Made by a program: the position numbers and the translations under genes | Notes under the pieces: generated by a model | Databases searched by the model: none | The model's input: only the letters and a program-made list of their open reading frames with translations | What the model was told of the DNA's origin: nothing | Assembly (NCBI GenBank): GCA_012862575.1 | Contig: BLSF01000030.1 | Location: 127,584-191,583 of the forward strand | Direction: 5' to 3' | Origin: Parietichytrium sp. I65-24A | Taxonomy: Eukaryota > Sar > Bigyra > Thraustochytrida > Thraustochytriidae | DNA: 64,000 nucleotides | Shown here: positions 1-64,000 of the stretch, piece after piece | How positions within the stretch are numbered: position 1 is the stretch's first letter | Layout: every line of letters begins with the position of its first letter

Positions 1-597
1 AAAAATTCTCAAGCTATGAAATCTGTGAATTCACTGTCAATTCATCATTCTGCTATGTAACACTGGGTAAGGCAATGATCGCCGGTAACAGTCAGCTGTC
101 TTTCACAGTCGAGTTTAAACGTGGGCGCTCTTCCAGTCACGCTGTGAGTGCGGTCCGAGTGCAGCACTCCACTGTGTATACTACCGTAAGGGTAATAGTG
201 GGGCTCTTGGGGAGATTGGTGACGCCGATTTTGGACCTGGTGTTGGCTGGAGAATGAGGAGAAAGAAGAAGTTCGGCATGCTAAGCCACTAATAGTGCTA
301 GTGCCGAAGGACAATTACTGCCTGCTAACAACTCGTACATAGAGCAGTACGGGTAGTACAGGTAGTAAAGTTGTTGACTGAGAGGAAGGTTCATTTCTTT
401 TTTTTTGGGCCAAAATTTTTACCCAGTCAAACATGTGCAGTCTAACCTTATTTTCTTTGATTGAATTTCAAATTGAATCGAAATTGAATTGAGAAAATCT
501 TGCTTCAAAATTGAGTGAAAAACTTTGAAAGCTTGCAAACGCCACGCCCAGAATTAATTTTCAAACTTTTTTATCGCACCTCTCGCGCAATGAGAAA

Positions 598-650
598 AGC
601 GACAGCGACGGTAACAGTGACAGTGACTGCGACTGCGACTGCGACCGCGC
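598..650. repeat. Degenerate GACAGT/GACTGC hexamer repeat
   Basis: Imperfect 6-bp repeats alternating GTGACA and GCGACT types. The period is visible by eye with several substitutions. It lies in the left desert and is not coding. Confidence 0.7.
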
Positions 651-1827
651 CAAAACAATTCATTCAATGCCCGCGCTGGAACCATCGCATCGCTTGCAAG
701 AGATTGCGGGACACGCAGACTTGCAGACTTGCAGACACACTGACATGCGAGGGCGCAGAGGCATCGGAAAAAGAAAAATTCCAATTAGTTTGGTCGTACG
801 TTCCCTCATGGCCTTCCGCAGCACTCGCCCACCTCGCGACGAAGGAGACAGAGACACGATTCGAATGGCTCAACTGTCTGAGCGGTTTAATTCAAAACGG
901 GTTCGACGACGACAGCCAGTCGTGAGCGAGGAGTTAGCCGGTTGATTTGCTGCAGGCTCGCAGGGCGGAGAGGGACGAGCCCAGCTTGAAGGCATTTCAA
1001 GGCTACAAGTTCAAGTTGTGCTCTTTCCCAACCGCTCTTTTCGCTTCTTTTTCTTCTCAGTTGACACCAATGTGAAACGAACTGACGCCGTGCAGAGCCT
1101 AGACGGGTTCGGGAACACCATCTCTCCGCTGCGCTGCGGCTCAGCTCGCCACAGCTGACTCGAAGACGAACCGCAGAGCTGCACTTTCTTCGCCCTTCCT
1201 CAGTACGTGCTGCCAAGTGCAGATGCGGTCGGCTCCCGGGCTCGCGGGCTTTGCAAAGGAAGCGAAGAGGAGCAGCACACCGAAAGAAGCAACGAAGGAG
1301 GAACCTATCTATCAAATAAACAAACAAGCAAACAAACAAACCATCGGGTCTCGCTGTTCCAAGTTGGACGATTCTGCACACGAAAACGAGCGAAAGCGAG
1401 AGTGTGATGCGCACGGAAATTTCCGAGCATTTCGATTGATCAAGTTACCGGTGGTTACGGTGGCAGTGGTGGTGGAAACGGTACTTGGTTGCGGGTCTTG
1501 TGCGGTAAGAACGGTCACGTGGACGAAGAGATTGGTGTCAGATCTGTGGCACCTCACGAGCCCCGAACTTCTCCTCGCGTTGCCGCCGTCACTGCAGCCC
1601 GCCATGTGCGGTTACAACGCTTCACAGGTAACACTTTTCCGTTCCATTTGCACTGCACTCGTACTTGGCACGCAACGACTTGATTGTCGGTGCCAATTGT
1701 CCCTCGAGCTGTCGGCGTGTTAATTTGCTGCAAAAGTTAATTCCAAGAAAAGAACATTTGCAAGTCCGTGCGCGGCTCGTCGATTGCCCGCCCCGACATC
1801 CGCTGTCCGATTACCGCGCAGAGTTTT

Positions 1828-2000
1828 TCGCATTCCGCATTCTGCATTTCGCATTTCGTATTTCGCATTTCGCATTCGCAGTCTACGTTATAATGTACAT
1901 AAATACTCTGCATTCTGAAATATGTTTTTAGAAGTGTGAATTTCAGAATCTCAGCATCTCAGAATCTCAGAATCTCAGAAATTCAGAATTCAGAATGTTG
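1828..2000. repeat. Short-period GCATTTC and CAGAATCT repeats
   Basis: Two adjoining degenerate arrays: a CGCATTT/CGCATTC 7-mer series (about 1828-1878) and a TCAGAATC 8-mer series (about 1939-1996). They are imperfect and sit in non-coding DNA. Confidence 0.7.
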
Positions 2001-5000
2001 ATCTCAATTTCTGACTTTTTGCTTGCTTTATACTATAATAAAATGATTTTAAAAATTGAAATTAAAGATTGAAAATTGATTAACAAAAAATTACAAATTA
2101 AAACGGAAGGATCGATTTTCATTTCAATTCTCATTTTCAAATGGAAAAAGAAAAGACAAAAAGGAGTCCCACTCATGCCACAGTTCGAAAGACCTTGCAT
2201 TCCGCCTCGGTTGCGAGCTTTTTCTCTACCAGCCCAGTGACCGAGGGTACTGAGGGTATCTGAGGGCCGTTTGCTAGACAGAGGGAGGAGCAACGTTTCG
2301 CGAGGAATTGGCGCACGTTGCTCCGAGATTAGCTCTGCCTCGGAAGCTGGCAGCTCTTCCCAAGTTGCAAGAGAGAACTGCCACACCGGTACTTGTACAA
2401 AGCACTAGCTGGTCTTCTTTGGGGAAGGGACGAGTCTCGGCCGCGGAGCCGAACAGCTTTGTGAAAGCAGTTGAATCTAATCTGAGTTCTAACTTTATTT
2501 TTCTGAAATTCTGAAATTGGATTCTGAAGAAACGATTACCACACCTGCATAAGCTGGAGCTTTTGGGGCGGGATGATCATATCCGCCTCAGAGTCTCCGT
2601 ACCGATTCACAAAGGTACAAAGGTGCGGAATAGAGTACTGTTCTTACTAGCGACTGCGTTTGAAGTAAGTCGGTTGGCTGCAATCAAAGCCTTGCTTAGC
2701 CTTGTCCTTACGGCTCTTGTCTTAGGGCCAACACTTGTTTTCTTTGGCCTCCAGCAAGACTTGGACCCCGAAGAGACGACGTCAACCGCATTTGTTTGTT
2801 TGAAATAAACTTTTTGGCCTATATTTGGCTAAGCTAAACAATAGAAACAGGAAATTCGCAAATTTGGATCGCCTATGGAAACGCCTATTTAAGGACTACA
2901 CAAACTTTCAACAAAAAAATTGAAAATTTTCATGGATTTGGAAAAATTTTCTCGCTCCACCTACTTCCCTTTCCAAGTCTTGGACAACAGAAGAAAGCAA
3001 ACTTGATCCCTCAACAAAGCCTCTTCTTTATAGCACTTTATAGCGGCCCCTTAATCTTCTATTAATGTTACTGTGTCCATAAGCAAGTCTAATTTTTTAT
3101 TATAATCCCATAGATGTATCTTATCAGCTATCAAGCTGGATAGATGAGATCCGTAGAAGAACATGAGCTTATATAAACGAATAGCACTCAAGTAAACATG
3201 ATTTTTTTTGTCCACCTTTTTTTTTCCATTCAGCATTTAGATGGCAGACAAGCGGAATTTACGAGACACGGATCAGAACGCACTTGTATTGACGGCGAGT
3301 AGTACTCAGGGGTATGCTAGCTAATACGTACGTACACTGGGATGATGAAAAACACGCCCAGAATAGCAGAAAACTCAGATCTTTCAGGAGCCGGATCTCC
3401 CATCAACTGACGTAGCTTTTGGGACCTTTTTGGTACTACTGTAGTACAAAGCAATCTGTCCAAGACTATAGGCGCCCTCACCACTCCAAATTGAAAATGA
3501 GGAGCCGCTCTTCTCGGTCAACGATAAAACTGAAACCGAACTTCGAGACAAGCAACAATTGCTATTCACTTGCAATCCCTCTAACAGTTTCTCTTTTTTT
3601 TTCCTGACTGTGAATTCTGATTGAAAATTTCAATTGAGGTTTATTGCAATTGCAATGCGAGCGACTAGTTGATCGGTTTGATCTGAGGCCGCAGTCAATG
3701 AACGCGTGGAAACAAACTTCGTGTAGGGAGCAATACGCTCACTTGGTGCGCCACGGCAAGGACTGTAACGGCCCACCGAGATACCGTTATAAGGGCCTTA
3801 GGGCTTTCACTGCTCCACCCTTCTTCTGCACACCTCGTTTTCAAACAATCTTCTTTCTTGAAGCGCTACTATGCAAACTATTAATACGATGTGCAAGGCT
3901 CTACTTATTGAGGTAGCGATGAAGTGACCAAAATCGAGTGCTTCGAATTAACAAAGGGGAAGGAGCCTAGTCCCTGGCTGGCTTTCAAAGTGCCAGAAAA
4001 ATGTCTATACTTGCCCCAAGCTAAGCGTCAACATAGCTTGAAGGAGGCGAGCTCTTAACGATAGCTAGCTGTTACAATATGGCTCCTCAATGTAGCGGAG
4101 AGCTGAGGAAGCCATTTCAATTCGTAGATTCTCCTTTCCCTTCTCAAGGCAGGGCAAAAACTTTATTGATTCTAACCTATTGTTAAATTAAATTAGTGCG
4201 CTCTTGTAAGGGAAGCTTTTCGCGGATCCCCACCGGGAAGATGTTGAAGCCGCACTTGTTTTTTCCGCTCCTGCTTTGAGGGTTGTATTTTTACGACCTT
4301 TCTCTCACAGTTCACGGCTCTTTTTTAATAAATGAAAAATACAAAAAAGAAAGAGTAATCAAACAAAGATCGGCTTATTCTGAGTTCTCTCAAAGGCGTA
4401 GGGAGAATGAAGAAAAGATGAAGGCGAAGAGAGTGGTCAAAATTCGAAACGCAACTTGCTCGAAAGTTCTACTGGGTGTAGTGTTTCTTTTTTCTTTTCC
4501 TCGGACCGCACCTGCAAAACTCAGACTGCTTTTGAAGAACTATATTCTAAACATTCATTACCAGTACTCACGGTACCTTTGTGACAAGAGCTGCTCCCCC
4601 AATGGTTGTGAAACAGTGAAGTTTCAACCTGAGCAGTACATGGAGGTGCAACCTGCTCTCTATTCTTGGAGATAAGGCCCGGCTAGACACCACATTCGAT
4701 TGACTTGCCCAAAAAAAATTCTGGATCCCCCCTCATCCTGCGCTTTCTAGGAGCTGAAACTATCTGGTATTAATACTGGTACCTGTGTTGATTTGATCCT
4801 ACAAGAAAGGAGAGAAAAGATGCCTTTCACCGCACAATCATCGGGTACTATGTCAAAACTGTGAGTGCGCCATATGACGCAAGTATTGGTTGAAAGTGAG
4901 TTCTGAGACGTAGGGGTTCACAGCTAGTGTGATACAAAGGAGGAAGAAGAAGAGAGGGGCATAGGTGAAAAAAATGTGAAATTGATTGATTGATGGGTTT

Positions 5001-6335
5001 TCGTTTGGAGCTCTAGCCTAGCTCTAACAGAGAACAGGAGGCCAAAGAAATCCGAGACATTCTTGTAAGTAGGAAAGCACTTCTTGAATGAATTGAAACA
5101 GCGACGGCCCATCAAAACATCATCGCTTGACTGTGGCTCTTGTGAGGGCAGCGGGCCAAAAGGAGTCTAATAGATACCGCAAGGGCGACTGGCCAGTTTG
5201 CGGGAGAGTTTGTTGACAATAAAGATGCACAGATCGAGTGTGCGGGGTGCCAATCCGCACGTCGCTCTGTATCATTCAAGAACAAGGCTTTGCGCCTTGC
5301 AAGTAAATTTGAAACGCTGCGAACAGTGTGCGATGCTGCTAAGCTTTTATGTAGCACCCAGTACAAATCACAGTCAGTCAGTCAGTCAATTGTGTCAACT
5401 GTTCAATTGGTCAATGAAATGTTCATTTTGAGAGGAAAGAGTTTCGGCAGATTGCGCGGTTGTGCGATTGTGCAACTGTGCGATTGTGAATTTTGGCTTG
5501 TGCTCTCGCTTAATGATAGCCTTCTCTGTGGCATTCTGAAATATTTCTCTCTCTCCCTCTCTTTCCTTCTACCATCGCAGACACAGAAAGCGCAAGTGGC
5601 CCATCAAACGTGGGGCACGCAAATAAGCTTACACATGCAGCAAGGCAGCGCAGGGAGACGCACTGAGATCCCTACTGCGACACAGTTTGAGCAGGGGTCA
5701 CACGTTGGCACAAAGCGCGAAAGAATCGAAGCCCTCGCAGTTGCAGAGAGATTCAATCAAGCTGATGTCTTTCTTTTTGCTTTCAGCAACTTCATTTTCA
5801 CAACATAAAACAATAAACATAAATTATTTCAAATTGATCATTTCACTCTCTGTTCAGAGATATCGAACAGAAAGCCATTGTCAGATCAGATTATGCACAC
5901 AATCCATCCACTTGGAGGACCTCCAGCTCCTCGCTTCCACACGAGACACATGGATGGAAACACACACCGAGCGCTGTTCGAGCACATGATGATCGTCCGT
6001 CTCACAACGAAAAAATGTTTAAACCCCGTGGCGCGTTGACTTTGACTCCTCACTGTTTGCTCGTCCTTTCCGCAACGAGTCGGAGCCCTCAGGAACATCC
6101 ACTCATCCCACCTTGAGGGGCGCGACACAGCATGTTGCAAGAAGGCTCTTGACCGGCCCCAATGCGCCGCAGGCACAAGAAACTGAGCCGGAGGCCTCCA
6201 TGTGCAACTTTAAACCAGGGCCACCGGTATAAAACAATTCCACGGACACACACGCACTGACACACTGCGACCCTCTGCTCACGCAACGCCCATGTTACTC
6301 AGTACTTGCGATGGTTAAGAATGAATTCAATGTTG

Positions 6336-6360
6336 GTTGATTGATTGATTGATTGATTGG
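6336..6360. repeat. TTGA tetranucleotide microsatellite
   Basis: Six tandem TTGA/GATT units in non-coding DNA. Confidence 0.85.
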
Positions 6361-6936
6361 ACTTTTTGTTTTCTTCTCTTTGCAGCGCGGGTTGCGAAAA
6401 CTCGTGTTTCATTTTTAGAGTCAACTTTCTTTCTTTCAAATTCAGAGTAGTTTAATTACAAGGAAGAGAAAGGAAGGAGATGCTTGTGTGAGGCTCTGAA
6501 ACAAGAATTAAGAGCACGCGATGGAGGCGACTCTTCCTCACTGCAACAATGACTTGTCAAAACAGGAGAAGTCAATCCCCCCTTCCTCCTCCAGTTATTT
6601 TCATCGTGCGGATTCTCTACCCCTGTGGCGCGCATCTTTTTCCCACAGAAGTTGTTTCACTTGGCTCGGTGAGTGGGGCAGCACGTTTCGTTGCTTGGAG
6701 GGCCGCCCCCCCCTCTCTTCTTCTCCCCCCGTTTTCTCCCCGAGTTTGTTGAAACTGCGTCCACTTTCACTTTTTCCTCCAATGACGAACTGTTTTTACA
6801 ATTAATTGTGCCATAGAATGAAACAGGTGGGCAAGTTTGCGTTTGCGTTTGCGGAGAAAAGATCTTGTTTCACACGAAACATCAAGGAGTGGGACCCCCT
6901 CTTGCAAACTGGATTTCCTTTCTCCTTCTCACACAC

Positions 6937-6967
<31 letters not shown>

Positions 6968-6969
6968 TC
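6937..6969. repeat. CTTT tetranucleotide microsatellite
   Basis: About eight perfect CTTT units, pyrimidine-only on the + strand. A similar shorter tract lies at 7646-7673. Confidence 0.9.
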
Positions 6970-7645
6970 AACCAATCTCATTTAGAAAATCAAATCGAAA
7001 CCAATCGGCAGTCAAGTCCAACTGTCTCTGACATCCCTCAAAAAAAAATATACAAAAAAAAATTACTTGAATGTAGCAACCCCTACTGACCAGAACAAAT
7101 TTTCAACTGCTGGTACTACTACAACCTTGCTCATCTTCCTCTTCCGCCTCTCCCCAAAGGAGGGTTTCAACTTGGCCCAAACATGCGCCCTTAAAGATTA
7201 GGAGTGTCCACGGCCGCGGTAGTGCTGCTCCAAGTTTGGAAGGAGACTAGGCGGATCACCTAAAGTGGCACTGGGACGGTGTAGATGCTGATGAATCAAG
7301 AGGATTACAGCAGTTGGTGAAACACGCGCCAGAATTTTCCGAAACGGACAGCGTGTACGGAGCTGGTACGTCTTGCTAGGCTTCGTCCACTCACTTGTTC
7401 TCTCGTCACTTGTTTAGTCTGTTGTGCAGTTTGTTTGTTTGTTTTCCCTCACACTGTTCGCAAAGGTTTCCCTTCCACTTTTTCTCCCCAAGTTTTCCGA
7501 AAAGATCCTGCTTTTAAAATTTTCGTTAAATTGGTTGACTTGCAACTTGTTCGGAAAAGAGACTAAGCAGATTTACACTCCGTTCAAGCAAAGAAAGGAA
7601 AAAACAACCACCCAAAAAAAAAAAAAAGCGTTTCACCACTTGTGT

Positions 7646-7673
7646 TCTTTCTCTCTTTCTTTCTTTCTTTCTT
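7646..7673. repeat. CTTT/CT microsatellite
   Basis: CTCT followed by several CTTT units, in the left desert. Confidence 0.8.
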
Positions 7674-8928
7674 CTGAAATTTTCGCGAAGTTCTTCTCAA
7701 GGTTGAGGAGCACCGGTCTCCTTAAAGAAGTTTTCCTCCTCCCTACAAGTAAATCGAAGCGGATTTCCCGCCCCCTCTCAAGATTGGGACGATGTTGCTG
7801 ATGAATTCTTGCTTGCCCTCACAACAAGAAGCAATGTCTGCGAAAAACCAGCCAACCAATGACATTCAACAATCATCCGATCACACATTCTTTTTTTCCT
7901 CCTTTTTTGATTGAAACAAATTTTTGACTTCATTTTTTCTGTTTTTTTTTTTTTTTTTTCCAAAGAAAAAAAGAGATTTTGACTTTAGAAATCACGTCCG
8001 ATCTTTTCAACGGCACACGTCTATTTGAGAAGGAGGCCATAGTGACGTTGGGCCAATCGCTATGAAATCGGTAGACCATTCCCCACCACAGCTTAATGCC
8101 GTAGTTCCCCAACTTGCTGGCCGATGGGATTCGCCAGTGAAACCACGAAGTGCAGCGTAAACAAACCCAATCGGAAGGTGGGGTGGGGATTCACTCATTC
8201 TCATTTACTGTTTGTTTCACTCACCCCTCCCTATCCTTCATTCTATGAATTCTATGCCTCTATTTCCCTTCCTTCTTTACTCCGAGCGAGGTGAGCGAGG
8301 CCCTGTTCTGCGCAAATTTCGGCGCAGTAGGCCGAGCATTCATTCCATATCCACAGCATGTACGTCTCACGTTATTCTTTTTTTCCTCCTTCACTTGATT
8401 GACAAAGTGATCTTTGGGTGGATATCCGAAATAAATTCGCCAGCTTCTTTTTCTCTCCTGCTGTCTCTCTCTTCGCAGCTCTGCGCCAGCTTTGAAAGTC
8501 GCAGCCTTTTGAGTAGAGTGACATAGAGGGGCAGCTGTGTTCGCAGAAGCTCCTAGCTCTACTCACCGCAGTCATCACAAAGAAGCAACGGGGGGAAAAG
8601 AAGAAGGAGGAGAAGAGGAAAAGGAGAGGAAGGCGAAGGAGAGAGGGGGGTTGGTGCTGCTATTCCTGTTTTTTTTTGGCCTCATGACTGATGCTTCACC
8701 CCAGTCAACGAATTCGATGAAATCACGTCAAACACAACAGAACGCTTTGTGTCGCACGAACCAACAAAACAAAAATATTCTAAAATTCCAAATTTTAAAC
8801 ATTTATGCATAACCCTCCTTCTTTCACCCCACCTTCCAATAGGGTTTGTTTAGGCTATGTCTTAACCTGTCCTTCTTTCATTTCTCGACTAAGAATCTCA
8901 CATAATAGCCGACGGGTACCAGTGGACC

Positions 8929-8940
8929 AGTACTAGTGCT
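8929..8940. promoter_or_regulatory. AGTACTAGTGCT motif in the desert
   Basis: The 12-mer AGTACTAGTGCT is identical to one at 25088-25099, about 160 bp upstream of SPT16. A one-mismatch copy lies at 48722-48733. A regulatory role is inference. Its presence here could mark an unannotated transcription unit, but one 12-mer match is weak evidence. Confidence 0.25.
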
Positions 8941-10015
8941 CGCTGTTATTCCACTACTAGCGAGCTAGCCCCTCACTCATTTGATAGTGCCAATAGGCAC
9001 GTTCCGGTGGAAACTTTTGCATGGATTGATAGCACTGGTGTACTGGTGCAATTAATTCTTGAACATAAGGCCCTAGTGATAGGGGAAAGTTATTTCGCCG
9101 CCCAAATCGCAAACACTGGACTCTGAATTCATGAAAACGTCAGCTCCGCCGGTATGTCAAGCCTTGAGTAGCTAGTTAGTACACTTTTCCCAAGTTGCCC
9201 CCGAGCCGAGACTAGCGTTTCGGCCAGCTCGGCTTCGTTCAACCTGGGCAACGAAGGTGGTCAGTACTAGCTAGCTAGTAAGAAGGAGCAAACCAGCTAA
9301 GAAACCGAGAGAGGAAAAACTTGCAACTCGCGAGTTCGCTTTGCAACCAACAGCACCACCACCTCCACGCCTCGACGCGATAGCAGTGCAGTGTGCGGGG
9401 TTAAGGACGCCTACCACTACGAGTTCTCTTCGCGCTCTTCACACAATCCGAGCGCAGCTGGGACCATTCACAGCCATTAATGTTATACAGTGCCACTGTC
9501 TGTCATGAGTTGTGAGTTATGTGAGTTAAGCTTATGAGGCGCAGCTCTTTCGGAGAGAATCGTTCGGAAAGAATCGGGAGGAAGCAGGAGAAGAAAGGTG
9601 GTTAAAACAGACAGACACTTGCGGAGGGCACGACGAGCTCAAGTTGTTGAATCTGTGTCAAGTGTTTCTTTGAACATGTTGATTTTCATTGAACCACATT
9701 GTGTAAAGATTTTTTTAATTTTCTTTCTTTCATATTTTCAAATCTAAAAAAAAAATGAAAAAGTTGTGAACGAAAAAAGGAAAATTGTGAAAACTGCGAT
9801 AACCCCGCAAATTGCTCCCGTCGAGATCGCATTCTAGGATAATACCTATATAGCAATTAGCTTGTACGGTAGCGGCACAACGTCACTGTACCCCATTTTT
9901 CAGGAAGAAATATTGAGTACATTTCATTCGCTGAACAGAATTCAGAAACATTCTTCACTGTTCGAGCCGTAAAATCTCTGACAGTGAAATGTGCTGTGTG
10001 GGGGTCGATGCACGC

Positions 10016-10072
10016 CAGTCAAACAAGCAAAAACAAGCAAAGCAAAACAAAGCAAAACAAAACAAACAATAA
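10016..10072. repeat. AAACAAGC/AAAAC low-complexity tract
   Basis: A-rich, C-spaced tandem motifs (caagc, aaaac) over about 55 bp of non-coding DNA. Confidence 0.7.
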
Positions 10073-12417
10073 ATGCACAACCACTTGTTCAAAAATTATG
10101 CGTTCAGAAATCAGAAATCAGAAACTGGAAATAATAAAATCAGAAATTAGACATTCGAAATTCGAGTCCCAGAAAACATCAGAAAACCCCGCATGCTGAG
10201 GATAGCTTGCTGTGTTGTGCCCCTTCCAGTATATGAATGGCGATTTCGCGTTGAACCTTGTTCACGTCCAAGCAAACGCCTTCTCTAACCGCACCTACCC
10301 ATCCCAAGTAGCCACATCTCCAAACAGGGAGGGCGCCGATAGCGCGATCCTTCCTTCTCCTCCGCGTTGGGCTGAGTAGTAAGGGCTCCTATTATACAAA
10401 TTAGCACCAACTTGCTCAAGCAAATTTATGCGTTCGCCAAACAAAACACTGGCACTTTGCAACAACAATAACAACAACAGCAACAAAAGAAAGAAAAGAA
10501 AAGACAAGAAAAATGACATTGCCCTTGGCTCTCTTCTGTGTTCGTCGCCTTCTCAAGAGGAACGTCCTTCCCCACGGTCTTGTCTTGTTGGAGATGGCGT
10601 TCTGGCCGCAGGCCATAGGCGGCCTTGTCCTTCGCTATGCAAGCGGAAACTGAGCTCCATGTCGCAGCATGTCACGTCGCAGCACGTCATGTCGCCACAT
10701 GCAAGCGGCGATCGTACGCTAGCCACGAAAGGTAAAACTGCTCCCCTTCAAGGTGGCAGCTGTGGCACCCAGCGCTAACCCTGCGGCCATGCATGGCCAT
10801 GGATCATGCACCATGCGATGCGATGAAATGTGGTGCTGCACGCGAAGGGCCATAAACGGCCCCGCCGTTATGTTTTTTTTCACGGTTGCAACCACTTTCA
10901 ACTGACGTCGGCCAAGGTTGTGCAACGCGCCCACACTGTCGGGCGGGTGCTGTATACTTGTTCTTTACGCCCGCCTTCTGGCCTAAATGGTGGCCTGTGG
11001 CCACGCTCCAGTGCGCTCTCGACAGAGAGAGCCGTCGCATAGTGTCCATGATTGATTTTTTCTCCGAATCCATTTGGTCACGAGCAAAGATAACCAAACA
11101 AACAAATGGAGAGCCTGTCTGTCTTTCAACAACAGACAAAGCAGGACAGCTTCAAATAGCTTTGAAACTCCTGCTGGCCGACAGGGGAGCGACTCAGTTT
11201 TCGACCTTCCACTGTTTTCAGAATCACAAACAGAAGCTGCGCCGCTCCTGGCCTGCTTTCTTCCTCCACCTGCGCCGGGTCTTTCGATGGAAGCTGCACT
11301 TGTCTGAGGTCTGATTGTCTGTCAGGAGCGTAATAGCCGGCAAATAGCGATCGACACAGCGACTTTTCATATCCTCATAATCATCATAATTCATCGCGTT
11401 TCCTGCTGAGCACTAACTCTCTATCGTTGGAACAAGAAGTTCGCCACATGAAAGAAAACAAAAATGTCAATTTACAGTTTATTCATTCACTCATCTTGAT
11501 CATCAATTGTTCACAAAAGAAAAGAGAAATGGGAAAATTTAATCTTCCGTCTATTTCTCCGGGGCCACACTACCTTGGTATTCCGTAGATGTCGGTCAAG
11601 TTGAGCGTTGGACTGGATTCCCTAGTACAACTACCAGCCACGCATAGCATCAGATGTCTCCGCTTTCGGTGCTCCTATTCACTGGCTAATAGCGAAGTAC
11701 ATAATTAGGGTAGCCAGTAGCAGCTGCAGTGGGTCTTCAGCTCTCCCTCTCGAGAAAAATAACGCATGAACGAGGCGGCCTTCCTTCTTTTGTTTGTTTG
11801 TTTCTTTGTTTGTTCCCTGTTTCCTTCCTCTTCAGAGCTCGGAAAGTTCAACGCACCCTTTCGCCTTCGCCTGCTTGGTACTCACAGTCAGTACTGTACT
11901 AGTACCTGGTACCCACGCTGCGTCTTCGAATTGGAGCAATTTCATCTTCCGAATATTGACTTGGCCACCCAACACCAAATCGCCGTAGGTGAACGCCGCT
12001 TAGCGCGAGCTCATACTGTAATCCTACGTCTGCTTCCAGAACCAGAATTTCAGATCTTTGAGGGAGAGCTAAGTACTGTAGGGGTTGGTCCATTTATTTG
12101 AGAGGGCGATGGCGATTAACGTAAGTTCATTTTTCCCAAGGCTGTGACTACCGTATTCCGTAGACCCAAACAGATGTTATACTGCTGGCGTTGTCTTAAT
12201 AGGATTTAGGGGGAAGTTTTCACAGCTTCGAAAGCTATGTCGAAAGCGGAGCGAGGAGAAGGAAGGATGAGGGGACGGCGAGAAATTTGATGGCTCCTGA
12301 TGATGTGTGCACAGAAGAAACGGAATGTGTTTCCAGGTTTTCGTGCCCCACCTTTCGAAACACAACCAAGTCGTTGCATTTTTGAAATTTTGATCAAGAG
12401 TCCAACATTTCAAAAAA

Positions 12418-12509
12418 AACTTTCTTTCTTTTTTTTGTTTTTTTTTTTTTGTCCAAAAAATTTAGTAAAATAAGTACCAAAAAAAAAAGTTTAAGTAAAT
12501 TAGTCAATN
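12418..12509. other. Homopolymer tract with a single-N join
   Basis: Poly(T) and poly(A) runs (about 12418-12489) are followed by one ambiguous base at 12509. A lone N beside homopolymers suggests a contig join or uncalled base, so continuity across this point is uncertain. Confidence 0.6.
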
Positions 12510-14606
12510 TATCACAAATGCTAAAACATTTCTCTGTGTCTCTCTCTCTCTTCCTCTTCCTCTTCCTTTGAATTTCTCTTTCTGCTGTTCGTCTCCTGCG
12601 CAGGTCAGATTAATCATAATTCGGAAAGGAAAAAAATAAAAGAAAAAAAATGCGTTCGAATGAGACACTTGAGAAATAGAAATCGGAACGGCTAAACTAC
12701 ACTGACAGGAAGAAGGTTGAACTGGCCGGGAAAGCACAAAGACTGGGCACGGTTTCAGATGTTGCATTCAGAAATTCAGACGAGGGCACTTTTCAGCGCC
12801 TCCCATCTTGGCCAGCCAGAGGAGAGGAACAGAGCGGAACAGTGCAGAACAGACCGCGCGAATTGGAAGTGGAAATGAGTGCAAAACTAGTTGCAATCGT
12901 TCCACCAAAGAGGACCGCCTACCAGAGCAAGTACAAGTATAGAAAGAGAGAGAGAGAGAGAGAGAGTTTTGAATGGACTCTACAATGCGCAACTTGGAAA
13001 GAAACAGAAAAGGTGAACGAATGAATTTGCGGCCCGTACCCAACGTACCAAGCGGCTCCGGACGGTGAATCATGAACTGTGGAAAAGACTTAACGAACCC
13101 ACCGCGCACGTGGCTCTGAGAAGAGTGTGAGTGTGAGTGAGGAGCCGTCTGAAAGTGGCAACTGACACTACAAGGTCCAGAAATTCACCGCCAACACTTG
13201 TTCGTTCACGAATGACTGTAAATCGAAAGGTTAACTCAAGGTGGCCGATAGAGAATAAAGAATGAGAGAGGCCTGCCTGAACTGCGCAAACTGTGCAACC
13301 TGAGGCACTGCTACGCCGCTGGACAAGCCGGAAAATTCCGCTAATTCCTCGGATTTAGCCCCTCTCCCACGAGCCATTTGCCCCGTTATGCGCAGATTGC
13401 GAGTATTCAGTGAAAGTGGATTTGAGGAGCCGCTGGACCGTAGGGAACTTTGAGGGGCTCGCTTGGGGAAATTACGCAACCGAAAGCTTTACCAAGAAAT
13501 GCCCAGTGCTACCGCCGTCCGGTACGTCGGACCTCTCAAGGGCCTTGCCTAAGCTTACGAGAAAAAGTTTGCGCCGGACTCTTACGAAACGCACCTATCT
13601 CTTCCAAAGATTTGCAAATTTGAGCAAGCCATTCGTTCTCACCTCTTACTGGCGCAAGGGCAGGGCAGGGCAAAGGAACACTGTAGGAGTTAGAAGCGAA
13701 CGGGGCCCGATCACTACGCCTCCTTTCCCGACGTTCGCGATGGAACAATTTTACCGTCCCGCTCCCCTCCGATCCACGGAGGCCGTAGCTCCAGATTCTA
13801 CAGATTTTAGAGAAGCGGGGCCAGAAGTGAGTGAGGCTTGGGGCAAATATGCGCCCTCGGAAGAGTCGGTTCCCACTATTAGAGATCTCCCGCAAAGAGC
13901 ACTATCCCATCCGATACGTTGACCTACGTTGATCTGACCCATGCTCCAGCGCTCCAGACAAGACGCACACAGCTAGCACTCTTGGAGTCCACAAGTACAC
14001 TGCACTCGGCTTCACACGGTTCGTTCGGAGCCACCCTTCTTTCTCCCCTCCCTCTGTGAGACTCCGCTGCCCTCCCTGCACCCGGACGCCTCATCACCCC
14101 CCTTTTATTCGGTGTCTTCGGGATACCAATCGCCTCACAATCATGCGTTCGATTCGAAATCTCGTCGACAGGGACGGCTCAAACCCTCCCCACCTCCCCA
14201 GTGTGAGGAATAATGTCTAATTTATGTGATGTGGGTTTATCCTCTTTTCATCTTCTCAATTTCTCACAGTTAAGCCACTTTACAGTTAATTTAGAATTTT
14301 GTGGCGTGATTGCTGAACTTCCCTGCCGTTTATATATATACAGGGTCTTTCACTGATGATCTGTGGTGATCTGGTGACTCTTTGTCCCATCTCTGGCTAG
14401 CACGTTCGGTGTAACCTACATTGGATGACAGCTCATGGTCAATACACAGCATGGCTGGAACAAAAAGTATCTCCTTCTCCCTTTCAGATACAAAACGCAG
14501 TGCAAACCATAGGAGGGGTCTTGCAGAGCCCTAGCTTTCTTCAAACTGAACAGAACCGGCCAAGCTTGCCTCCGCCTCCGTCGCCAGCATGTCTTCGCGC
14601 TTTCAC

Positions 14607-15722
14607 TCATTCCAGCTCCGCTCCATCCTCCAAAGCACCTGAGCTCTCGTAGTCCACGTCCTCTTCTTCTTCGTCGTCAAGGCCCAGTTGCGCGGCAAGT
14701 TTCAAAGCCAAAAGTGCTGCAGCGTCACGCTTCTCCTCCGAACTCAAGCCCGAGCTCTCCGATCGAAAGGCCTTAATTTTTTCAAATAGATCCTCAAAGT
14801 GCATCGCACCATCCAATTCCTCCAGACCAAAGTCTCCGAAGAGCCCGGTCGAAACCTGGGCAGGATCCAGCCCGTATGGGCTACCCTCCAGAGGCAATTG
14901 GAAACCTTCCGCTTCTCGCTCAGTGAGAAGACTGGTTTCTGGATCCGCTGCGTCAGATTTGCCAAAGTCAGACTCGACATCTGCGGCATCAACGCTGGCT
15001 AACCCTTGCGCGGCGGGCACCGCATTCTCTGCAGCATGCGTCCAGCCCTCTTGTTCACTCGACATTTCTGATGGAGACTTGGTGTCTTTCAGGACCATGC
15101 CTTCCCACATAGTCGCCTCCAGCGCCTCCTTGACTCTCCGCACGTCGTGGCCCATCACCAGCTCGAAGCCATTCTCCAGCATGGCCTCTCCCAGCACCTG
15201 GTCCACCATGCGCTCCACGACCTCGTCTTCTGGAGCGTCATGAAACAGCCACAGCACGCGCGTCTCAGCCTCCGACTTGTCCATCTCGCTGCGCACCGCA
15301 GAGCAAAGTTCGCCCAGCGCCTCATCTACCGCGACTGCGATCACCAACGCCTGCTCAGCAGAAACTCCTTCACAAGAGCGACAATTTCTGCTCTCCAACT
15401 CCGAATTAACATCAACATCAACATCAACATCAACGTCAACATCAACATCAACTTCATCAACATTCACATTCACATTCACATCCGCAGAGCCAAAGTCCGC
15501 TCTTCCAGCGTCCTCGCGCACCCCCGTTTCCGTGCCCAGTAGCGTCCGTGCCGTGAGCGCCACGTCCGCGCTGTAGTACTTGGTGCGCGCCCGCAGCTGC
15601 CAGGTGCGGGGACACCCATCCATGTGGGACGCAGCTGTGGGGTCCACGAGGGTCCCCACCAGCGCGGCGGCGGCCTTGGGGAGGCACCCCGGCGAGCACG
15701 ACAGCGCGCACACTGCGGGCAT
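14607..15722 (-). CDS. AAGAB: Alpha/gamma-adaptin-binding protein p34-like
   Basis: A 371-residue protein of the AAGAB/Irc6 type, cytosolic chaperones that bind clathrin adaptor subunits during AP-1/AP-2 assembly (family knowledge). The N-terminal part looks like the family's degenerate GTPase fold. It opens with CALSCSPGC in place of a P-loop and has the hallmark TKYYSADVAL, then NGFELV and ATMWEGMVLKD. The C-terminal helix block (about 297-344, EDLFEKIKAFRSE to LALKLAAQLG) matches the adaptin-binding tail and ends acidic. The open frame runs upstream to a GTG, but the first ATG is 15722 and fits the family N-terminus. A (Asp-Val)n/(Asn-Val)n stretch inside the GTPase-like domain comes from an ACATCA microsatellite. 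The Ulp1 gene is upstream on the same strand. Confidence 0.85.
   Translation of the reverse strand: MPAVCALSCSPGCLPKAAAALVGTLVDPTAASHMDGCPRTWQLRARTKYYSADVALTARTLLGTETGVREDAGRADFGSADVNVNVNVDEVDVDVDVDVDVDVDVNSELESRNCRSCEGVSAEQALVIAVAVDEALGELCSAVRSEMDKSEAETRVLWLFHDAPEDEVVERMVDQVLGEAMLENGFELVMGHDVRRVKEALEATMWEGMVLKDTKSPSEMSSEQEGWTHAAENAVPAAQGLASVDAADVESDFGKSDAADPETSLLTEREAEGFQLPLEGSPYGLDPAQVSTGLFGDFGLEELDGAMHFEDLFEKIKAFRSESSGLSSEEKRDAAALLALKLAAQLGLDDEEEEDVDYESSGALEDGAELE
15409..15482. repeat. Coding ACATCA/ACATTC hexanucleotide repeat
   Basis: About twelve 6-bp units inside the AAGAB-like gene. The length keeps the frame and encodes alternating Val with Asp or Asn on the minus strand. It is probably a replication-slippage expansion tolerated in a surface loop. 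Confidence 0.9.
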
Positions 15723-16296
15723 CCTCGGCAGAGTGTCCTCGCACGAGAAACTTGGGGGTGGTGGGTAGACTGTGGGGACTACGGGAAACCGTGGTAGTGG
15801 TGGTGGTGGTGGTGGCGTGCGTGGGGACACAGGTTGGGTACTAAGGAGTACTCGTACCCCGGTGATTAGCTTGCGTGCTTGTGCAATCGTAATAAGTTAT
15901 GTAAGATATGTGGCTCTCATTGGGAGAGGTATAGGTAGGAGCGCAAATAGAATGAGAATGTGAGAATGTGAGAATGTGAGAATGTGAGAATGTGAGAATG
16001 AGGGCTTGGAGTTTCTCGACGGTGTCAGACAGAACTAGAGTCAACCCGCGCGGACTTGTGAAGAGCTACGGGAAATTTGGCTTCTTGATTTTTTAATCCG
16101 CCAAGTAGTTTTTCAGGTTTCTGGGGCGCGGCGAGGATCAGTGCGAATTGAAGAGAGTGGCCTTGAGAGGCCGCAGTTGAGATTGCAAATTGCGACGGGG
16201 TTGTTTGACCTTGGCGTGTTCTTCTCTTTTGGCCTATTTCTATCTTTCTTCCGTTGGCGGGGCCAACAGATTTTCAATTTAAAGATTTTGGTTTGC
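15723..16296. other. Intergenic region upstream of AAGAB-like gene
   Basis: 574 bp between two minus-strand genes. It holds a GAATGTGA octamer microsatellite (about 15949-16000) and a GTACT/AGTAC-rich segment at 15836-15860, some 115-140 bp upstream of the ATG, which may be promoter sequence (inference). No gene seen. Confidence 0.6.
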
Positions 16297-17695
16297 CTAC
16301 TCTGCCGCCGCTGAGCCTTTCATTAGATCTACGCAGATGCGCTTGCGAAAATAAGGCATGTCTCGGCAGGAGAACTCGAGTGGCTGTTCAGCGGATATAT
16401 AATTGCTGAACGTGCACAAAAATGCGCCACAATCGTTGCTGTTGTCTTGCTGAGGGATCCCAGATCCGCTGCACACACAATGTCGAAACGCAAGTTAGAA
16501 CCTTCTTCAAACAAGTCAAGATTTCGTTCCGAATCACCACTTACTGCTCCACAAGCTCCCAGGAGTCCACATCCAATGCGCTTCCTTTCTTCTCTCTGTG
16601 TTCGTCGGCCAAGTAGCGGAGTACGTTCTTCATACACTCCCTGCCAGAGCTACCCATCGAGTCAAAGTACTCGATTCGCTGATCTTTAATGCGCGCTATG
16701 CAAAGCGTCCAATGCGAGTTGCTGATGTTCCGTGGAAAAAACACAATGTCCATTTCGAACAAGTCACACTTTCTCGTCCCTCGGCTTGTCCACTTTTTCA
16801 CTCGCGAGTAATCATAAGAGCCTCCGTCCATAAGCTTGCTGTAGAAGAGAGTCAAGTGAAAGTAACACTTTGGCCACGAACTGTCGGACTCCGACCTCTC
16901 CAAAGAGCGCGCCCGTAGCAAGCTTAGGTACTGGTTAATAATCTCGTCATTCAGCCAGGTCGCTGGGGTCAGGCACCTCATCTGAGATCGAAAGACTTGC
17001 ACATTGAATCGCTCGAAAAGCTTGACGTTGTCGCCACCCCCCTTCATTGCAAGTTCGTACAACTCCTCTTCTTCCTCGGTAAACTCTGGCTGCAGGTCCA
17101 CGCCACCATCTTCCTCCCTGAGAACCTCGAACGGGTGCTTTTCTCTCCACTCCTCGCTTTTCAGCCTGCTGGCCTCCATTCGCAAGACGATCTCCTCTAG
17201 ACTCTTCCTCAACGCAACTTCCTCTTCGTCCTCTGCCTCCACATCGGCGTCGTCAGAATCGCTGTCAAGGGAAACGACTTCGGCAGTCTCCTTGGATGGA
17301 GACTTTCTGGGACGACCAGGGTGGCCGCCCGCAGCGTCGGCTCGTCTTCTGATTTCGTCTGCTCGCCTTCTGGCCTCTTCGATCCTACGCTGCGCCGCAT
17401 CTGCCGCCTCTTGCCTCCGTTTGATCTCTTGCTCGAATTCGTCCAAAGCCCCGCCCTCTCGAAGCCTCAAACGGCCGATGCCGTGATCTCTCAATCCAAA
17501 GTGCTGAAAATCCTGCGCTAGCCCGGAGAGTCTGCCATTTCCACCTCCCTCAGGCCACTCAACCTTCTTCGTCGCCTGATCTATGCCCTGCATCACCTCG
17601 TCGATCCCAGCCTGAAACTCTCGTCTCGCCTTTTCAAACATATCGCAGTTATCGGAGAGGTACTCATCTGTGCGCTTTCTCAGCTCCTCATCCAT
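16297..17695 (-). CDS. Ulp1/SENP-family SUMO protease, two exons
   Basis: A cysteine protease of family C48, which matures SUMO and removes it from targets. Exon 1 is 17695-16545, the intron 16544-16469 (76 bp, GTAAGT..GTGCAG), exon 2 16468-16297; together 440 aa. Exon 1 carries an acidic and coiled-coil N-terminal half (E/R/Q-rich, about residues 110-160), then the protease start TWLNDEIINQYL, the catalytic His in SNSHWTLC and the Asp in EYFDSMG. Exon 2 supplies QQDNSNDCGAFLC with the catalytic Cys and oxyanion Gln. Without the splice the triad would be incomplete. The open frame reaches a TTG at 17794, but the first ATG is 17695. Subfamily (Ulp1 or Ulp2 type) is not decided; nuclear location is inferred. 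Confidence 0.92.
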
Positions 17696-18440
17696 CGTGC
17701 AGCTCCAATTCTTCCTGCTACTGCAGCTGCTGTTTCTTGAACGATTGTCTGTCTCCTTGAATCCTAAACAATCCAAACAATTAAAACCTTTCAATCAGCA
17801 TGCACACTATTTATGCGAGCTCTTCACTCAACGAAACGAATACACTTGCGCCAAAACCTTGCAAAACTCTACTCGCAAAGCCAAAACAATTGCAAGTCAC
17901 ACTCAGACTCAGCAGCTCTCGGCCCCGACTTGATAGAAATATTAAATATTACAAACAAATCGGCAGTTGTCTCTCCAACAGCTAAAACTTTGTGCTTGTC
18001 TTCGTTGCCTTTTTCCCTCTCAGCAGATATTGATGGTTTTCCAATCTTCGATCACTTTCCTCTATTTAATATAAAGGACAGCTTCCACCAAAGACTATCC
18101 GCCGACTACGCTAAATTGGCAGTCCTACTGCGCGCGCGTCTCCTCAGAGCCTTTAAAAAAAAAGCGGTGTGTACTCGCCACCAGTGCGGTACTCGAGGAC
18201 CCCATTAGTACTACATAGAGAATCCGATAGTGTGCGGGAGGTCCTAGCGAAAAGCACGGGTCCTACCGGGATAGGGCGTTCCTTTGTTCGGTGGAAAGGA
18301 GCAGCTCGTTGTTCCCTGACCGTTTCGAAACTTCGCAGTCTTCGCAGAATGAGTCTGAGTCTGAGTCTGAGTTTGAGTCTGCGCTGAGCTAACCTTTTGA
18401 TGCATCTCATTGCAATTTGCAAATAATTTCGGGAAAGGAG

Positions 18441-18471
<31 letters not shown>

Positions 18472-19133
18472 ACTGCCAGTCCAACAATTTGATTTGCAGT
18501 CAACTCAACTCGTGAGATGATTTCCATGTATTCACGGCGGTTTCAAGGTACACAAGGTACGCAAGGCGTTCGTTGTTTATATTTCGCGCATGTGAATGAG
18601 ACAGACACACACAAATAAATACGCACGACGTGAAGAGTGTGCAAGTGTGGGCGTGAGAATTGACCTGCTGGCCATTGAAATGCGTCGCGTTTCGCGTGGC
18701 CATTCACACCTTGCGTGAAAGAGAATGATGTGTTAAAACGGCCATCTGAATCGACTGTAAAGTAGAATTTAGATGTGCCATCTGGCTTTGTCGCCACTCG
18801 TCACAGCAGCGAAGTTTTGGTTAGAAGTTGACACCTGCTGTTTTTCGGTCAAAGGAAAATTAACAGTAAACACTTGACTCTATGTACCATCTGCTGGCAA
18901 TAGCGTGGATGGCTGGCTGACCATACCGGCAACACGGTCGCAAGTCTTGAATGGAACAAATTGAAGGTGCCTAGTGCAGAGCATTGCCGAGATTCTTTTC
19001 CTGGTTGCACATCGACTCAACTTCCGGGAAAACCAACTCCGAGCGTGCGGAAGAACGAGCATCTTCATCGGTCTGTGTGCTTATATTCTGGCTTATTCTG
19101 GAGGCGAAGGCTGAGCAATTGGGTCGGGCAAGA
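17696..19133. other. Divergent intergenic region
   Basis: 1.4 kb between the Ulp1-like gene (-) and the amidohydrolase gene (+), so it should hold both promoters. It contains a GAGTCT hexamer run (about 18349-18378), a GT then GA dinucleotide tract (about 18441-18472) and a GGTACTCGAGG segment near 18187. No convincing gene. Confidence 0.6.
18441..18472. repeat. GT and GA dinucleotide microsatellite
   Basis: A compound tract of GT repeats followed directly by GA repeats, in the divergent intergenic region. Confidence 0.9.
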
Positions 19134-21473
19134 ATGGAAGGGACGAGGGAGAATGAGATCGTGCTGGAGGAGAAGGAGATCGAAGATAGGAGGCTCGTGA
19201 AGAAGTCCAGCTTCTGTTGCGGCGGCTCTTTCTCTTGCACCAGCGCAGCAGATTCCAAGGTGGTGGGAGACAAAACCAAGGAAGGCGGTGCTGGCAAGAA
19301 GAACAAAGTCAAGTACCAGAACAACGTTGACGCGTGTTGCGAAGCCGGGTCGTGCTGCTTTGGGGAGGTCCTTCAATACGGGGAAAACATCGAACAACAG
19401 TACGGCCCGCTCCTCGCACAAGAGATCGACAAAGTGGTCACCATTCCGGCGCACTCCTCCGTCGAAATATCGACGACCCTAGAGCTCGGCGACTCCCTCG
19501 CGTGGGCAATTGAGGTGCTCCCTTCTGGGTGTCTGCCTGGCGGCTCAAATTCTCTCCGCATGAGCTGCTACTGGCTTGACAATACAAACAACGAAGCAAG
19601 AAACCCCGATGAAGACGCCTTTGGCATTGATGGGTACTGGCCTGCAAGGGAAGTGAGCCCGTCGAAAGAGCCGCACGTAGGTATGTTCAGCGTAGATGGC
19701 CAGACAACAAAGCGTGCCTCATTGATTATCTGTCTGGACAATGGAGCGTCCAACACCGGAAAGAAAACTGTTCGTCTCACATGCCAGCTTCGAGGAGTGC
19801 ACAAAGGCATGGAGGTGAAAACGCCGTACGGTTACGGCATTGCAACCGATTGGACCGGGTCATCCGTGGTCGTTGACCTCGGCTGGGGCCAAGCATACCT
19901 CCCGAGCCAAAGCGTCTTGATTGGCAACACTACGTCTGCCCAAGAGCAAACGAGTTTCCCTAAAGGAAAGTTTTGCTACGTTCTCCGAAGCAAACCACAT
20001 ATCCGGATCCAACAAGTCCACAAACCATTCAAGTACTACCCCAGCCTTGAGACCATGGGGATCAATAAAATTGCAGGGGCCTTTGATAGATCTGAAAACG
20101 CCCACGAAAAGCTCTGGGGCAAACTGAACGAAAAGGACAAGGCGGTTTTGATTGAAGCGTTTGAAGGCTTTGAAGTGGACAAACTCGTGGATTATCACGT
20201 TCACTTAATCGGATCAGGACAGAGTGGAAGCGGGTGCTTCTTAACACCAAACATGACCGACCCTTTTCGCTCGCCATTCGGCTACGTCAAATTGAACGCG
20301 TTTATGAGCGCTGCGGGTATTTCAGCAGTAAATAGTGACATGGCGTACGAAAATCGCCTCCTCACCCTTGCAAAGCACGTAGGGTTGGTGCCGTCCCTAT
20401 TGCAAGGACGTTCAGCCGAGGAGCACGTCCCGTGCAATAAACTCGTGTGCCTCGCCTTTGACAAGTCATACGACGAAAGCGGGGCAGAGCGAATGGACAA
20501 GACAACTCTCCACATCCCAAACAATTACTCAATGGATTTTGCACGTCGCAACCGTGACGTTTGCGTGGCAACTTGCTCCGTACACCCGTATCGCCAAGAC
20601 TGTGAGATGGAGTTGGAGAGGTGCTTTCGCAACGGTGCCAGAATCATCAAGTGGCTACCAAATAGCATGATGATCGACCCTCTATCGGAAAAGTGCGACA
20701 AGTTTTACAAAAAGGTTGCTGAGCTTGGTATGATCTTGCTTTCCCATACTGGCGAGGAGCACAGCGTTTCGTCCGCTGGCTTGGTGAATGAGTTTGGCAA
20801 TCCGCTGCGGCTCCGCAGGGCTCTTGACCATGGCGTAAAGGTCATCGCAGCACATTTGGCAACTGAGGGAACAGCGCTTGATCTCGACACCGTAGGGTGC
20901 AGCTCAATGTTGCCTGCTCGCGAGCTCAATTTCAAGTTGCTGATGAGGCTTATGCACGAAGAAAAATACAAAGACTTGCTCTTTGCTGACTTTTCGGCAA
21001 TCATTGCAATCAAACGAGCTGGATATATTTCGCAAATTCTGGACGCCACAGAAATTCACGACAGGCTCGTTTACGGCTCTGACTACCCGGTGCCGTGCCT
21101 TAATTTCGGCGTGGTGACTCGCCAACTTCAAATGTATGGACTCATCAATGGAGCACAGAGAAAGGTTCTTCAAAAGATTTACAAGGTAAGTATGCCCCAG
21201 CCATTCTATTTGTTCCGCCACGCGACTTGCTCACGGCGATACCTTGTGCTGACCCAACGATTGTCTGTTTAGTACAATCCTCTCTTTTTCGACCTTGCCT
21301 GCAAGCGATTCTTGCGCTCGAAAAAGGGCAACAAATTTCCGGACAAGTCTTATTATGAACACCCTCTTCTTCCTGTGACTGTGCCTTTTCAAGAAGCGAC
21401 GGTACGCTTTTCGCAGACAACTGCGAATTCCAATACCGCAGCTCCCGAGGCTTCTCAAATGGGGCACCTGTAA
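19134..21473 (+). CDS. Amidohydrolase with N-terminal beta domains
   Basis: Exon 1 is 19134-21185, the intron 21186-21272 (87 bp, GTAAGT..TTTAG, phase 0), exon 2 21273-21473; 750 aa. The C-terminal half is an amidohydrolase (metallo-dependent hydrolase, TIM-barrel) domain. It has an HxH pair in DYHVHLIG (about 352), a His in LSHTGEE (about 537), a His in AAHLA (about 571) and an Asp in YGSDYPVP (about 648). Exon 2 continues with YNPLFFDLACKRFL, a typical end of this family. The N-terminal part holds a GOLD-like beta region (about 99-222) and a short VKTPYGYG..WGQAYLP beta motif (about 227-259); both are tentative. The substrate is unknown. The open frame extends to a TTG at 18984, but 19134 is the first ATG. 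The gene converges on SPT16 with a 235-bp gap. Confidence 0.85.
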
Positions 21474-21708
21474 CCATCGACCGACAAACACCATATAGAA
21501 AGGGAACAAGAATTTGCAACTTCGATAAAAGGTAGCTCTTGCGCTCACTCGAAATGGGAAATGATAATGATGGATGCGTTGCCACCCACGAAAACTCCGA
21601 GTTCAGGACAACGACGCGAAGAATGCTGAAAAAGAAAAAAGATTCGTTCTAAAAATAACCCCCGGTGTTACGAATTTGTTAGCTAATCTGCCGACCTTGT
21701 GGCGCAGG

Positions 21709-24700
21709 TTAACGGCGCGAGCGCTTGCTGCTTTTCCGTTTCTGTTTGTCCTCTGCCTCAACCTCGGCTTCGCGTCGGCTCCTCTTTTTGTCGGCCTCTG
21801 CAGCCTTCCTGTCAAGCTCGTCCCAGTCCTCGCCCTCGTCTTCATCTTCATCACTCTCCGCCTCAGACTCGTCTTCGGACTCGTTACCTTCCCACGAACC
21901 CGCAGATCCTTCGCTGGAGCTGACTTCAGACTCTGCATCATCTTCGCTAAATGCCGATTCCTCGCTACCTTCACCTTCTTCATCGTCGGAGTCCTGGCCC
22001 TCAACGTTCAGCACGAGCCAGCCGACATCTTTTTTCTCGCCATCCAAGTCCACATCCTTCCAAAAGATGCCGTCCTCGATCTCGCCGTGAACGGTGTCCA
22101 TGATGACCTTCCAGTTCAAGGAATGGGACCCGACGGTGAATGTGATGTCGTTCTTGTCGTGAAGCCATTTTCGAATAATTTCAAAGCTTTCCATGGGGAT
22201 GGTGGTGACGCGCTGAGGGACCCCTGCGCCAGGAGTCATCTGGGATTTGAGGATAATGACCATGTCAAAGTTCTTCGTCCTTGCCCCCACGCGCTCAAAG
22301 TGAATGTGCTCAATGTCGTCTAGCGTCACAACGAAGAAAGGAGTCTCCGTAAGGTTGACAAGACAATGCACAGTTGGCGTGATGGTGACCATCTCTTTGT
22401 TTGGCACACCTGGGAAAGCGAGCTTGCGGTATGGCATATCAAAGTCGTTGTCCACTCCGATATGCTCGTCATTCTCCCTCGCAAACTGCACAGCTTTTGT
22501 GCAAAATGCTTTAAAGGCGTTGTTGAGCTTCTTCTTCATTCTGCGCTCCAGCTCTTCCTCTCTCTCCTCGTCGGGATCTCCCCTGTTTCGCCGGCCGCCA
22601 TCGATAGCTGCCGAAGCCTCCACGACTTCCTGGTAAAATTGGACGTCGTAGGACTTTGTGCGCCCGATCATGACCGGGTTCTTGAGATGAAAGTGAATGA
22701 GAACGGTGAGCTCTTGCTTGCACTCCTGGAAGAAAAAGTGCTTGATGTTGGCGAAAATGATGTCAAAACTTTCTGCGCTGCTGTTGATGCCATAACGATA
22801 TCTGAAGCCATTCTTGTGCACCTGCAGCGTTCCGCGGAGCTTTCCCTTCCTTGGCTGCGGCTTGATACCAACGTCATGAAGAGCGATACTCACGCTCTTT
22901 AGCGGCACCAAGTCCACCTGTTCGACAAGGTCTGCCTCTTGCTCCTTCTGCTTCTGCCTTGCGCGCACGCGTTTCTGCATCTCCTTGATGAGCCGGTATT
23001 GGTGCTGAAGATTCCGAAAGTCCCGCGAGCGGAAACTCATCTCCTTGATAAAACTGAGCTCTGGGAACTGTGTCATCACAATGCGCATGGAGGGCGGGAC
23101 GTCCTTAGCGAACGTACTGGACCCCGTGGGGTAGTAGAATTGCAATTTGAGCAGGCAGGCACGGTCTTCGTCAACGCGGTTGATTGCTTTAATTGTGGAA
23201 ATATGGAACGGGACGTGGTAGCCGCCGATTGGCAGGAGAACAGTGTCACGGTCTTTATCACAATACACTTGATTACGAATGAGCTGCTTTGGGTACTCAC
23301 GCGCCCCCTTCTTGTAGACGTTGAATGAATCGAGTGTGCCAACAACTTCCTCTTCGTTCTCCTCGTTGTCGCCGTCGTCCTCACCATTCTGTCTGCCAGC
23401 CCTGCGGAGCTCGCGCTTAGCTTTCTCCATAATCAGCTTGTACTGGTTCTCGTAAATTTTTTGTTCCAAGTTTGCAGCCTCGCGCTCCGCGGCAAGCTGC
23501 TCAGGGGTCTTCGTCTTTGAGCGAGTCTGGCGCTCAGTGGTGGCGTACGATTGCAGCAAGGCTGCCTCGTTGGCGTCGTCCTCCTCCCCGTCGTTTGAAT
23601 CGCCCTCGAGGTTGTAGTGGATATCGTCGAATGAGGAGAGATACTTGCTTGTGGGCACGCGAGTGCGGTAGTCCTTCAACCTGTCTACAAACACCATTTC
23701 TCCGATGAGCAAAGAGTACTTGCCTGTGGATAGCGAAGCCTTTTTCTCCTTTTCTGCATCCGACAACGGGATGTCGTGGAACCCAAGGTTGATGTAAAAG
23801 AGCATATTCTCCTCCACGACGACCTTGCTTCCAGACTGAATCTTCAGAGCTGGAAACATAGCTAGAACGCCCATGCCGATTCCGATTGACTCTGGGATGC
23901 AAGACACTAGCTCGGGTTTCTTCTCCTTTACGAACTCCACCATCTTGTCGTACACCTCCCCGAGGACGGCGCCAGGAACCAAGGAGTGTACGAGGGTTCG
24001 GAACGCATCGTCCAGAATCTTGTAATTCTCTCGCTGAGCCTTGGTCGCGTCCACGATCAAGGTGCGCGCGATGGCCGCGTAGAAATTCTCATACTGGACC
24101 ATGATCTGACACGCCAAGACGTCGCTGCAAAGTTTATCCGAATTCGCCTCTTTGCCAAGCTTGAAATTGTACTTGCCGCCGCTCTGCACCGAGCACTCGA
24201 ACGGAATCTCGAGGCCCTCCAAGTCTACGTTCTTCAGCTTGAGCTTTTTGCCTTTGGGATCCTTGAGGTACTTGTCCACGCTTTCCGCGAGGTCTTTGTT
24301 GGTCACTTTAATCTCATCCTCGTCTAGCGCTTCCTCCACCAGCTTGACAAATCCGTTCATGGCCCGTACCAAGACATAGCAAGCCGTATCGACAGTCTTC
24401 CTGGACGCCGCGCTAATCGGCGCGATGACGGCCTGAATCCCCGGCGACGCATCGACTATCTCCATCTCGCTCTCCTTCAATCTGCTCTCCAACGCAACTG
24501 CAAAATCGCCCACGGCCTTGTCATTCGTCGTGCCAATCTTCTTCCCATTAAGCGACTGCTTGAGCCCATCCATCAGCTCATCGAACGTTCCGTCCTGCAC
24601 ATTCTTCCCCACATCCACAAACTTAATCTCCAGCTCCACCTCCGCGGGTTTCTTATTCTGCAGCTCCTTCAGCAGCCGCAATTTCTTCCCGCTGCTAAGT

Positions 24701-24927
24701 AGCCAGAGCTTGCCCTCGGTCAACGCCACTACCGTGTTGGTCATCACTAGGCCGTCGAATAGGACCTTCTGCACGCCTTCCGCCAGCATGCCTTCGCCCG
24801 GCTGTTTCCCCATGCACATCACCACGCCGTCCGCGCCGGCCCAGGAACCAAATTCATCGCGAGATTGCGCCCAACTGCTCGCCAGCTGCGCGGCTCTGCG
24901 CCAGAACACCTTGCCGTTCAGCTCCAT
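21709..24927 (-). CDS. SPT16: FACT complex subunit SPT16
   Basis: A 1072-residue histone chaperone subunit of FACT, which with SSRP1/Pob3 moves H2A-H2B aside during transcription and replication (family knowledge). The length fits the family (about 1035-1050). The order is an N-terminal aminopeptidase-like domain (about 1-430), a charged linker rich in Glu/Arg, a dimerisation and middle domain with paired PH/Rtt106-like folds (about 540-930; motifs VYCDKDRDTVLLPIGG and FHLKNPVMIG), then a strongly acidic Asp/Glu/Ser tail ending in a basic NLS-like KRKSSKRSRR. The start is an ATG and there is no intron. A (G/A)AGTACT-rich segment lies about 155-170 bp upstream. Long open frames on the opposite strand here are shadows. 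Confidence 0.97.
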   Translation of the reverse strand: MELNGKVFWRRAAQLASSWAQSRDEFGSWAGADGVVMCMGKQPGEGMLAEGVQKVLFDGLVMTNTVVALTEGKLWLLSSGKKLRLLKELQNKKPAEVELEIKFVDVGKNVQDGTFDELMDGLKQSLNGKKIGTTNDKAVGDFAVALESRLKESEMEIVDASPGIQAVIAPISAASRKTVDTACYVLVRAMNGFVKLVEEALDEDEIKVTNKDLAESVDKYLKDPKGKKLKLKNVDLEGLEIPFECSVQSGGKYNFKLGKEANSDKLCSDVLACQIMVQYENFYAAIARTLIVDATKAQRENYKILDDAFRTLVHSLVPGAVLGEVYDKMVEFVKEKKPELVSCIPESIGIGMGVLAMFPALKIQSGSKVVVEENMLFYINLGFHDIPLSDAEKEKKASLSTGKYSLLIGEMVFVDRLKDYRTRVPTSKYLSSFDDIHYNLEGDSNDGEEDDANEAALLQSYATTERQTRSKTKTPEQLAAEREAANLEQKIYENQYKLIMEKAKRELRRAGRQNGEDDGDNEENEEEVVGTLDSFNVYKKGAREYPKQLIRNQVYCDKDRDTVLLPIGGYHVPFHISTIKAINRVDEDRACLLKLQFYYPTGSSTFAKDVPPSMRIVMTQFPELSFIKEMSFRSRDFRNLQHQYRLIKEMQKRVRARQKQKEQEADLVEQVDLVPLKSVSIALHDVGIKPQPRKGKLRGTLQVHKNGFRYRYGINSSAESFDIIFANIKHFFFQECKQELTVLIHFHLKNPVMIGRTKSYDVQFYQEVVEASAAIDGGRRNRGDPDEEREEELERRMKKKLNNAFKAFCTKAVQFARENDEHIGVDNDFDMPYRKLAFPGVPNKEMVTITPTVHCLVNLTETPFFVVTLDDIEHIHFERVGARTKNFDMVIILKSQMTPGAGVPQRVTTIPMESFEIIRKWLHDKNDITFTVGSHSLNWKVIMDTVHGEIEDGIFWKDVDLDGEKKDVGWLVLNVEGQDSDDEEGEGSEESAFSEDDAESEVSSSEGSAGSWEGNESEDESEAESDEDEDEGEDWDELDRKAAEADKKRSRREAEVEAEDKQKRKSSKRSRR

Positions 24928-26204
24928 GTCTGTGCGCGCGGTCTGTCCGATCTTCGTGCTCTTACTGCGTGGGACGCCGATGCCAACTGGGACGACGGCG
25001 TACGCGCCGAGGACACTTGGGTGGGTGGGTGGGTGAAGTTGGTGGGTTGCTCTTGTTGGATACTGTTTGTATGGGAGTGGAGTACTGAGTACTAGTGCTG
25101 TAGTGGAAGAACTTAGTGGAAGAACTTACTAAGTGGGGTTTGTTTGTTTGTTGGTTGAATTTTTTGATTTTGAGTTTTGATTTTTTGATTTTCTCGGCTA
25201 TTTCTTTCGAAAATTTCTTTCGAGTTTTTGCAGGAATTTTGAATTGAATTTTGAAAAAATGCGATTTTAGTTAAGGCTTTTCATAGGACTGTGATAAGTG
25301 CTTGCAAGACTTACTCGCGGTCGAGTAGTGTGGCTAGTCGCTTGCCTCATCTACTTAGCAGAGCTATCCGCGGTAGCGACGGATAGAGGGTCGGGTAGGG
25401 ATGCTTAGGGGAAAGTGTGGTAGTGAGAGGAGCGGTGGGACTGCTTAAGGGAGCACTACGGTTCGCGGGGAGCGGGTCTTTTTAAAAGAAGGGTTGGATG
25501 GTTACTGATGTTGGTGGGTGTGTAATAGCAGTGTGGCTGGAGAGTTAAGAGCTGAAGGTTCTGTGATTGGCGATGTGCGTGGCGATGTATCGTTTGAATT
25601 TTGTTTGAATTTTGTTAGGGAGTTTGTTGGAGTTTAGATTTTAGAATTTTAAAGCACGTCGGATGCGGAAAAGGAAATCTGTTCTGTAAAGTCTCGCGAT
25701 CAAATTTGAAGAGCCAAGCTTTGAAGAAATGCGACGCTGACGCTCTTTCCTTCATACATGCAGTACAGCTACCTTCCTTTTCGTTTTCGATCTCAGAACA
25801 GAATATTAACGCTCAGTCCCAGCGGAGACTTGCGCGACCATCCACCATCCTTCACCAATTCTATCCTATTGATGTGCAAGAGACGTTTATTCTGAATTCT
25901 GAATTAGAAAGAAAAAAATGGAGCTACTTTTTGTTATTGGTCGCAGACTGTCAATATGGGCCAAGGTAGACGGGCTCTCTCTCTCTCCTCTGCAGATCTG
26001 TGTGTCGATTCCAAGTGTGAAATGGCTTTGCAAGTTCGGAAGACTTACTGCACGCAAAACGGGTCCCAGTGCACGGTGGCGCCACAGCTGGAGGCGAGCC
26101 GGCTCGCCTGTCTTGTCTTTTTTTTTCGCTGTCCCTCTCCCTGTAGTTAGAAAACAAATTTTACATGTCGCAAAAAGACCAAAAAAAAGAAAAGACAGCA
26201 CCAA
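24928..26204. other. Intergenic region upstream of SPT16
   Basis: 1.28 kb between SPT16 and CSN4, both on the minus strand. It has GGGT repeats (25018-25036), the AGTACT pair at 25081-25100, and T-rich tracts with TTTTGATTTT at 25140-25260. No gene seen. Confidence 0.6.
25081..25100. promoter_or_regulatory. Paired AGTACT motif upstream of SPT16
   Basis: AGTACTGAGTACTAGTGCTG lies 154-173 bp upstream of the SPT16 ATG. It includes the 12-mer also seen at 8929. Similar AGTAC/GTACT clusters lie upstream of the AAGAB-like and VOC genes. A promoter role is inference. Confidence 0.35.
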
Positions 26205-27617
26205 TCAAGCTTTCTGATCCTGCAAATTGAGAGTGGGGTGCAACTTCTCGATGGTTTCCACCAGATTATTCACCCCGACACATAGCTCCTGTATCCGGTC
26301 ATCGAATGCAATTTGCGATGGCCGCTCGTTCGCAAAGTCCAAGATGCCATCGACCTGGTCGATAAATCCCTTCATGCGGCCCTCTTTGATCATCTTCGAA
26401 GCAGTTCGTTCGGCTTGCGGAGCATCAATGCCCAGCAGCCGCGCCAGCTCGTCGAACGAAATGTTGACGTAAATTCTGCTCGCCGCCAAGAGATTATGCT
26501 CGATAACCGCCCTCTCTAGCACAGTAGACCCATCCGCGAGCACGGCCTTTTGATGTGGTTCCAACGTCTCCTCGAACGCGAGCACCTCAGCCCTGGCGAG
26601 GATTCTTTCGCGGTACATCTTCTCCAGCACGGGCCAGTGTGTGTGGAAAACTCTCGTGCGCTCGTCTTTGTACAAGAGATTCAGCACCCGCGTCCGCTGC
26701 GGGCCCGCGCTCGCGAGCAACGCGCACGTCACGGCCTTGCCCAGCAAGTGCAAAAGATCGTCTTCCAGCACCTGCGCGCCGGCTACTTGCACGCTCTCTG
26801 CGCTCAGCTGATAGTATCTCTGCGCGGCGTCCAGAAACTTGCGCTTAGCGTCCAACACTCGCGCATAACAAACCTTATGTCGCACGCGCACCATCGCCAC
26901 GCTCTCCCGGTCCCCAGCAGCACCTTTCTCCATCTCCTTGTCCTTGTCGACATATGCATTCTCCACAGTTGCACCATCATTCGCTCCATCTCCGTCGTTG
27001 GCATTGGCATTGGCATTGACATTGGCATTGACATTGGCATTGGCAGAGCTGCTCGAAGAAGAAGAAGAAGAAGAAGAATTAGAAGAAGAGGAAGCAGCGA
27101 ACAGTTCGTCGTCACTGGCCGTGGAGAAGACATACTGTGAAGCGCGAGCCACGAACCTCTCCGCATCGACGGTCTCGTCGTCTTCCAGGAAGAGTTCCGC
27201 AATGCGCACGTACTTTGCGGCCTTCTGAGCGTCCGAGTACCTGCCCGACTCCACGTTCACGCCGCCGAGGACCCTTGCCGCGGCCGCGTACTCCTCCGCG
27301 TCCGCGAGGACCTGCCCGAGCTGTTCCCGGAACCGCGCGTCCAGTTCCTCGAACGCCACGCGCCGTTCCTGCAACGCCGCCAGGCAACGTTCCAGCACCG
27401 CGCGCCGGGCGCCGGGAGAGGAGCCCAGCCCGCCCGCGCCGAGGACGTCCGCGAGGTGTCCCAGAACGGGACGCGAAACGGCTAGTTGGGTGTCCTCGCG
27501 CGCCACGCGACTCACTGTAACGCACAGGCCGTCCCCGTCCTCAGCGCGGACCTGATGCTCGATAACCGACTTGAGAGCCGCCACTGGCTCGGCGCTCTGC
27601 AACGCTGCGTCCGCCAT
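26205..27617 (-). CDS. CSN4: COP9 signalosome subunit 4
   Basis: A 470-residue PCI-domain subunit of the COP9 signalosome, which removes NEDD8 from cullins (family knowledge). The C-terminal PCI region is clear: [32 protein letters not shown]-type sequence, then a winged helix with [16 protein letters not shown]. The N-terminal half is the helical-repeat arm. The protein is about 65 residues longer than typical CSN4. The excess is a low-complexity loop (about residues 180-215) of Ser followed by Ala/Asn/Val, encoded by AGAAGA-type and GCATTG/ACATTG repeats. It has an ATG start and no intron. A TACGTACGTACG run sits immediately upstream of the ATG, at 27624-27636. Confidence 0.93.
26998..27078. 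repeat. Coding GCATTG/ACATTG and GAA repeats in CSN4
   Basis: A hexanucleotide array (26998-27046) and a nearby trinucleotide array (about 27056-27078). On the minus strand they encode Asn-Ala/Asn-Val and poly-Ser. Both keep the reading frame of an otherwise conserved gene. Confidence 0.9.
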
Positions 27618-28171
27618 GCTTAATACGTACGTACGTATGTTTGAGTATGTGTGGGTGCGCGCGATTGCTATGGCGCTGCTTAGATCAGTGCGTAGTTGTA
27701 CGGTGAGAGGGGGGTACGCGCACTTTTGCGATGTCAGAGAAGTGCCGAGTTTGGATCAAATTGTTTTGCGATGTGTGGATTGTTTTGCGATGTGGATTTT
27801 TGATGCTGGTTTACTGCTGCTGATTTCGATTGAAATGGTTTTGTTTTGAAACTGTGTTTCGGGTTTGGGATGATGACAGGATGACAGGATGACAGGAGTT
27901 CTCTCTTTGGAGTGTCGTTTGTGCCGTGTTTTGAGATCGGTGAGACGAAAATGAAGTAGAGCTGTTCCGATGAGTAATTTTTTTTAAGATGGTCGCGGAA
28001 AGCTGCACTGGTCGCTGCCCTTTTTTAAAAGATGCTATATGAATTCAAAGTGTGGTTAGAACGTTGGAGGAGATTCGGTAGGGCAAAGCGCGGGCAGAAG
28101 CAAGGGCTGAAGCCTGGGCGAGCCATGAGTCTTGCTTGGTGTAGCGAAAAGACACAAATGTACACAAGGGA
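27618..28171. other. Intergenic region between CSN4 and methyltransferase
   Basis: 554 bp between two minus-strand genes. It has the TACGTACG run beside the CSN4 start and a GATGACAG repeat (about 27869-27897). No gene seen. Confidence 0.6.
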
Positions 28172-29071
28172 CTAAGCTTCAACGTTGCTGTCATTTTCCT
28201 CGTTATCGTCGCTGTCCATGTCCGAAGAGCCGTGGTAGACCACCTTCATAGTGGCCACGCCACGAGAAGCTTTCGCTCGACGAAGACTCATAGAATGCTG
28301 CTCGGCTTTGTGAAACTCGTACACTTGGAGCGGGCATACATCTGTGATGTGCACACGAACTTTCCAGTGACTGGACGAGTTTTCCAACAGAGTCGTCAGC
28401 ACTGTGTCTTGCAAATAGTCGGCGTTCTCTGCATAGTCCATTTGTGTGACGAGAATGAACACTCCTCCTGTCTTCAAAACCCGGCTTACGTGGGCGAGAA
28501 CTTTGGAGACCTGTCCAGGGCCTCCGTCCCCAGGGAGATGTAAAATCGTGTCCATAGTCATCTTATCAATCATCACATCCGCAGACTCGGGTTCTAGCAT
28601 CTTGTCCAGTTCAGTAAGATCACACTGCTTGAATACAGTGTCTGCGACCGGTAGTTCGGCAGCCTTCTTGTTCATCAAATCCACAGCGCTTTGCGCAAAG
28701 TCAAGGCCCACCATCTTTCCTTTCCAACCGCCTTTGCGCATCTCAAAAAGAAGATCAGACAAGCCGCACCCCAGATCTACGATAAGCCCATCATCTTCCT
28801 CGATCTTCCAATCATCCAGGATGGCTTCAAGATCAGAATAGCCAAAGCACCATTCTGCCGTCTCCTCTCCCTCTTCACCTTCACCTTCCTGGTCTTCAGC
28901 TTGTGCCTTGGCTTTGCCATTGGAGGCTTTTGAAGCATATTTCTTCTCTTCCGAGCTGCTCACCTTCCCAGACTCTGCTTTTGATGCGCCATCTTCCCCA
29001 GCTCCCACGGCATTTCGAGCGTATCTCGCCTCCCAGTATTCTTGGTCTTCGTACCTCCTTCTTTTGGGCAT
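28172..29071 (-). CDS. Class I SAM-dependent methyltransferase, METTL13/EEF1AKMT4-like
   Basis: A 299-residue Rossmann-fold methyltransferase. The N-terminus has EDQEYWEARYAR, typical of the METTL13/EEF1AKMT4/CSKMT group, which modifies lysines of proteins such as eEF1A (family knowledge). A Lys/Glu/Ser-rich insert (about 30-70) precedes AEWCFGYSDLEAIL. SAM-binding motif I is LIVDLGCGLSD (about 97), motif II MVGLDFAQSAV, and the motif IV position is DVMIDKMTMDTIL. RVLKTGGVFILVT follows as motif VI. The C-terminus is acidic. The start is an ATG with no intron. The target cannot be read from sequence. It diverges from the CobW gene across 718 bp. Confidence 0.85.
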   Translation of the reverse strand: MPKRRRYEDQEYWEARYARNAVGAGEDGASKAESGKVSSSEEKKYASKASNGKAKAQAEDQEGEGEEGEETAEWCFGYSDLEAILDDWKIEEDDGLIVDLGCGLSDLLFEMRKGGWKGKMVGLDFAQSAVDLMNKKAAELPVADTVFKQCDLTELDKMLEPESADVMIDKMTMDTILHLPGDGGPGQVSKVLAHVSRVLKTGGVFILVTQMDYAENADYLQDTVLTTLLENSSSHWKVRVHITDVCPLQVYEFHKAEQHSMSLRRAKASRGVATMKVVYHGSSDMDSDDNEENDSNVEA

Positions 29072-29789
29072 AGTTTGTGTTTTTGGGTGTTTGCGTGTTA
29101 GAAGTTGTGTCTCTTTCTGCCCTCAAGACTTTCGAGTTCACAAGCGGCTACTCTTTTCAAAACTCAAGCAGTAAGTTGAGCTATGCGCAAGAGTATACTC
29201 CTGTGCTTCTTTCGTACTTCGCAGAATTGTGTTCTGTCTGGCATGTGAATATGTGAATGCACACTTCTCTCTCCTCTAGCTAGTAGTAGCCTATAAGTTC
29301 AACCAAAACACCTAAGAGATGGTTGACTATCAAAAAGCCATGGGACGACCTTATGAGAAACTAGTAGTATTGTGAACTTTTTGTGCATCTCGAATGTCTA
29401 ACTTGAACTTCAAGACATCTCTCTTAAAAATGTTTCCTAGCTTTTCGTGTAGCTATCTGGTCTTCTTCCGGCACCACTCTTTGCTGTTATACTTAATGGT
29501 ATCACGTGATTACGGACTGCTGTCTCCACAAGCTTACCCAAACATCTCACCAAGTACTACTAACGGATGGGATGCGGGGAGCATAGTCGTCCACCCTTTC
29601 AGCTAAGTAACTCCTTCATCAGGTACGGCACTCCCTGCCTCAGCAGAAAAGCAGAAAAGATCTCTCCTCACAACACTCACATCACTCACATCACTCACAT
29701 CGCCACACAACCAGCAGCCCGGCGAATTCCCCTTCCTCCTCCTGCCGAGGACGCATTGAATTTTGCGAAGTCGTTTGGGGACAGGAACC
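29072..29789. other. Divergent intergenic region
   Basis: 718 bp between the methyltransferase (-) and the CobW GTPase (+), presumably with both promoters. It includes a CACATCACTCACAT repeat (about 29674-29700) and a CAAGTACTACTAAC segment at 29550-29563. No gene seen. Confidence 0.6.
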
Positions 29790-31508
29790 ATGGACGGCGA
29801 GGAAGACGGCGCGGTGGGCCAACAAGAAGAGGTGAAGAAGGACGAAGAAGAAGAAAAGGAAGAGGAAAACCAAGTTGAGGAGGGGAACATGGATGATGAT
29901 GATGAAAATGAAGATGAAGATGAAAATGATGATGATGGCCAAGTTGATGAAGACGAAGACGAAGAAGGCATGGAGGACGAAGAGGAGATTGAGAAGGTAC
30001 CAGTGACTGTAATTACGGGGTTTCTAGGTAAGTTGGGTGGGTTTGGAGGTTTGGAGGCTTGGGTGAAGTGGGATTTGTCCAAAGTCCAAAGTATCGGGGC
30101 CGGGTGGGTTCGTGTGAGGTTTGTGTTGTATTCTGATCGAATTGGAGGTTGAAATTTGCGCGCAGGTGCTGGAAAGACGACGCTTGTGAACCACATCTTG
30201 AAGGACCCGTCGCACGGCATGAAATTCGCGGTGATTGAGAACGAATTTGGAGAGATCTCGATCGACGATGCAATCATAAAGAGCAAAAGCGATGAGATTA
30301 TTGAGGTTCTGAACGGTTGTGTGTGCTGCACAGTGCGAACTGATCTGTCCAAGACGGTGAAGAAGCTTTTGGAACGCAAGGATGATTTCGATGCAATCAT
30401 TATCGAAACTACGGGTATGGCGGACCCCAGCCCGGTCGCTCAAACCTTCCTCGTGGACGAGGACATCATTCCGTACTGTTCGCTGGACGGGATTGTGACG
30501 GTAGTAGACGCCAAGCACGTTTTAAAGCATCTCAGCGAAGATCGCAAGAACAAAGAAACCCAAGAAGAGGTTGTGAATGAGAGCATTCAGCAGATCGCTT
30601 TTGCTGATCGCATTCTCTTAAACAAGGTGGACCTCGTAAGTAAAGAGGATCTCGCCGACGTGAAAGAGCAGATCATGGAGATTAATTCCACCGCCAAAAT
30701 CTACGAAACAGAGCGCTCCAAAATCGACCCAAAGCTCCTCTTTGGTATGAGCAGCTTTAGTGTGGAAAGGGTTCTCGAATTTGAGCCCGAGTTTTTGAAG
30801 GAAAAGTCTGACGCGAAAAAGGAAGGCGAAAGTGGAAATGAGCATGGTCATGGTCACAGCCACGGCGATCATGGCGAATGCAAAGAACCCCATTGCAGCT
30901 CTGAAGAACACGGCCACAGCCATAGTCACGGCCATAGCCACGGTGACCATGGGGCCTGCAGCGACCCACATTGTAGCTCGGAAAAGAAAAAGCATAACCA
31001 CGACCGCTCTGTGGGCTCTCTTAGTTTTCGATTCGAGGGAGACATAGCACTTCCAAAGCTTGATGACTGGATCCGTGATATGCTCAAGGAAAAGGGGGAC
31101 GATTTGTACCGTTATAAAGGGGTCATTTCTGTGGCTGGCATGAATGAGCGCTATGTGTTCCAAGGCGTGCACATGCTCTTTGAAGGTGACTTTCACTCGC
31201 CATGGCTTGAGAATGAAGTTCGTGTTTCCAAATTTGTATTTATCGGAAGGAACCTCAATCGCGAAGAGATAGAGAATGGCTTCAACTCTTGCAAGGTGTA
31301 TCCTTTGCGATTCAAGGTTGGCGACAGGGTTGAGATTAACGCAGGCGAAGGAGACTTTATCCCAGCAGAAGTTGTCAGCATTTGGAGCGACGGATACCCA
31401 TATCGCATTCTTCCTGAAGACCAGGATGAGGAGGAAGCCATGTGGGTCCCAGAAGACACTGACGAGTGGATACGTGCCAACAGCGCCAAGAAACAGCGAA
31501 CTGAGTGA
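29790..31508 (+). CDS. CobW/COG0523 metal-chaperone GTPase with C-terminal beta domain
   Basis: Exon 1 is 29790-30027, the intron 30028-30165 (138 bp, GTAAGT..GCAG), exon 2 30166-31508; 526 aa. The intron splits the P-loop; spliced it reads ITGFLGAGKTTLVNHIL. The COG0523 metal motif GCVCC lies near 131 and the G4 motif NKVD near 232. A His-rich metal-binding stretch with HGHSHGDHG repeats and two DPHC/EPHC motifs lies at about 304-358, followed by the CobW C-terminal domain to about 455. Members deliver or buffer zinc or other metals with GTP hydrolysis (family knowledge). The N-terminus is a 70-residue Asp/Glu run without the CPELVPI motif of ZNG1, so ZNG1 identity is not claimed. The tail (about 461-518, FKVGDRVEIN to PEDTDEWIR) looks like a small SH3/Tudor-type barrel. 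Confidence 0.93.
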
Positions 31509-31879
31509 CCCTGAGGTATCTGTCGCGAACTTTTAATTCTCACTTTGGGCACACGGAAGCCGTTGCTCGAACGTCGATGCGGCATATCAGCCACGTTCTT
31601 CCAAACTAAAAAATAAAGACTTAGCATCGACACAATCCCTCTGTTCCACCAACATTGCTCTGTGATATTCCAACTGACATTTACTTTTTTGTGAGGGTGT
31701 GTCTTTCGCAAGTACCATTTCAAAACCTTGACACCCAGCAAACGGACCTTTTAAAAACGAAAAGAAAAGAGACAAGATATGAAAGAAGGGAAACACTACA
31801 CACATTGCAAAGGTTTTATTTCAGTCAAGTGGTCTACAGGCGATACATCGCATCAGTTCAAAAATTCCACGCTTCGCTC
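31509..31879. other. Convergent 3' intergenic region
   Basis: 371 bp between the 3' ends of the CobW gene and the helical-repeat gene. A+T-rich; presumably both 3' UTRs. No gene seen. Confidence 0.6.
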
Positions 31880-33649
31880 TTAAAGGCTGTCGTCTGGAGT
31901 GATGAAGCGCTTGACGACGAGACCATGCACGAATGCCATGTGTTCCATGACCCAGTAAGTATCGCATGGTTTCTCCCCGATACTAATTTGGCTTAAAAGA
32001 GCTTTCGTCATCAAATGTTGAACGTCCTTGGTTTGATCCGGGCGATCCTTTGGGGAATGAGAGTTTAGTACTGCATACAAGTTGCGCAGCAAAGCAAGGC
32101 GCACCGGGGTATCGTTCTGGCTGTACGCCAACACGTGGGCCTCAAGCAAGTGCGCATCTGCTTCCTTGGTGCTTTCTGCAGTCAACGCAAGAATGATCTT
32201 TGCCGGAAGCCACCATGGTTCCCGCGACCCGGGCTTTGGTGTCGAGACCGATAGATCCACACATTCTTTAGCAAGAGTACGGGCCTTTTCAAGGTCTGCA
32301 GGGTCTCGTATCGCGTACAAAGCCCCATTCACCAAAGCAGCAGCACGCAAATCTGCGGCAAATCGATGAGAAACGCTGTCTCCCACATCCTCATTAGCGC
32401 CGATTTTGACGGACGAATTGCCAATCGCCAATTCAGCCGTGTACTCTAGAGCCTCGTCAGCAAGTGCAGCCCCTCGCCCATCGGGGATCCCGGCAAGTCG
32501 AAGCGCGACGCTCAGAGCTAAAGAAGCTGCTGCGCACACTCTCTGATCTTCGGCTATCTCCGTGTGATCCGACATCCCCTCTGTCATACGATCGAGGTCC
32601 CTGTCCCTGTTGCTTAATATGATGTCGAGGTTGTCGTCAAACTCCTTTAAGATGTTATGAATCGTTTCACTCGCACTTCCCGAGTTTACATCTTGTTCGT
32701 CATCGTCATCAACTTCATCGTGGCTTCTGCCCTCACTCTTCATGGCCTCAACGTGGTCGCGAATCTTTGCAACCACTTGAGAAGCGTGCTCCAAAGTATC
32801 TAAAGCAGCAGCCAAACGTCCTCTCATGAGCTGTACAATTCCCAAGTTTGTGTACGCAGCAACTAGCAACCTGCGATCGGTGTTGGTGGCCGGCTCCATG
32901 CCGTTCTGAGCCCAAAACACAGCTCGCCGCAGGAGTTTCTCTGCATCATGCAGCCTGCTACGTTGCCGAGCGTGGCATACCGCCAGATCGCTAGCGCTGG
33001 CAATCACATCCCTGTGTCTTGGGTCACCGAGACCATGCTGAGCCTCTTCCAGAGCATGCTCGAATGCTCCTTGGAGCAGAGCAGATACCTCCGCATTGCC
33101 AACGGCTGCTTCGCTTTGCTCTTTCTTAAGCTCCTCATCCACAGCAGCTGGCATGGACAGGTTTGTGCCCCCGTTAAAAGCGTGGTCAGCTTGGGTCTCG
33201 GGATTCTGTTTCGCAACGGTAGAACCTTCTATTTCGTCAAACAGCTGCTTCAAAATAGCGTCGGAGTCGCCAGGCTGGGAATGGGCCGCGGGATTTAGTA
33301 CAGCGGGAAGCGGGCCCTGATTCACGCCCACGTCCAAGCCGGCTCCTCGCATCATCCGTGCAAGCTCCAAGTTCCCGTGCGCGCTCATGACCAAACCAGC
33401 AAGAAACCTCCCGGCTACGTTCCCCGCAGGTAGATTGCGCACCTCAGCGGCGGCGGACGCTAAAAAGGAAGTGTTCCCAGAAGCCCAGGCCAGTTTCACA
33501 AGCCCTTGCACTTTCCGCCCAGCCGCTTCTGCGGCAGCTGGCGAAGATAAAGGCGGCAACTTCGGAGCGACTTTGGACAATGCAGAGGCATCACTTGTGC
33601 AGCTTCGAGCAGTCAAAGCCGCTGCATTTCTACTTAGATTCTTCCGCAT
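31880..33649 (-). CDS. Alpha-helical repeat (TPR-like) protein, probably mitochondrial
   Basis: A 589-residue protein I do not recognise by name. It is almost wholly helical. The centre shows TPR-like pairs such as RLLVAAYTNLGIVQLMRGRLAAALDTLEHA (about residues 260-290), and further helical pairs lie near 400-480. The first 30 residues, MRKNLSRNAAALTARSC onward, are rich in Arg, Ser and Ala with almost no acid, which fits a mitochondrial presequence. A Glu/Asp-rich loop interrupts the repeats at about 305-345. ATG start, no intron. A scaffold role is likely for such repeats, but the partner is unknown. Confidence 0.75.
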   Translation of the reverse strand: MRKNLSRNAAALTARSCTSDASALSKVAPKLPPLSSPAAAEAAGRKVQGLVKLAWASGNTSFLASAAAEVRNLPAGNVAGRFLAGLVMSAHGNLELARMMRGAGLDVGVNQGPLPAVLNPAAHSQPGDSDAILKQLFDEIEGSTVAKQNPETQADHAFNGGTNLSMPAAVDEELKKEQSEAAVGNAEVSALLQGAFEHALEEAQHGLGDPRHRDVIASASDLAVCHARQRSRLHDAEKLLRRAVFWAQNGMEPATNTDRRLLVAAYTNLGIVQLMRGRLAAALDTLEHASQVVAKIRDHVEAMKSEGRSHDEVDDDDEQDVNSGSASETIHNILKEFDDNLDIILSNRDRDLDRMTEGMSDHTEIAEDQRVCAAASLALSVALRLAGIPDGRGAALADEALEYTAELAIGNSSVKIGANEDVGDSVSHRFAADLRAAALVNGALYAIRDPADLEKARTLAKECVDLSVSTPKPGSREPWWLPAKIILALTAESTKEADAHLLEAHVLAYSQNDTPVRLALLRNLYAVLNSHSPKDRPDQTKDVQHLMTKALLSQISIGEKPCDTYWVMEHMAFVHGLVVKRFITPDDSL

Positions 33650-34644
33650 CCTCCCGCGCTTGAGAAGACCTCAGGCCCACACCGACGGAACGTAATCTGA
33701 ATGAAGCCTAGCACAATGTCAACAACTGCAAAGTCCACGTGTTGCACGCAAAACTCGACCTTGACACAACTTGCTTTGTCGACTCACTTCTTTGATCGAT
33801 CGGGCAGATACGTAAGCAGGCGCTGCCGAGCACCAAATCCAACAGCTCCAGCTCCAGCTCCAGCTCCAACTACAACTGCTCTGACACTGGCCCGCCTTTT
33901 GTCTTCGCGCGTCGTCTGCAAGCGCCCTCGAACCCCACGCAAAATATGAAAGCAAAACACCGTCCTTTTGGCGCGCGCAGCGTTACCGTTGGGCTGCTTA
34001 CGTCGACTGCTAGCTAGCCCTGCTGCGAATGCGCGCAAGAACTGTGGGAGCTGTGGGAGCTGTGGGAGCTGTGGGGATTTGTGAGTATAGGAACGTGTGG
34101 GAAAGACAGCCTCCGAGGTCTCCGAGGTCAAATTTTGACGCGAAGTCCACCAGCTATGCATCGACATTAATGGTGTGATAATGTGTACTGGAGCAAAAGC
34201 TAAATAATAATTTAGGAGTACTGTTTCGTCAGCACACAAGTATGTGTTTGGTTGACTGTGACTTCTAGCTACTAGAGACTTGAAAACTCTGGAAGAATGG
34301 AATGACTGAATGAAAGATAAGTGGGGGACCAAAAGAGCTCCGGATAGGCTTGTGCAGAAAAGAAACGCTGGCCCACATGTTTTAGATTATTACTTCTTTT
34401 TGAAGCAGCGTGCAAGACCGTTCGTGTCCTGCTCCTGGTTTCGTGACCAAGGAGGCCAGAGAACGGATGATTTCGGAAAAATGACCCCGCGATGAACTTG
34501 CGAGCGAAATAAATACTTTTCTTCGGAATGAACATGAAAGTAACTGTACAAGGCTCATGTAATACGTACCAGCGGCTGCTCTGATTTGGTCACGGTTCAG
34601 GGTGTGATCTGGTGGCGCGCATCGACCGTGAAGAAGAGGTGACA
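33650..34644. other. Intergenic region with minisatellites
   Basis: 995 bp between two minus-strand genes. It has an AGCTCC hexamer array (33844-33868, about 200 bp upstream of the helical-repeat gene) and a CTGTGGGAG nonamer array of four units (34042-34076). No gene seen. Confidence 0.65.
34042..34076. repeat. CTGTGGGAG minisatellite
   Basis: Four tandem 9-bp units. Related GTGGGACT units recur at 39510-39542 and within the SEC14-EDR2 gene near 63594-63655. Confidence 0.85.
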
Positions 34645-36093
34645 CTATTTCGATTGGGCAGACCATGCGGCTATGCGCTCATCGGCAGCGTCTAGGCCAA
34701 AGAATCGGATCGCGTTTTCTGTGGTTCGACGCGCGATTTCTTCTTCAGAGATGGACCCGCCATGGAAATTCTCTGCGATCGCGCGACAGACTGCTGGAAG
34801 CGCACCAGGCTCATTGTTGCTGGCCTTTTTATACCCCGTCTCTACTGGAAAGTACTCTTTGCCAGGGCGCATGAAAGGACTGTCGGTCTCGATCATGAGC
34901 CGATCCAGTGAAAGAAGGTCAGGGTCCGCGATAGCATCTAGCGTCCCTGTTCCTGCTGCGCGGTTCTTCATTCCGATATAGCCGGTAAGTCCAATGTGAT
35001 AGCCTCTGGATACAAGCTGCGTTAGGTCTGCCTTATCGCCAGTGAAGCAGTGCACACAAATCCGGCTTGGGTCTATCTGTCCGTCGAACTTTCCGAGAAT
35101 CTCTGCAGCATGATCAACTGCGCCAAGAGGTTCTCCTTTATCCGCGTCCCGGTCACGCAAGTGCACGAAGAGCGGCCGTTGTAACTCCGCAGCGAGCTTG
35201 ACTTGAGCTTCGAACGCTCGCTTTTGAGTCTCCATCGGGGAGAACATTCTATCGTAGTCAAGGCCACACTCTCCAAGACTCACACAAAACGGGCTTGACG
35301 CCATACTACGAAGCGCTTCTAACTTTTCAGGGTCAACTTCACTATCCGAAGCAATGGTCTTGGCATCATGCGGATGCTATTTGCCGAAAATTTCATCAGG
35401 AGCTCTACAAGTCAGTTTGCGAAAACATGAGGTAAAAAAAAACACGACCTGAACACTTGAAACGAGCCGCAGACTTACCACTCCAACGGTTGCATAAACC
35501 TTGACACGAGGCAGCCTCTTGCCTCCAACATCATGCGCGTCCTCGTCAGGCGCCATCGTCTTCGAAGACCATGCTTCACACATTTCTATTCCAGCAGCTG
35601 CAGAAGCGAGCGAGCACCCCGTTAAGAGCACCCGCGTAACACCTGCAGCGGCTGCTCGTCGAAGTTGCATCGCCGCCGCACCACGCCCGACTCGCGACTG
35701 GATATTGATGCCAATGTCGACAAGCTCCTGCACTGCACCATCTTGCCCGCGCACTGCGAAAGAGTTATGGAGGAATGCCATTCGTTTCGCCTCATCTTCC
35801 TTGTCTTCGGCCCCGCCCTTCGGTTTCGCACTGTTGGCACCGCTTTTTCCTTTACCCTTTCCTTTGCCGTCCATCGCTTCTAGTTGCGCACGAGCTTCAG
35901 CCGGCAGAGCATTCAAGAAAGTCTTCTTCTGCTGCCGCAGCTCTCGCAACTTACTGCCAAGCTCGCCGCCACTTGCATCATGCTGCTGCTGTTGCTGCTG
36001 CTGCTTTCCTCGACTTTGCTTTTGAGCATGTCGCAAGTCATTCTCCTCTTTCAAGATGGCGCGCCACCTGGCCATGTTCTCCTGGGACAACAT
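34645..36093 (-). CDS. TatD-family metal-dependent DNase, two exons
   Basis: Exon 1 is 36093-35479, the intron 35478-35377 (102 bp, GTAAGT..AATAG, phase 0), exon 2 35376-34645; 448 aa. The TatD core begins near residue 123 with ELVDIGINIQS, the TATDN1-like opening without HxH. It continues with VYATVGVHPHDAK across the splice, SLGECGLDYDR (metal-ligand Glu), LFVHLRDRD and CVHCFTGD (His ligands) and LMIETDSPF (Asp). All metal ligands are present, so 3'-5' nuclease activity on DNA is expected from the family. The first 120 residues are an unusual extension with poly-Gln (about 31-38), a KGKGKGKSG run and a charged helix. The ATG start is clear. A nearer acceptor (TTGTAG) is excluded because it gives a stop. 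Confidence 0.92.
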
Positions 36094-37422
36094 CCTCGCT
36101 CCACTTTGTGAACCTCTATGAAATCAAATTTGACCGAATCAACCAGATCTGATCTAGTCCAGTCCAACGCATACAGCGAGTTCGTCCTCTCTCCACACTT
36201 GAACCCTCCGATGGCTTCCTGAGGCTTCCTGCTTCTGCTGTTTGGTGTCTGCCTGGCGCACAAAGTTGCAATTGGAGCAATAGATTGCAATAACTTAGAT
36301 TGCAATGAATTTTAGTGGTGCAACAGATTGCAATAGATTTTAGGTGGCCAAGTCATGCCAAGTCCATTGATTGACTCACTTTGGACAATCTGAGTTTTAA
36401 CTTAAAATGAGAGAATGAATTGGGAGGTTGCGCGAACGCATGTAAGATTTCTGAGAATGAACACTTGGGAATGGAATTGCTCTGAAAGAATGTCCACCCA
36501 CCCTGTTGCATCAATCAATCAATGACTTGGAAGTAATTTTTGTCCAAGTTACAGAATCAGAATGTTAGTTATCGGTGGTACCAGTAACTATGAGGACAGT
36601 AATGCTCGGAGTCCGTGGCAATCCTAAAGGCCACACATAAGTGGACTAATAGACACCGGTAGGCGTGTTCATGAACCTTCCCTAGGTCGCTGCTGGACCT
36701 TTGCTTAGTCGGATGCCTAAGAATACCTGGGCTATAGCTCGGTAATACCGGTATGAGTACGGTAGCAAACAGAAGTTCTTGTTGGTTCTATTGCGATCTA
36801 CGCGAAAACCCGGGTGGGTATTGGGGAACCCTTCCGAAACAAACGCTTGCCATTTCTATTGTATTCTCTACCCTATTGTTTAGTGATGACTTTCGATAGA
36901 GAGATCCCTATTACATGAGCTAACCTAATTTTGGGTTGAGACGAAGAACATTCGCGAAGAGTATTCCTCAATCCACCTTAAATCGCCAATCAAAACAGGT
37001 GGTGCAGAAGAGGAGTTTAAGGCGCATGAGCTCCGCACTGCTCCATTACGGATTGCTAGTTTAAATACTAATAGTCGAGGTTGCGTGGCGGAGACGCACA
37101 GGACACAATAGTCGCAAGTAAGACACTGTGGGAAACATACGCAAAAAAGGTACGCGAGGACACTATTTGCAAAGTGCAAAAGAGGTGCTAGGGAGGAGGA
37201 AGGAGGACAGTTTGCGGGAAATTTTCGCTGGAGGATCTGATCGTCGCGCAAGATTATTATTGCGCATTGTTCGCGTCTCGATGGTGCGCGAAATAATATG
37301 GCTTTAGAATTTTGGACAGCGTGATTGGAGCGCGAGATTTATGCGCGGGATGCATGGATGGCGATGTACTGACGTAAATGTGACGCTTGATATTTTGTTC
37401 TTTCATAGTTTACTTCTAGAAA
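36094..37422. other. Divergent intergenic region
   Basis: 1.33 kb between TatD (-) and the small membrane-protein gene (+). It has a TTGCAATAGATT repeat series (about 36269-36340), otherwise unstructured sequence with many short palindromes. No gene seen. Confidence 0.6.
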
Positions 37423-37762
37423 ATGAGCGCATTCACTGGACTGGGAGCTGCTGCTTCCCGCGCACTCAAGACTGACGCAAAGTTCTTCATTGTTGGAGGT
37501 GGAGCATCTGCTTTCGTACGTAGTTTCTGTGCATGAGGATTTTGTTTGCGTGATACAGGGTCGGGTTGTCAAGGCTAACTGATTCATTTTTTTTTTCTGT
37601 TTGTTGGTTTGCTAAAATCAATAGATGCTCGGCCTTGCTGCATGGGCAAGCTGCTCCGAGGAGACTCTCAAGCACGAGTCCACCTTCGCAAGGCGATACA
37701 TTGGCAAGTACAGACAGTACAACATTGAGCAGGCTAAGGCTCATGGCGTTGCTCATCATTAG
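37423..37762 (+). CDS. 76-aa single-pass membrane protein, two exons
   Basis: Exon 1 is 37423-37515, the intron 37516-37624 (109 bp, GTACGT..AATAG, phase 0), exon 2 37625-37762; 76 aa. The protein has a short Ala/Lys N-terminus, one hydrophobic segment spanning the splice (about residues 21-41, FFIVGGGASAF then MLGLAAWASC), and a basic, aromatic tail (FARRYIGKYRQYN) ending HGVAHH. Size, Gly/Ala-rich membrane segment and charge pattern resemble small inner-membrane subunits of mitochondrial respiratory complexes or ATP synthase. That is inference and I do not recognise the family. The intron fits both reading frame and consensus, and exon 2 ends with TAG. It converges on the VOC gene with a 231-bp gap. 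Confidence 0.75.
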
Positions 37763-37993
37763 ATTCCATAAAACACAAAAGTTTCAAAGAACGCAAGTTT
37801 TGCTTCTGTAGCCTGGTCACTCTTTTTTCTGAATTCTGATATCCTCAATCAATCCAAACAAGTCGAAGAAATTGGCAAGCCTGAAGAATTTTAAATTATT
37901 CGATGTAAAATAAGATGGATGATATTTTGAGAGGAAAAAGTGGAGGAAATAAGAAATAAGCGGCGTTCGGGCTTTGTGTTGACGCAAAGGCTA

Positions 37994-38729
37994 TCACAAT
38001 TTTGCCCGTTTGACATTCTTGCCGTGTGCATCCGAGGCAGCGTGCGCATTCTCACTCTCGGAGATTCTGCGGTCAAGGATTGAGAGGTCGTACTCGTCGT
38101 TGCCGTATCCACGCAATGTACAGGTGAGCTCCAAGTTATAACCGCTCGGGTCCGTAAAGTAACAGGAATGGATAAAGTCGTGGTCCACCACCTTGCTGAC
38201 GGGTGTGCCATACTTTTTGATTTGCTCGCGAAGCTGATGCAGCTGTTCCAAGCTTTCGCACCGATATGCCATGTGATGATGCATTCCAACTGGCCACACC
38301 TGGAAGAAAGATGGTGGGTTTATGGAGTCCAGCGGCTCTGTGACGTGATGGCAAGCGTTAGCAAACGCCAATGTGAGTCTCAAACCCTCCGACCCATAAA
38401 GCAAACTCACCTTGGAACTCTACGAACGAGATTTCATTGCCGTTTCCCGCCTCCAAAAAGCAGTGTTTGGCGCCTCTGATTCCGTGCATTGGGTAGATTG
38501 CTCGCAACTTCATCCCCATTGCCCCTTCATAAAAGTTGATCGTCTCGCGCATGCTCTTGCAAACCAGCGCGATATGGTGAAACCCAGACGGCATCCTTTC
38601 CCCGCGCTGCGCTCCCAAGGTGCCCCCATGCACCTGCGGATGGAGCCCTTCTTTTGTGCCTTTCTTCGCATCTTCATCTCGATCCCAGAGGATCGGTCCT
38701 TTGTATGGCTCCGGCTGTGCTGGCGGCAT
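37994..38729 (-). CDS. VOC (glyoxalase/dioxygenase-like) protein, two exons
   Basis: Exon 1 is 38729-38411, the intron 38410-38338 (73 bp, GTGAGT..TCACAG with a GCTAAC branch-like site), exon 2 38337-37994; 220 aa. Two beta-alpha-beta-beta-beta modules of the vicinal oxygen chelate fold are visible. The first has FHHIALVCKSMRETINFYEGAMGMKL and ends in EISFVEF. The second has GMHHHMAYRC and HSCYFTDPSGYNLELTC. His in each first strand and Glu in each last strand fit metal-binding positions. Substrate unknown: glyoxalase-like and ring-cleavage dioxygenase-like roles are both possible. A later acceptor at CTTCCAG was rejected because it breaks the frame. Residues 1-45 are a hydrophilic extension. 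No clear targeting signal. Confidence 0.88.
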
Positions 38730-38805
38730 TCTCTTCCTTGGCCCTTGTCGAGAAACCTATTTCGCGCGGCTGGCTGTTTTCAGTGCTCGAGACCTTGTGC
38801 ATGAA

Positions 38806-38824
38806 TACTCGAGTACAGGTACTG
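38806..38824. promoter_or_regulatory. ACTCGAGTAC element upstream of VOC gene
   Basis: A segment containing the palindromic core ACTCGAGT, followed closely by a GGTACT, lies 77-95 bp upstream of the VOC ATG. It resembles the perfect palindrome at 48714-48727. Regulatory role is inferred. Confidence 0.3.
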
Positions 38825-39225
38825 CCTTTCCTTCAGAATTCAGATATAGCAGCTATGGTGCATGTGTCATACTTGCCGTTTGTCCGCTCATGCCAAGTAT
38901 CACTTTTGATCTAATTTCTTCAACTTGCATGTCTCTCTACTTGCAAGTTATAACTAGCGTCGCGCCAACCCACATCGATGGCCTCCGCTTTTGGTGGCCT
39001 ATCTGCCATAAACCTCTATCGCAAAAGCAAAGCGCCTTGATTCTTTTGATTTGAAAATACACTTTTTTGAGTGCGATGGATAAGATGTCATTCATTCCAG
39101 CTTTCAATCGGGCTGACCTGGCTGATGCTCCAGTTCGTGGAATACTCTTCGAGATGAGGTGAGAATGAAAACGAGAGGAGAATGGAAATAAAAATGTGAT
39201 GAGAACAGGAATGGGAAATGAATAT

Positions 39226-39274
39226 GCAAATGAAAATGAAAATGAAAATGAAAATGAAAATGCAAATGAAAATG
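39226..39274. repeat. GAAAAT hexanucleotide microsatellite
   Basis: About eight GAAAAT/GCAAAT units in non-coding DNA upstream of the carboxypeptidase gene. Confidence 0.9.
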
Positions 39275-39509
39275 AGCTGTTTCCGACATTTTCCGACTCA
39301 ACAACTCCCTTCCAAATTCTCTTGTCCAAGAAAGATCAAGATAGGACCATCGAACTCTTCTTTATTCGCCAACTCTTCCTTGTTCGTCTTGGGTCCGTTG
39401 GCGCTGCTGGGTCACGATCCTATCGTGCGGACACTGCGGACGTCCTTCTATCTCTCTCAGTACGATCCTCTACTGCATCGCCAAAACGAGGGCGACACTC
39501 TCCGGACAA

Positions 39510-39542
39510 GTGGGACTCGTGGGACTCTGGGACTCGTGGGAC
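39510..39542. repeat. GTGGGACTC minisatellite
   Basis: Three to four 9-bp units, one interrupted (GTGGGACTCTGGGACTC). The same word is repeated inside the SEC14-EDR2 gene (63594-63655). Confidence 0.8.
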
Positions 39543-39884
39543 GAGAAGCGATTCGGAGGTGCGCGCAATAGTCTTTCTATAGTCTGCCTGGCTTGAACGG
39601 AGGCACAGGTAGTTAGTTGGTTAGTTGCGTGCGATATAGTTGGTGCAAACTGTGCAAATATAGAAGGTCGAACACGGATCAGGATCAGGAACAGGCGAAA
39701 CGGGAAGAGATAGAGATTGAAAGATCCGTCGATTGGCTTTGGAAAGGTCTTTTGGGAGAACGGTGACTTGCGTTCTTTTCTACCAAACTTTCGGTTCATG
39801 AACCTATCTATCGTTGCCCGTCAAGAACGAAGCATTTGATCAGGCGGCCTTTACTTGTGAGAGGAGTGCGGAAAGGCAGAGCAG

Positions 39885-41825
39885 ATGCTTGAGAACGGCG
39901 AGCGTTCTTGGCTGGTGCCTCCAACTCTTGATTCGCAGCACGCAGAGTTTGTCAAATTTTCATGCGATTTCGACTCGGGAAATTGTGGACCGGTGGCTTG
40001 CACGGCACCATGGAGTTTCGAATTGACGCCGAGAGCAGATTGCGAAGGCCAGGACTGCGAAACTCGGAGTCGGACTTGGTTTTACTTCTCCGTTGAGAAC
40101 GTGCCGCAGAATCAGAAGGTGCAGCTCAGAGTGGCCAGGATGAACAGCCAAAAAGGGCTCTACGAGAACGGGTTCAAACCTGTGTGCAAAGTTGGGGTGA
40201 CAGGGAAGTGGAATCGAATTCCTGGAGCAGTGTATTTTGAACCTTCTGATGAGAAAGGAGAAGCTTCCATCTCTTTTTCGCACAAGTTTCTTTCTAGATC
40301 GGGTGAGCCAGTTTTCTTTGCATTTTGTCACCCGTACTCTTACGAGGAGATCTTGAAGAAAATCGTCAAGCTAGAGAAACGATATTCTCGGCGAATCGAG
40401 AACGCAGGGGCTGACCGGCCGGAAATTGAAATAGACACCGAGTCACAAATCTACTATCACAGAGAGTGTCTTGTGAAGTCGGTGAAAGGCCGACGGGTGG
40501 ATATTTTGACAATCACCAATGCCTCATCTAACCGAGACAAGAAACTGGAGCGCGAACATCTGGCTGGCTTTCTATTCAAGCACCAAAACATTTTCCCAGA
40601 CTTGAGAGAAAACGCACAAACACAGCAACACGAACCCTGCGAGCATTTTGAAGGCAAACCTATTGTATTCGTCACTTCGCGAGTCCATCCTGGCGAGACT
40701 CCAGCGCAGTACTGTTTCGACGGTTTTCTCGATTTTATCACAAACGAGCAAGACGAACGCGCAAAGGTATTGCGAGACCAGTACGTGTTCAAGCTGATTC
40801 CTGTCTTGAACCCAGATGGCGTCGCGCTTGGCCACTATCGCAGTGATACTTTGGGAGTGAACTTGAACAGATTCTACCACAACCCAACCTTCGAGGCACA
40901 ACCCTCCATCGCTGCCGTGCGCGCACTTGTGCTGCACTACGCTCGAAACATTTCTTTGTATTTAGACATGCACGCCCACGCGAGTAAGAGGGGTTGTTTC
41001 TTGTTCGGAAATCACTATGAGGACTTGGAACGCCAGGTGGAAAATATGCTCTTCAGCCATCTGGTGTCTTTGAACACACCGTACTTGGACTTAGCCGCAT
41101 GTGATTTTTCCAAGAAGAATATGAGCAACAAAGACAAGTACGACACGTCTGTGTCAAAAGAAGGATCCAGCCGCGTGGCGATATATCGAGCAACTGGAAT
41201 TCTCCGCTGCTACACGCTGGAGTGCAACTACAATTGTGGGAAGTCATTGCATGATATCCCAGCCGCTGGCCCTGCTTTTGCTGGACCCAAGCTCACACGA
41301 AAAACTGTGTCACAAGGGAAATCGCAGAATAGGCCTGATAGTGCCTCAAGTGAGCGCTCAGGAAATCGGTGCTTATCCCCTGAGCGACGTATGGCTGACA
41401 TGTCTCCAAACTCTGTAAAGTATACCCCCGAGTCATGGGCTGAGGTCGGAAAGGCGTGTGCGGTAGCTCTGCTAGATCTCTCAGGTTCCGCCAACCCAGC
41501 ATCTCGACTCACTCGCTCAACATTTCAGAATCTAGACGGAATGAGGGCGCATATCCGCTCGAAACTTGAAAAGTCGCGAAGCAAAACAAAGGCTGGAGGT
41601 GCGAGCAATCCAAAACCTCGCCTTAAGGCGTCAACACGGACTCTTCAAAAGCAGTGTTTGGAAGACTTCTCCAAAAGCCTAACAATGAACGACCAATCCG
41701 TCAAAACAAACCACATGAAATCTATGGCCATGTTGCTGCGAAAGTCCCAGACTGGCCTGCCTGCAATTTCCAAGTCCCGGTCACTCTCACGAGTGCAAGG
41801 GCTCTCAAAGCATCTTGGCCGCTGA
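39885..41825 (+). CDS. Cytosolic carboxypeptidase, CCP5/AGBL5-like
   Basis: A 646-residue M14 metallocarboxypeptidase of the cytosolic (M14B) group. CCP5-type members remove the branch-point glutamate from polyglutamylated tubulin (family knowledge). An N-terminal beta domain (about 20-150, FDSGN, then RTWFYFSV and FCHPYSYEE) precedes the catalytic domain. Zinc ligands sit in SRVHPGETPAQY (His and Glu near 266-269) and LDMHAHASKRG (His near 365). The NPDG and LNRFY motifs are present, and the general-base Glu lies in TLECNYNCGK (about 446). The C-terminal 170 residues are basic, Ser-rich and low-complexity. The ATG at 39885 fits; no intron. CCP5 rather than CCP1/4/6 is favoured by the HPGETPAQYCFDGFLDF and HPYSYEE wording but is not certain. 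Confidence 0.92.
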   Translation: MLENGERSWLVPPTLDSQHAEFVKFSCDFDSGNCGPVACTAPWSFELTPRADCEGQDCETRSRTWFYFSVENVPQNQKVQLRVARMNSQKGLYENGFKPVCKVGVTGKWNRIPGAVYFEPSDEKGEASISFSHKFLSRSGEPVFFAFCHPYSYEEILKKIVKLEKRYSRRIENAGADRPEIEIDTESQIYYHRECLVKSVKGRRVDILTITNASSNRDKKLEREHLAGFLFKHQNIFPDLRENAQTQQHEPCEHFEGKPIVFVTSRVHPGETPAQYCFDGFLDFITNEQDERAKVLRDQYVFKLIPVLNPDGVALGHYRSDTLGVNLNRFYHNPTFEAQPSIAAVRALVLHYARNISLYLDMHAHASKRGCFLFGNHYEDLERQVENMLFSHLVSLNTPYLDLAACDFSKKNMSNKDKYDTSVSKEGSSRVAIYRATGILRCYTLECNYNCGKSLHDIPAAGPAFAGPKLTRKTVSQGKSQNRPDSASSERSGNRCLSPERRMADMSPNSVKYTPESWAEVGKACAVALLDLSGSANPASRLTRSTFQNLDGMRAHIRSKLEKSRSKTKAGGASNPKPRLKASTRTLQKQCLEDFSKSLTMNDQSVKTNHMKSMAMLLRKSQTGLPAISKSRSLSRVQGLSKHLGR

Positions 41826-42287
41826 ATACGTATTGTAACTTTTTTTAAATTAAACTAACATGATAACTAAATCTTGTCTGCTGACGCTTGCCACCTGACC
41901 GGGCTCATTTCTTCAACCGCCAAACAAATGACCCGACAAGAACGAGATTGGCGCTGAAGGAGCAGCAGCCATTATCCAACCTTGGAAAAAGTAAACCTGT
42001 ACGGACCGTCTTGAAGCGCGGGTGCCTTTGGCCCAACTCCCATGAAGTTGAGTACTTATCGTCCTTCGTGGCTGACGTTCTTGTGTCTTTCGGAGGAGGG
42101 GTTTTTGGCTGGGCCGAAAGTAGGGTTGAAAAAAAAATACCTGTGATTCGTCGTGTGCCGGCGTCAAGTAATACAGAACGTGTGACCCCCGAAATGGAGT
42201 GGTTTCGAATCAGCAATGTACAGAACTCAGTTGTTAAAAAGATGTAGAAGGTATAATGATCAAATAGTCCCACTTTCCCTCAACTTC
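41826..42287. other. Convergent 3' intergenic region
   Basis: 462 bp between the 3' ends of the carboxypeptidase and EEP genes. A 119-codon open frame here has no support. Presumably 3' UTRs. Confidence 0.55.
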
Positions 42288-44024
42288 TCAGCTCCACTTC
42301 GTTGCCAGGTAGCTTTCCTGAAAGAGAAGCTCGGCTGATAATGGAATATGGTCGGACGGGGTGACGTCGTTGGGAAACCAAGTGTGCCTTGCAGCTTCAT
42401 TTTCAACGAGAAGAGCCTCCCACGGCCCCAGAAATTCAGGATTGTGGTCCAAGCGACCAGAAGCCTCCACCAAGAACTCTTCGTTGTCCCAGCGCTTCGG
42501 TTTTGTATCGTATGGATCTGGAATAGACGCAAGCATACGCTCGTCCATCATGTGCCCGCTAGCCTTCCGCCTCCCCTTGTCGTCAAGCTGTGGCCCTTCA
42601 AGAGGATCAGGAACTCGGAGTTCCAGCAACCTCATGGGGGAGAATCTCTCCTTACTGAAGAAGATATAATCTGCGCAACCACGGAATCGCTCGGAGTTGA
42701 CAGTTGCCCTTGGCTCTTTCCCATTTTGATATTTTGAGTAGGCGGACTCCAGGCCGAGCGAGTGAACTAGACTATCGTCAGCCGACCCTCCAGCTCGAGA
42801 TCGGCTCATACTTACTTGCAGATTCAGAGAATTGTTTTCATATTTTGGGATCAACGCTGTGTCTGCCTTTAGATTGTGAGCCGCACAGAGTGGATTACTT
42901 GGTCCTCTCAGAACCCAGTCTTGTACCGTCTCGAGCGCTTCGTCAACGACGTATTTGCCAGGGCTCGTCGGCTTTTTAAGGTACTTGCTGACCGGGGAAT
43001 GATTCGAGCTCTCTACAGTCGTCACCGGCAAACTGGGCTGACTAAATTCTCCAACTCCAACCGCGGTCAAACCTGCGACAATAAATTCATAGGTCAAGCC
43101 AGAAGCAAGACCGCACACAATTGCAGACTTCAAATCACCACCTTTGAAGGTGAGTGGCTCCCCGAAGCCGAGCATCACATTGCCCCCTACTCGCCTGCGG
43201 ATGACAAAGCCTTCAAGTGGGGCGTCGCCAGTCTCGTAAAGCTCGCCCCAGGACACCTTGATTTGAGCCTGGCTTATCACCTCCGCGACTGGCCTCTCTT
43301 CCAAAGGGGCTGGGACCTTCAGTTGGGAAGGGTATCTTCCCTGTCGAATCATGTAATAGTTGTCGCTGTGTGGAAATAGGTTGAAAGACCCGCACATCAC
43401 CACGGGAAGTTGAAAATCAGTGTTGAACCTTTCGATGGACTTGAGTAGCATCAAGAGCTGCTTCTTTTGTACGATCTCCAGGTCCTGAGTTTTCGGAGCA
43501 ACTAATTGTGCGTTGACAACGCACACGGCTGAAGGGTGATCCGACTCTTCCCAGGGCTGCAGGGATAATATGCTTGCGCAGTTGTCCTGTTGCAGCCTGC
43601 CGCTTGGGTTCTTCTCGCAAAGAAACTCCCCCACCTGATTGAAATCCACGTGCTCAGACGCAAAGAGCTGAAACTTGTCCCTAAGGAAAAAGGTTGCCAC
43701 TCCGTCGCGAAATCGGTTTGCCCGCTTATGGAAGATGCTGTCGTAACCTGCTTCGCTCAGCTTTGGCCGCCACCAGTCATCATAGTGATCAGCCTCTTGC
43801 AGGCAGACGATATCTGCACCGAGCTGAAGGACGCACTTCAATAGCTTTTCCTTTCGCACATTCCAATTCACATGCGAGGCCGAGCAGTACGCGTACTGCG
43901 GACCTTTCAATTTGGATTGCGAGAGCACATTATACGATGCGACCTTGAGCTGCGTTTTCGCCGCTGCCCCCCCAGGGTTGGTCCGCCATCCTTGAGCGGC
44001 TACAAACCCGTCTGGCTCAGGCAT
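42288..44024 (-). CDS. EEP-family protein with FN3 insertion and altered active site
   Basis: A 578-residue endonuclease/exonuclease/phosphatase fold, nearest by eye to CCR4/Angel deadenylase-like proteins. Family motifs are VASYNVLSQ (Asn), DIVCLQEADHY (Glu), FRGCADYIFFS (Asp) and the terminal PSDHIPLSAELLF (Asp-His). The position normally GDFN reads CGSFNLFPHS (about residue 209), so the catalytic Asp is Ser; the Asn remains. A fibronectin type III-like module (about 238-335; KVSWGELYETGDAPLEGFVI.. LTYEFIVAGLTAVGVGEFS) is inserted between the two halves of the fold. The open frame extends to a TTG, but the first ATG is 44024. No intron. Catalysis is probably reduced or lost, so a binding role is possible (inference). 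Confidence 0.88.
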   Translation of the reverse strand: MPEPDGFVAAQGWRTNPGGAAAKTQLKVASYNVLSQSKLKGPQYAYCSASHVNWNVRKEKLLKCVLQLGADIVCLQEADHYDDWWRPKLSEAGYDSIFHKRANRFRDGVATFFLRDKFQLFASEHVDFNQVGEFLCEKNPSGRLQQDNCASILSLQPWEESDHPSAVCVVNAQLVAPKTQDLEIVQKKQLLMLLKSIERFNTDFQLPVVMCGSFNLFPHSDNYYMIRQGRYPSQLKVPAPLEERPVAEVISQAQIKVSWGELYETGDAPLEGFVIRRRVGGNVMLGFGEPLTFKGGDLKSAIVCGLASGLTYEFIVAGLTAVGVGEFSQPSLPVTTVESSNHSPVSKYLKKPTSPGKYVVDEALETVQDWVLRGPSNPLCAAHNLKADTALIPKYENNSLNLQVSMSRSRAGGSADDSLVHSLGLESAYSKYQNGKEPRATVNSERFRGCADYIFFSKERFSPMRLLELRVPDPLEGPQLDDKGRRKASGHMMDERMLASIPDPYDTKPKRWDNEEFLVEASGRLDHNPEFLGPWEALLVENEAARHTWFPNDVTPSDHIPLSAELLFQESYLATKWS

Positions 44025-44625
44025 GCTCGCTCTCTGGCACAACGCATCCAACTCGCGCGCATTCCTCGAGAGCTCAACTCCTTCGACTGGTTAGTTTCTC
44101 TATTGTAGGCTAACACGAAGGCAACCTCTCCTCCCAGTGCGCGTAAGTCTCCTACCGCAGTTGCAAGTCGGGCGGCGTTCTCATTCCCGGCATTGTGTGT
44201 TCCCTAATCCTTGAGCCGTGGCATTTTACAAAGGATTTGTCGTCAGCACATCAACATGATCATCGCCATGAGCTGATTGAAAGTGTGAAATGACACGAAT
44301 GCATGCAAGGTTTCCAAATATATACGCAATTGATTGGGTGACCTCATTCACAGCCGAGTCGTCACAGTCTGAGTCCGAGTCATTTGAGATTTGACCGGAT
44401 CTATTTTTTACTAGGCTAGCTGACTGTGAGGTGAATAAGGTCTTCCCTATCATAATTAATAACCAACTGTACCAGCGGTGCCAGCGGTAAACAAATTCTT
44501 AGGTTATCAACCTGTGCACCAAGTATGACACGAGTTCGCTGAAAGATTGTGTGTGGAAGGTATGGACTCCGAGTGCAGCGTCTGTTGGGGTGCGAATGAC
44601 GCAAGCGAGGACGGCGCCTCAACCC
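44025..44625. other. Intergenic region upstream of EEP gene
   Basis: 601 bp between EEP and GCP5, both minus strand. GCGGTGCCAGCGGT direct repeat near 44473. No gene seen. Confidence 0.55.
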
Positions 44626-47155
44626 TCAAGGGCCTGTAATGTTTTGCCCAAAGGTTCTGTTAAAGTCTAGTCGAGTGAGAACCTCATCAAGATGGTGCAC
44701 GGATCCAAGGGCCGAACGTTGCGAGAGCATGATGAGCAAGAATCGAAATGTGCGGGAGAACTTCTTGTGGAGGATATCGAGCTGGGTGTCCACCCTGGCC
44801 TCGAAGTGATGGTCGGCCCCAATCTTATCCTTGGCGAGGACAGCGAGCAAGTACATTCGAAAGCGAATGGAGCAGTCCAAGAGTTCCAGCACTGGTTGCA
44901 TTACACTTGAAAGCTGTTGTGGATGCTCCGCGGATATTAGGCATTGGGTCGCAATCTGCGAGAGATACTCAAAGTGAAGCTCGCGAAGTTGCTCAAGGCT
45001 CTGGCAGTTTTGAGCCTTGCGTAAAAATGTATCCCAGGACGAAAAGACGACCCTGTGCATGACATAAGCGTGCAGGTTGTCCACAAAGTGAAGGTGGTCA
45101 GCAAGCGCAAGCGAGAGTTTATGGAGCTTGATGCTGCTAAAGTAGTTTTCGCGGTGCAACATGTGTCGTCGCATAATCCGCTGCGACTGGCAGAGGAGAA
45201 ACTTGGCGCGCTTGATCTGCAGCAAGAACCGGAAAATGGCCTCATACAATGCCATGGAAGGCCGATCCAGAACAGCGGTCAGAGGTGGCTCAGCATCGTA
45301 ATGTACACAGAGTCCGTCGAGAGCGTGCACACCTCCAAATTCGTAGTGATGTGTGGAGGAGGTCCCTGCCTGTTTCTTGGAAAAGACAACGCCTTTCCAC
45401 TCTATCCTGGCAGACCCATCCAAGAATGGGAGGCCATCAGCATCGCTCAAGAATATGTGCGTGAGTAACTCGTCTCGGACAGAATCATTAATGCCGAGTG
45501 TCGAGTCCCCTCCCGGATGAGGAATCAGAGTCCCGGGAGGAACCCTGGCCGTAAACCCATCCTCTTCAGCAAAAAAGTCCATGGCTTGTGCGGCTTGAGG
45601 ATGTTCGGACGGCATGTCCCGGTCAATCGCGTGAAACATGTCCTCAAAGAAGGTGCAGAGCACACTCTCGTTAATCATAAAGTAAAGATTTCTCACTGCC
45701 TGTATCCTCTCCATGAGCTGGTGCTGCCCAAGAACATGTCGCATTGCCACTCCACTGACAAGGTTGACGTGTCGTTCGAGAGGATCGAACAACGCTTTGC
45801 GTAAAATCGTTTCGCAGATGGCATCTGTGTGAGAGGTGCCGGAGCGGGAAAGACCGCGCGACACAAGCCAGTGAGAGGCATTGGCGCTTTTTGAAGCGGC
45901 ACTGAGCGCCTCATTCCAAATCTCATTGTATTCTACGACTAGTGGTTTGAGATTCGCCGCGGTCAGTGCTTTTGGGGGCCAAATGTGTTCATCATTTTCA
46001 TCATGCAGGCACAGCGACTTGAGCAAGCGGACAGCGCGAGAGCCTTGCTCGATTTGATCCGCCACTGGCGACCAAAAGTCTGGCATGCAAGCGCGAAGGA
46101 GGCGCGGCCTCGACTCCAGCGAAGCATAAGGTGTGGCGCCGGACTCTTGGGCTGGTTGTTGAAACGCAATAAAAAGCTCGTCAAAGGGATCTTCTAACTC
46201 GCCGCGGTCCAAAAGCTGGCCAAGAACCCTTACATGCACCTCCAAGGTTGAAAAAAAGATGTAAAGAAATGGTCTCAAGCTGCATGGCGATACTGGCGCA
46301 GGAAACGCATTGCGATATGTTACACTTGTTTGGTCCGCATACGTTTCAAAAATAGCGTATTCGAACAAGAGGTCCAGAACTTCTTTGGACAGCTCTCGGC
46401 TGGCGTTAGCTTCGAACGCGCGTAGGCGACGAACAAAATCGGCAAGACTCTCCAGTTGGCGAAAGTGTGGCCCCAGACTCGAGAACAAATTAAGAAGCGT
46501 GGGAGCGACTTTGAGGTCGGACTTGTTTAACGTACCTAGCGCCCGAGCCCGAACTTTGGACTCCTCTCTGCTAAAGACCAGCTCATGCTGCGAAAGCACA
46601 TGTCTCATCGCGTGCTGTATGCCAGAAAGAGCAATGATCGGAGCATCTTCGCTCAAAGTCTCCAGCTCGCAAAAATCGCGAACAGCTCGGGCATGCGTAA
46701 ATGCTTTGCAAAAAGATTCCAGGGTAGACCGCACAGTCTCCGTCGAAAGATGAGAGCAGGCGATGTGAGTCTCAGGTACCACTACAAAAGCTTCTGTACG
46801 CTCGTCATAAGCCACTAGGCCGTTTGAATGAACATTCCCCGAAAGCACGGCGAGCGCTATGCGAACGAGCTCCACCTCATGCAGAACAAGGTCATTCGCA
46901 GTGATAAGTTCCTTCTGCAGGCGCTCGCCTTCCATCTCGCACAATTGCGACACTTGAGCTCTTCGGTGAACCTCGTACAGGGTACCCTCTGCCCGTTCTC
47001 TGTCGAAAGAGGGGTGGATCTGTTTTCGTTCTGCGAGTCTGGCTGCATTTTCAGTGCTACTCGATCTCTGGCGGCCACTTTGAGAATTTGAGAAGGAATT
47101 CTGAATCTCTTTATCCTCCACTTCAGCACTGGACGTTTCGTCGTCATTATCTCCC

Positions 47156-47195
<40 letters not shown>

Positions 47196-47865
47196 TGTCG
47201 TCGTCTGAGCTGAAGTCAGATCCCGCGCTGAATCCCGAAGATCGTTCCGAAAAATTTTCCATCAGCCACTCCTTTTCAATGTCCGAGTGTTCACTGTCCG
47301 AGTCTTCTTCGGGTAAGCACATGCCTTCCTTCACTTCAGCGAGCCTAGCGCTTATTTCCCTAACCAGCTCTTCTGGCGCAACGCTCTGCTCCGCTTGCCT
47401 TCTCTCACGCCACACAGCCTGCAAAAGCTTGGCGTCTTCCTCGGGCTCATCCTTAATGGGAGCATTCGACAACAATTCCAACGTCTCAACTATACCTGCC
47501 AAAACGTGGTCCATGTGCCCAGCCGGACCACCTGTCTCAGCCGACAGACTCCCTAAAGCCTGCAGACACGTTTCCAGTCGCCGAGCCTTGTCATGTCGCG
47601 AGTGCACCCTCATCTTCCTTCCAACGTCCCACACGACGTTGGCCGCCTCCTGCAGTGTTTTCCGGCTTCCAAATGCAGCGTTTTCCACATGAGCCACGCA
47701 GAACGACTCTGCCGCGGCGAAGTTCTCCGCGTCCAACTGCGCAGTGACTGCGTCATTCTTGGCGGCTTCTCTGGGAACGCCGAGCCCAGCAACGCAACGC
47801 ACGAGGTCTCCGCACAGCTTGCGCCTTTCCAACACTCTCTCCGTGGCAAATTTACTCGAGGCCAT
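44626..47865 (-). CDS. Gamma-tubulin complex component, GCP5-like
   Basis: A 1079-residue GCP/Spc97-98 family protein of the gamma-tubulin ring complex that nucleates microtubules. The GCP N-terminal (GRIP1) half spans about 310-700, with EFVRRLRAFEANASRELSKEVLDLLFEYAIF-like helices. The GCP C-terminal, gamma-tubulin-binding half spans about 720-1075. The LHFVDNLHAYVMHRV and LEQLRELHFEYLSQIATQCLI segments resemble GCP5 more than GCP2-4, and the length (GCP5 about 1020) agrees. An acidic insert (about 215-260) contains a 12-residue poly-Asp from a GTCATC repeat. ATG start, no intron. GCP family is secure; the GCP5 label is a judgement by eye. Confidence 0.88.
47158..47197. repeat. Coding ATCGTC repeat in GCP gene
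   Basis: About seven ATCGTC/GTCATC units encoding poly-Asp on the minus strand, inside the acidic linker. Confidence 0.9.
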
Positions 47866-48255
47866 CGCTAGCTCTCGGCCAACGACACTCTAAGCCTTCA
47901 AGCGCTCTCACTTGGCAACAAGGAGCACAACAAGCCGCCGATCCAGCAAAATTAACAAGGGCTCCAGTCCGCAAGGCTCCAAGCACAGTTGGCACGTATA
48001 ATCGCACCAACCGGCAAGCAATCACAGATACGTACGAACCCAATCGAACCGCTCACCCTGTGACCTCCACGACCGCAGTTGTTGTTGGCAAGACACTTTC
48101 AAAGTCGGCCTTTTGCCAAAACCAGCGCTGCCAGCGCCGAACAGTGACTAGGCCCAATGCAACGCAACTAGTTCGAGCAACGTGTGCATAGATCGATCCC
48201 GGGGCCGCGAGGCCACACTTGAGGATCTATCTTCTTCGCTCTCACAAACAAGCAC

Positions 48256-48330
48256 ACTACGCGCACAATACACGTACACTACGCGCACACTACGCGTACA
48301 ATACGCGTACAATACGTGCGTATACGCGCC
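48256..48330. repeat. CGCGTACAATA/CGCGCACACTA minisatellite
   Basis: About six degenerate 10-12-bp units of alternating purine-pyrimidine CGCGTACA type, in non-coding DNA. Such CG/CA/TA alternation could favour Z-DNA (inference). Confidence 0.8.
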
Positions 48331-48713
48331 ACGTCCCGTTCCTTGGACTCGTTGGCGGCACTATTCTCACTGTCACTTTTCAGTCAATTGAGAGTCTTGA
48401 GTGATGTGATGTGACAATTTCGAATGGAGTGGGAAAAATGTGCAGGCTCTTGAAATCCAAGGAAAGTTAACACCCATGATAGGGATTCTTAATGGTAGTA
48501 ATAGGTGTTCGATTGATGACTTTCGGGATTGGGGAAATGTTGGAAATGGTGCCGAGGTGTAGGAAGTCTGTCTCCTCGCATGATCTTTCGATGTGAATGT
48601 ATTTTCATGAACATCTAAAGTCCAAAAAAGAATGAAGATTTATCAGCTAGGGAGTGGAGTGGTGGTGTTCGAGTACTTGAGAATACTGCTCACTCATGTG
48701 TCCGGGAGTGTAC

Positions 48714-48727
48714 AGTACTCGAGTACT
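48714..48727. promoter_or_regulatory. AGTACTCGAGTACT perfect palindrome
   Basis: A perfect 14-bp palindrome followed by TGTGCT. The combined word AGTACTTGTGCT (48722-48733) differs by one base from the motif upstream of SPT16. It lies in the GCP5/small-protein intergenic region. A binding site for a dimeric factor is possible, not shown. Confidence 0.35.
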
Positions 48728-49302
48728 TGTGCTCGGCCTTTATGTTTTCTTCATCTTGTTCAAAGTGGGCTTTCCGACGCGCGAAGAGCGTTATACGAGG
48801 GGAATTTTTCTCGGACTTAAGTCGATTTTGAATCAAGGCATACGAGAAACGTGGAGCCAATGCTGACAAAGAGTACCACTGTACTGTACAACAAACCACA
48901 CAAGCGATCGAGCATCTGAAAAATATCTGAAAGAAGAAGTGACTGTCCGTCTATCCATCCATCTCTCTAGCTGTCTATCCATCACGCACGTTGCGACTGT
49001 GCACGATAGCGTCGCTCGCATACTTACGTCTCTGCTGGCACTGGTCGTTGGGCGATCTCGCCATATCTCGCCACTTGCGTTTGGTTTCGTTTGGTTTCGT
49101 TTGCATTCTGGTGTTTGCTGTGGAAAGTATAGTTGATGCTTTTGGTCGTCACCCCGTACTAGCCCTGCGCACGGCAAGGAGGGAGCTTTGAAAGACAGAC
49201 GAGCGGGGTGGAACCGACTCGCTGTCGAGTACCAAAAAGGGGCACATTCCAGCTTCGCTGGCAGCTAGCTCCATTGGCGGGGACCGAGTCGCTGCAAGAT
49301 GC

Positions 49303-49794
49303 ATGGCGGCCTCGCGGGCAGCTCACGGTGATCAGTCGAGCCTCGTTCGGGCTGCGGCTCGACTTTGGCTCGACGCGGAGAATGCTGGAGTTGGAGAAAT
49401 GGACGCTGATGCAGCAGACGCGATGTTGAAAGCTGCTGGGCAGCTTCGTGAAAAGCACGCGACAAAGCACGCATCCCACGCGGCGGCCAAGTATCGGTCA
49501 ACCTTGTTCTCGTTGTTCCCGATCTCTGGGGGCGGGTTTTCGGCCAAAGGTGAGATGGATGAAACTGATGAGACCGATGAAGATGGCGGAGAGGTGGGAG
49601 GCCAAGAAAACGAGGAGGTGGATGGGAACTTGGACGCTGAAGGCTTGCTGCTCGAGGTATTGGAAGGGTACATGCGACTGCAAGTGCGCTTGGCTGGAGG
49701 AGAGCCCAACGAATCGCAGGAAGGGAAGGCGCAGGGCGATGAATTTCTTGATGAACCTGGTATTTTGGAAGGTGCGGCAGAAGTGGAGCTATAA
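49303..49794 (+). CDS. Small acidic hypothetical protein
   Basis: 163 aa, ATG start, TAA stop. I do not recognise it. An N-terminal helical part (about 1-75; RAAARLWLDAEN, AADAMLKAAGQLREKH) contains Ala and His. An acidic linker of Asp/Glu/Thr and Gly (about 85-110) follows, then a Leu-rich helix (AEGLLLEVLEGYMRLQVRLAGG). Codon use is like the neighbours, G/C-rich at third positions. The stop is only 139 bp from the stop of the convergent surface-protein gene. The competing 125-codon antisense frame is Ser/Pro-rich and looks like a shadow. A real gene is likely but not certain. Confidence 0.55.
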   Translation: MAASRAAHGDQSSLVRAAARLWLDAENAGVGEMDADAADAMLKAAGQLREKHATKHASHAAAKYRSTLFSLFPISGGGFSAKGEMDETDETDEDGGEVGGQENEEVDGNLDAEGLLLEVLEGYMRLQVRLAGGEPNESQEGKAQGDEFLDEPGILEGAAEVEL

Positions 49795-49933
49795 AAAGGA
49801 CCCTGTGTAGGTTCGTACGTTTTGGTGTTGTGTCAATTTATGTACAGCGAAGTGGAGCGCGCCAAGGGGCCAAAGATCAGGGATCAGGTGCGGAATGTGT
49901 GCTTTTAAGCGCCGATAAAACGCCGGGGCGGTG

Positions 49934-52900
49934 CTACGAAGGGGCGGTCTGTTGCTCCACCAAGCTTCGCAAACTTGTCCCGAGTCTCTCATCCAAATAG
50001 GAACTTTTGCGCCTTGCTGCTGTCGTATGATGTTGCTGCTGCAAGACATCATTCAAAATGTACCGCACCATGATTGCCAGCGGATCTGTGCTCGCACGAG
50101 CTTGTTCCTCCTTCGCTTTTCGGGTTTGGGAAGTGTACGCACTCTTGACGCCGAGAACCGACTCGGCGACTGCTCTGAGTCCTTGAACACTTCTTAGTTG
50201 TCTAAACTCGGCAAGGATGACTGTGCTCAGTGATAACTTCATGCCCACAGCGATGGCGCTCACCGAGGAGGATATGAAAAGCGCAATATTCTCCTTCAAT
50301 GCCTTGGACGAGTTCACAAGTAGGATAGCGTTCAAAACGAGCTGTGGAATGTCCTCTGCAAAGGCAGAGAGGAAATGAACCACTGTGAATCGAAGCTTGA
50401 TCCGCTTGGCCCGAAAGAGAGCGTTGGCAAATTCGTCCCATGCTGCCTGTTCGCTCTTGCTTAGTCGGGGAGTAACTCTGTTCACCTCCTTCTGAAAAGA
50501 GAGCACTGTTTTCACGTTAGTATAAATGTCCACAATTCCCACGATCAACCCGATGACAACGAAAGTGAGGTAGGTCGGAGCCAGGTAGAAGAACTCTGGC
50601 TCCTGCCACACCTTGCTTACACCGAGAATGTCGGTTGCGATGTCTGATATGGTCAAAACTACCGAAGTTAGCTGCACGAATAGCTCTTGGAAAGCATAAG
50701 TGCCTATTGAATTGTCCTGAAAAATCCTTTTGTAGTACATCCTGGCCAAAAAACCCAGCAACGTCAAAACCACTGCTGCAATGGCGCTCTGCTTGATGAA
50801 AGCAGCAAGGCGTGCCTCTAGGGACTCCAAGGGCTTCTCAAACTCTGCCTTTACGAACCCATTGAGATACGTGAACCCTTGGTCGCAGCTCTGAACTGCT
50901 CCACGAATAGTAAAGTTCATGTCAGCGTTTGAGAGAGAAAAGCCCGATGCGAGCTGGATCGTAACCTCTTTGGAAATGTTCCAGTTCTTTTTCGAGAAGA
51001 TGACTAGCTCAGGAGTCACCACTACCGAATTTTCGAGATTGTAGTCATTCTCTGAGGTAAATGTGAGCCACACACTACCACGGCTTGGCTCGCCGAGCAG
51101 ATTGACAGCGAATGATGCAGTGAAGTCATTCTCCGTGTTCAAATTTAGTTTAATTGAGTCGGCTGCGCCGATCCCTTGAATCTGAAGACCTGATAACCTT
51201 TTGTTCTCGCGCGCGATTGGCCCAGGTCCAGATACATATCCAGGTGCCCCTGATAATGTGTACTGATTCACGGAGCTTTCATATATGAATGAAGTCGAGT
51301 CATCCTGGAAAAGAGAGCATTCTGCCTCGGCTTGTGTGCTCCTGCCGTCCCACTGGTAAAACTGGCAGCTCCGCTTTGTCTGGCATAGCTCGCAGCAGAG
51401 CTGCGGGGTCTGCGCGAAAAAGCCATACTTTGCGTCGCTCTCACGGACCACAGAGTCCACCCTGACTGCAAAGCTTCCATCCATACTCACAAAATCATTG
51501 TAGTTGCAATCCAGATAGTTCGCTGTTGTCTCTGACAAATCGCAAAACACCATCTCCTCCTGAGAGTTTATTTTAAAGGAGCTGCCCTCTCTACAGCACA
51601 CATTCGAAAACTGCAGATCTTCTTCTGAGCTCTGAGACTTAATTATGGCGTTTGCAAGGTCAGGATTCCCGCTGAAGTTCAACGAGACGCCTTGCAAGAC
51701 GTCAAGCATCGCTTCATCAACATAGCCCAGCGAACAATTCTCAGCCCGCAGGATGCGCAAGTTGGGCAGCCCAATTGCTGGAAGCAGCTCTGCTGCCCAC
51801 ACAGGGATCACGTTATGAGAGAGGTCCAACTCTTGCACGGAGCTTGCTATTTCGCTGAGGTCTGGGAACACCGACAGACCAGAATTGCTGCAGTTCACTA
51901 CGCTATTTTGTGACTCGCATATGCAAATGGTGCAAATCTCGGGAGCTGCCACCGAGTTGTAGGCGGGGCGGTACATTGCGACAAACGTTGTGTCTTGCCC
52001 TGTGAGGTGATTCTGCTCCAGGCTACTTGCAGGAATAGAGCTTGACAGGTAGCAGTGAGTTGAAAGCATTTGGAAGTACACAACTTGTATATTGAGCTCT
52101 TCGCTCAGCTGTTGGGCGTAAAGACAGCAGCGCTCTGCGTTTTGCGCATGCGAGACTTTTTTCAACTGATTTGGAAGGACAATGTCCAAAGAACTGTCAT
52201 ATTCGCCGCTCACTGAAATATTCTTGAAGTACTCACACTGTGGGAGTTGCTGAAGATCAGTTGTGCAACCTTGCAAGTGAGATTTGAAGAAGGAACCGGG
52301 AACAATGTCGCCAAGCGTGCCGCTGCTGTCAATCGAAATTTCAAAGACAAATCCCTTTACAAACTCTTTGTCCAGAACTTGGTTTCCCACGATTCCTTGC
52401 CACCGGGTGAGAAGCATTGCCGAGCTCTCGAGATCCGACCCTTCTAACTCAACCGAATAAGAGCGCAATTGGCTTGTATCTTCTTGAAAAATTTGAAAAA
52501 AAGAGTAGTACCACTCTGTTCGCAGTCTATCTTCGGCGCAGACGGCGTAGTCCGTGCATTCGCTCCAATCTAAGAGAATTATTCGGTAGTGCACTCTCTC
52601 GAGAGCGACCAATCGTTCCCCGGAGGAGCTTGGGGTCTCCAACTGAAAAGAGATGACTTCCGATGCAGACATGTCTAGATAGCTTAGCGCTGGCAGCTCA
52701 AACCGGTGCTGTACAAAGCCCCCCCAAGTGTCGTGCTGCTCAACATTAAAGTTGTACTCTTCGCCTTCAACCAAAGCAAACTGAGCTTTTCCAATTGTCA
52801 AATTGCCCTTCGTACTGCTCTGGGGAATGTCTGCTGCGGCGGTGGAGATACTTGCCATCTCGAGGACATCCTTGCCAGAGCAACGCAAAGAGTCAAGGCG

Positions 52901-53407
52901 TACGGTGGCCTTGCCGCTGTCTCCAAAGCGGAGTTCCCAGCCGATTATGTGGGACGCGTTTATCGTGGCCAAATCGCTGTCGCTAATTGTCAGATTTCCA
53001 TCCTGCCCCAGGATATTGCGCACGCTGACTTCAGCCTGTTGCGAGTCAATGACTGCAAAAGTAACGTCCAACTCATCCAACGGGTCCGCACTTTGGAGTG
53101 CAAAGGTAAGGCTTTCGCAAAACGCGAGATTGTACGAGGTATAAGATGTCCACGAAGTATTTCCGAGCGTGTGGCTCAACCTACCAGCACCGCTGAGCTC
53201 TACACGGATCCTCGCAGCGCTGACATCGGCATCGTATTGCACCTCGACCCCCGAATCGCTCCATGCCCAGAAGGATGAAACCTGCTCAGGATGCCTGCGT
53301 GAGTCAAAAAGCACATACGTGGGAGCATCGCATGCCTGAGCTAGATCAGGGATTCCGAGAGCGATGGCGGCCAGAGCAAAGCTCGCTGTGCGCCAGGAGC
53401 GCCTCAT
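49934..53407 (-). CDS. Large surface protein: signal peptide, LRR, Cys-rich modules, C-terminal TMs
   Basis: 1157 aa. The first in-frame ATG (53407; the frame itself extends to a TTG) opens a signal peptide, RRSWRTASFALAAIALG then a likely cleavage near AQACDA. The long ectodomain has beta-rich segments, a Cys-rich PAN-like segment (about 412-459), a short LRR unit with cysteine cap (about 495-575; ICICESQNSVVNC, VQELDLSHNVIP, LPNLRILRAENCSL) and an apple/PAN-like segment (about 662-705; CCELCQTKRSCQFYQW). Five probable membrane segments follow at about 866-889, 906-932, 937-964, 1006-1030 and 1036-1064; one includes FAEDIPQLVLNAIL. The last 90 residues are cytosolic and charged. No family name recognised. 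Adhesion or sensing is plausible from the layout only. Confidence 0.85.
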   Translation of the reverse strand: MRRSWRTASFALAAIALGIPDLAQACDAPTYVLFDSRRHPEQVSSFWAWSDSGVEVQYDADVSAARIRVELSGAGRLSHTLGNTSWTSYTSYNLAFCESLTFALQSADPLDELDVTFAVIDSQQAEVSVRNILGQDGNLTISDSDLATINASHIIGWELRFGDSGKATVRLDSLRCSGKDVLEMASISTAAADIPQSSTKGNLTIGKAQFALVEGEEYNFNVEQHDTWGGFVQHRFELPALSYLDMSASEVISFQLETPSSSGERLVALERVHYRIILLDWSECTDYAVCAEDRLRTEWYYSFFQIFQEDTSQLRSYSVELEGSDLESSAMLLTRWQGIVGNQVLDKEFVKGFVFEISIDSSGTLGDIVPGSFFKSHLQGCTTDLQQLPQCEYFKNISVSGEYDSSLDIVLPNQLKKVSHAQNAERCCLYAQQLSEELNIQVVYFQMLSTHCYLSSSIPASSLEQNHLTGQDTTFVAMYRPAYNSVAAPEICTICICESQNSVVNCSNSGLSVFPDLSEIASSVQELDLSHNVIPVWAAELLPAIGLPNLRILRAENCSLGYVDEAMLDVLQGVSLNFSGNPDLANAIIKSQSSEEDLQFSNVCCREGSSFKINSQEEMVFCDLSETTANYLDCNYNDFVSMDGSFAVRVDSVVRESDAKYGFFAQTPQLCCELCQTKRSCQFYQWDGRSTQAEAECSLFQDDSTSFIYESSVNQYTLSGAPGYVSGPGPIARENKRLSGLQIQGIGAADSIKLNLNTENDFTASFAVNLLGEPSRGSVWLTFTSENDYNLENSVVVTPELVIFSKKNWNISKEVTIQLASGFSLSNADMNFTIRGAVQSCDQGFTYLNGFVKAEFEKPLESLEARLAAFIKQSAIAAVVLTLLGFLARMYYKRIFQDNSIGTYAFQELFVQLTSVVLTISDIATDILGVSKVWQEPEFFYLAPTYLTFVVIGLIVGIVDIYTNVKTVLSFQKEVNRVTPRLSKSEQAAWDEFANALFRAKRIKLRFTVVHFLSAFAEDIPQLVLNAILLVNSSKALKENIALFISSSVSAIAVGMKLSLSTVILAEFRQLRSVQGLRAVAESVLGVKSAYTSQTRKAKEEQARASTDPLAIMVRYILNDVLQQQHHTTAARRKSSYLDERLGTSLRSLVEQQTAPS

Positions 53408-54119
53408 TCTCCCCGTCGACACCGCCGACACCGCCGACACAAAAAGTAGCTCCGCCCGTGATTTCGCCAAACCGAAAGCGGCATCTGCAACAAGCCATAC
53501 GTTGCAATTACACCGAGTATTCGAGAGGCAAATCCATGTATGCTTTGACACACTTTCCGTCAAGACTAACCTAATCTGAAATAACGATCAGCTGAATTCT
53601 TCTGAGTTCTGTTTCCGAACCTAAGTCTGCTGGAGGTACTCTCAGTGATGCAAGCGCGACGCGCGAAGCGACAGAAGCTAACTGGAGAGAGACAGCAACC
53701 TGAAGGTGCTCCCAAATCTCTAGAGCTAGCTAGGTAGGTGGAGCATGAAACAGAGAGCAATTTGCCCGGCTTTGCAGTCCACCAGCAACAATCACAACTA
53801 TCACAACCTGCAAAGGATTCACTCTGTTGAACCTCGTCTCTTTCTTTTCTCCTACCATTCAATCAAAACATTCATGTGACCGTTATGGTCTTCAGTTTCA
53901 GAGTTAGAAATTGTAGTACAGAACGTCGCACACTTGCGGCATCGCAGAAAAAAATAGGAAATATGAGCAGAGGGTCAATAAGTACATGAAGAACATGAAG
54001 TACGCTCCCAAGAAATCAGTCAGCATCATACCCGTAACTCATAAAATCTGCTCTGTGATTTGATTGATTTTTTAAGCGTTGGTCGCTGCCTTTGGTCAAA
54101 ACTTTGCCGAGAATCTATG

Positions 54120-54145
54120 TACCGGTACCGGTACTCTACCGGTAC
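54120..54145. repeat. ACCGGTAC palindromic repeat
   Basis: Three closely spaced ACCGGTAC units, each with the palindromic core ACCGGT, just downstream of the first tRNA-Lys gene (which reads on the minus strand). Confidence 0.75.
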
Positions 54146-54173
54146 ATACACAAAGCCGTAAAAAGTTGAAAAC

Positions 54174-54180
54174 AAAAAAA
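54174..54180 (-). terminator. Pol III T-run terminator of tRNA-Lys 1
   Basis: Seven A on the + strand give a T7 run directly after the discriminator base of the minus-strand tRNA. Confidence 0.85.
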
Positions 54181-54279
54181 TTCCGAATTGGGGGCTCGAA
54201 CCCCAGACCATTCGGTGTTCTTTACCGAGGCCTAGACCTCGTTAAGAGCCGAACGCTCTACCAACTGAGCTAACCCGGA
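54181..54279 (-). tRNA. tRNA-Lys(CTT) with 26-nt intron, copy 1
   Basis: Folds as a complete cloverleaf. The acceptor TCCGGGT pairs with ATTCGGA, discriminator A. The D arm is GCTC-AGTTGGTA-GAGC, the anticodon stem TTCGG/CCGAA with loop C-T-CTT-A-A, the variable loop TGGTC and the T arm TGGGG-TTCGAGC-CCCCA. A 26-nt intron starts directly after position 37, the canonical site, and contains a CGAGG/CCTCG hairpin. Anticodon CTT reads AAG codons. CCA is not encoded. The T7 run follows. Confidence 0.95.
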
Positions 54280-54307
54280 AGAATTGAATTCATTAGACGA
54301 GTGAACG

Positions 54308-54320
54308 TCTCAAGTCCGAT
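54308..54320 (-). promoter_or_regulatory. Upstream element of tRNA-Lys 1
   Basis: ATCGGACTTGAGA on the minus strand, separated by 28 bp from the first base of the tRNA. The same 13-mer precedes tRNA-Lys 3 (30 bp) and tRNA-Lys 4 (28 bp). Confidence 0.5.
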
Positions 54321-54802
54321 GCTTGTACCATTTGGTGAGGCGCTTGGGTGCGATGGCATATTCATTGCCTTGGTACTACTATTTCACGAGTCTAAAATTC
54401 AAAATTCAAAATCAAAAATTTAAAATTATTTCAGGGTCATTGGTCATTCAGCGCAGACCAAGAGAAAGGAGTCGCTGTACGCCCGGAGAGTCTTGCGACG
54501 TTGCAAAATATCGCAAATTATCTTGCTGGTTGTGAGCTGCAAAGTGGCGTTGCCAAATAGAGTCTCCGTTTCCTTCGTCGCTCACGTTGCGGTTGCTCCA
54601 TTGCAGAATTCAGCAATTATCCCAAGTCGACCTTAACATGAACAATTTTGTCCGCTCTCTTTACACCGACTTGCCATCCTTTTCACTCTTTTCGCTTGTC
54701 CTGGCCTGGTCAGAGTCCGTTTTGCAATAGCGTTTGCATCACCTCAACATCTCTTTCCGGACGTTTCAACTGCATTGTCGACCATGCATGACGCCGCAAG
54801 TN

Positions 54803-54851
54803 CCTAGACCTCGTTAAGAGCCGAACGCTCTACCAACTGAGCTAACCCGGA
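54803..54851 (-). pseudogene. Truncated tRNA-Lys(CTT) copy at the N join
   Basis: Only the 5' half (acceptor strand, D arm, anticodon) and part of the intron are present before the N at 54802. The sequence equals the matching part of copy 1. It is more likely an assembly artefact than a real broken gene. Confidence 0.75.
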
Positions 54852-55556
54852 AGAATTGAATTCATTAGACGAGTGAACGTCTCAAGTCCGATGCTTGTAC
54901 CATTTGGTGAGGCGGTTGGGCGCGATGGCATATTCATTGCCTTGGTACTACTATTTCACGAGTCTAAAACGTCTAAAATTCAAAATTCAAAAATTTAAAA
55001 TTATTTCAGGGTCATTGGTCATTCAGCGCAGACCAAGAGAAAGGAGTCGCTGTACCCCCGGAGAGAGTCTTGCGACGTTGCAAAATATCGCAAATTATCT
55101 TGCTGGTTGTGAGCTGCAAAGTGGCGTTGCCAAATAGAGTCTCCGTTTCCTTCGTCGCTCACGTTGCGGTTGCTCCATTGCAGAATTCAGCAATTATCCC
55201 AAGTCGACCTTAACATGAACAATTTTGTCCGCTCTCTTTACACCGACTTGCCATCCTTTTCACTCTTTTCGCTTGTCCTGGCCTGGTCAGAGTCCGTTTT
55301 GCAATAGCGTTTGCATCACCTCAACATCTCTTTCCGGACGTTTCAACTGCATTGTCGACCATGCATGACGCCGCAAGTGAAGAATTCAAGAACAGGTACA
55401 ACGGTTTATATCACAGATTTCTTTGTTCCATTCGTGCTGATGGAGACTTTTGTTCCATTCGCGCTGATGGTCAGTGTGCTGAGTAGTCCTCTCCAAAAAT
55501 CCAAACAAAATGCAAAATTCACTGGCAATCAAGGAGCCAAAAAAGTTCAAGGATCC

Positions 55557-55562
55557 AAAAAA
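55557..55562 (-). terminator. Pol III T-run terminator of tRNA-Lys 3
   Basis: Six A on the + strand, one base beyond the 3' end of the minus-strand tRNA. Confidence 0.75.
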
Positions 55563-55563
55563 G

Positions 55564-55662
55564 TTCCGAATTGGGGGCTCGAACCCCAGACCATTCGGTG
55601 TTCTTTACCAAGGACTAATCCTTGTTAAGAGCCGAACGCTCTACCAACTGAGCTAACCCGGA
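55564..55662 (-). tRNA. tRNA-Lys(CTT) with variant 26-nt intron
   Basis: The mature part is identical to copy 1 in all stems and loops. The intron differs. Its hairpin reads CAAGGA/TCCTTG instead of CGAGG/CCTCG, so a G-C pair has become A-T by changes on both sides. The intron's last 12 nt, GGTAAAGAAC region, are unchanged. This covariation supports a functional folded intron. Confidence 0.95.
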
Positions 55663-55692
55663 AGAACTATTGTTCGCAGAGCAAGTGAATGC

Positions 55693-55705
55693 TCTCAAGT
55701 CCGAT
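55693..55705 (-). promoter_or_regulatory. Upstream element of tRNA-Lys 3
   Basis: ATCGGACTTGAGA on the minus strand, 30 bp upstream of the tRNA. The sequence between element and tRNA differs from the other copies, so the element is better conserved than its surroundings. Confidence 0.5.
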
Positions 55706-55857
55706 ATTTGGTGATCGTCTACGTCGACGGTGGGCTATATATACCATTTAGAAAAGCAGAGAGAAGATAAGGTTGCGGAACGTATCATGAAATATCGATT
55801 GATGCCATGTAACAAGGAGTCCAAGTTTGTCGATGCCGCCAACCAAATGGTTCAAGC

Positions 55858-55870
55858 ATCGGACTTGAGA
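55858..55870 (+). promoter_or_regulatory. Upstream element of tRNA-Lys 4
   Basis: ATCGGACTTGAGA on the plus strand, 28 bp upstream of the tRNA. The flank to about 70 bp is the inverted counterpart of the copy 1 flank. Confidence 0.5.
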
Positions 55871-55898
55871 CGTTCACTCGTCTAATGAATTCAATTCT

Positions 55899-55996
55899 TC
55901 CGGGTTAGCTCAGTTGGTAGAGCGTTCGGCTCTTAACGAGGTCTAGCCTCGGTAAAGAACACCGAATGGTCTGGGGTTCGAGCCCCCAATTCGGAA
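55899..55996 (+). tRNA. tRNA-Lys(CTT) with 25-nt intron, copy 4
   Basis: Complete cloverleaf as in copy 1, on the opposite strand. The intron is 55936-55960 (25 nt), starting after position 37, with stem CGAGG/CCTCG and a loop one base shorter than copy 1. The discriminator is A, followed by C and a T7 run. Confidence 0.95.
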
Positions 55997-55997
55997 C

Positions 55998-56004
55998 TTT
56001 TTTT
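55998..56004 (+). terminator. Pol III T-run terminator of tRNA-Lys 4
   Basis: Seven T, two bases past the discriminator. Confidence 0.85.
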
Positions 56005-56673
56005 CGTTGTCGTTTTTGCCTTTGACTTGTAGCAATCTTTACCACTCTCTCCAAATCCATGTTGGCTCTTGTCCGTCTCGAACTTGATGCAAGTTCGAGT
56101 GGCTCAGTTTTATTATTTCTTTACATTCATTCACTTGTCTTCCGCTCGAGCCGAAATAACTAGAAATTGTTTCACGTTTCACAGATTCCGCGATCGAATC
56201 TCATCAATGTCGAGTTTTTCGATAAATTGGACACCAGTGGACGCAGAAAACGCAGAAGCAAGTTCGAAAAGTGCGAGTGCGAGACGCTGGTGCAGTGTGC
56301 GCTAGCTAAGCACTTACCCGTGTCAGTACGTGTACGTGTACGAAGATCAGAATTCAGAAAGAAGATCCAGCCATCAAGCACACGCTAGCAGTAAGGAACG
56401 TTGCCCAGTTGCGAAGCTCGTCTTGTCTCGCCTTATACTTTAGACCCAAGTCCTCACAGGCAGTTGAAGCATGTTCAAGCTGCCAAAGTTGCGCCCTGGG
56501 AGACTCGAAAGTAAGTTGTCGCAAAAGTATATCGACCGAGCCAAGTGCGAGCGAGCAGGTGCAGGTGCAGGTTTGTGTTTAAAAGTTGGCGGAGAGAATA
56601 TTCGAAACGAGCGCGTTGAAGCTGCAAGTTGTGTGGGAAGAAGCACTCAGAGACGAGGCGGTGGCGTGGAAGA
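56005..56673. other. Intergenic region upstream of PARP-finger gene
   Basis: 669 bp. It has an alternating GTACGTGTACGTGTACG segment (56326-56342). Short open frames only; presumably the promoter of the next gene. Confidence 0.55.
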
Positions 56674-58080
56674 ATGGCGCCGTCAATGTCGCACGAATGG
56701 GCCATCGAGAAGGCCAAGTCGAGCAGGTCGCAGTGCAAAAGGTGCTTTGAAAGGATCGCACAAGGCGGGTTGAGGTGGGTGAATGAGACGCATTATGACA
56801 AAACTGGAGGGGTCATCACCGTGTATTATCATGTCAACTGCCTTGCGTACCCAGCGGCGGAGGCCGAGAGGTTCGAGCTGAGTGATGTCAAAGGCTTTGA
56901 CTCACTTGGAAAGAAGGATCAGCAAGTTGTCAAGAATGCATGGCAGCTTGCGAAAGAGCAGAGACCGGCAAAGCGAGTGGAGCGCTCGATGCCATCCAGC
57001 TTTGACATGTTTCGATCGAAAACGTTGAAAAAGCGCAAACTGGAAAAGAGTTCTATCGACTACGAAGATCTCAGTTTAGAGGAATTGCGAGACTTTCTCC
57101 GAATGAATCGCCAGCTGCAGCTGGGAAAGAAGGACGAACTTGTTAAGAGGTGCGAAGAAATGAGTCGCAACGGACGCCTTCTGCCATGTCCCGCTTGCGG
57201 ACACGGACAGCTTGCTTTAGATGAGAGTGGCATGGTGTCCTGTCATGGGTATTGGGACGAAGAAATTGAAATGCGAGACGCCTGCGACTTCACTGCGGAG
57301 CCATCTGACAAGCGCGTCCCGCGCGGAAAATGGCTCATCCCTACAATCGATGATCCTGTGGATTCAGAGTTTGCGATGAAGCGCGAGTCCCAAGCAAGCA
57401 ACGGTGGGGAGAACAAGACGAAGCTGGACTTGCTTAGTCGCCAAACTCTCTTACGCGTCTTCAACGATCGAGCCGGAGTCAAGAAAGAGGGTGAGAACGG
57501 CGACAACCTTGCGAGCACAACTCTACAAGTTTGTCGAATGCTAGACATCTCACTCCCCGACAAGGAAGAAGATGCGCTGAAGATCGTTCGCCAAGCCCTC
57601 AAAGTTCAAGAAGAGGTGGAAGGCAAATCTGATAGCGCAGAAGGTCGTGAAGTGGAGTTGGCTGATCGAGCTGCCAAGGCGCTGAGGGTCGAGCATGGCA
57701 TGAAAATCTCCAGAGCTGACGTCGAAGCAGCGAAAATTATTGGGCCGCCACCTCAGGCTGTTGTAAAAGAGAATGGATGGATTGCGGATGCAATCGACAA
57801 CCTTGGACATTTGGAAGCTGCCGAAAAGGAGAGCTCGTCGGTGATGTGGAGGGTGAGGGCTAACCATCGGGCCGCATCTGCGATTCGCCAAATTCCTTTC
57901 AGGATAACGTGCGGCAAGGACGTCGCGAAAGTCCCGGGAATAGGGAAGAGAACGGTAGATCGCATTGACGAGCTGTTGAAGACTGGGGCCATCGAGAAAG
58001 CGGAGGAGATCAAGGCCAAAGTTGAAGAGAAAGAGAAAAACTCCAATATCAAAGAGGAGGTCGCCAAAAAGGAACAGTAA
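56674..58080 (+). CDS. PARP zinc finger + PADR1 + Pol X 8-kDa-like domain protein
   Basis: 468 aa; first in-frame ATG at 56674 (the frame extends to a TTG). Residues about 7-95 are a PARP-type DNA-break zinc finger with CKRC and HVNC ligands around a GLRW core. Residues about 128-205 match the PADR1/third zinc domain of PARP1: helical LSLEELRDFLRMN, then LLPCPACGHGQL, a third Cys in VSCHGYW and a fourth in RDACDF. After a charged linker, about 365-440 match the N-terminal 8-kDa helix-hairpin-helix domain of family X DNA polymerases (WIADAIDNLGHLE, ANHRAASAIRQIPF, KVPGIGKRTVDRIDELLKTG). The lyase lysine of Pol beta is Arg here. No ADP-ribosyltransferase, BRCT, WGR or polymerase palm domain follows. 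A nuclear break-binding adaptor is inferred. Confidence 0.88.
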   Translation: MAPSMSHEWAIEKAKSSRSQCKRCFERIAQGGLRWVNETHYDKTGGVITVYYHVNCLAYPAAEAERFELSDVKGFDSLGKKDQQVVKNAWQLAKEQRPAKRVERSMPSSFDMFRSKTLKKRKLEKSSIDYEDLSLEELRDFLRMNRQLQLGKKDELVKRCEEMSRNGRLLPCPACGHGQLALDESGMVSCHGYWDEEIEMRDACDFTAEPSDKRVPRGKWLIPTIDDPVDSEFAMKRESQASNGGENKTKLDLLSRQTLLRVFNDRAGVKKEGENGDNLASTTLQVCRMLDISLPDKEEDALKIVRQALKVQEEVEGKSDSAEGREVELADRAAKALRVEHGMKISRADVEAAKIIGPPPQAVVKENGWIADAIDNLGHLEAAEKESSSVMWRVRANHRAASAIRQIPFRITCGKDVAKVPGIGKRTVDRIDELLKTGAIEKAEEIKAKVEEKEKNSNIKEEVAKKEQ

Positions 58081-58368
58081 GCCTCGAAGCTTGTGACACT
58101 TCATATTGTAAATCAAATGAGCAAACCTGAAATACACGGTTGATGTTCTAATATTGGAACTACCTGGCTAGCTATCAGTAGAGGACTTTCAAATCTAAAA
58201 GTACACCAGTTTTAGTCCTTGGTTGATTGAGCTTTCCGAAGAGAAACATGAAAAGGGAAATTTCCTAAGCAGTACTCTTTCTCATTGTTGTATCTCTGTC
58301 GCCCATAGCTACACTCGAGAGATTGAAGCCAGGTTGAAAGTGATCATATTTTTTAGTTTTCAAACTTT

Positions 58369-59355
58369 TCATCGCAAAGTTGCACTTTGCTTGCTCCACG
58401 GCAGCTGGAATAAGTAATATACGTAGCCGTCTCCGGGCGATTTATTCCACTCGGAACAAACTTTTCTAAGCCCAAAGCGGCGAACGTCTTTGTTTGTGGA
58501 CTCATACACGTTCATGTACGCTTTAAGCCCAATTTCTTGACCATCGAGGCCCACAAGATCAAATCGGATCGCAAGATGGTCGTCCTTGGTGACCTCGAAA
58601 GAAATTTTGCACTCGTCCCAGTCGCTTCTGAGCGTCTTTTCAATTGTTGCCAGAATTTCTGGCAGTGCATCGCGAGACACGGTGTTTAAGCTGTGCTTCC
58701 CACTCCTTCCAGCAGGTATGAATGGCACAAGCGGTGCCTTCGATTCGGAACCTTCCTGGAGTTTGCTTTCTTGAGATTTCCCTTCGACTGCCCCACCATG
58801 AATGTCCTCAGGCCGATGAACGCCAAGGTAAGGGAAGCGATAGCTCTTATCTCCAAAGCCATCCTCGTACTTTTGTGTCCGCCCAGTCGAAGAATAAATG
58901 AAGTCACGCCCCCCTCCAAACTCAAGAGCCTTGGCTTTGCTTCTCATACGGTCCTGAGCCTCAAGCTCTTTCTGTAGCGTGTATTTCGAAGGCACGTACT
59001 CAAATTGCTGAAAGAGTCCATTGTTCCGAGCAGACTCTCGGCGCGCCTTGACGACTTCCTCGGACACGAGTCCGGCACGCTGCTGTTCCAACATCTTCAA
59101 CTGCCGAGCAATTGCAATCTCGCCAGGCTTGAGGTTATTCGGCAGATCGCGAATACTCGCGAAAGCCGCAGACGAGTACGCCTCGCGAATGAAGTCCTGC
59201 TCATAATTGTTGTACCCGCCGCTCTGGCTCTGGCTTCCCCCGCCATTGTAGAAATGGTTCACGCTCACGTCCAGCTGGCTTTCGTTCTGCCCGGCAAAGA
59301 ACGCGATTTCGCGCAAGTAGTTTCCATACTCGCCGAGGCTGTCGTCTTCGAGCAT
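58369..59355 (-). CDS. Unrecognised 328-aa conserved-looking protein
   Basis: The first in-frame ATG is 59355; the frame extends to a TTG at 59403. I do not recognise the family. Residues about 1-60 contain a Gly/Ser/Gln/Asn-rich segment with tyrosines. The middle (about 65-180) is helical and basic (AIARQLKMLEQQRAGLVSEEVVKARRES, then LQKELEAQDRMRSKAKAL). The last 100 residues look like a folded alpha/beta domain (LPEILATIEKTLRSDWDECKISFEV, LAIRFDLVGLDGQEIGLKAYMNVY), rich in aromatic and acidic residues. No membrane segment or signal. Codon use matches the neighbours. It converges on the PARP-finger gene with a 288-bp gap. Confidence 0.75.
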   Translation of the reverse strand: MLEDDSLGEYGNYLREIAFFAGQNESQLDVSVNHFYNGGGSQSQSGGYNNYEQDFIREAYSSAAFASIRDLPNNLKPGEIAIARQLKMLEQQRAGLVSEEVVKARRESARNNGLFQQFEYVPSKYTLQKELEAQDRMRSKAKALEFGGGRDFIYSSTGRTQKYEDGFGDKSYRFPYLGVHRPEDIHGGAVEGKSQESKLQEGSESKAPLVPFIPAGRSGKHSLNTVSRDALPEILATIEKTLRSDWDECKISFEVTKDDHLAIRFDLVGLDGQEIGLKAYMNVYESTNKDVRRFGLRKVCSEWNKSPGDGYVYYLFQLPWSKQSATLR

Positions 59356-60010
59356 CGTGCAGCTCGCCCCCTGCCTATCACTTCCCGTGCCTTGCTCGCA
59401 CAACCTTCGCCTCCTTCCTTCTGGCCTTCAATGCTTCGATGAATGCTTCGATGGATCCTCGCACAACACCGGCGATGCCGCTCAATCTGTCAGTCCACTT
59501 GTGCAGTCGTCCAATCAAAGCATCCTTATTCTGCTCCTTGCGACCAATCCATCATTTGTCAGAGAGAAGTCTTGGATAGGCCGTGTCCATGTCCATATGT
59601 ATACTATGCACATGCGTGCTCTGTGCGCATGCACTAGGCTTTTGTGGGCCCTGAATACTTTGTTGGTTTAGAGTAGTTCAGGTGCAAGAAGAAAGAGAAG
59701 TGCATATGAATGTGAAAACGAAAATGTAATCGAGAACGAAATGAAGTCATGTGAAATTGAAACTTTGCTTTCCTTTCCTCTTTGCTCTTTGCTCTTTGCT
59801 CTTTGCTCTTTTGCTCTGGTTTCATTCATCACATGCCGTGCAATAGCACCACGCTTACACTATTACACTATGCCATACAAGCCTAGAGTGAAGGGGCTTA
59901 CTCATATTCGTAGCCGAAATGGGTACCCCTCGCCTGCGTGGACGACATCAGCGCTTTCTGTAGGTAGGGTTATAAGGGGTCGTAACGGATCTCTCAAGTT
60001 GTTTTTATGA

Positions 60011-60575
60011 TTGATTTGATTTGATTTGTTTTGTTTTGTTTTGTTTTGTTTTGATTTGATTTGATTTGATTTGATTTGATTTGATTTGATTTGATTTGAT
60101 TTGATTTGATTTGATTTGATTTGATTTGATTTGATTTGATTTGATTTGATTTGATTTGATTTGATTTGATTTGATTTGATTTGATTTGATTTGATTTGAT
60201 TTGATTTGATTTGATTTGATTTGATTTGATTTGATTTGATTTGATTTGATTTGATTTGATTTGATTTGATTTGATTTGATTTGATTTGATTTGATTTGAT
60301 TTGATTTGATTTGATTTGATTTGATTTGATTTGATTTGATTTGATTTGATTTGATTTGATTTGATTTGATTTGATTTGATTTGATTTGATTTGATTTGAT
60401 TTGATTTGATTTGATTTGATTTGATTTGATTTGATTTGATTTGATTTGATTTGATTTGATTTGATTTGATTTGATTTGATTTGATTTGATTTGATTTGAT
60501 TTGATTTGATTTGATTTGATTTGATTTGATTTGATTTGATTTGATTTGTTTTGTTTTGTTTTGTTTTGTTTTGTT
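60011..60575. repeat. TTGAT/TTGTT pentanucleotide satellite, 113 units
   Basis: Units in one unbroken 5-bp register: 3 TTGAT, 5 TTGTT, 99 TTGAT (60051-60545, no substitutions) and 6 TTGTT. The TTGTT blocks flank the long TTGAT block on both sides. Confidence 0.98.
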
Positions 60576-60579
60576 ATTC

Positions 60580-60617
60580 GGAGTGGAGTGGAGTGGAATG
60601 GAGTGGAGTGGAGTGGA
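60580..60617. repeat. GGAGT pentanucleotide array
   Basis: About eight GGAGT units with one GGAAT variant, starting 4 bp after the TTGTT array. A second, unrelated 5-bp unit at the same place. Confidence 0.92.
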
Positions 60618-60803
60618 AAAGTAAATTGTGACAAGAAGAGTATAGCAGAAAGGAAAAAGCGAGCAGTGATAATTTTCGCACGCATTGAGGAGTGTTTCGT
60701 GCCCGGAATGGTCTGGTGTGGTAGGCGGGAAAGAGTGCTTTACGAAGAGACAGAGAGAGAGAATAGACGATTGAAAGCCGAGAAGCTTTATACATTACAG
60801 TAG

Positions 60804-63788
60804 TCAATGAAGATAGTAATTGAAGAGGAAAATGAGGAGCCCGAAGAACAACGAAGCGTTGAAGAACGCAACGATGAACGGCTTGAGCCGGTGCAGGGAC
60901 CGTAGCGAGTGTGACATTGCCTGATTCTGAGGAGCAGGGACGGGCGTCTTGGGATCCGCATCGCTTTTGCGATGCCTTTGACGAACGGACGAAGATTTCT
61001 CCGTGATGCTCTCCAGGCCGGTCTTGCCAGCAGTCCCGACTTCAGCTTGGCTTGAGCTAGGATTGGAGACAGAAGACTCATTCTCTGCTCCGGAACCGTT
61101 TAGTGAATGAAGTACTCCATCACGGTCGATGAAACTTGCTCCCTGTTTCCTCAACGCTGCCCTCTGCTTGGACTTGTCCATCAAGACAAGGTCAATCTCT
61201 GGTGCCTCCCGAAGGTTCAAGCAGCGGATCGTCGTTGCCACCAAAACTCTCTCCGGCATTTCTTGGTCCTTCTCGGCTTGGATAACGAGCGCGCAATCCA
61301 AGATCGCGTTGTGGACTCGATCTAATATTGGCATGGCATTCGAGAGTACAAAGTACTTAAACAAATGATAATCAATATCGATCTCAAAGTAGCCCCGCCC
61401 TTTGTGAAATTCGTACTCGGGTCTGACGAGCCAGGGCTTGCCATTGTACATTGTCAAAAGCTTCGTCTCGAGCCTGCCAAGATCCACCTCTTCTTTGTTC
61501 TCGAGCCTCGTGATCATCTTGAGGCGCTCGCGGAACGGATCTCCGTCATGCGCATGCACAAACCGGCTCCATACTTGAACGGATGGGTCCTCAGGATTAC
61601 TTTTTGCCCAGTCGCTGAGACGCGCAAACAGCACGATTGACTGACCGGGACCGTCGATTTTCTTCTTCGAAAAGGGGCCGGACGGAGGGTACCCGGGCAT
61701 CATCATGTTGACAATGAGGAGCTCCGGGAGCGGTGCAAGCTGTCCCGGTGAGGGATGCGACTCGCTGAGATCAGGAAGCTGCATAAAGCTGGCAATGTGC
61801 GGCCGCTTTGACTCCAACTGCCATACATCGCAGCACACGCAATCATATATAGAGTGTCCAGAGGGCGCCTTTTTCTTTTGTTTCTTGTAATCTGGCCCAA
61901 CGCGGCACTCGAATCTGCTTCCATCGCACTCGCTCCAGCTATTCACCTCTCGGCTTGGATCGTCCCGCGGCACTTTCTTCATCGAGGCTCCAGCTTCCAT
62001 TACGAATTTGACCTGTCCAAGTAGAGAATCGGTTCGACTCTCGGGTCTGGCTGCGGAGGCAGACACGCGCGGCGAGCCAAGCGAGGCGGAAGATTTGCGC
62101 TTGAAGGACGTCCTCGGGCTCGACGACGGGTTTGCAACGGGCGAGAATTCGGAAATGCTCTGCGCCATAGAGATACTGCGACGCAAGATGTTCGTTTTCG
62201 GTTCTGACTCATCGGAGGCGGGTTGACTTAACGGAGAAGCAATTTGCTGCTGCGAGGCGTGTTTGCGAGCCAGTACTTGCGCCAATGTGTCCGCAGTTGG
62301 GTCCGACGACGAAATGCTCTTTTTGCGCAGAATATGCCTCTTGAGGAAACGCTTCACCTTAAAACGCTTGCCGCGGCGGCTGGAGCCGGCCTCGCTCCCG
62401 GAGTATGGAATCTGAACCTTTGATCGATGAGCAACGTCCCCGATGTCGCTGAGCGGGCTGCTTGTGGAGCTGCAATCAGCCTCCTCCATTGCGACCCCCT
62501 CCACGCGCACATTTGAAACTTGGTAGCGCAGTCTGAACTGAAATCTATCAACGGCTTTCTCTCGAGTGGCAAGGAAATCTCGAAAGCCTTCGTCCTCCTC
62601 AACGAGGGACCCCACATGCTGCCGTATGGCATTCTCCGTGTCGAAATCCCCAGTTTCGCTGAGCCCAGCGAAGGCAGCCGGCCCGAGACAAATAGTGTCA
62701 TCCTCGTCTTCCTCTTCTTCTCCTTCGTAATTGTGATGGTCGCTGTCCAGCGCGACGTCACCGTCGCTCTCGCGCTTGGCCCTCCTATTTATAGACGAGA
62801 ACGATTCGTCATTCTTCAACGTGTCAGGAGGGACTAGGCCGAGTCCGTCCACTCCAAAGTCGGCCTTGCTGGTCCCTCCGAACCGCTCCTGAAGCTGATC
62901 GGGATCAATTAGCTTGAGAAACTTATTGTCGCGTTTCTGCTCCCTAACAAACACAAACTTCTTCTCCGTCTTTTCGTCGAATCGTTTAGAGATCATCTTC
63001 CACAGCACCCAAACGATCGGCATGGTAGGGTACACGAAGCAGACGCCAAGCCGCTCCGGGTAAAAGTTCTGCAGCAAAGGGATGAGTTTCAGCATAAGTT
63101 TCATATCCACATTGTGCCTGGTCGAGTTGATGTAGTCCACAATCACCACCACATCGTCCACATCTGGCTCGAACAGCTTGGTCTCCAGCTTCCAGATCAG
63201 GTACCTGATCGTCGTCTCCGCATTGAACAGCGCCGGGTCGTGTCTGCAGCCCCTGATCACCAGAATGGGCCGGTTCGACTTGTCCCTCCCGTGCCAGTAC
63301 GCCATTCCCCACCTGTCCTGCGCCATGAACTCGTAGTCCCTCTCCAAAATCAGGTCCACCTTGTGGTCTTTCCGCCACTTGAGCACGTTCAGCGCCTGCT
63401 CGAACGCCGCGTCCACGTCACCGTCCCGCGCCACCACCAGCCGCCGCAGACCCACCGTCTCCGTGTCCTTCGCCTTCATCAGGCGCACCGCCAGCGCATC
63501 GTTCTGCAGCAGACTGCGCAGCTTGCCCACCTTCTCCTCCACCTGCGCCTCCGTCAGCGCCGGCAGCGCCGGACTTGCCGTGGGACTCAAGGTGGGACTG
63601 CTGGGACTGCTGGGACTTGTGGGGCTCGTGGGACTCAAGGTGGGACTGGTGGGACTGACCTTGGGCAGAGCGAGGGGTCCGCGCTTGCCGGAGAGTTGTT
63701 GGTCCGCGCTCTCGGAAGCAGCAGCAGCAGCGTCGTCAGCGTCGTCAGCGCCGTCACCTTCAGCGCGTTTCTTCTGCATCGCGCGCAT
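60804..63788 (-). CDS. SEC14 (CRAL-TRIO) + EDR2_C lipid-binding protein with C-terminal membrane anchor
   Basis: 994 aa, ATG start, no intron. After a Ser/Pro/Thr repeat region (about 35-75, SPTSPTLSP) comes a CRAL-TRIO N-terminal helix pair and lipid-binding domain (about 75-265; RRLVVARDGDVDAAFEQAL, DRWGMAYWHGRDKSNRPILVI, LIPLLQNFYPERLGVCFVYPTMP). A long low-complexity linker has KRKSS-type basic clusters. Residues about 595-870 are an EDR2_C/DUF1336 domain (SWSECDGSRFECRVGPDYKK, LPELLIVNMMMPGYPP, GYFEIDIDYHLFKYF, NAILDCALVIQ). The last 25 residues form one hydrophobic segment (IVAFFNASLFFGLLIFLFNYYL), a tail anchor. A lipid sensor or exchanger at an organelle surface is inferred. Confidence 0.92.
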   Translation of the reverse strand: MRAMQKKRAEGDGADDADDAAAAASESADQQLSGKRGPLALPKVSPTSPTLSPTSPTSPSSPSSPTLSPTASPALPALTEAQVEEKVGKLRSLLQNDALAVRLMKAKDTETVGLRRLVVARDGDVDAAFEQALNVLKWRKDHKVDLILERDYEFMAQDRWGMAYWHGRDKSNRPILVIRGCRHDPALFNAETTIRYLIWKLETKLFEPDVDDVVVIVDYINSTRHNVDMKLMLKLIPLLQNFYPERLGVCFVYPTMPIVWVLWKMISKRFDEKTEKKFVFVREQKRDNKFLKLIDPDQLQERFGGTSKADFGVDGLGLVPPDTLKNDESFSSINRRAKRESDGDVALDSDHHNYEGEEEEDEDDTICLGPAAFAGLSETGDFDTENAIRQHVGSLVEEDEGFRDFLATREKAVDRFQFRLRYQVSNVRVEGVAMEEADCSSTSSPLSDIGDVAHRSKVQIPYSGSEAGSSRRGKRFKVKRFLKRHILRKKSISSSDPTADTLAQVLARKHASQQQIASPLSQPASDESEPKTNILRRSISMAQSISEFSPVANPSSSPRTSFKRKSSASLGSPRVSASAARPESRTDSLLGQVKFVMEAGASMKKVPRDDPSREVNSWSECDGSRFECRVGPDYKKQKKKAPSGHSIYDCVCCDVWQLESKRPHIASFMQLPDLSESHPSPGQLAPLPELLIVNMMMPGYPPSGPFSKKKIDGPGQSIVLFARLSDWAKSNPEDPSVQVWSRFVHAHDGDPFRERLKMITRLENKEEVDLGRLETKLLTMYNGKPWLVRPEYEFHKGRGYFEIDIDYHLFKYFVLSNAMPILDRVHNAILDCALVIQAEKDQEMPERVLVATTIRCLNLREAPEIDLVLMDKSKQRAALRKQGASFIDRDGVLHSLNGSGAENESSVSNPSSSQAEVGTAGKTGLESITEKSSSVRQRHRKSDADPKTPVPAPQNQAMSHSLRSLHRLKPFIVAFFNASLFFGLLIFLFNYYLH
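63594..63655. repeat. Coding GTGGGACTG repeat
   Basis: About six GTGGGACTN-type 9-bp units encoding the SPTSPT/SPSSPT stretch on the minus strand. Same word family as at 39510-39542. Confidence 0.85.
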
Positions 63789-64000
63789 GTACGCGCCGCG
63801 GACGCCCTGCCTGCCTTAGCGGCACTTAACTGAAACGCCTAATAAAAATAATACACCTCGACGAAACCAACGGAATCAACGAAATCCACGCAGGGACCTC
63901 TCCTTCTTTCCTGCTTTCCTTCTTTCCTTCTTTGTTTCTTTGCCTCGCGACGAGAGGACCTGGTCTCTCTCTGCGTTGGACAAGCTGGCGCTAGCTTCTG
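63789..64000. other. Upstream flank of SEC14-EDR2 gene
   Basis: 212 bp with a pyrimidine-rich CTTTCCTT tract (63904-63943). No gene start recognised. Confidence 0.5.

Follow-up and report, generated by a model that had tools for sequence, protein, structure and literature searches.

What would a protein do if it had the DNA-end-binding parts of PARP1 and of an X-family DNA polymerase, but neither enzyme? This question is raised by a locus in Parietichytrium sp. I65-24A. The window that we analysed is a stretch of 64,000 nucleotides (contig C30:127584-191583), and the genome surveyed around it is an assembly of 42.5 Mb in 172 contigs. The original prediction placed an ORF at 56674-58080 on the forward strand. 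It is there as described, an uninterrupted reading frame that encodes 468 amino acids (aa) and stops with TAA. Its parts are as follows.

56674..58080, + strand: the whole ORF, with a PARP-type zinc finger (zf-PARP), a PADR1-like block, a middle region and a Pol X-type HhH domain; a paralog has the same order.
56707..56943, + strand: PARP-type zinc finger, aa 12-90; Pfam E = 1.9e-13 and alignments with PARP1 Zn1 and Zn2.
57052..57171, + strand: SAP-like helical part of the PADR1-like block, aa 127-166; SAP E = 0.92 only, with an alignment, a profile match to PARP1 Zn3 and 40% identity with the paralog.
57172..57348, + strand: zinc ribbon and tail of the PADR1-like block, aa 167-225, with four cysteines; Pfam E = 5e-4, below the cut-off, with an alignment and a profile.
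57349..57753, + strand: middle region, aa 226-360; no Pfam match and 25.7% identity with the paralog.
57772..58017, + strand: Pol X-type 8-kDa domain (HHH_8), aa 367-448, with WR at 392-393 and PGIGKR at 421-426; Pfam E = 6.3e-13, a match to Pol beta residues 12-90 and letters of Pol lambda.
57961..57963, + strand: codon of R430, aligned with the Schiff-base Lys72 of Pol beta in a PDB-sequence alignment counted from chain position 12.

The position-specific GC content of the ORF is 0.581/0.395/0.590, and it is similar in the next ORF (58369-59355). This lies 288 bases downstream on the opposite strand, convergent with the first, and has a coding-like composition and no Pfam family. Three tRNA genes were found upstream (Rfam, 52.1 bits each), at 54181-54279 (-), 55564-55662 (-), and 55899-55996 (+), two of them back to back just before the ORF. 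ARAGORN, run with bacterial settings, missed all three, probably because each has an intron by the anticodon. We read them as probable Lys (CTT) tRNAs. On the other side, at 60011-60573, is a TTGAT tandem array of 112.6 copies (99% match) that adjoins GGAGT repeats. It yields a 226-aa ORF of NQIKS repeats on the other strand, which is probably spurious. Beyond it, an ORF of 994 aa with CRAL/TRIO and EDR2_C domains (Pfam) occupies 60804-63788 (-). Ordinary eukaryotic neighbours are found at 16541-31508: a Ulp1-type protease, an amidohydrolase, SPT16, a CSN4/PSMD12-like PCI protein, a methyltransferase, and a CobW-type GTPase.

The N-terminal module had been read as a CxxC..HxxC PARP-type finger, and our searches agreed. 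The Pfam zf-PARP model matched aa 12-90 with 51.4 bits, above its cut-off of 39.3 (E = 1.9e-13), and inspection gave C21, C24, H53, and C56 as the putative ligands. With both the model match and a CCHC set of ligands, the module belongs to the zf-PARP family. In a search of PDB sequences, this part of the protein matched PARP1 Zn1 and Zn2, and a longer alignment with 9mi8 extended into Zn3. In all, zf-PARP was found at seven places in the genome.

The C-terminal segment was confirmed to be of the Pol beta/lambda N-terminal type. HHH_8 matched aa 370-438 with 49.3 bits against a cut-off of 30 (E = 6.3e-13), which places the segment in that family. The C terminus also aligned with residues 12-90 of Pol beta over 82 residues (best E = 5.9e-9, PDB sequences). 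An NCBIfam Pol X model matched both this HhH domain and that of the paralog, weakly and far below its cut-off (E = 0.0016 and 1.9e-6). We then mapped Pol beta residues on the PDB-sequence alignment, with chain position 12 as the start of the count. H34, K35, Y39, and K60 fall on W392, R393, N397, and A418, and K68, K72, and K84 fall on R426, R430, and K442. Human Pol lambda reads WRA..PGIGKRMAEK, which shares the W, the R, and PGIGKR with the window protein, in which the Schiff-base lysine is changed. Thus, the arginine proposed for the Schiff-base position was found there, as R430. At Pol beta positions 35, 68, and 72 the paralog has K, G, and I. The genome's own Pol X reads GIGPKILEKIDE and keeps the Schiff-base lysine. 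Neither copy has the lysine at 72 that is characteristic of a Pol beta-type dRP lyase. A passage of PMC5689576 reports that Pol beta K72A is defective in dRP lyase activity, and a passage of PMC11050361 gives the 5'-phosphate site of Pol beta as Lys35-Lys72-Lys84. Because K72 serves both phosphate binding and the lyase, R430 could still bind phosphate. Because K72 is within the phosphate site, the isoleucine should weaken the grip of the paralog. The residues in the two copies fit the expectation of binding without lyase activity.

The claim of a PADR1 block with four cysteines stood for the cysteines but not at the Pfam cut-off. PADR1_N (Pfam) did not match the window protein. Zn_ribbon_PADR1 matched aa 168-196 with 20.2 bits, below the cut-off of 25.1 (E = 5e-4), and the ribbon of the paralog was also below it (E = 0.08). 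Below its cut-off, the ribbon model matched 4 of 14 prokaryotic control genomes as well (E up to 0.1), so a lone weak match proves little. Therefore, seven blocks from the genome itself were aligned and made into a profile: those of the window protein and its paralog, three from C8, and one each from C59 and the PARP1-like protein on C92. All seven keep the four cysteines of the ribbon. The best match of the profile was human PARP1 Zn3 (2jvn, E = 6.7e-7), which is easier to find with the genome's own PARP1 among the seven sequences. The next were SAP-type domains of MKL1 (E = 0.0025) and THO1 (E = 0.0039). The invariant cysteines and the match to Zn3 suggest that, most likely, the block is a diverged homolog of PADR1/Zn3, near the SAP and ribbon proteins of the same genome. 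HHH_8 is significant on its own, and PADR1 is weak in Pfam and supported by the profile. If the ribbon blocks are true PADR1, the domain would also occur outside PARPs here, contrary to a 2010 statement, in a passage of PMC2964712, that it is found only in clade 1 PARPs. On C8, SAP and PADR1-like ribbon repeats occur in adjoining, near-identical ORFs (L033, 2535-4930), one with an unresolved base, and parts of such repeats occur again at 5254-6912. This is either a local duplication or an assembly problem.

The window protein was predicted to have no catalytic domain. Pfam listed no catalytic family in it, and the TAA stop follows the HhH domain. Without a PARP catalytic domain (PF00644), it is outside the ADP-ribosyltransferase family. 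It also has none of the WGR, regulatory, and BRCT domains of a PARP1-type protein, no Pol X palm, and no ERCC4 nuclease after the HhH domain, as in MUS81. All of these are elsewhere in the genome. A PARP1-like protein on C92 has zf-PARP, PADR1_N, BRCT, WGR, PARP_reg, and PARP, and the two HHH_8 places other than the window protein and its paralog are a Pol X with a palm (C17) and a MUS81-like protein with ERCC4 (C44). We also searched the genome sequence for a catalytic exon that might follow. None of the seven PARP-catalytic matches and neither of the two Pol X palm matches (both on C17) is on C30 or on C41, where the paralog is, and the next ORF in the window is on the opposite strand. XRCC1_N had 0 matches in this genome, but no control genome matched either, so its absence is not established. 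DNA_ligase_A_M was found at five places, none near a PARP-type finger; on the sole contig that has both (C6), they are ~353 kb apart. These two results leave room for a scaffold role and are not proof of one.

This genome reuses the PARP-type finger in several proteins of repair type. On C17 (L039), an ORF at 956-4108 (-) has zf-PARP, an SNF2 ATPase, and a C-terminal HNH domain, an order that we take to be ZRANB3-like. On C57 (L040), an ORF from 4147 (+) has zf-PARP, SNF2, and RING, and its SNF2 and RING combination is presumably Rad5-like.

The strongest evidence on the architecture came from a search of the genome with the window protein, which gave nine matches at E <=0.1, itself included. 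Among them, the sole other place with a finger, a ribbon, and an HhH domain was C41:268748-270148. The ORF there (L032:3246-4655) encodes 469 aa, with the modules in the same order. The two proteins are 36% identical (149 of 416 aligned positions). By block, identity is 52.6% in the ribbon and tail, 40.9% in HhH, 40.0% in the SAP-like part, 32.5% in the finger, 26.7% in the linker, and 25.7% in the middle region, so the ribbon and tail are the most conserved of the blocks compared. The HHH_8 match of the paralog is over the Pfam cut-off (39.4 bits). Its zf-PARP match is below (35.9 against 39.3 bits), and its finger reads CxxxC instead of CxxC. For the middle region, the alignment consists of the two copies only. 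That of the window protein had no Pfam match, and that of the paralog had a DUF4330 stretch at chance level (E = 0.19). The paralog ends 13 residues beyond the Pfam end of HhH (30 residues in the window protein). There is no donor-like GTRAG around its stop, in L032:4501-4760, and a convergent sulfotransferase ORF follows. Although zf-PARP has seven places in the genome and HHH_8 has four, they share one ORF at only two, on C30 and C41. An unlinked duplicate with the same architecture indicates that the combination is beyond chance.

These findings support the interpretation made at the outset, that the protein is a stand-alone break or gap adaptor. We infer this role from the domains, their order, and the duplicate gene. 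We consider it reasonably likely that this is a nuclear, noncatalytic DNA-damage adaptor for strand breaks or 5'-phosphate gaps, and its probable task is to flag broken DNA or keep it in place for other proteins of repair. At a nick, gap, or double-strand end, the N-terminal finger would bind the bases exposed at the end of the stack, and the C-terminal HhH domain would take hold of the downstream strand, including the 5'-phosphate. Between the two, the PADR1-like domain would offer a surface for contacts with protein or DNA. With no enzyme domains and no Schiff-base lysine, the protein would bind a break or gap and hold it, then pass it to, or shield it from, enzymes such as the cell's own PARP1, Pol X, and ligases. 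Zinc binding, DNA binding, a nuclear site, and the recruitment of partners are all predicted by such a role. Several observations argue for it: the zf-PARP and HHH_8 matches above the Pfam cut-offs, the profile match to PARP1 Zn3, the unlinked paralog with its shared order and end, and WR and PGIGKR as in Pol lambda. In addition, domain identity between the copies is higher than in the middle region or linker, and Arg or Ile stands in for the K72 lysine that the Pol X of this genome retains. Others argue against it. PADR1 is below the Pfam cut-off in both copies, as is the finger of the paralog, and the ribbon model also matched prokaryotic controls weakly. The window protein has N397 and A418 in place of Pol beta Y39 and K60, and in the paralog Lys is retained at 35, whereas 68 is Gly and 72 is Ile.

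The main rival, which we consider unlikely, is that the protein is a decoy or brake. It would compete with PARP1 and Pol X for ends and limit poly-ADP-ribosylation or gap filling instead of recruiting. The protein has PARP1 finger and Zn3-like parts and a Pol X gap grip, with neither enzyme, and both a PARP1-like protein (C92) and a Pol X (C17) are encoded in the genome. However, recruitment fits the same anatomy equally well, and sequence cannot separate the two. Also, the PADR1-like block of the window protein, which is 45% identical to that of the paralog, is nearer the non-PARP SAP and ribbon blocks of C8 and C59 (26-34%) than that of the genome's own PARP1 (22%). Therefore, it need not dock on PARP1 partners.

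Somewhat more doubtful is a DNA-binding factor of chromatin or replication, in which the finger and HhH domain would be general DNA grips and break sensing would be secondary. Known proteins use SAP-like, PARP-type, and HhH modules to bind DNA. The genome puts zf-PARP on the two SNF2 proteins, with HNH (C17) and with RING (C57), and also has the SAP and PADR1-like ribbon proteins (C8 and C59). However, the families of zf-PARP and the Pol X HhH domain are known above all from their action at strand interruptions, and this pair of outer modules was kept together in two copies.

It is improbable that the protein is an active dRP/AP lyase that uses another HhH lysine. Lysines are left in the domain, K419, K425, and K442 among them, and some dRP lyases do without the HhH lysine of the Pol beta type: according to a passage of PMC5579206, the HhH lysines of Pol iota are dispensable for dRP lyase activity, and other lysines mattered. 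However, K72 was replaced differently in the two copies (Arg and Ile), though the genome's own Pol X keeps Lys. Least probable of all is a gene-model artefact, in which the gene either continues into a catalytic exon or is what decay has left of a larger enzyme: a donor-like GTAAG (58077) overlaps the stop, but neither C30 nor C41 has a PARP or palm match, the ORF 288 bases downstream is convergent and has no Pfam family, and an unlinked paralog with the same modules, order, and end shortly after HhH, no GTRAG there, and a convergent ORF next to it argues against truncation, a missing exon, and gene-model error alike.

A broader proposal can be made tentatively. The two proteins may represent an unnamed eukaryotic family of enzyme-free strand-break readers with at least two diverged paralogs. 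A PARP-type finger would read the exposed end and a lyase-dead Pol X gap grip the 5'-phosphate, and the family would act as a repair scaffold where XRCC1_N is unmatched and ligases are apart from fingers. If so, break sensing by a PARP finger and gap binding by a Pol X HhH domain would have been separated from the enzymes and combined in a specialized reader protein. This would show how a lineage may scaffold base excision repair without an evident XRCC1, and the protein would offer a naturally occurring tool for work on nicked or gapped DNA.

We looked for relatives and descriptions elsewhere. Two short peptide patterns gave 102 matches in viral contigs and 45 in prokaryotic genome contigs, none confirmed, and scans with only these two patterns could miss distant relatives. 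PHROGs had 0 families for the window protein, and a paralog match to phrog_391 (E = 0.082) was taken as chance. In titles and abstract openings of the open-access literature, we found among the matches listed no description of a finger, a PADR1-like block, and a Pol X HhH domain in one enzyme-free protein, and nothing on zf-PARP paired with HHH_8. Database entries of the same kind, without a name, may well exist.

Several known systems can be compared with the protein. The SAP and PADR1-like ribbon proteins on C8 and C59 share its SAP-like and four-cysteine ribbon block, but they have no HHH_8 match, and a zf-PARP-like start is seen only weakly, in the C8 protein (E = 0.063). As in the N-terminal part of PARP1 (Zn1/Zn2 and PADR1/Zn3), a PARP-type finger is followed by a PADR1-like domain. 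However, human PARP1 has two such fingers and the window protein has one, and an HhH domain comes next in place of BRCT, WGR, regulatory, and ADP-ribosyltransferase domains. Its HhH domain resembles the 8-kDa domain of Pol beta and Pol lambda (HHH_8, E = 6.3e-13), with WR and PGIGKR as in Pol lambda. Unlike theirs, it has lost the Schiff-base lysine, has no fingers or palm match, and is C-terminal instead of ahead of a polymerase. XRCC1 is a nonenzymatic scaffold of single-strand-break repair at nicks and gaps. The likeness to it is in the proposed role only, because the window protein has no XRCC1_N or BRCT match. In DNA ligase III, zf-PARP is a nick sensor that is fused to the enzyme, and the window protein has no enzyme. 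Arabidopsis ZDP, described in a passage of PMC10573277, shows that zf-PARP outside PARPs is already known, but its nick-sensing finger too is fused to an enzyme, whereas that of the window protein is joined to a Pol X-type HhH domain.
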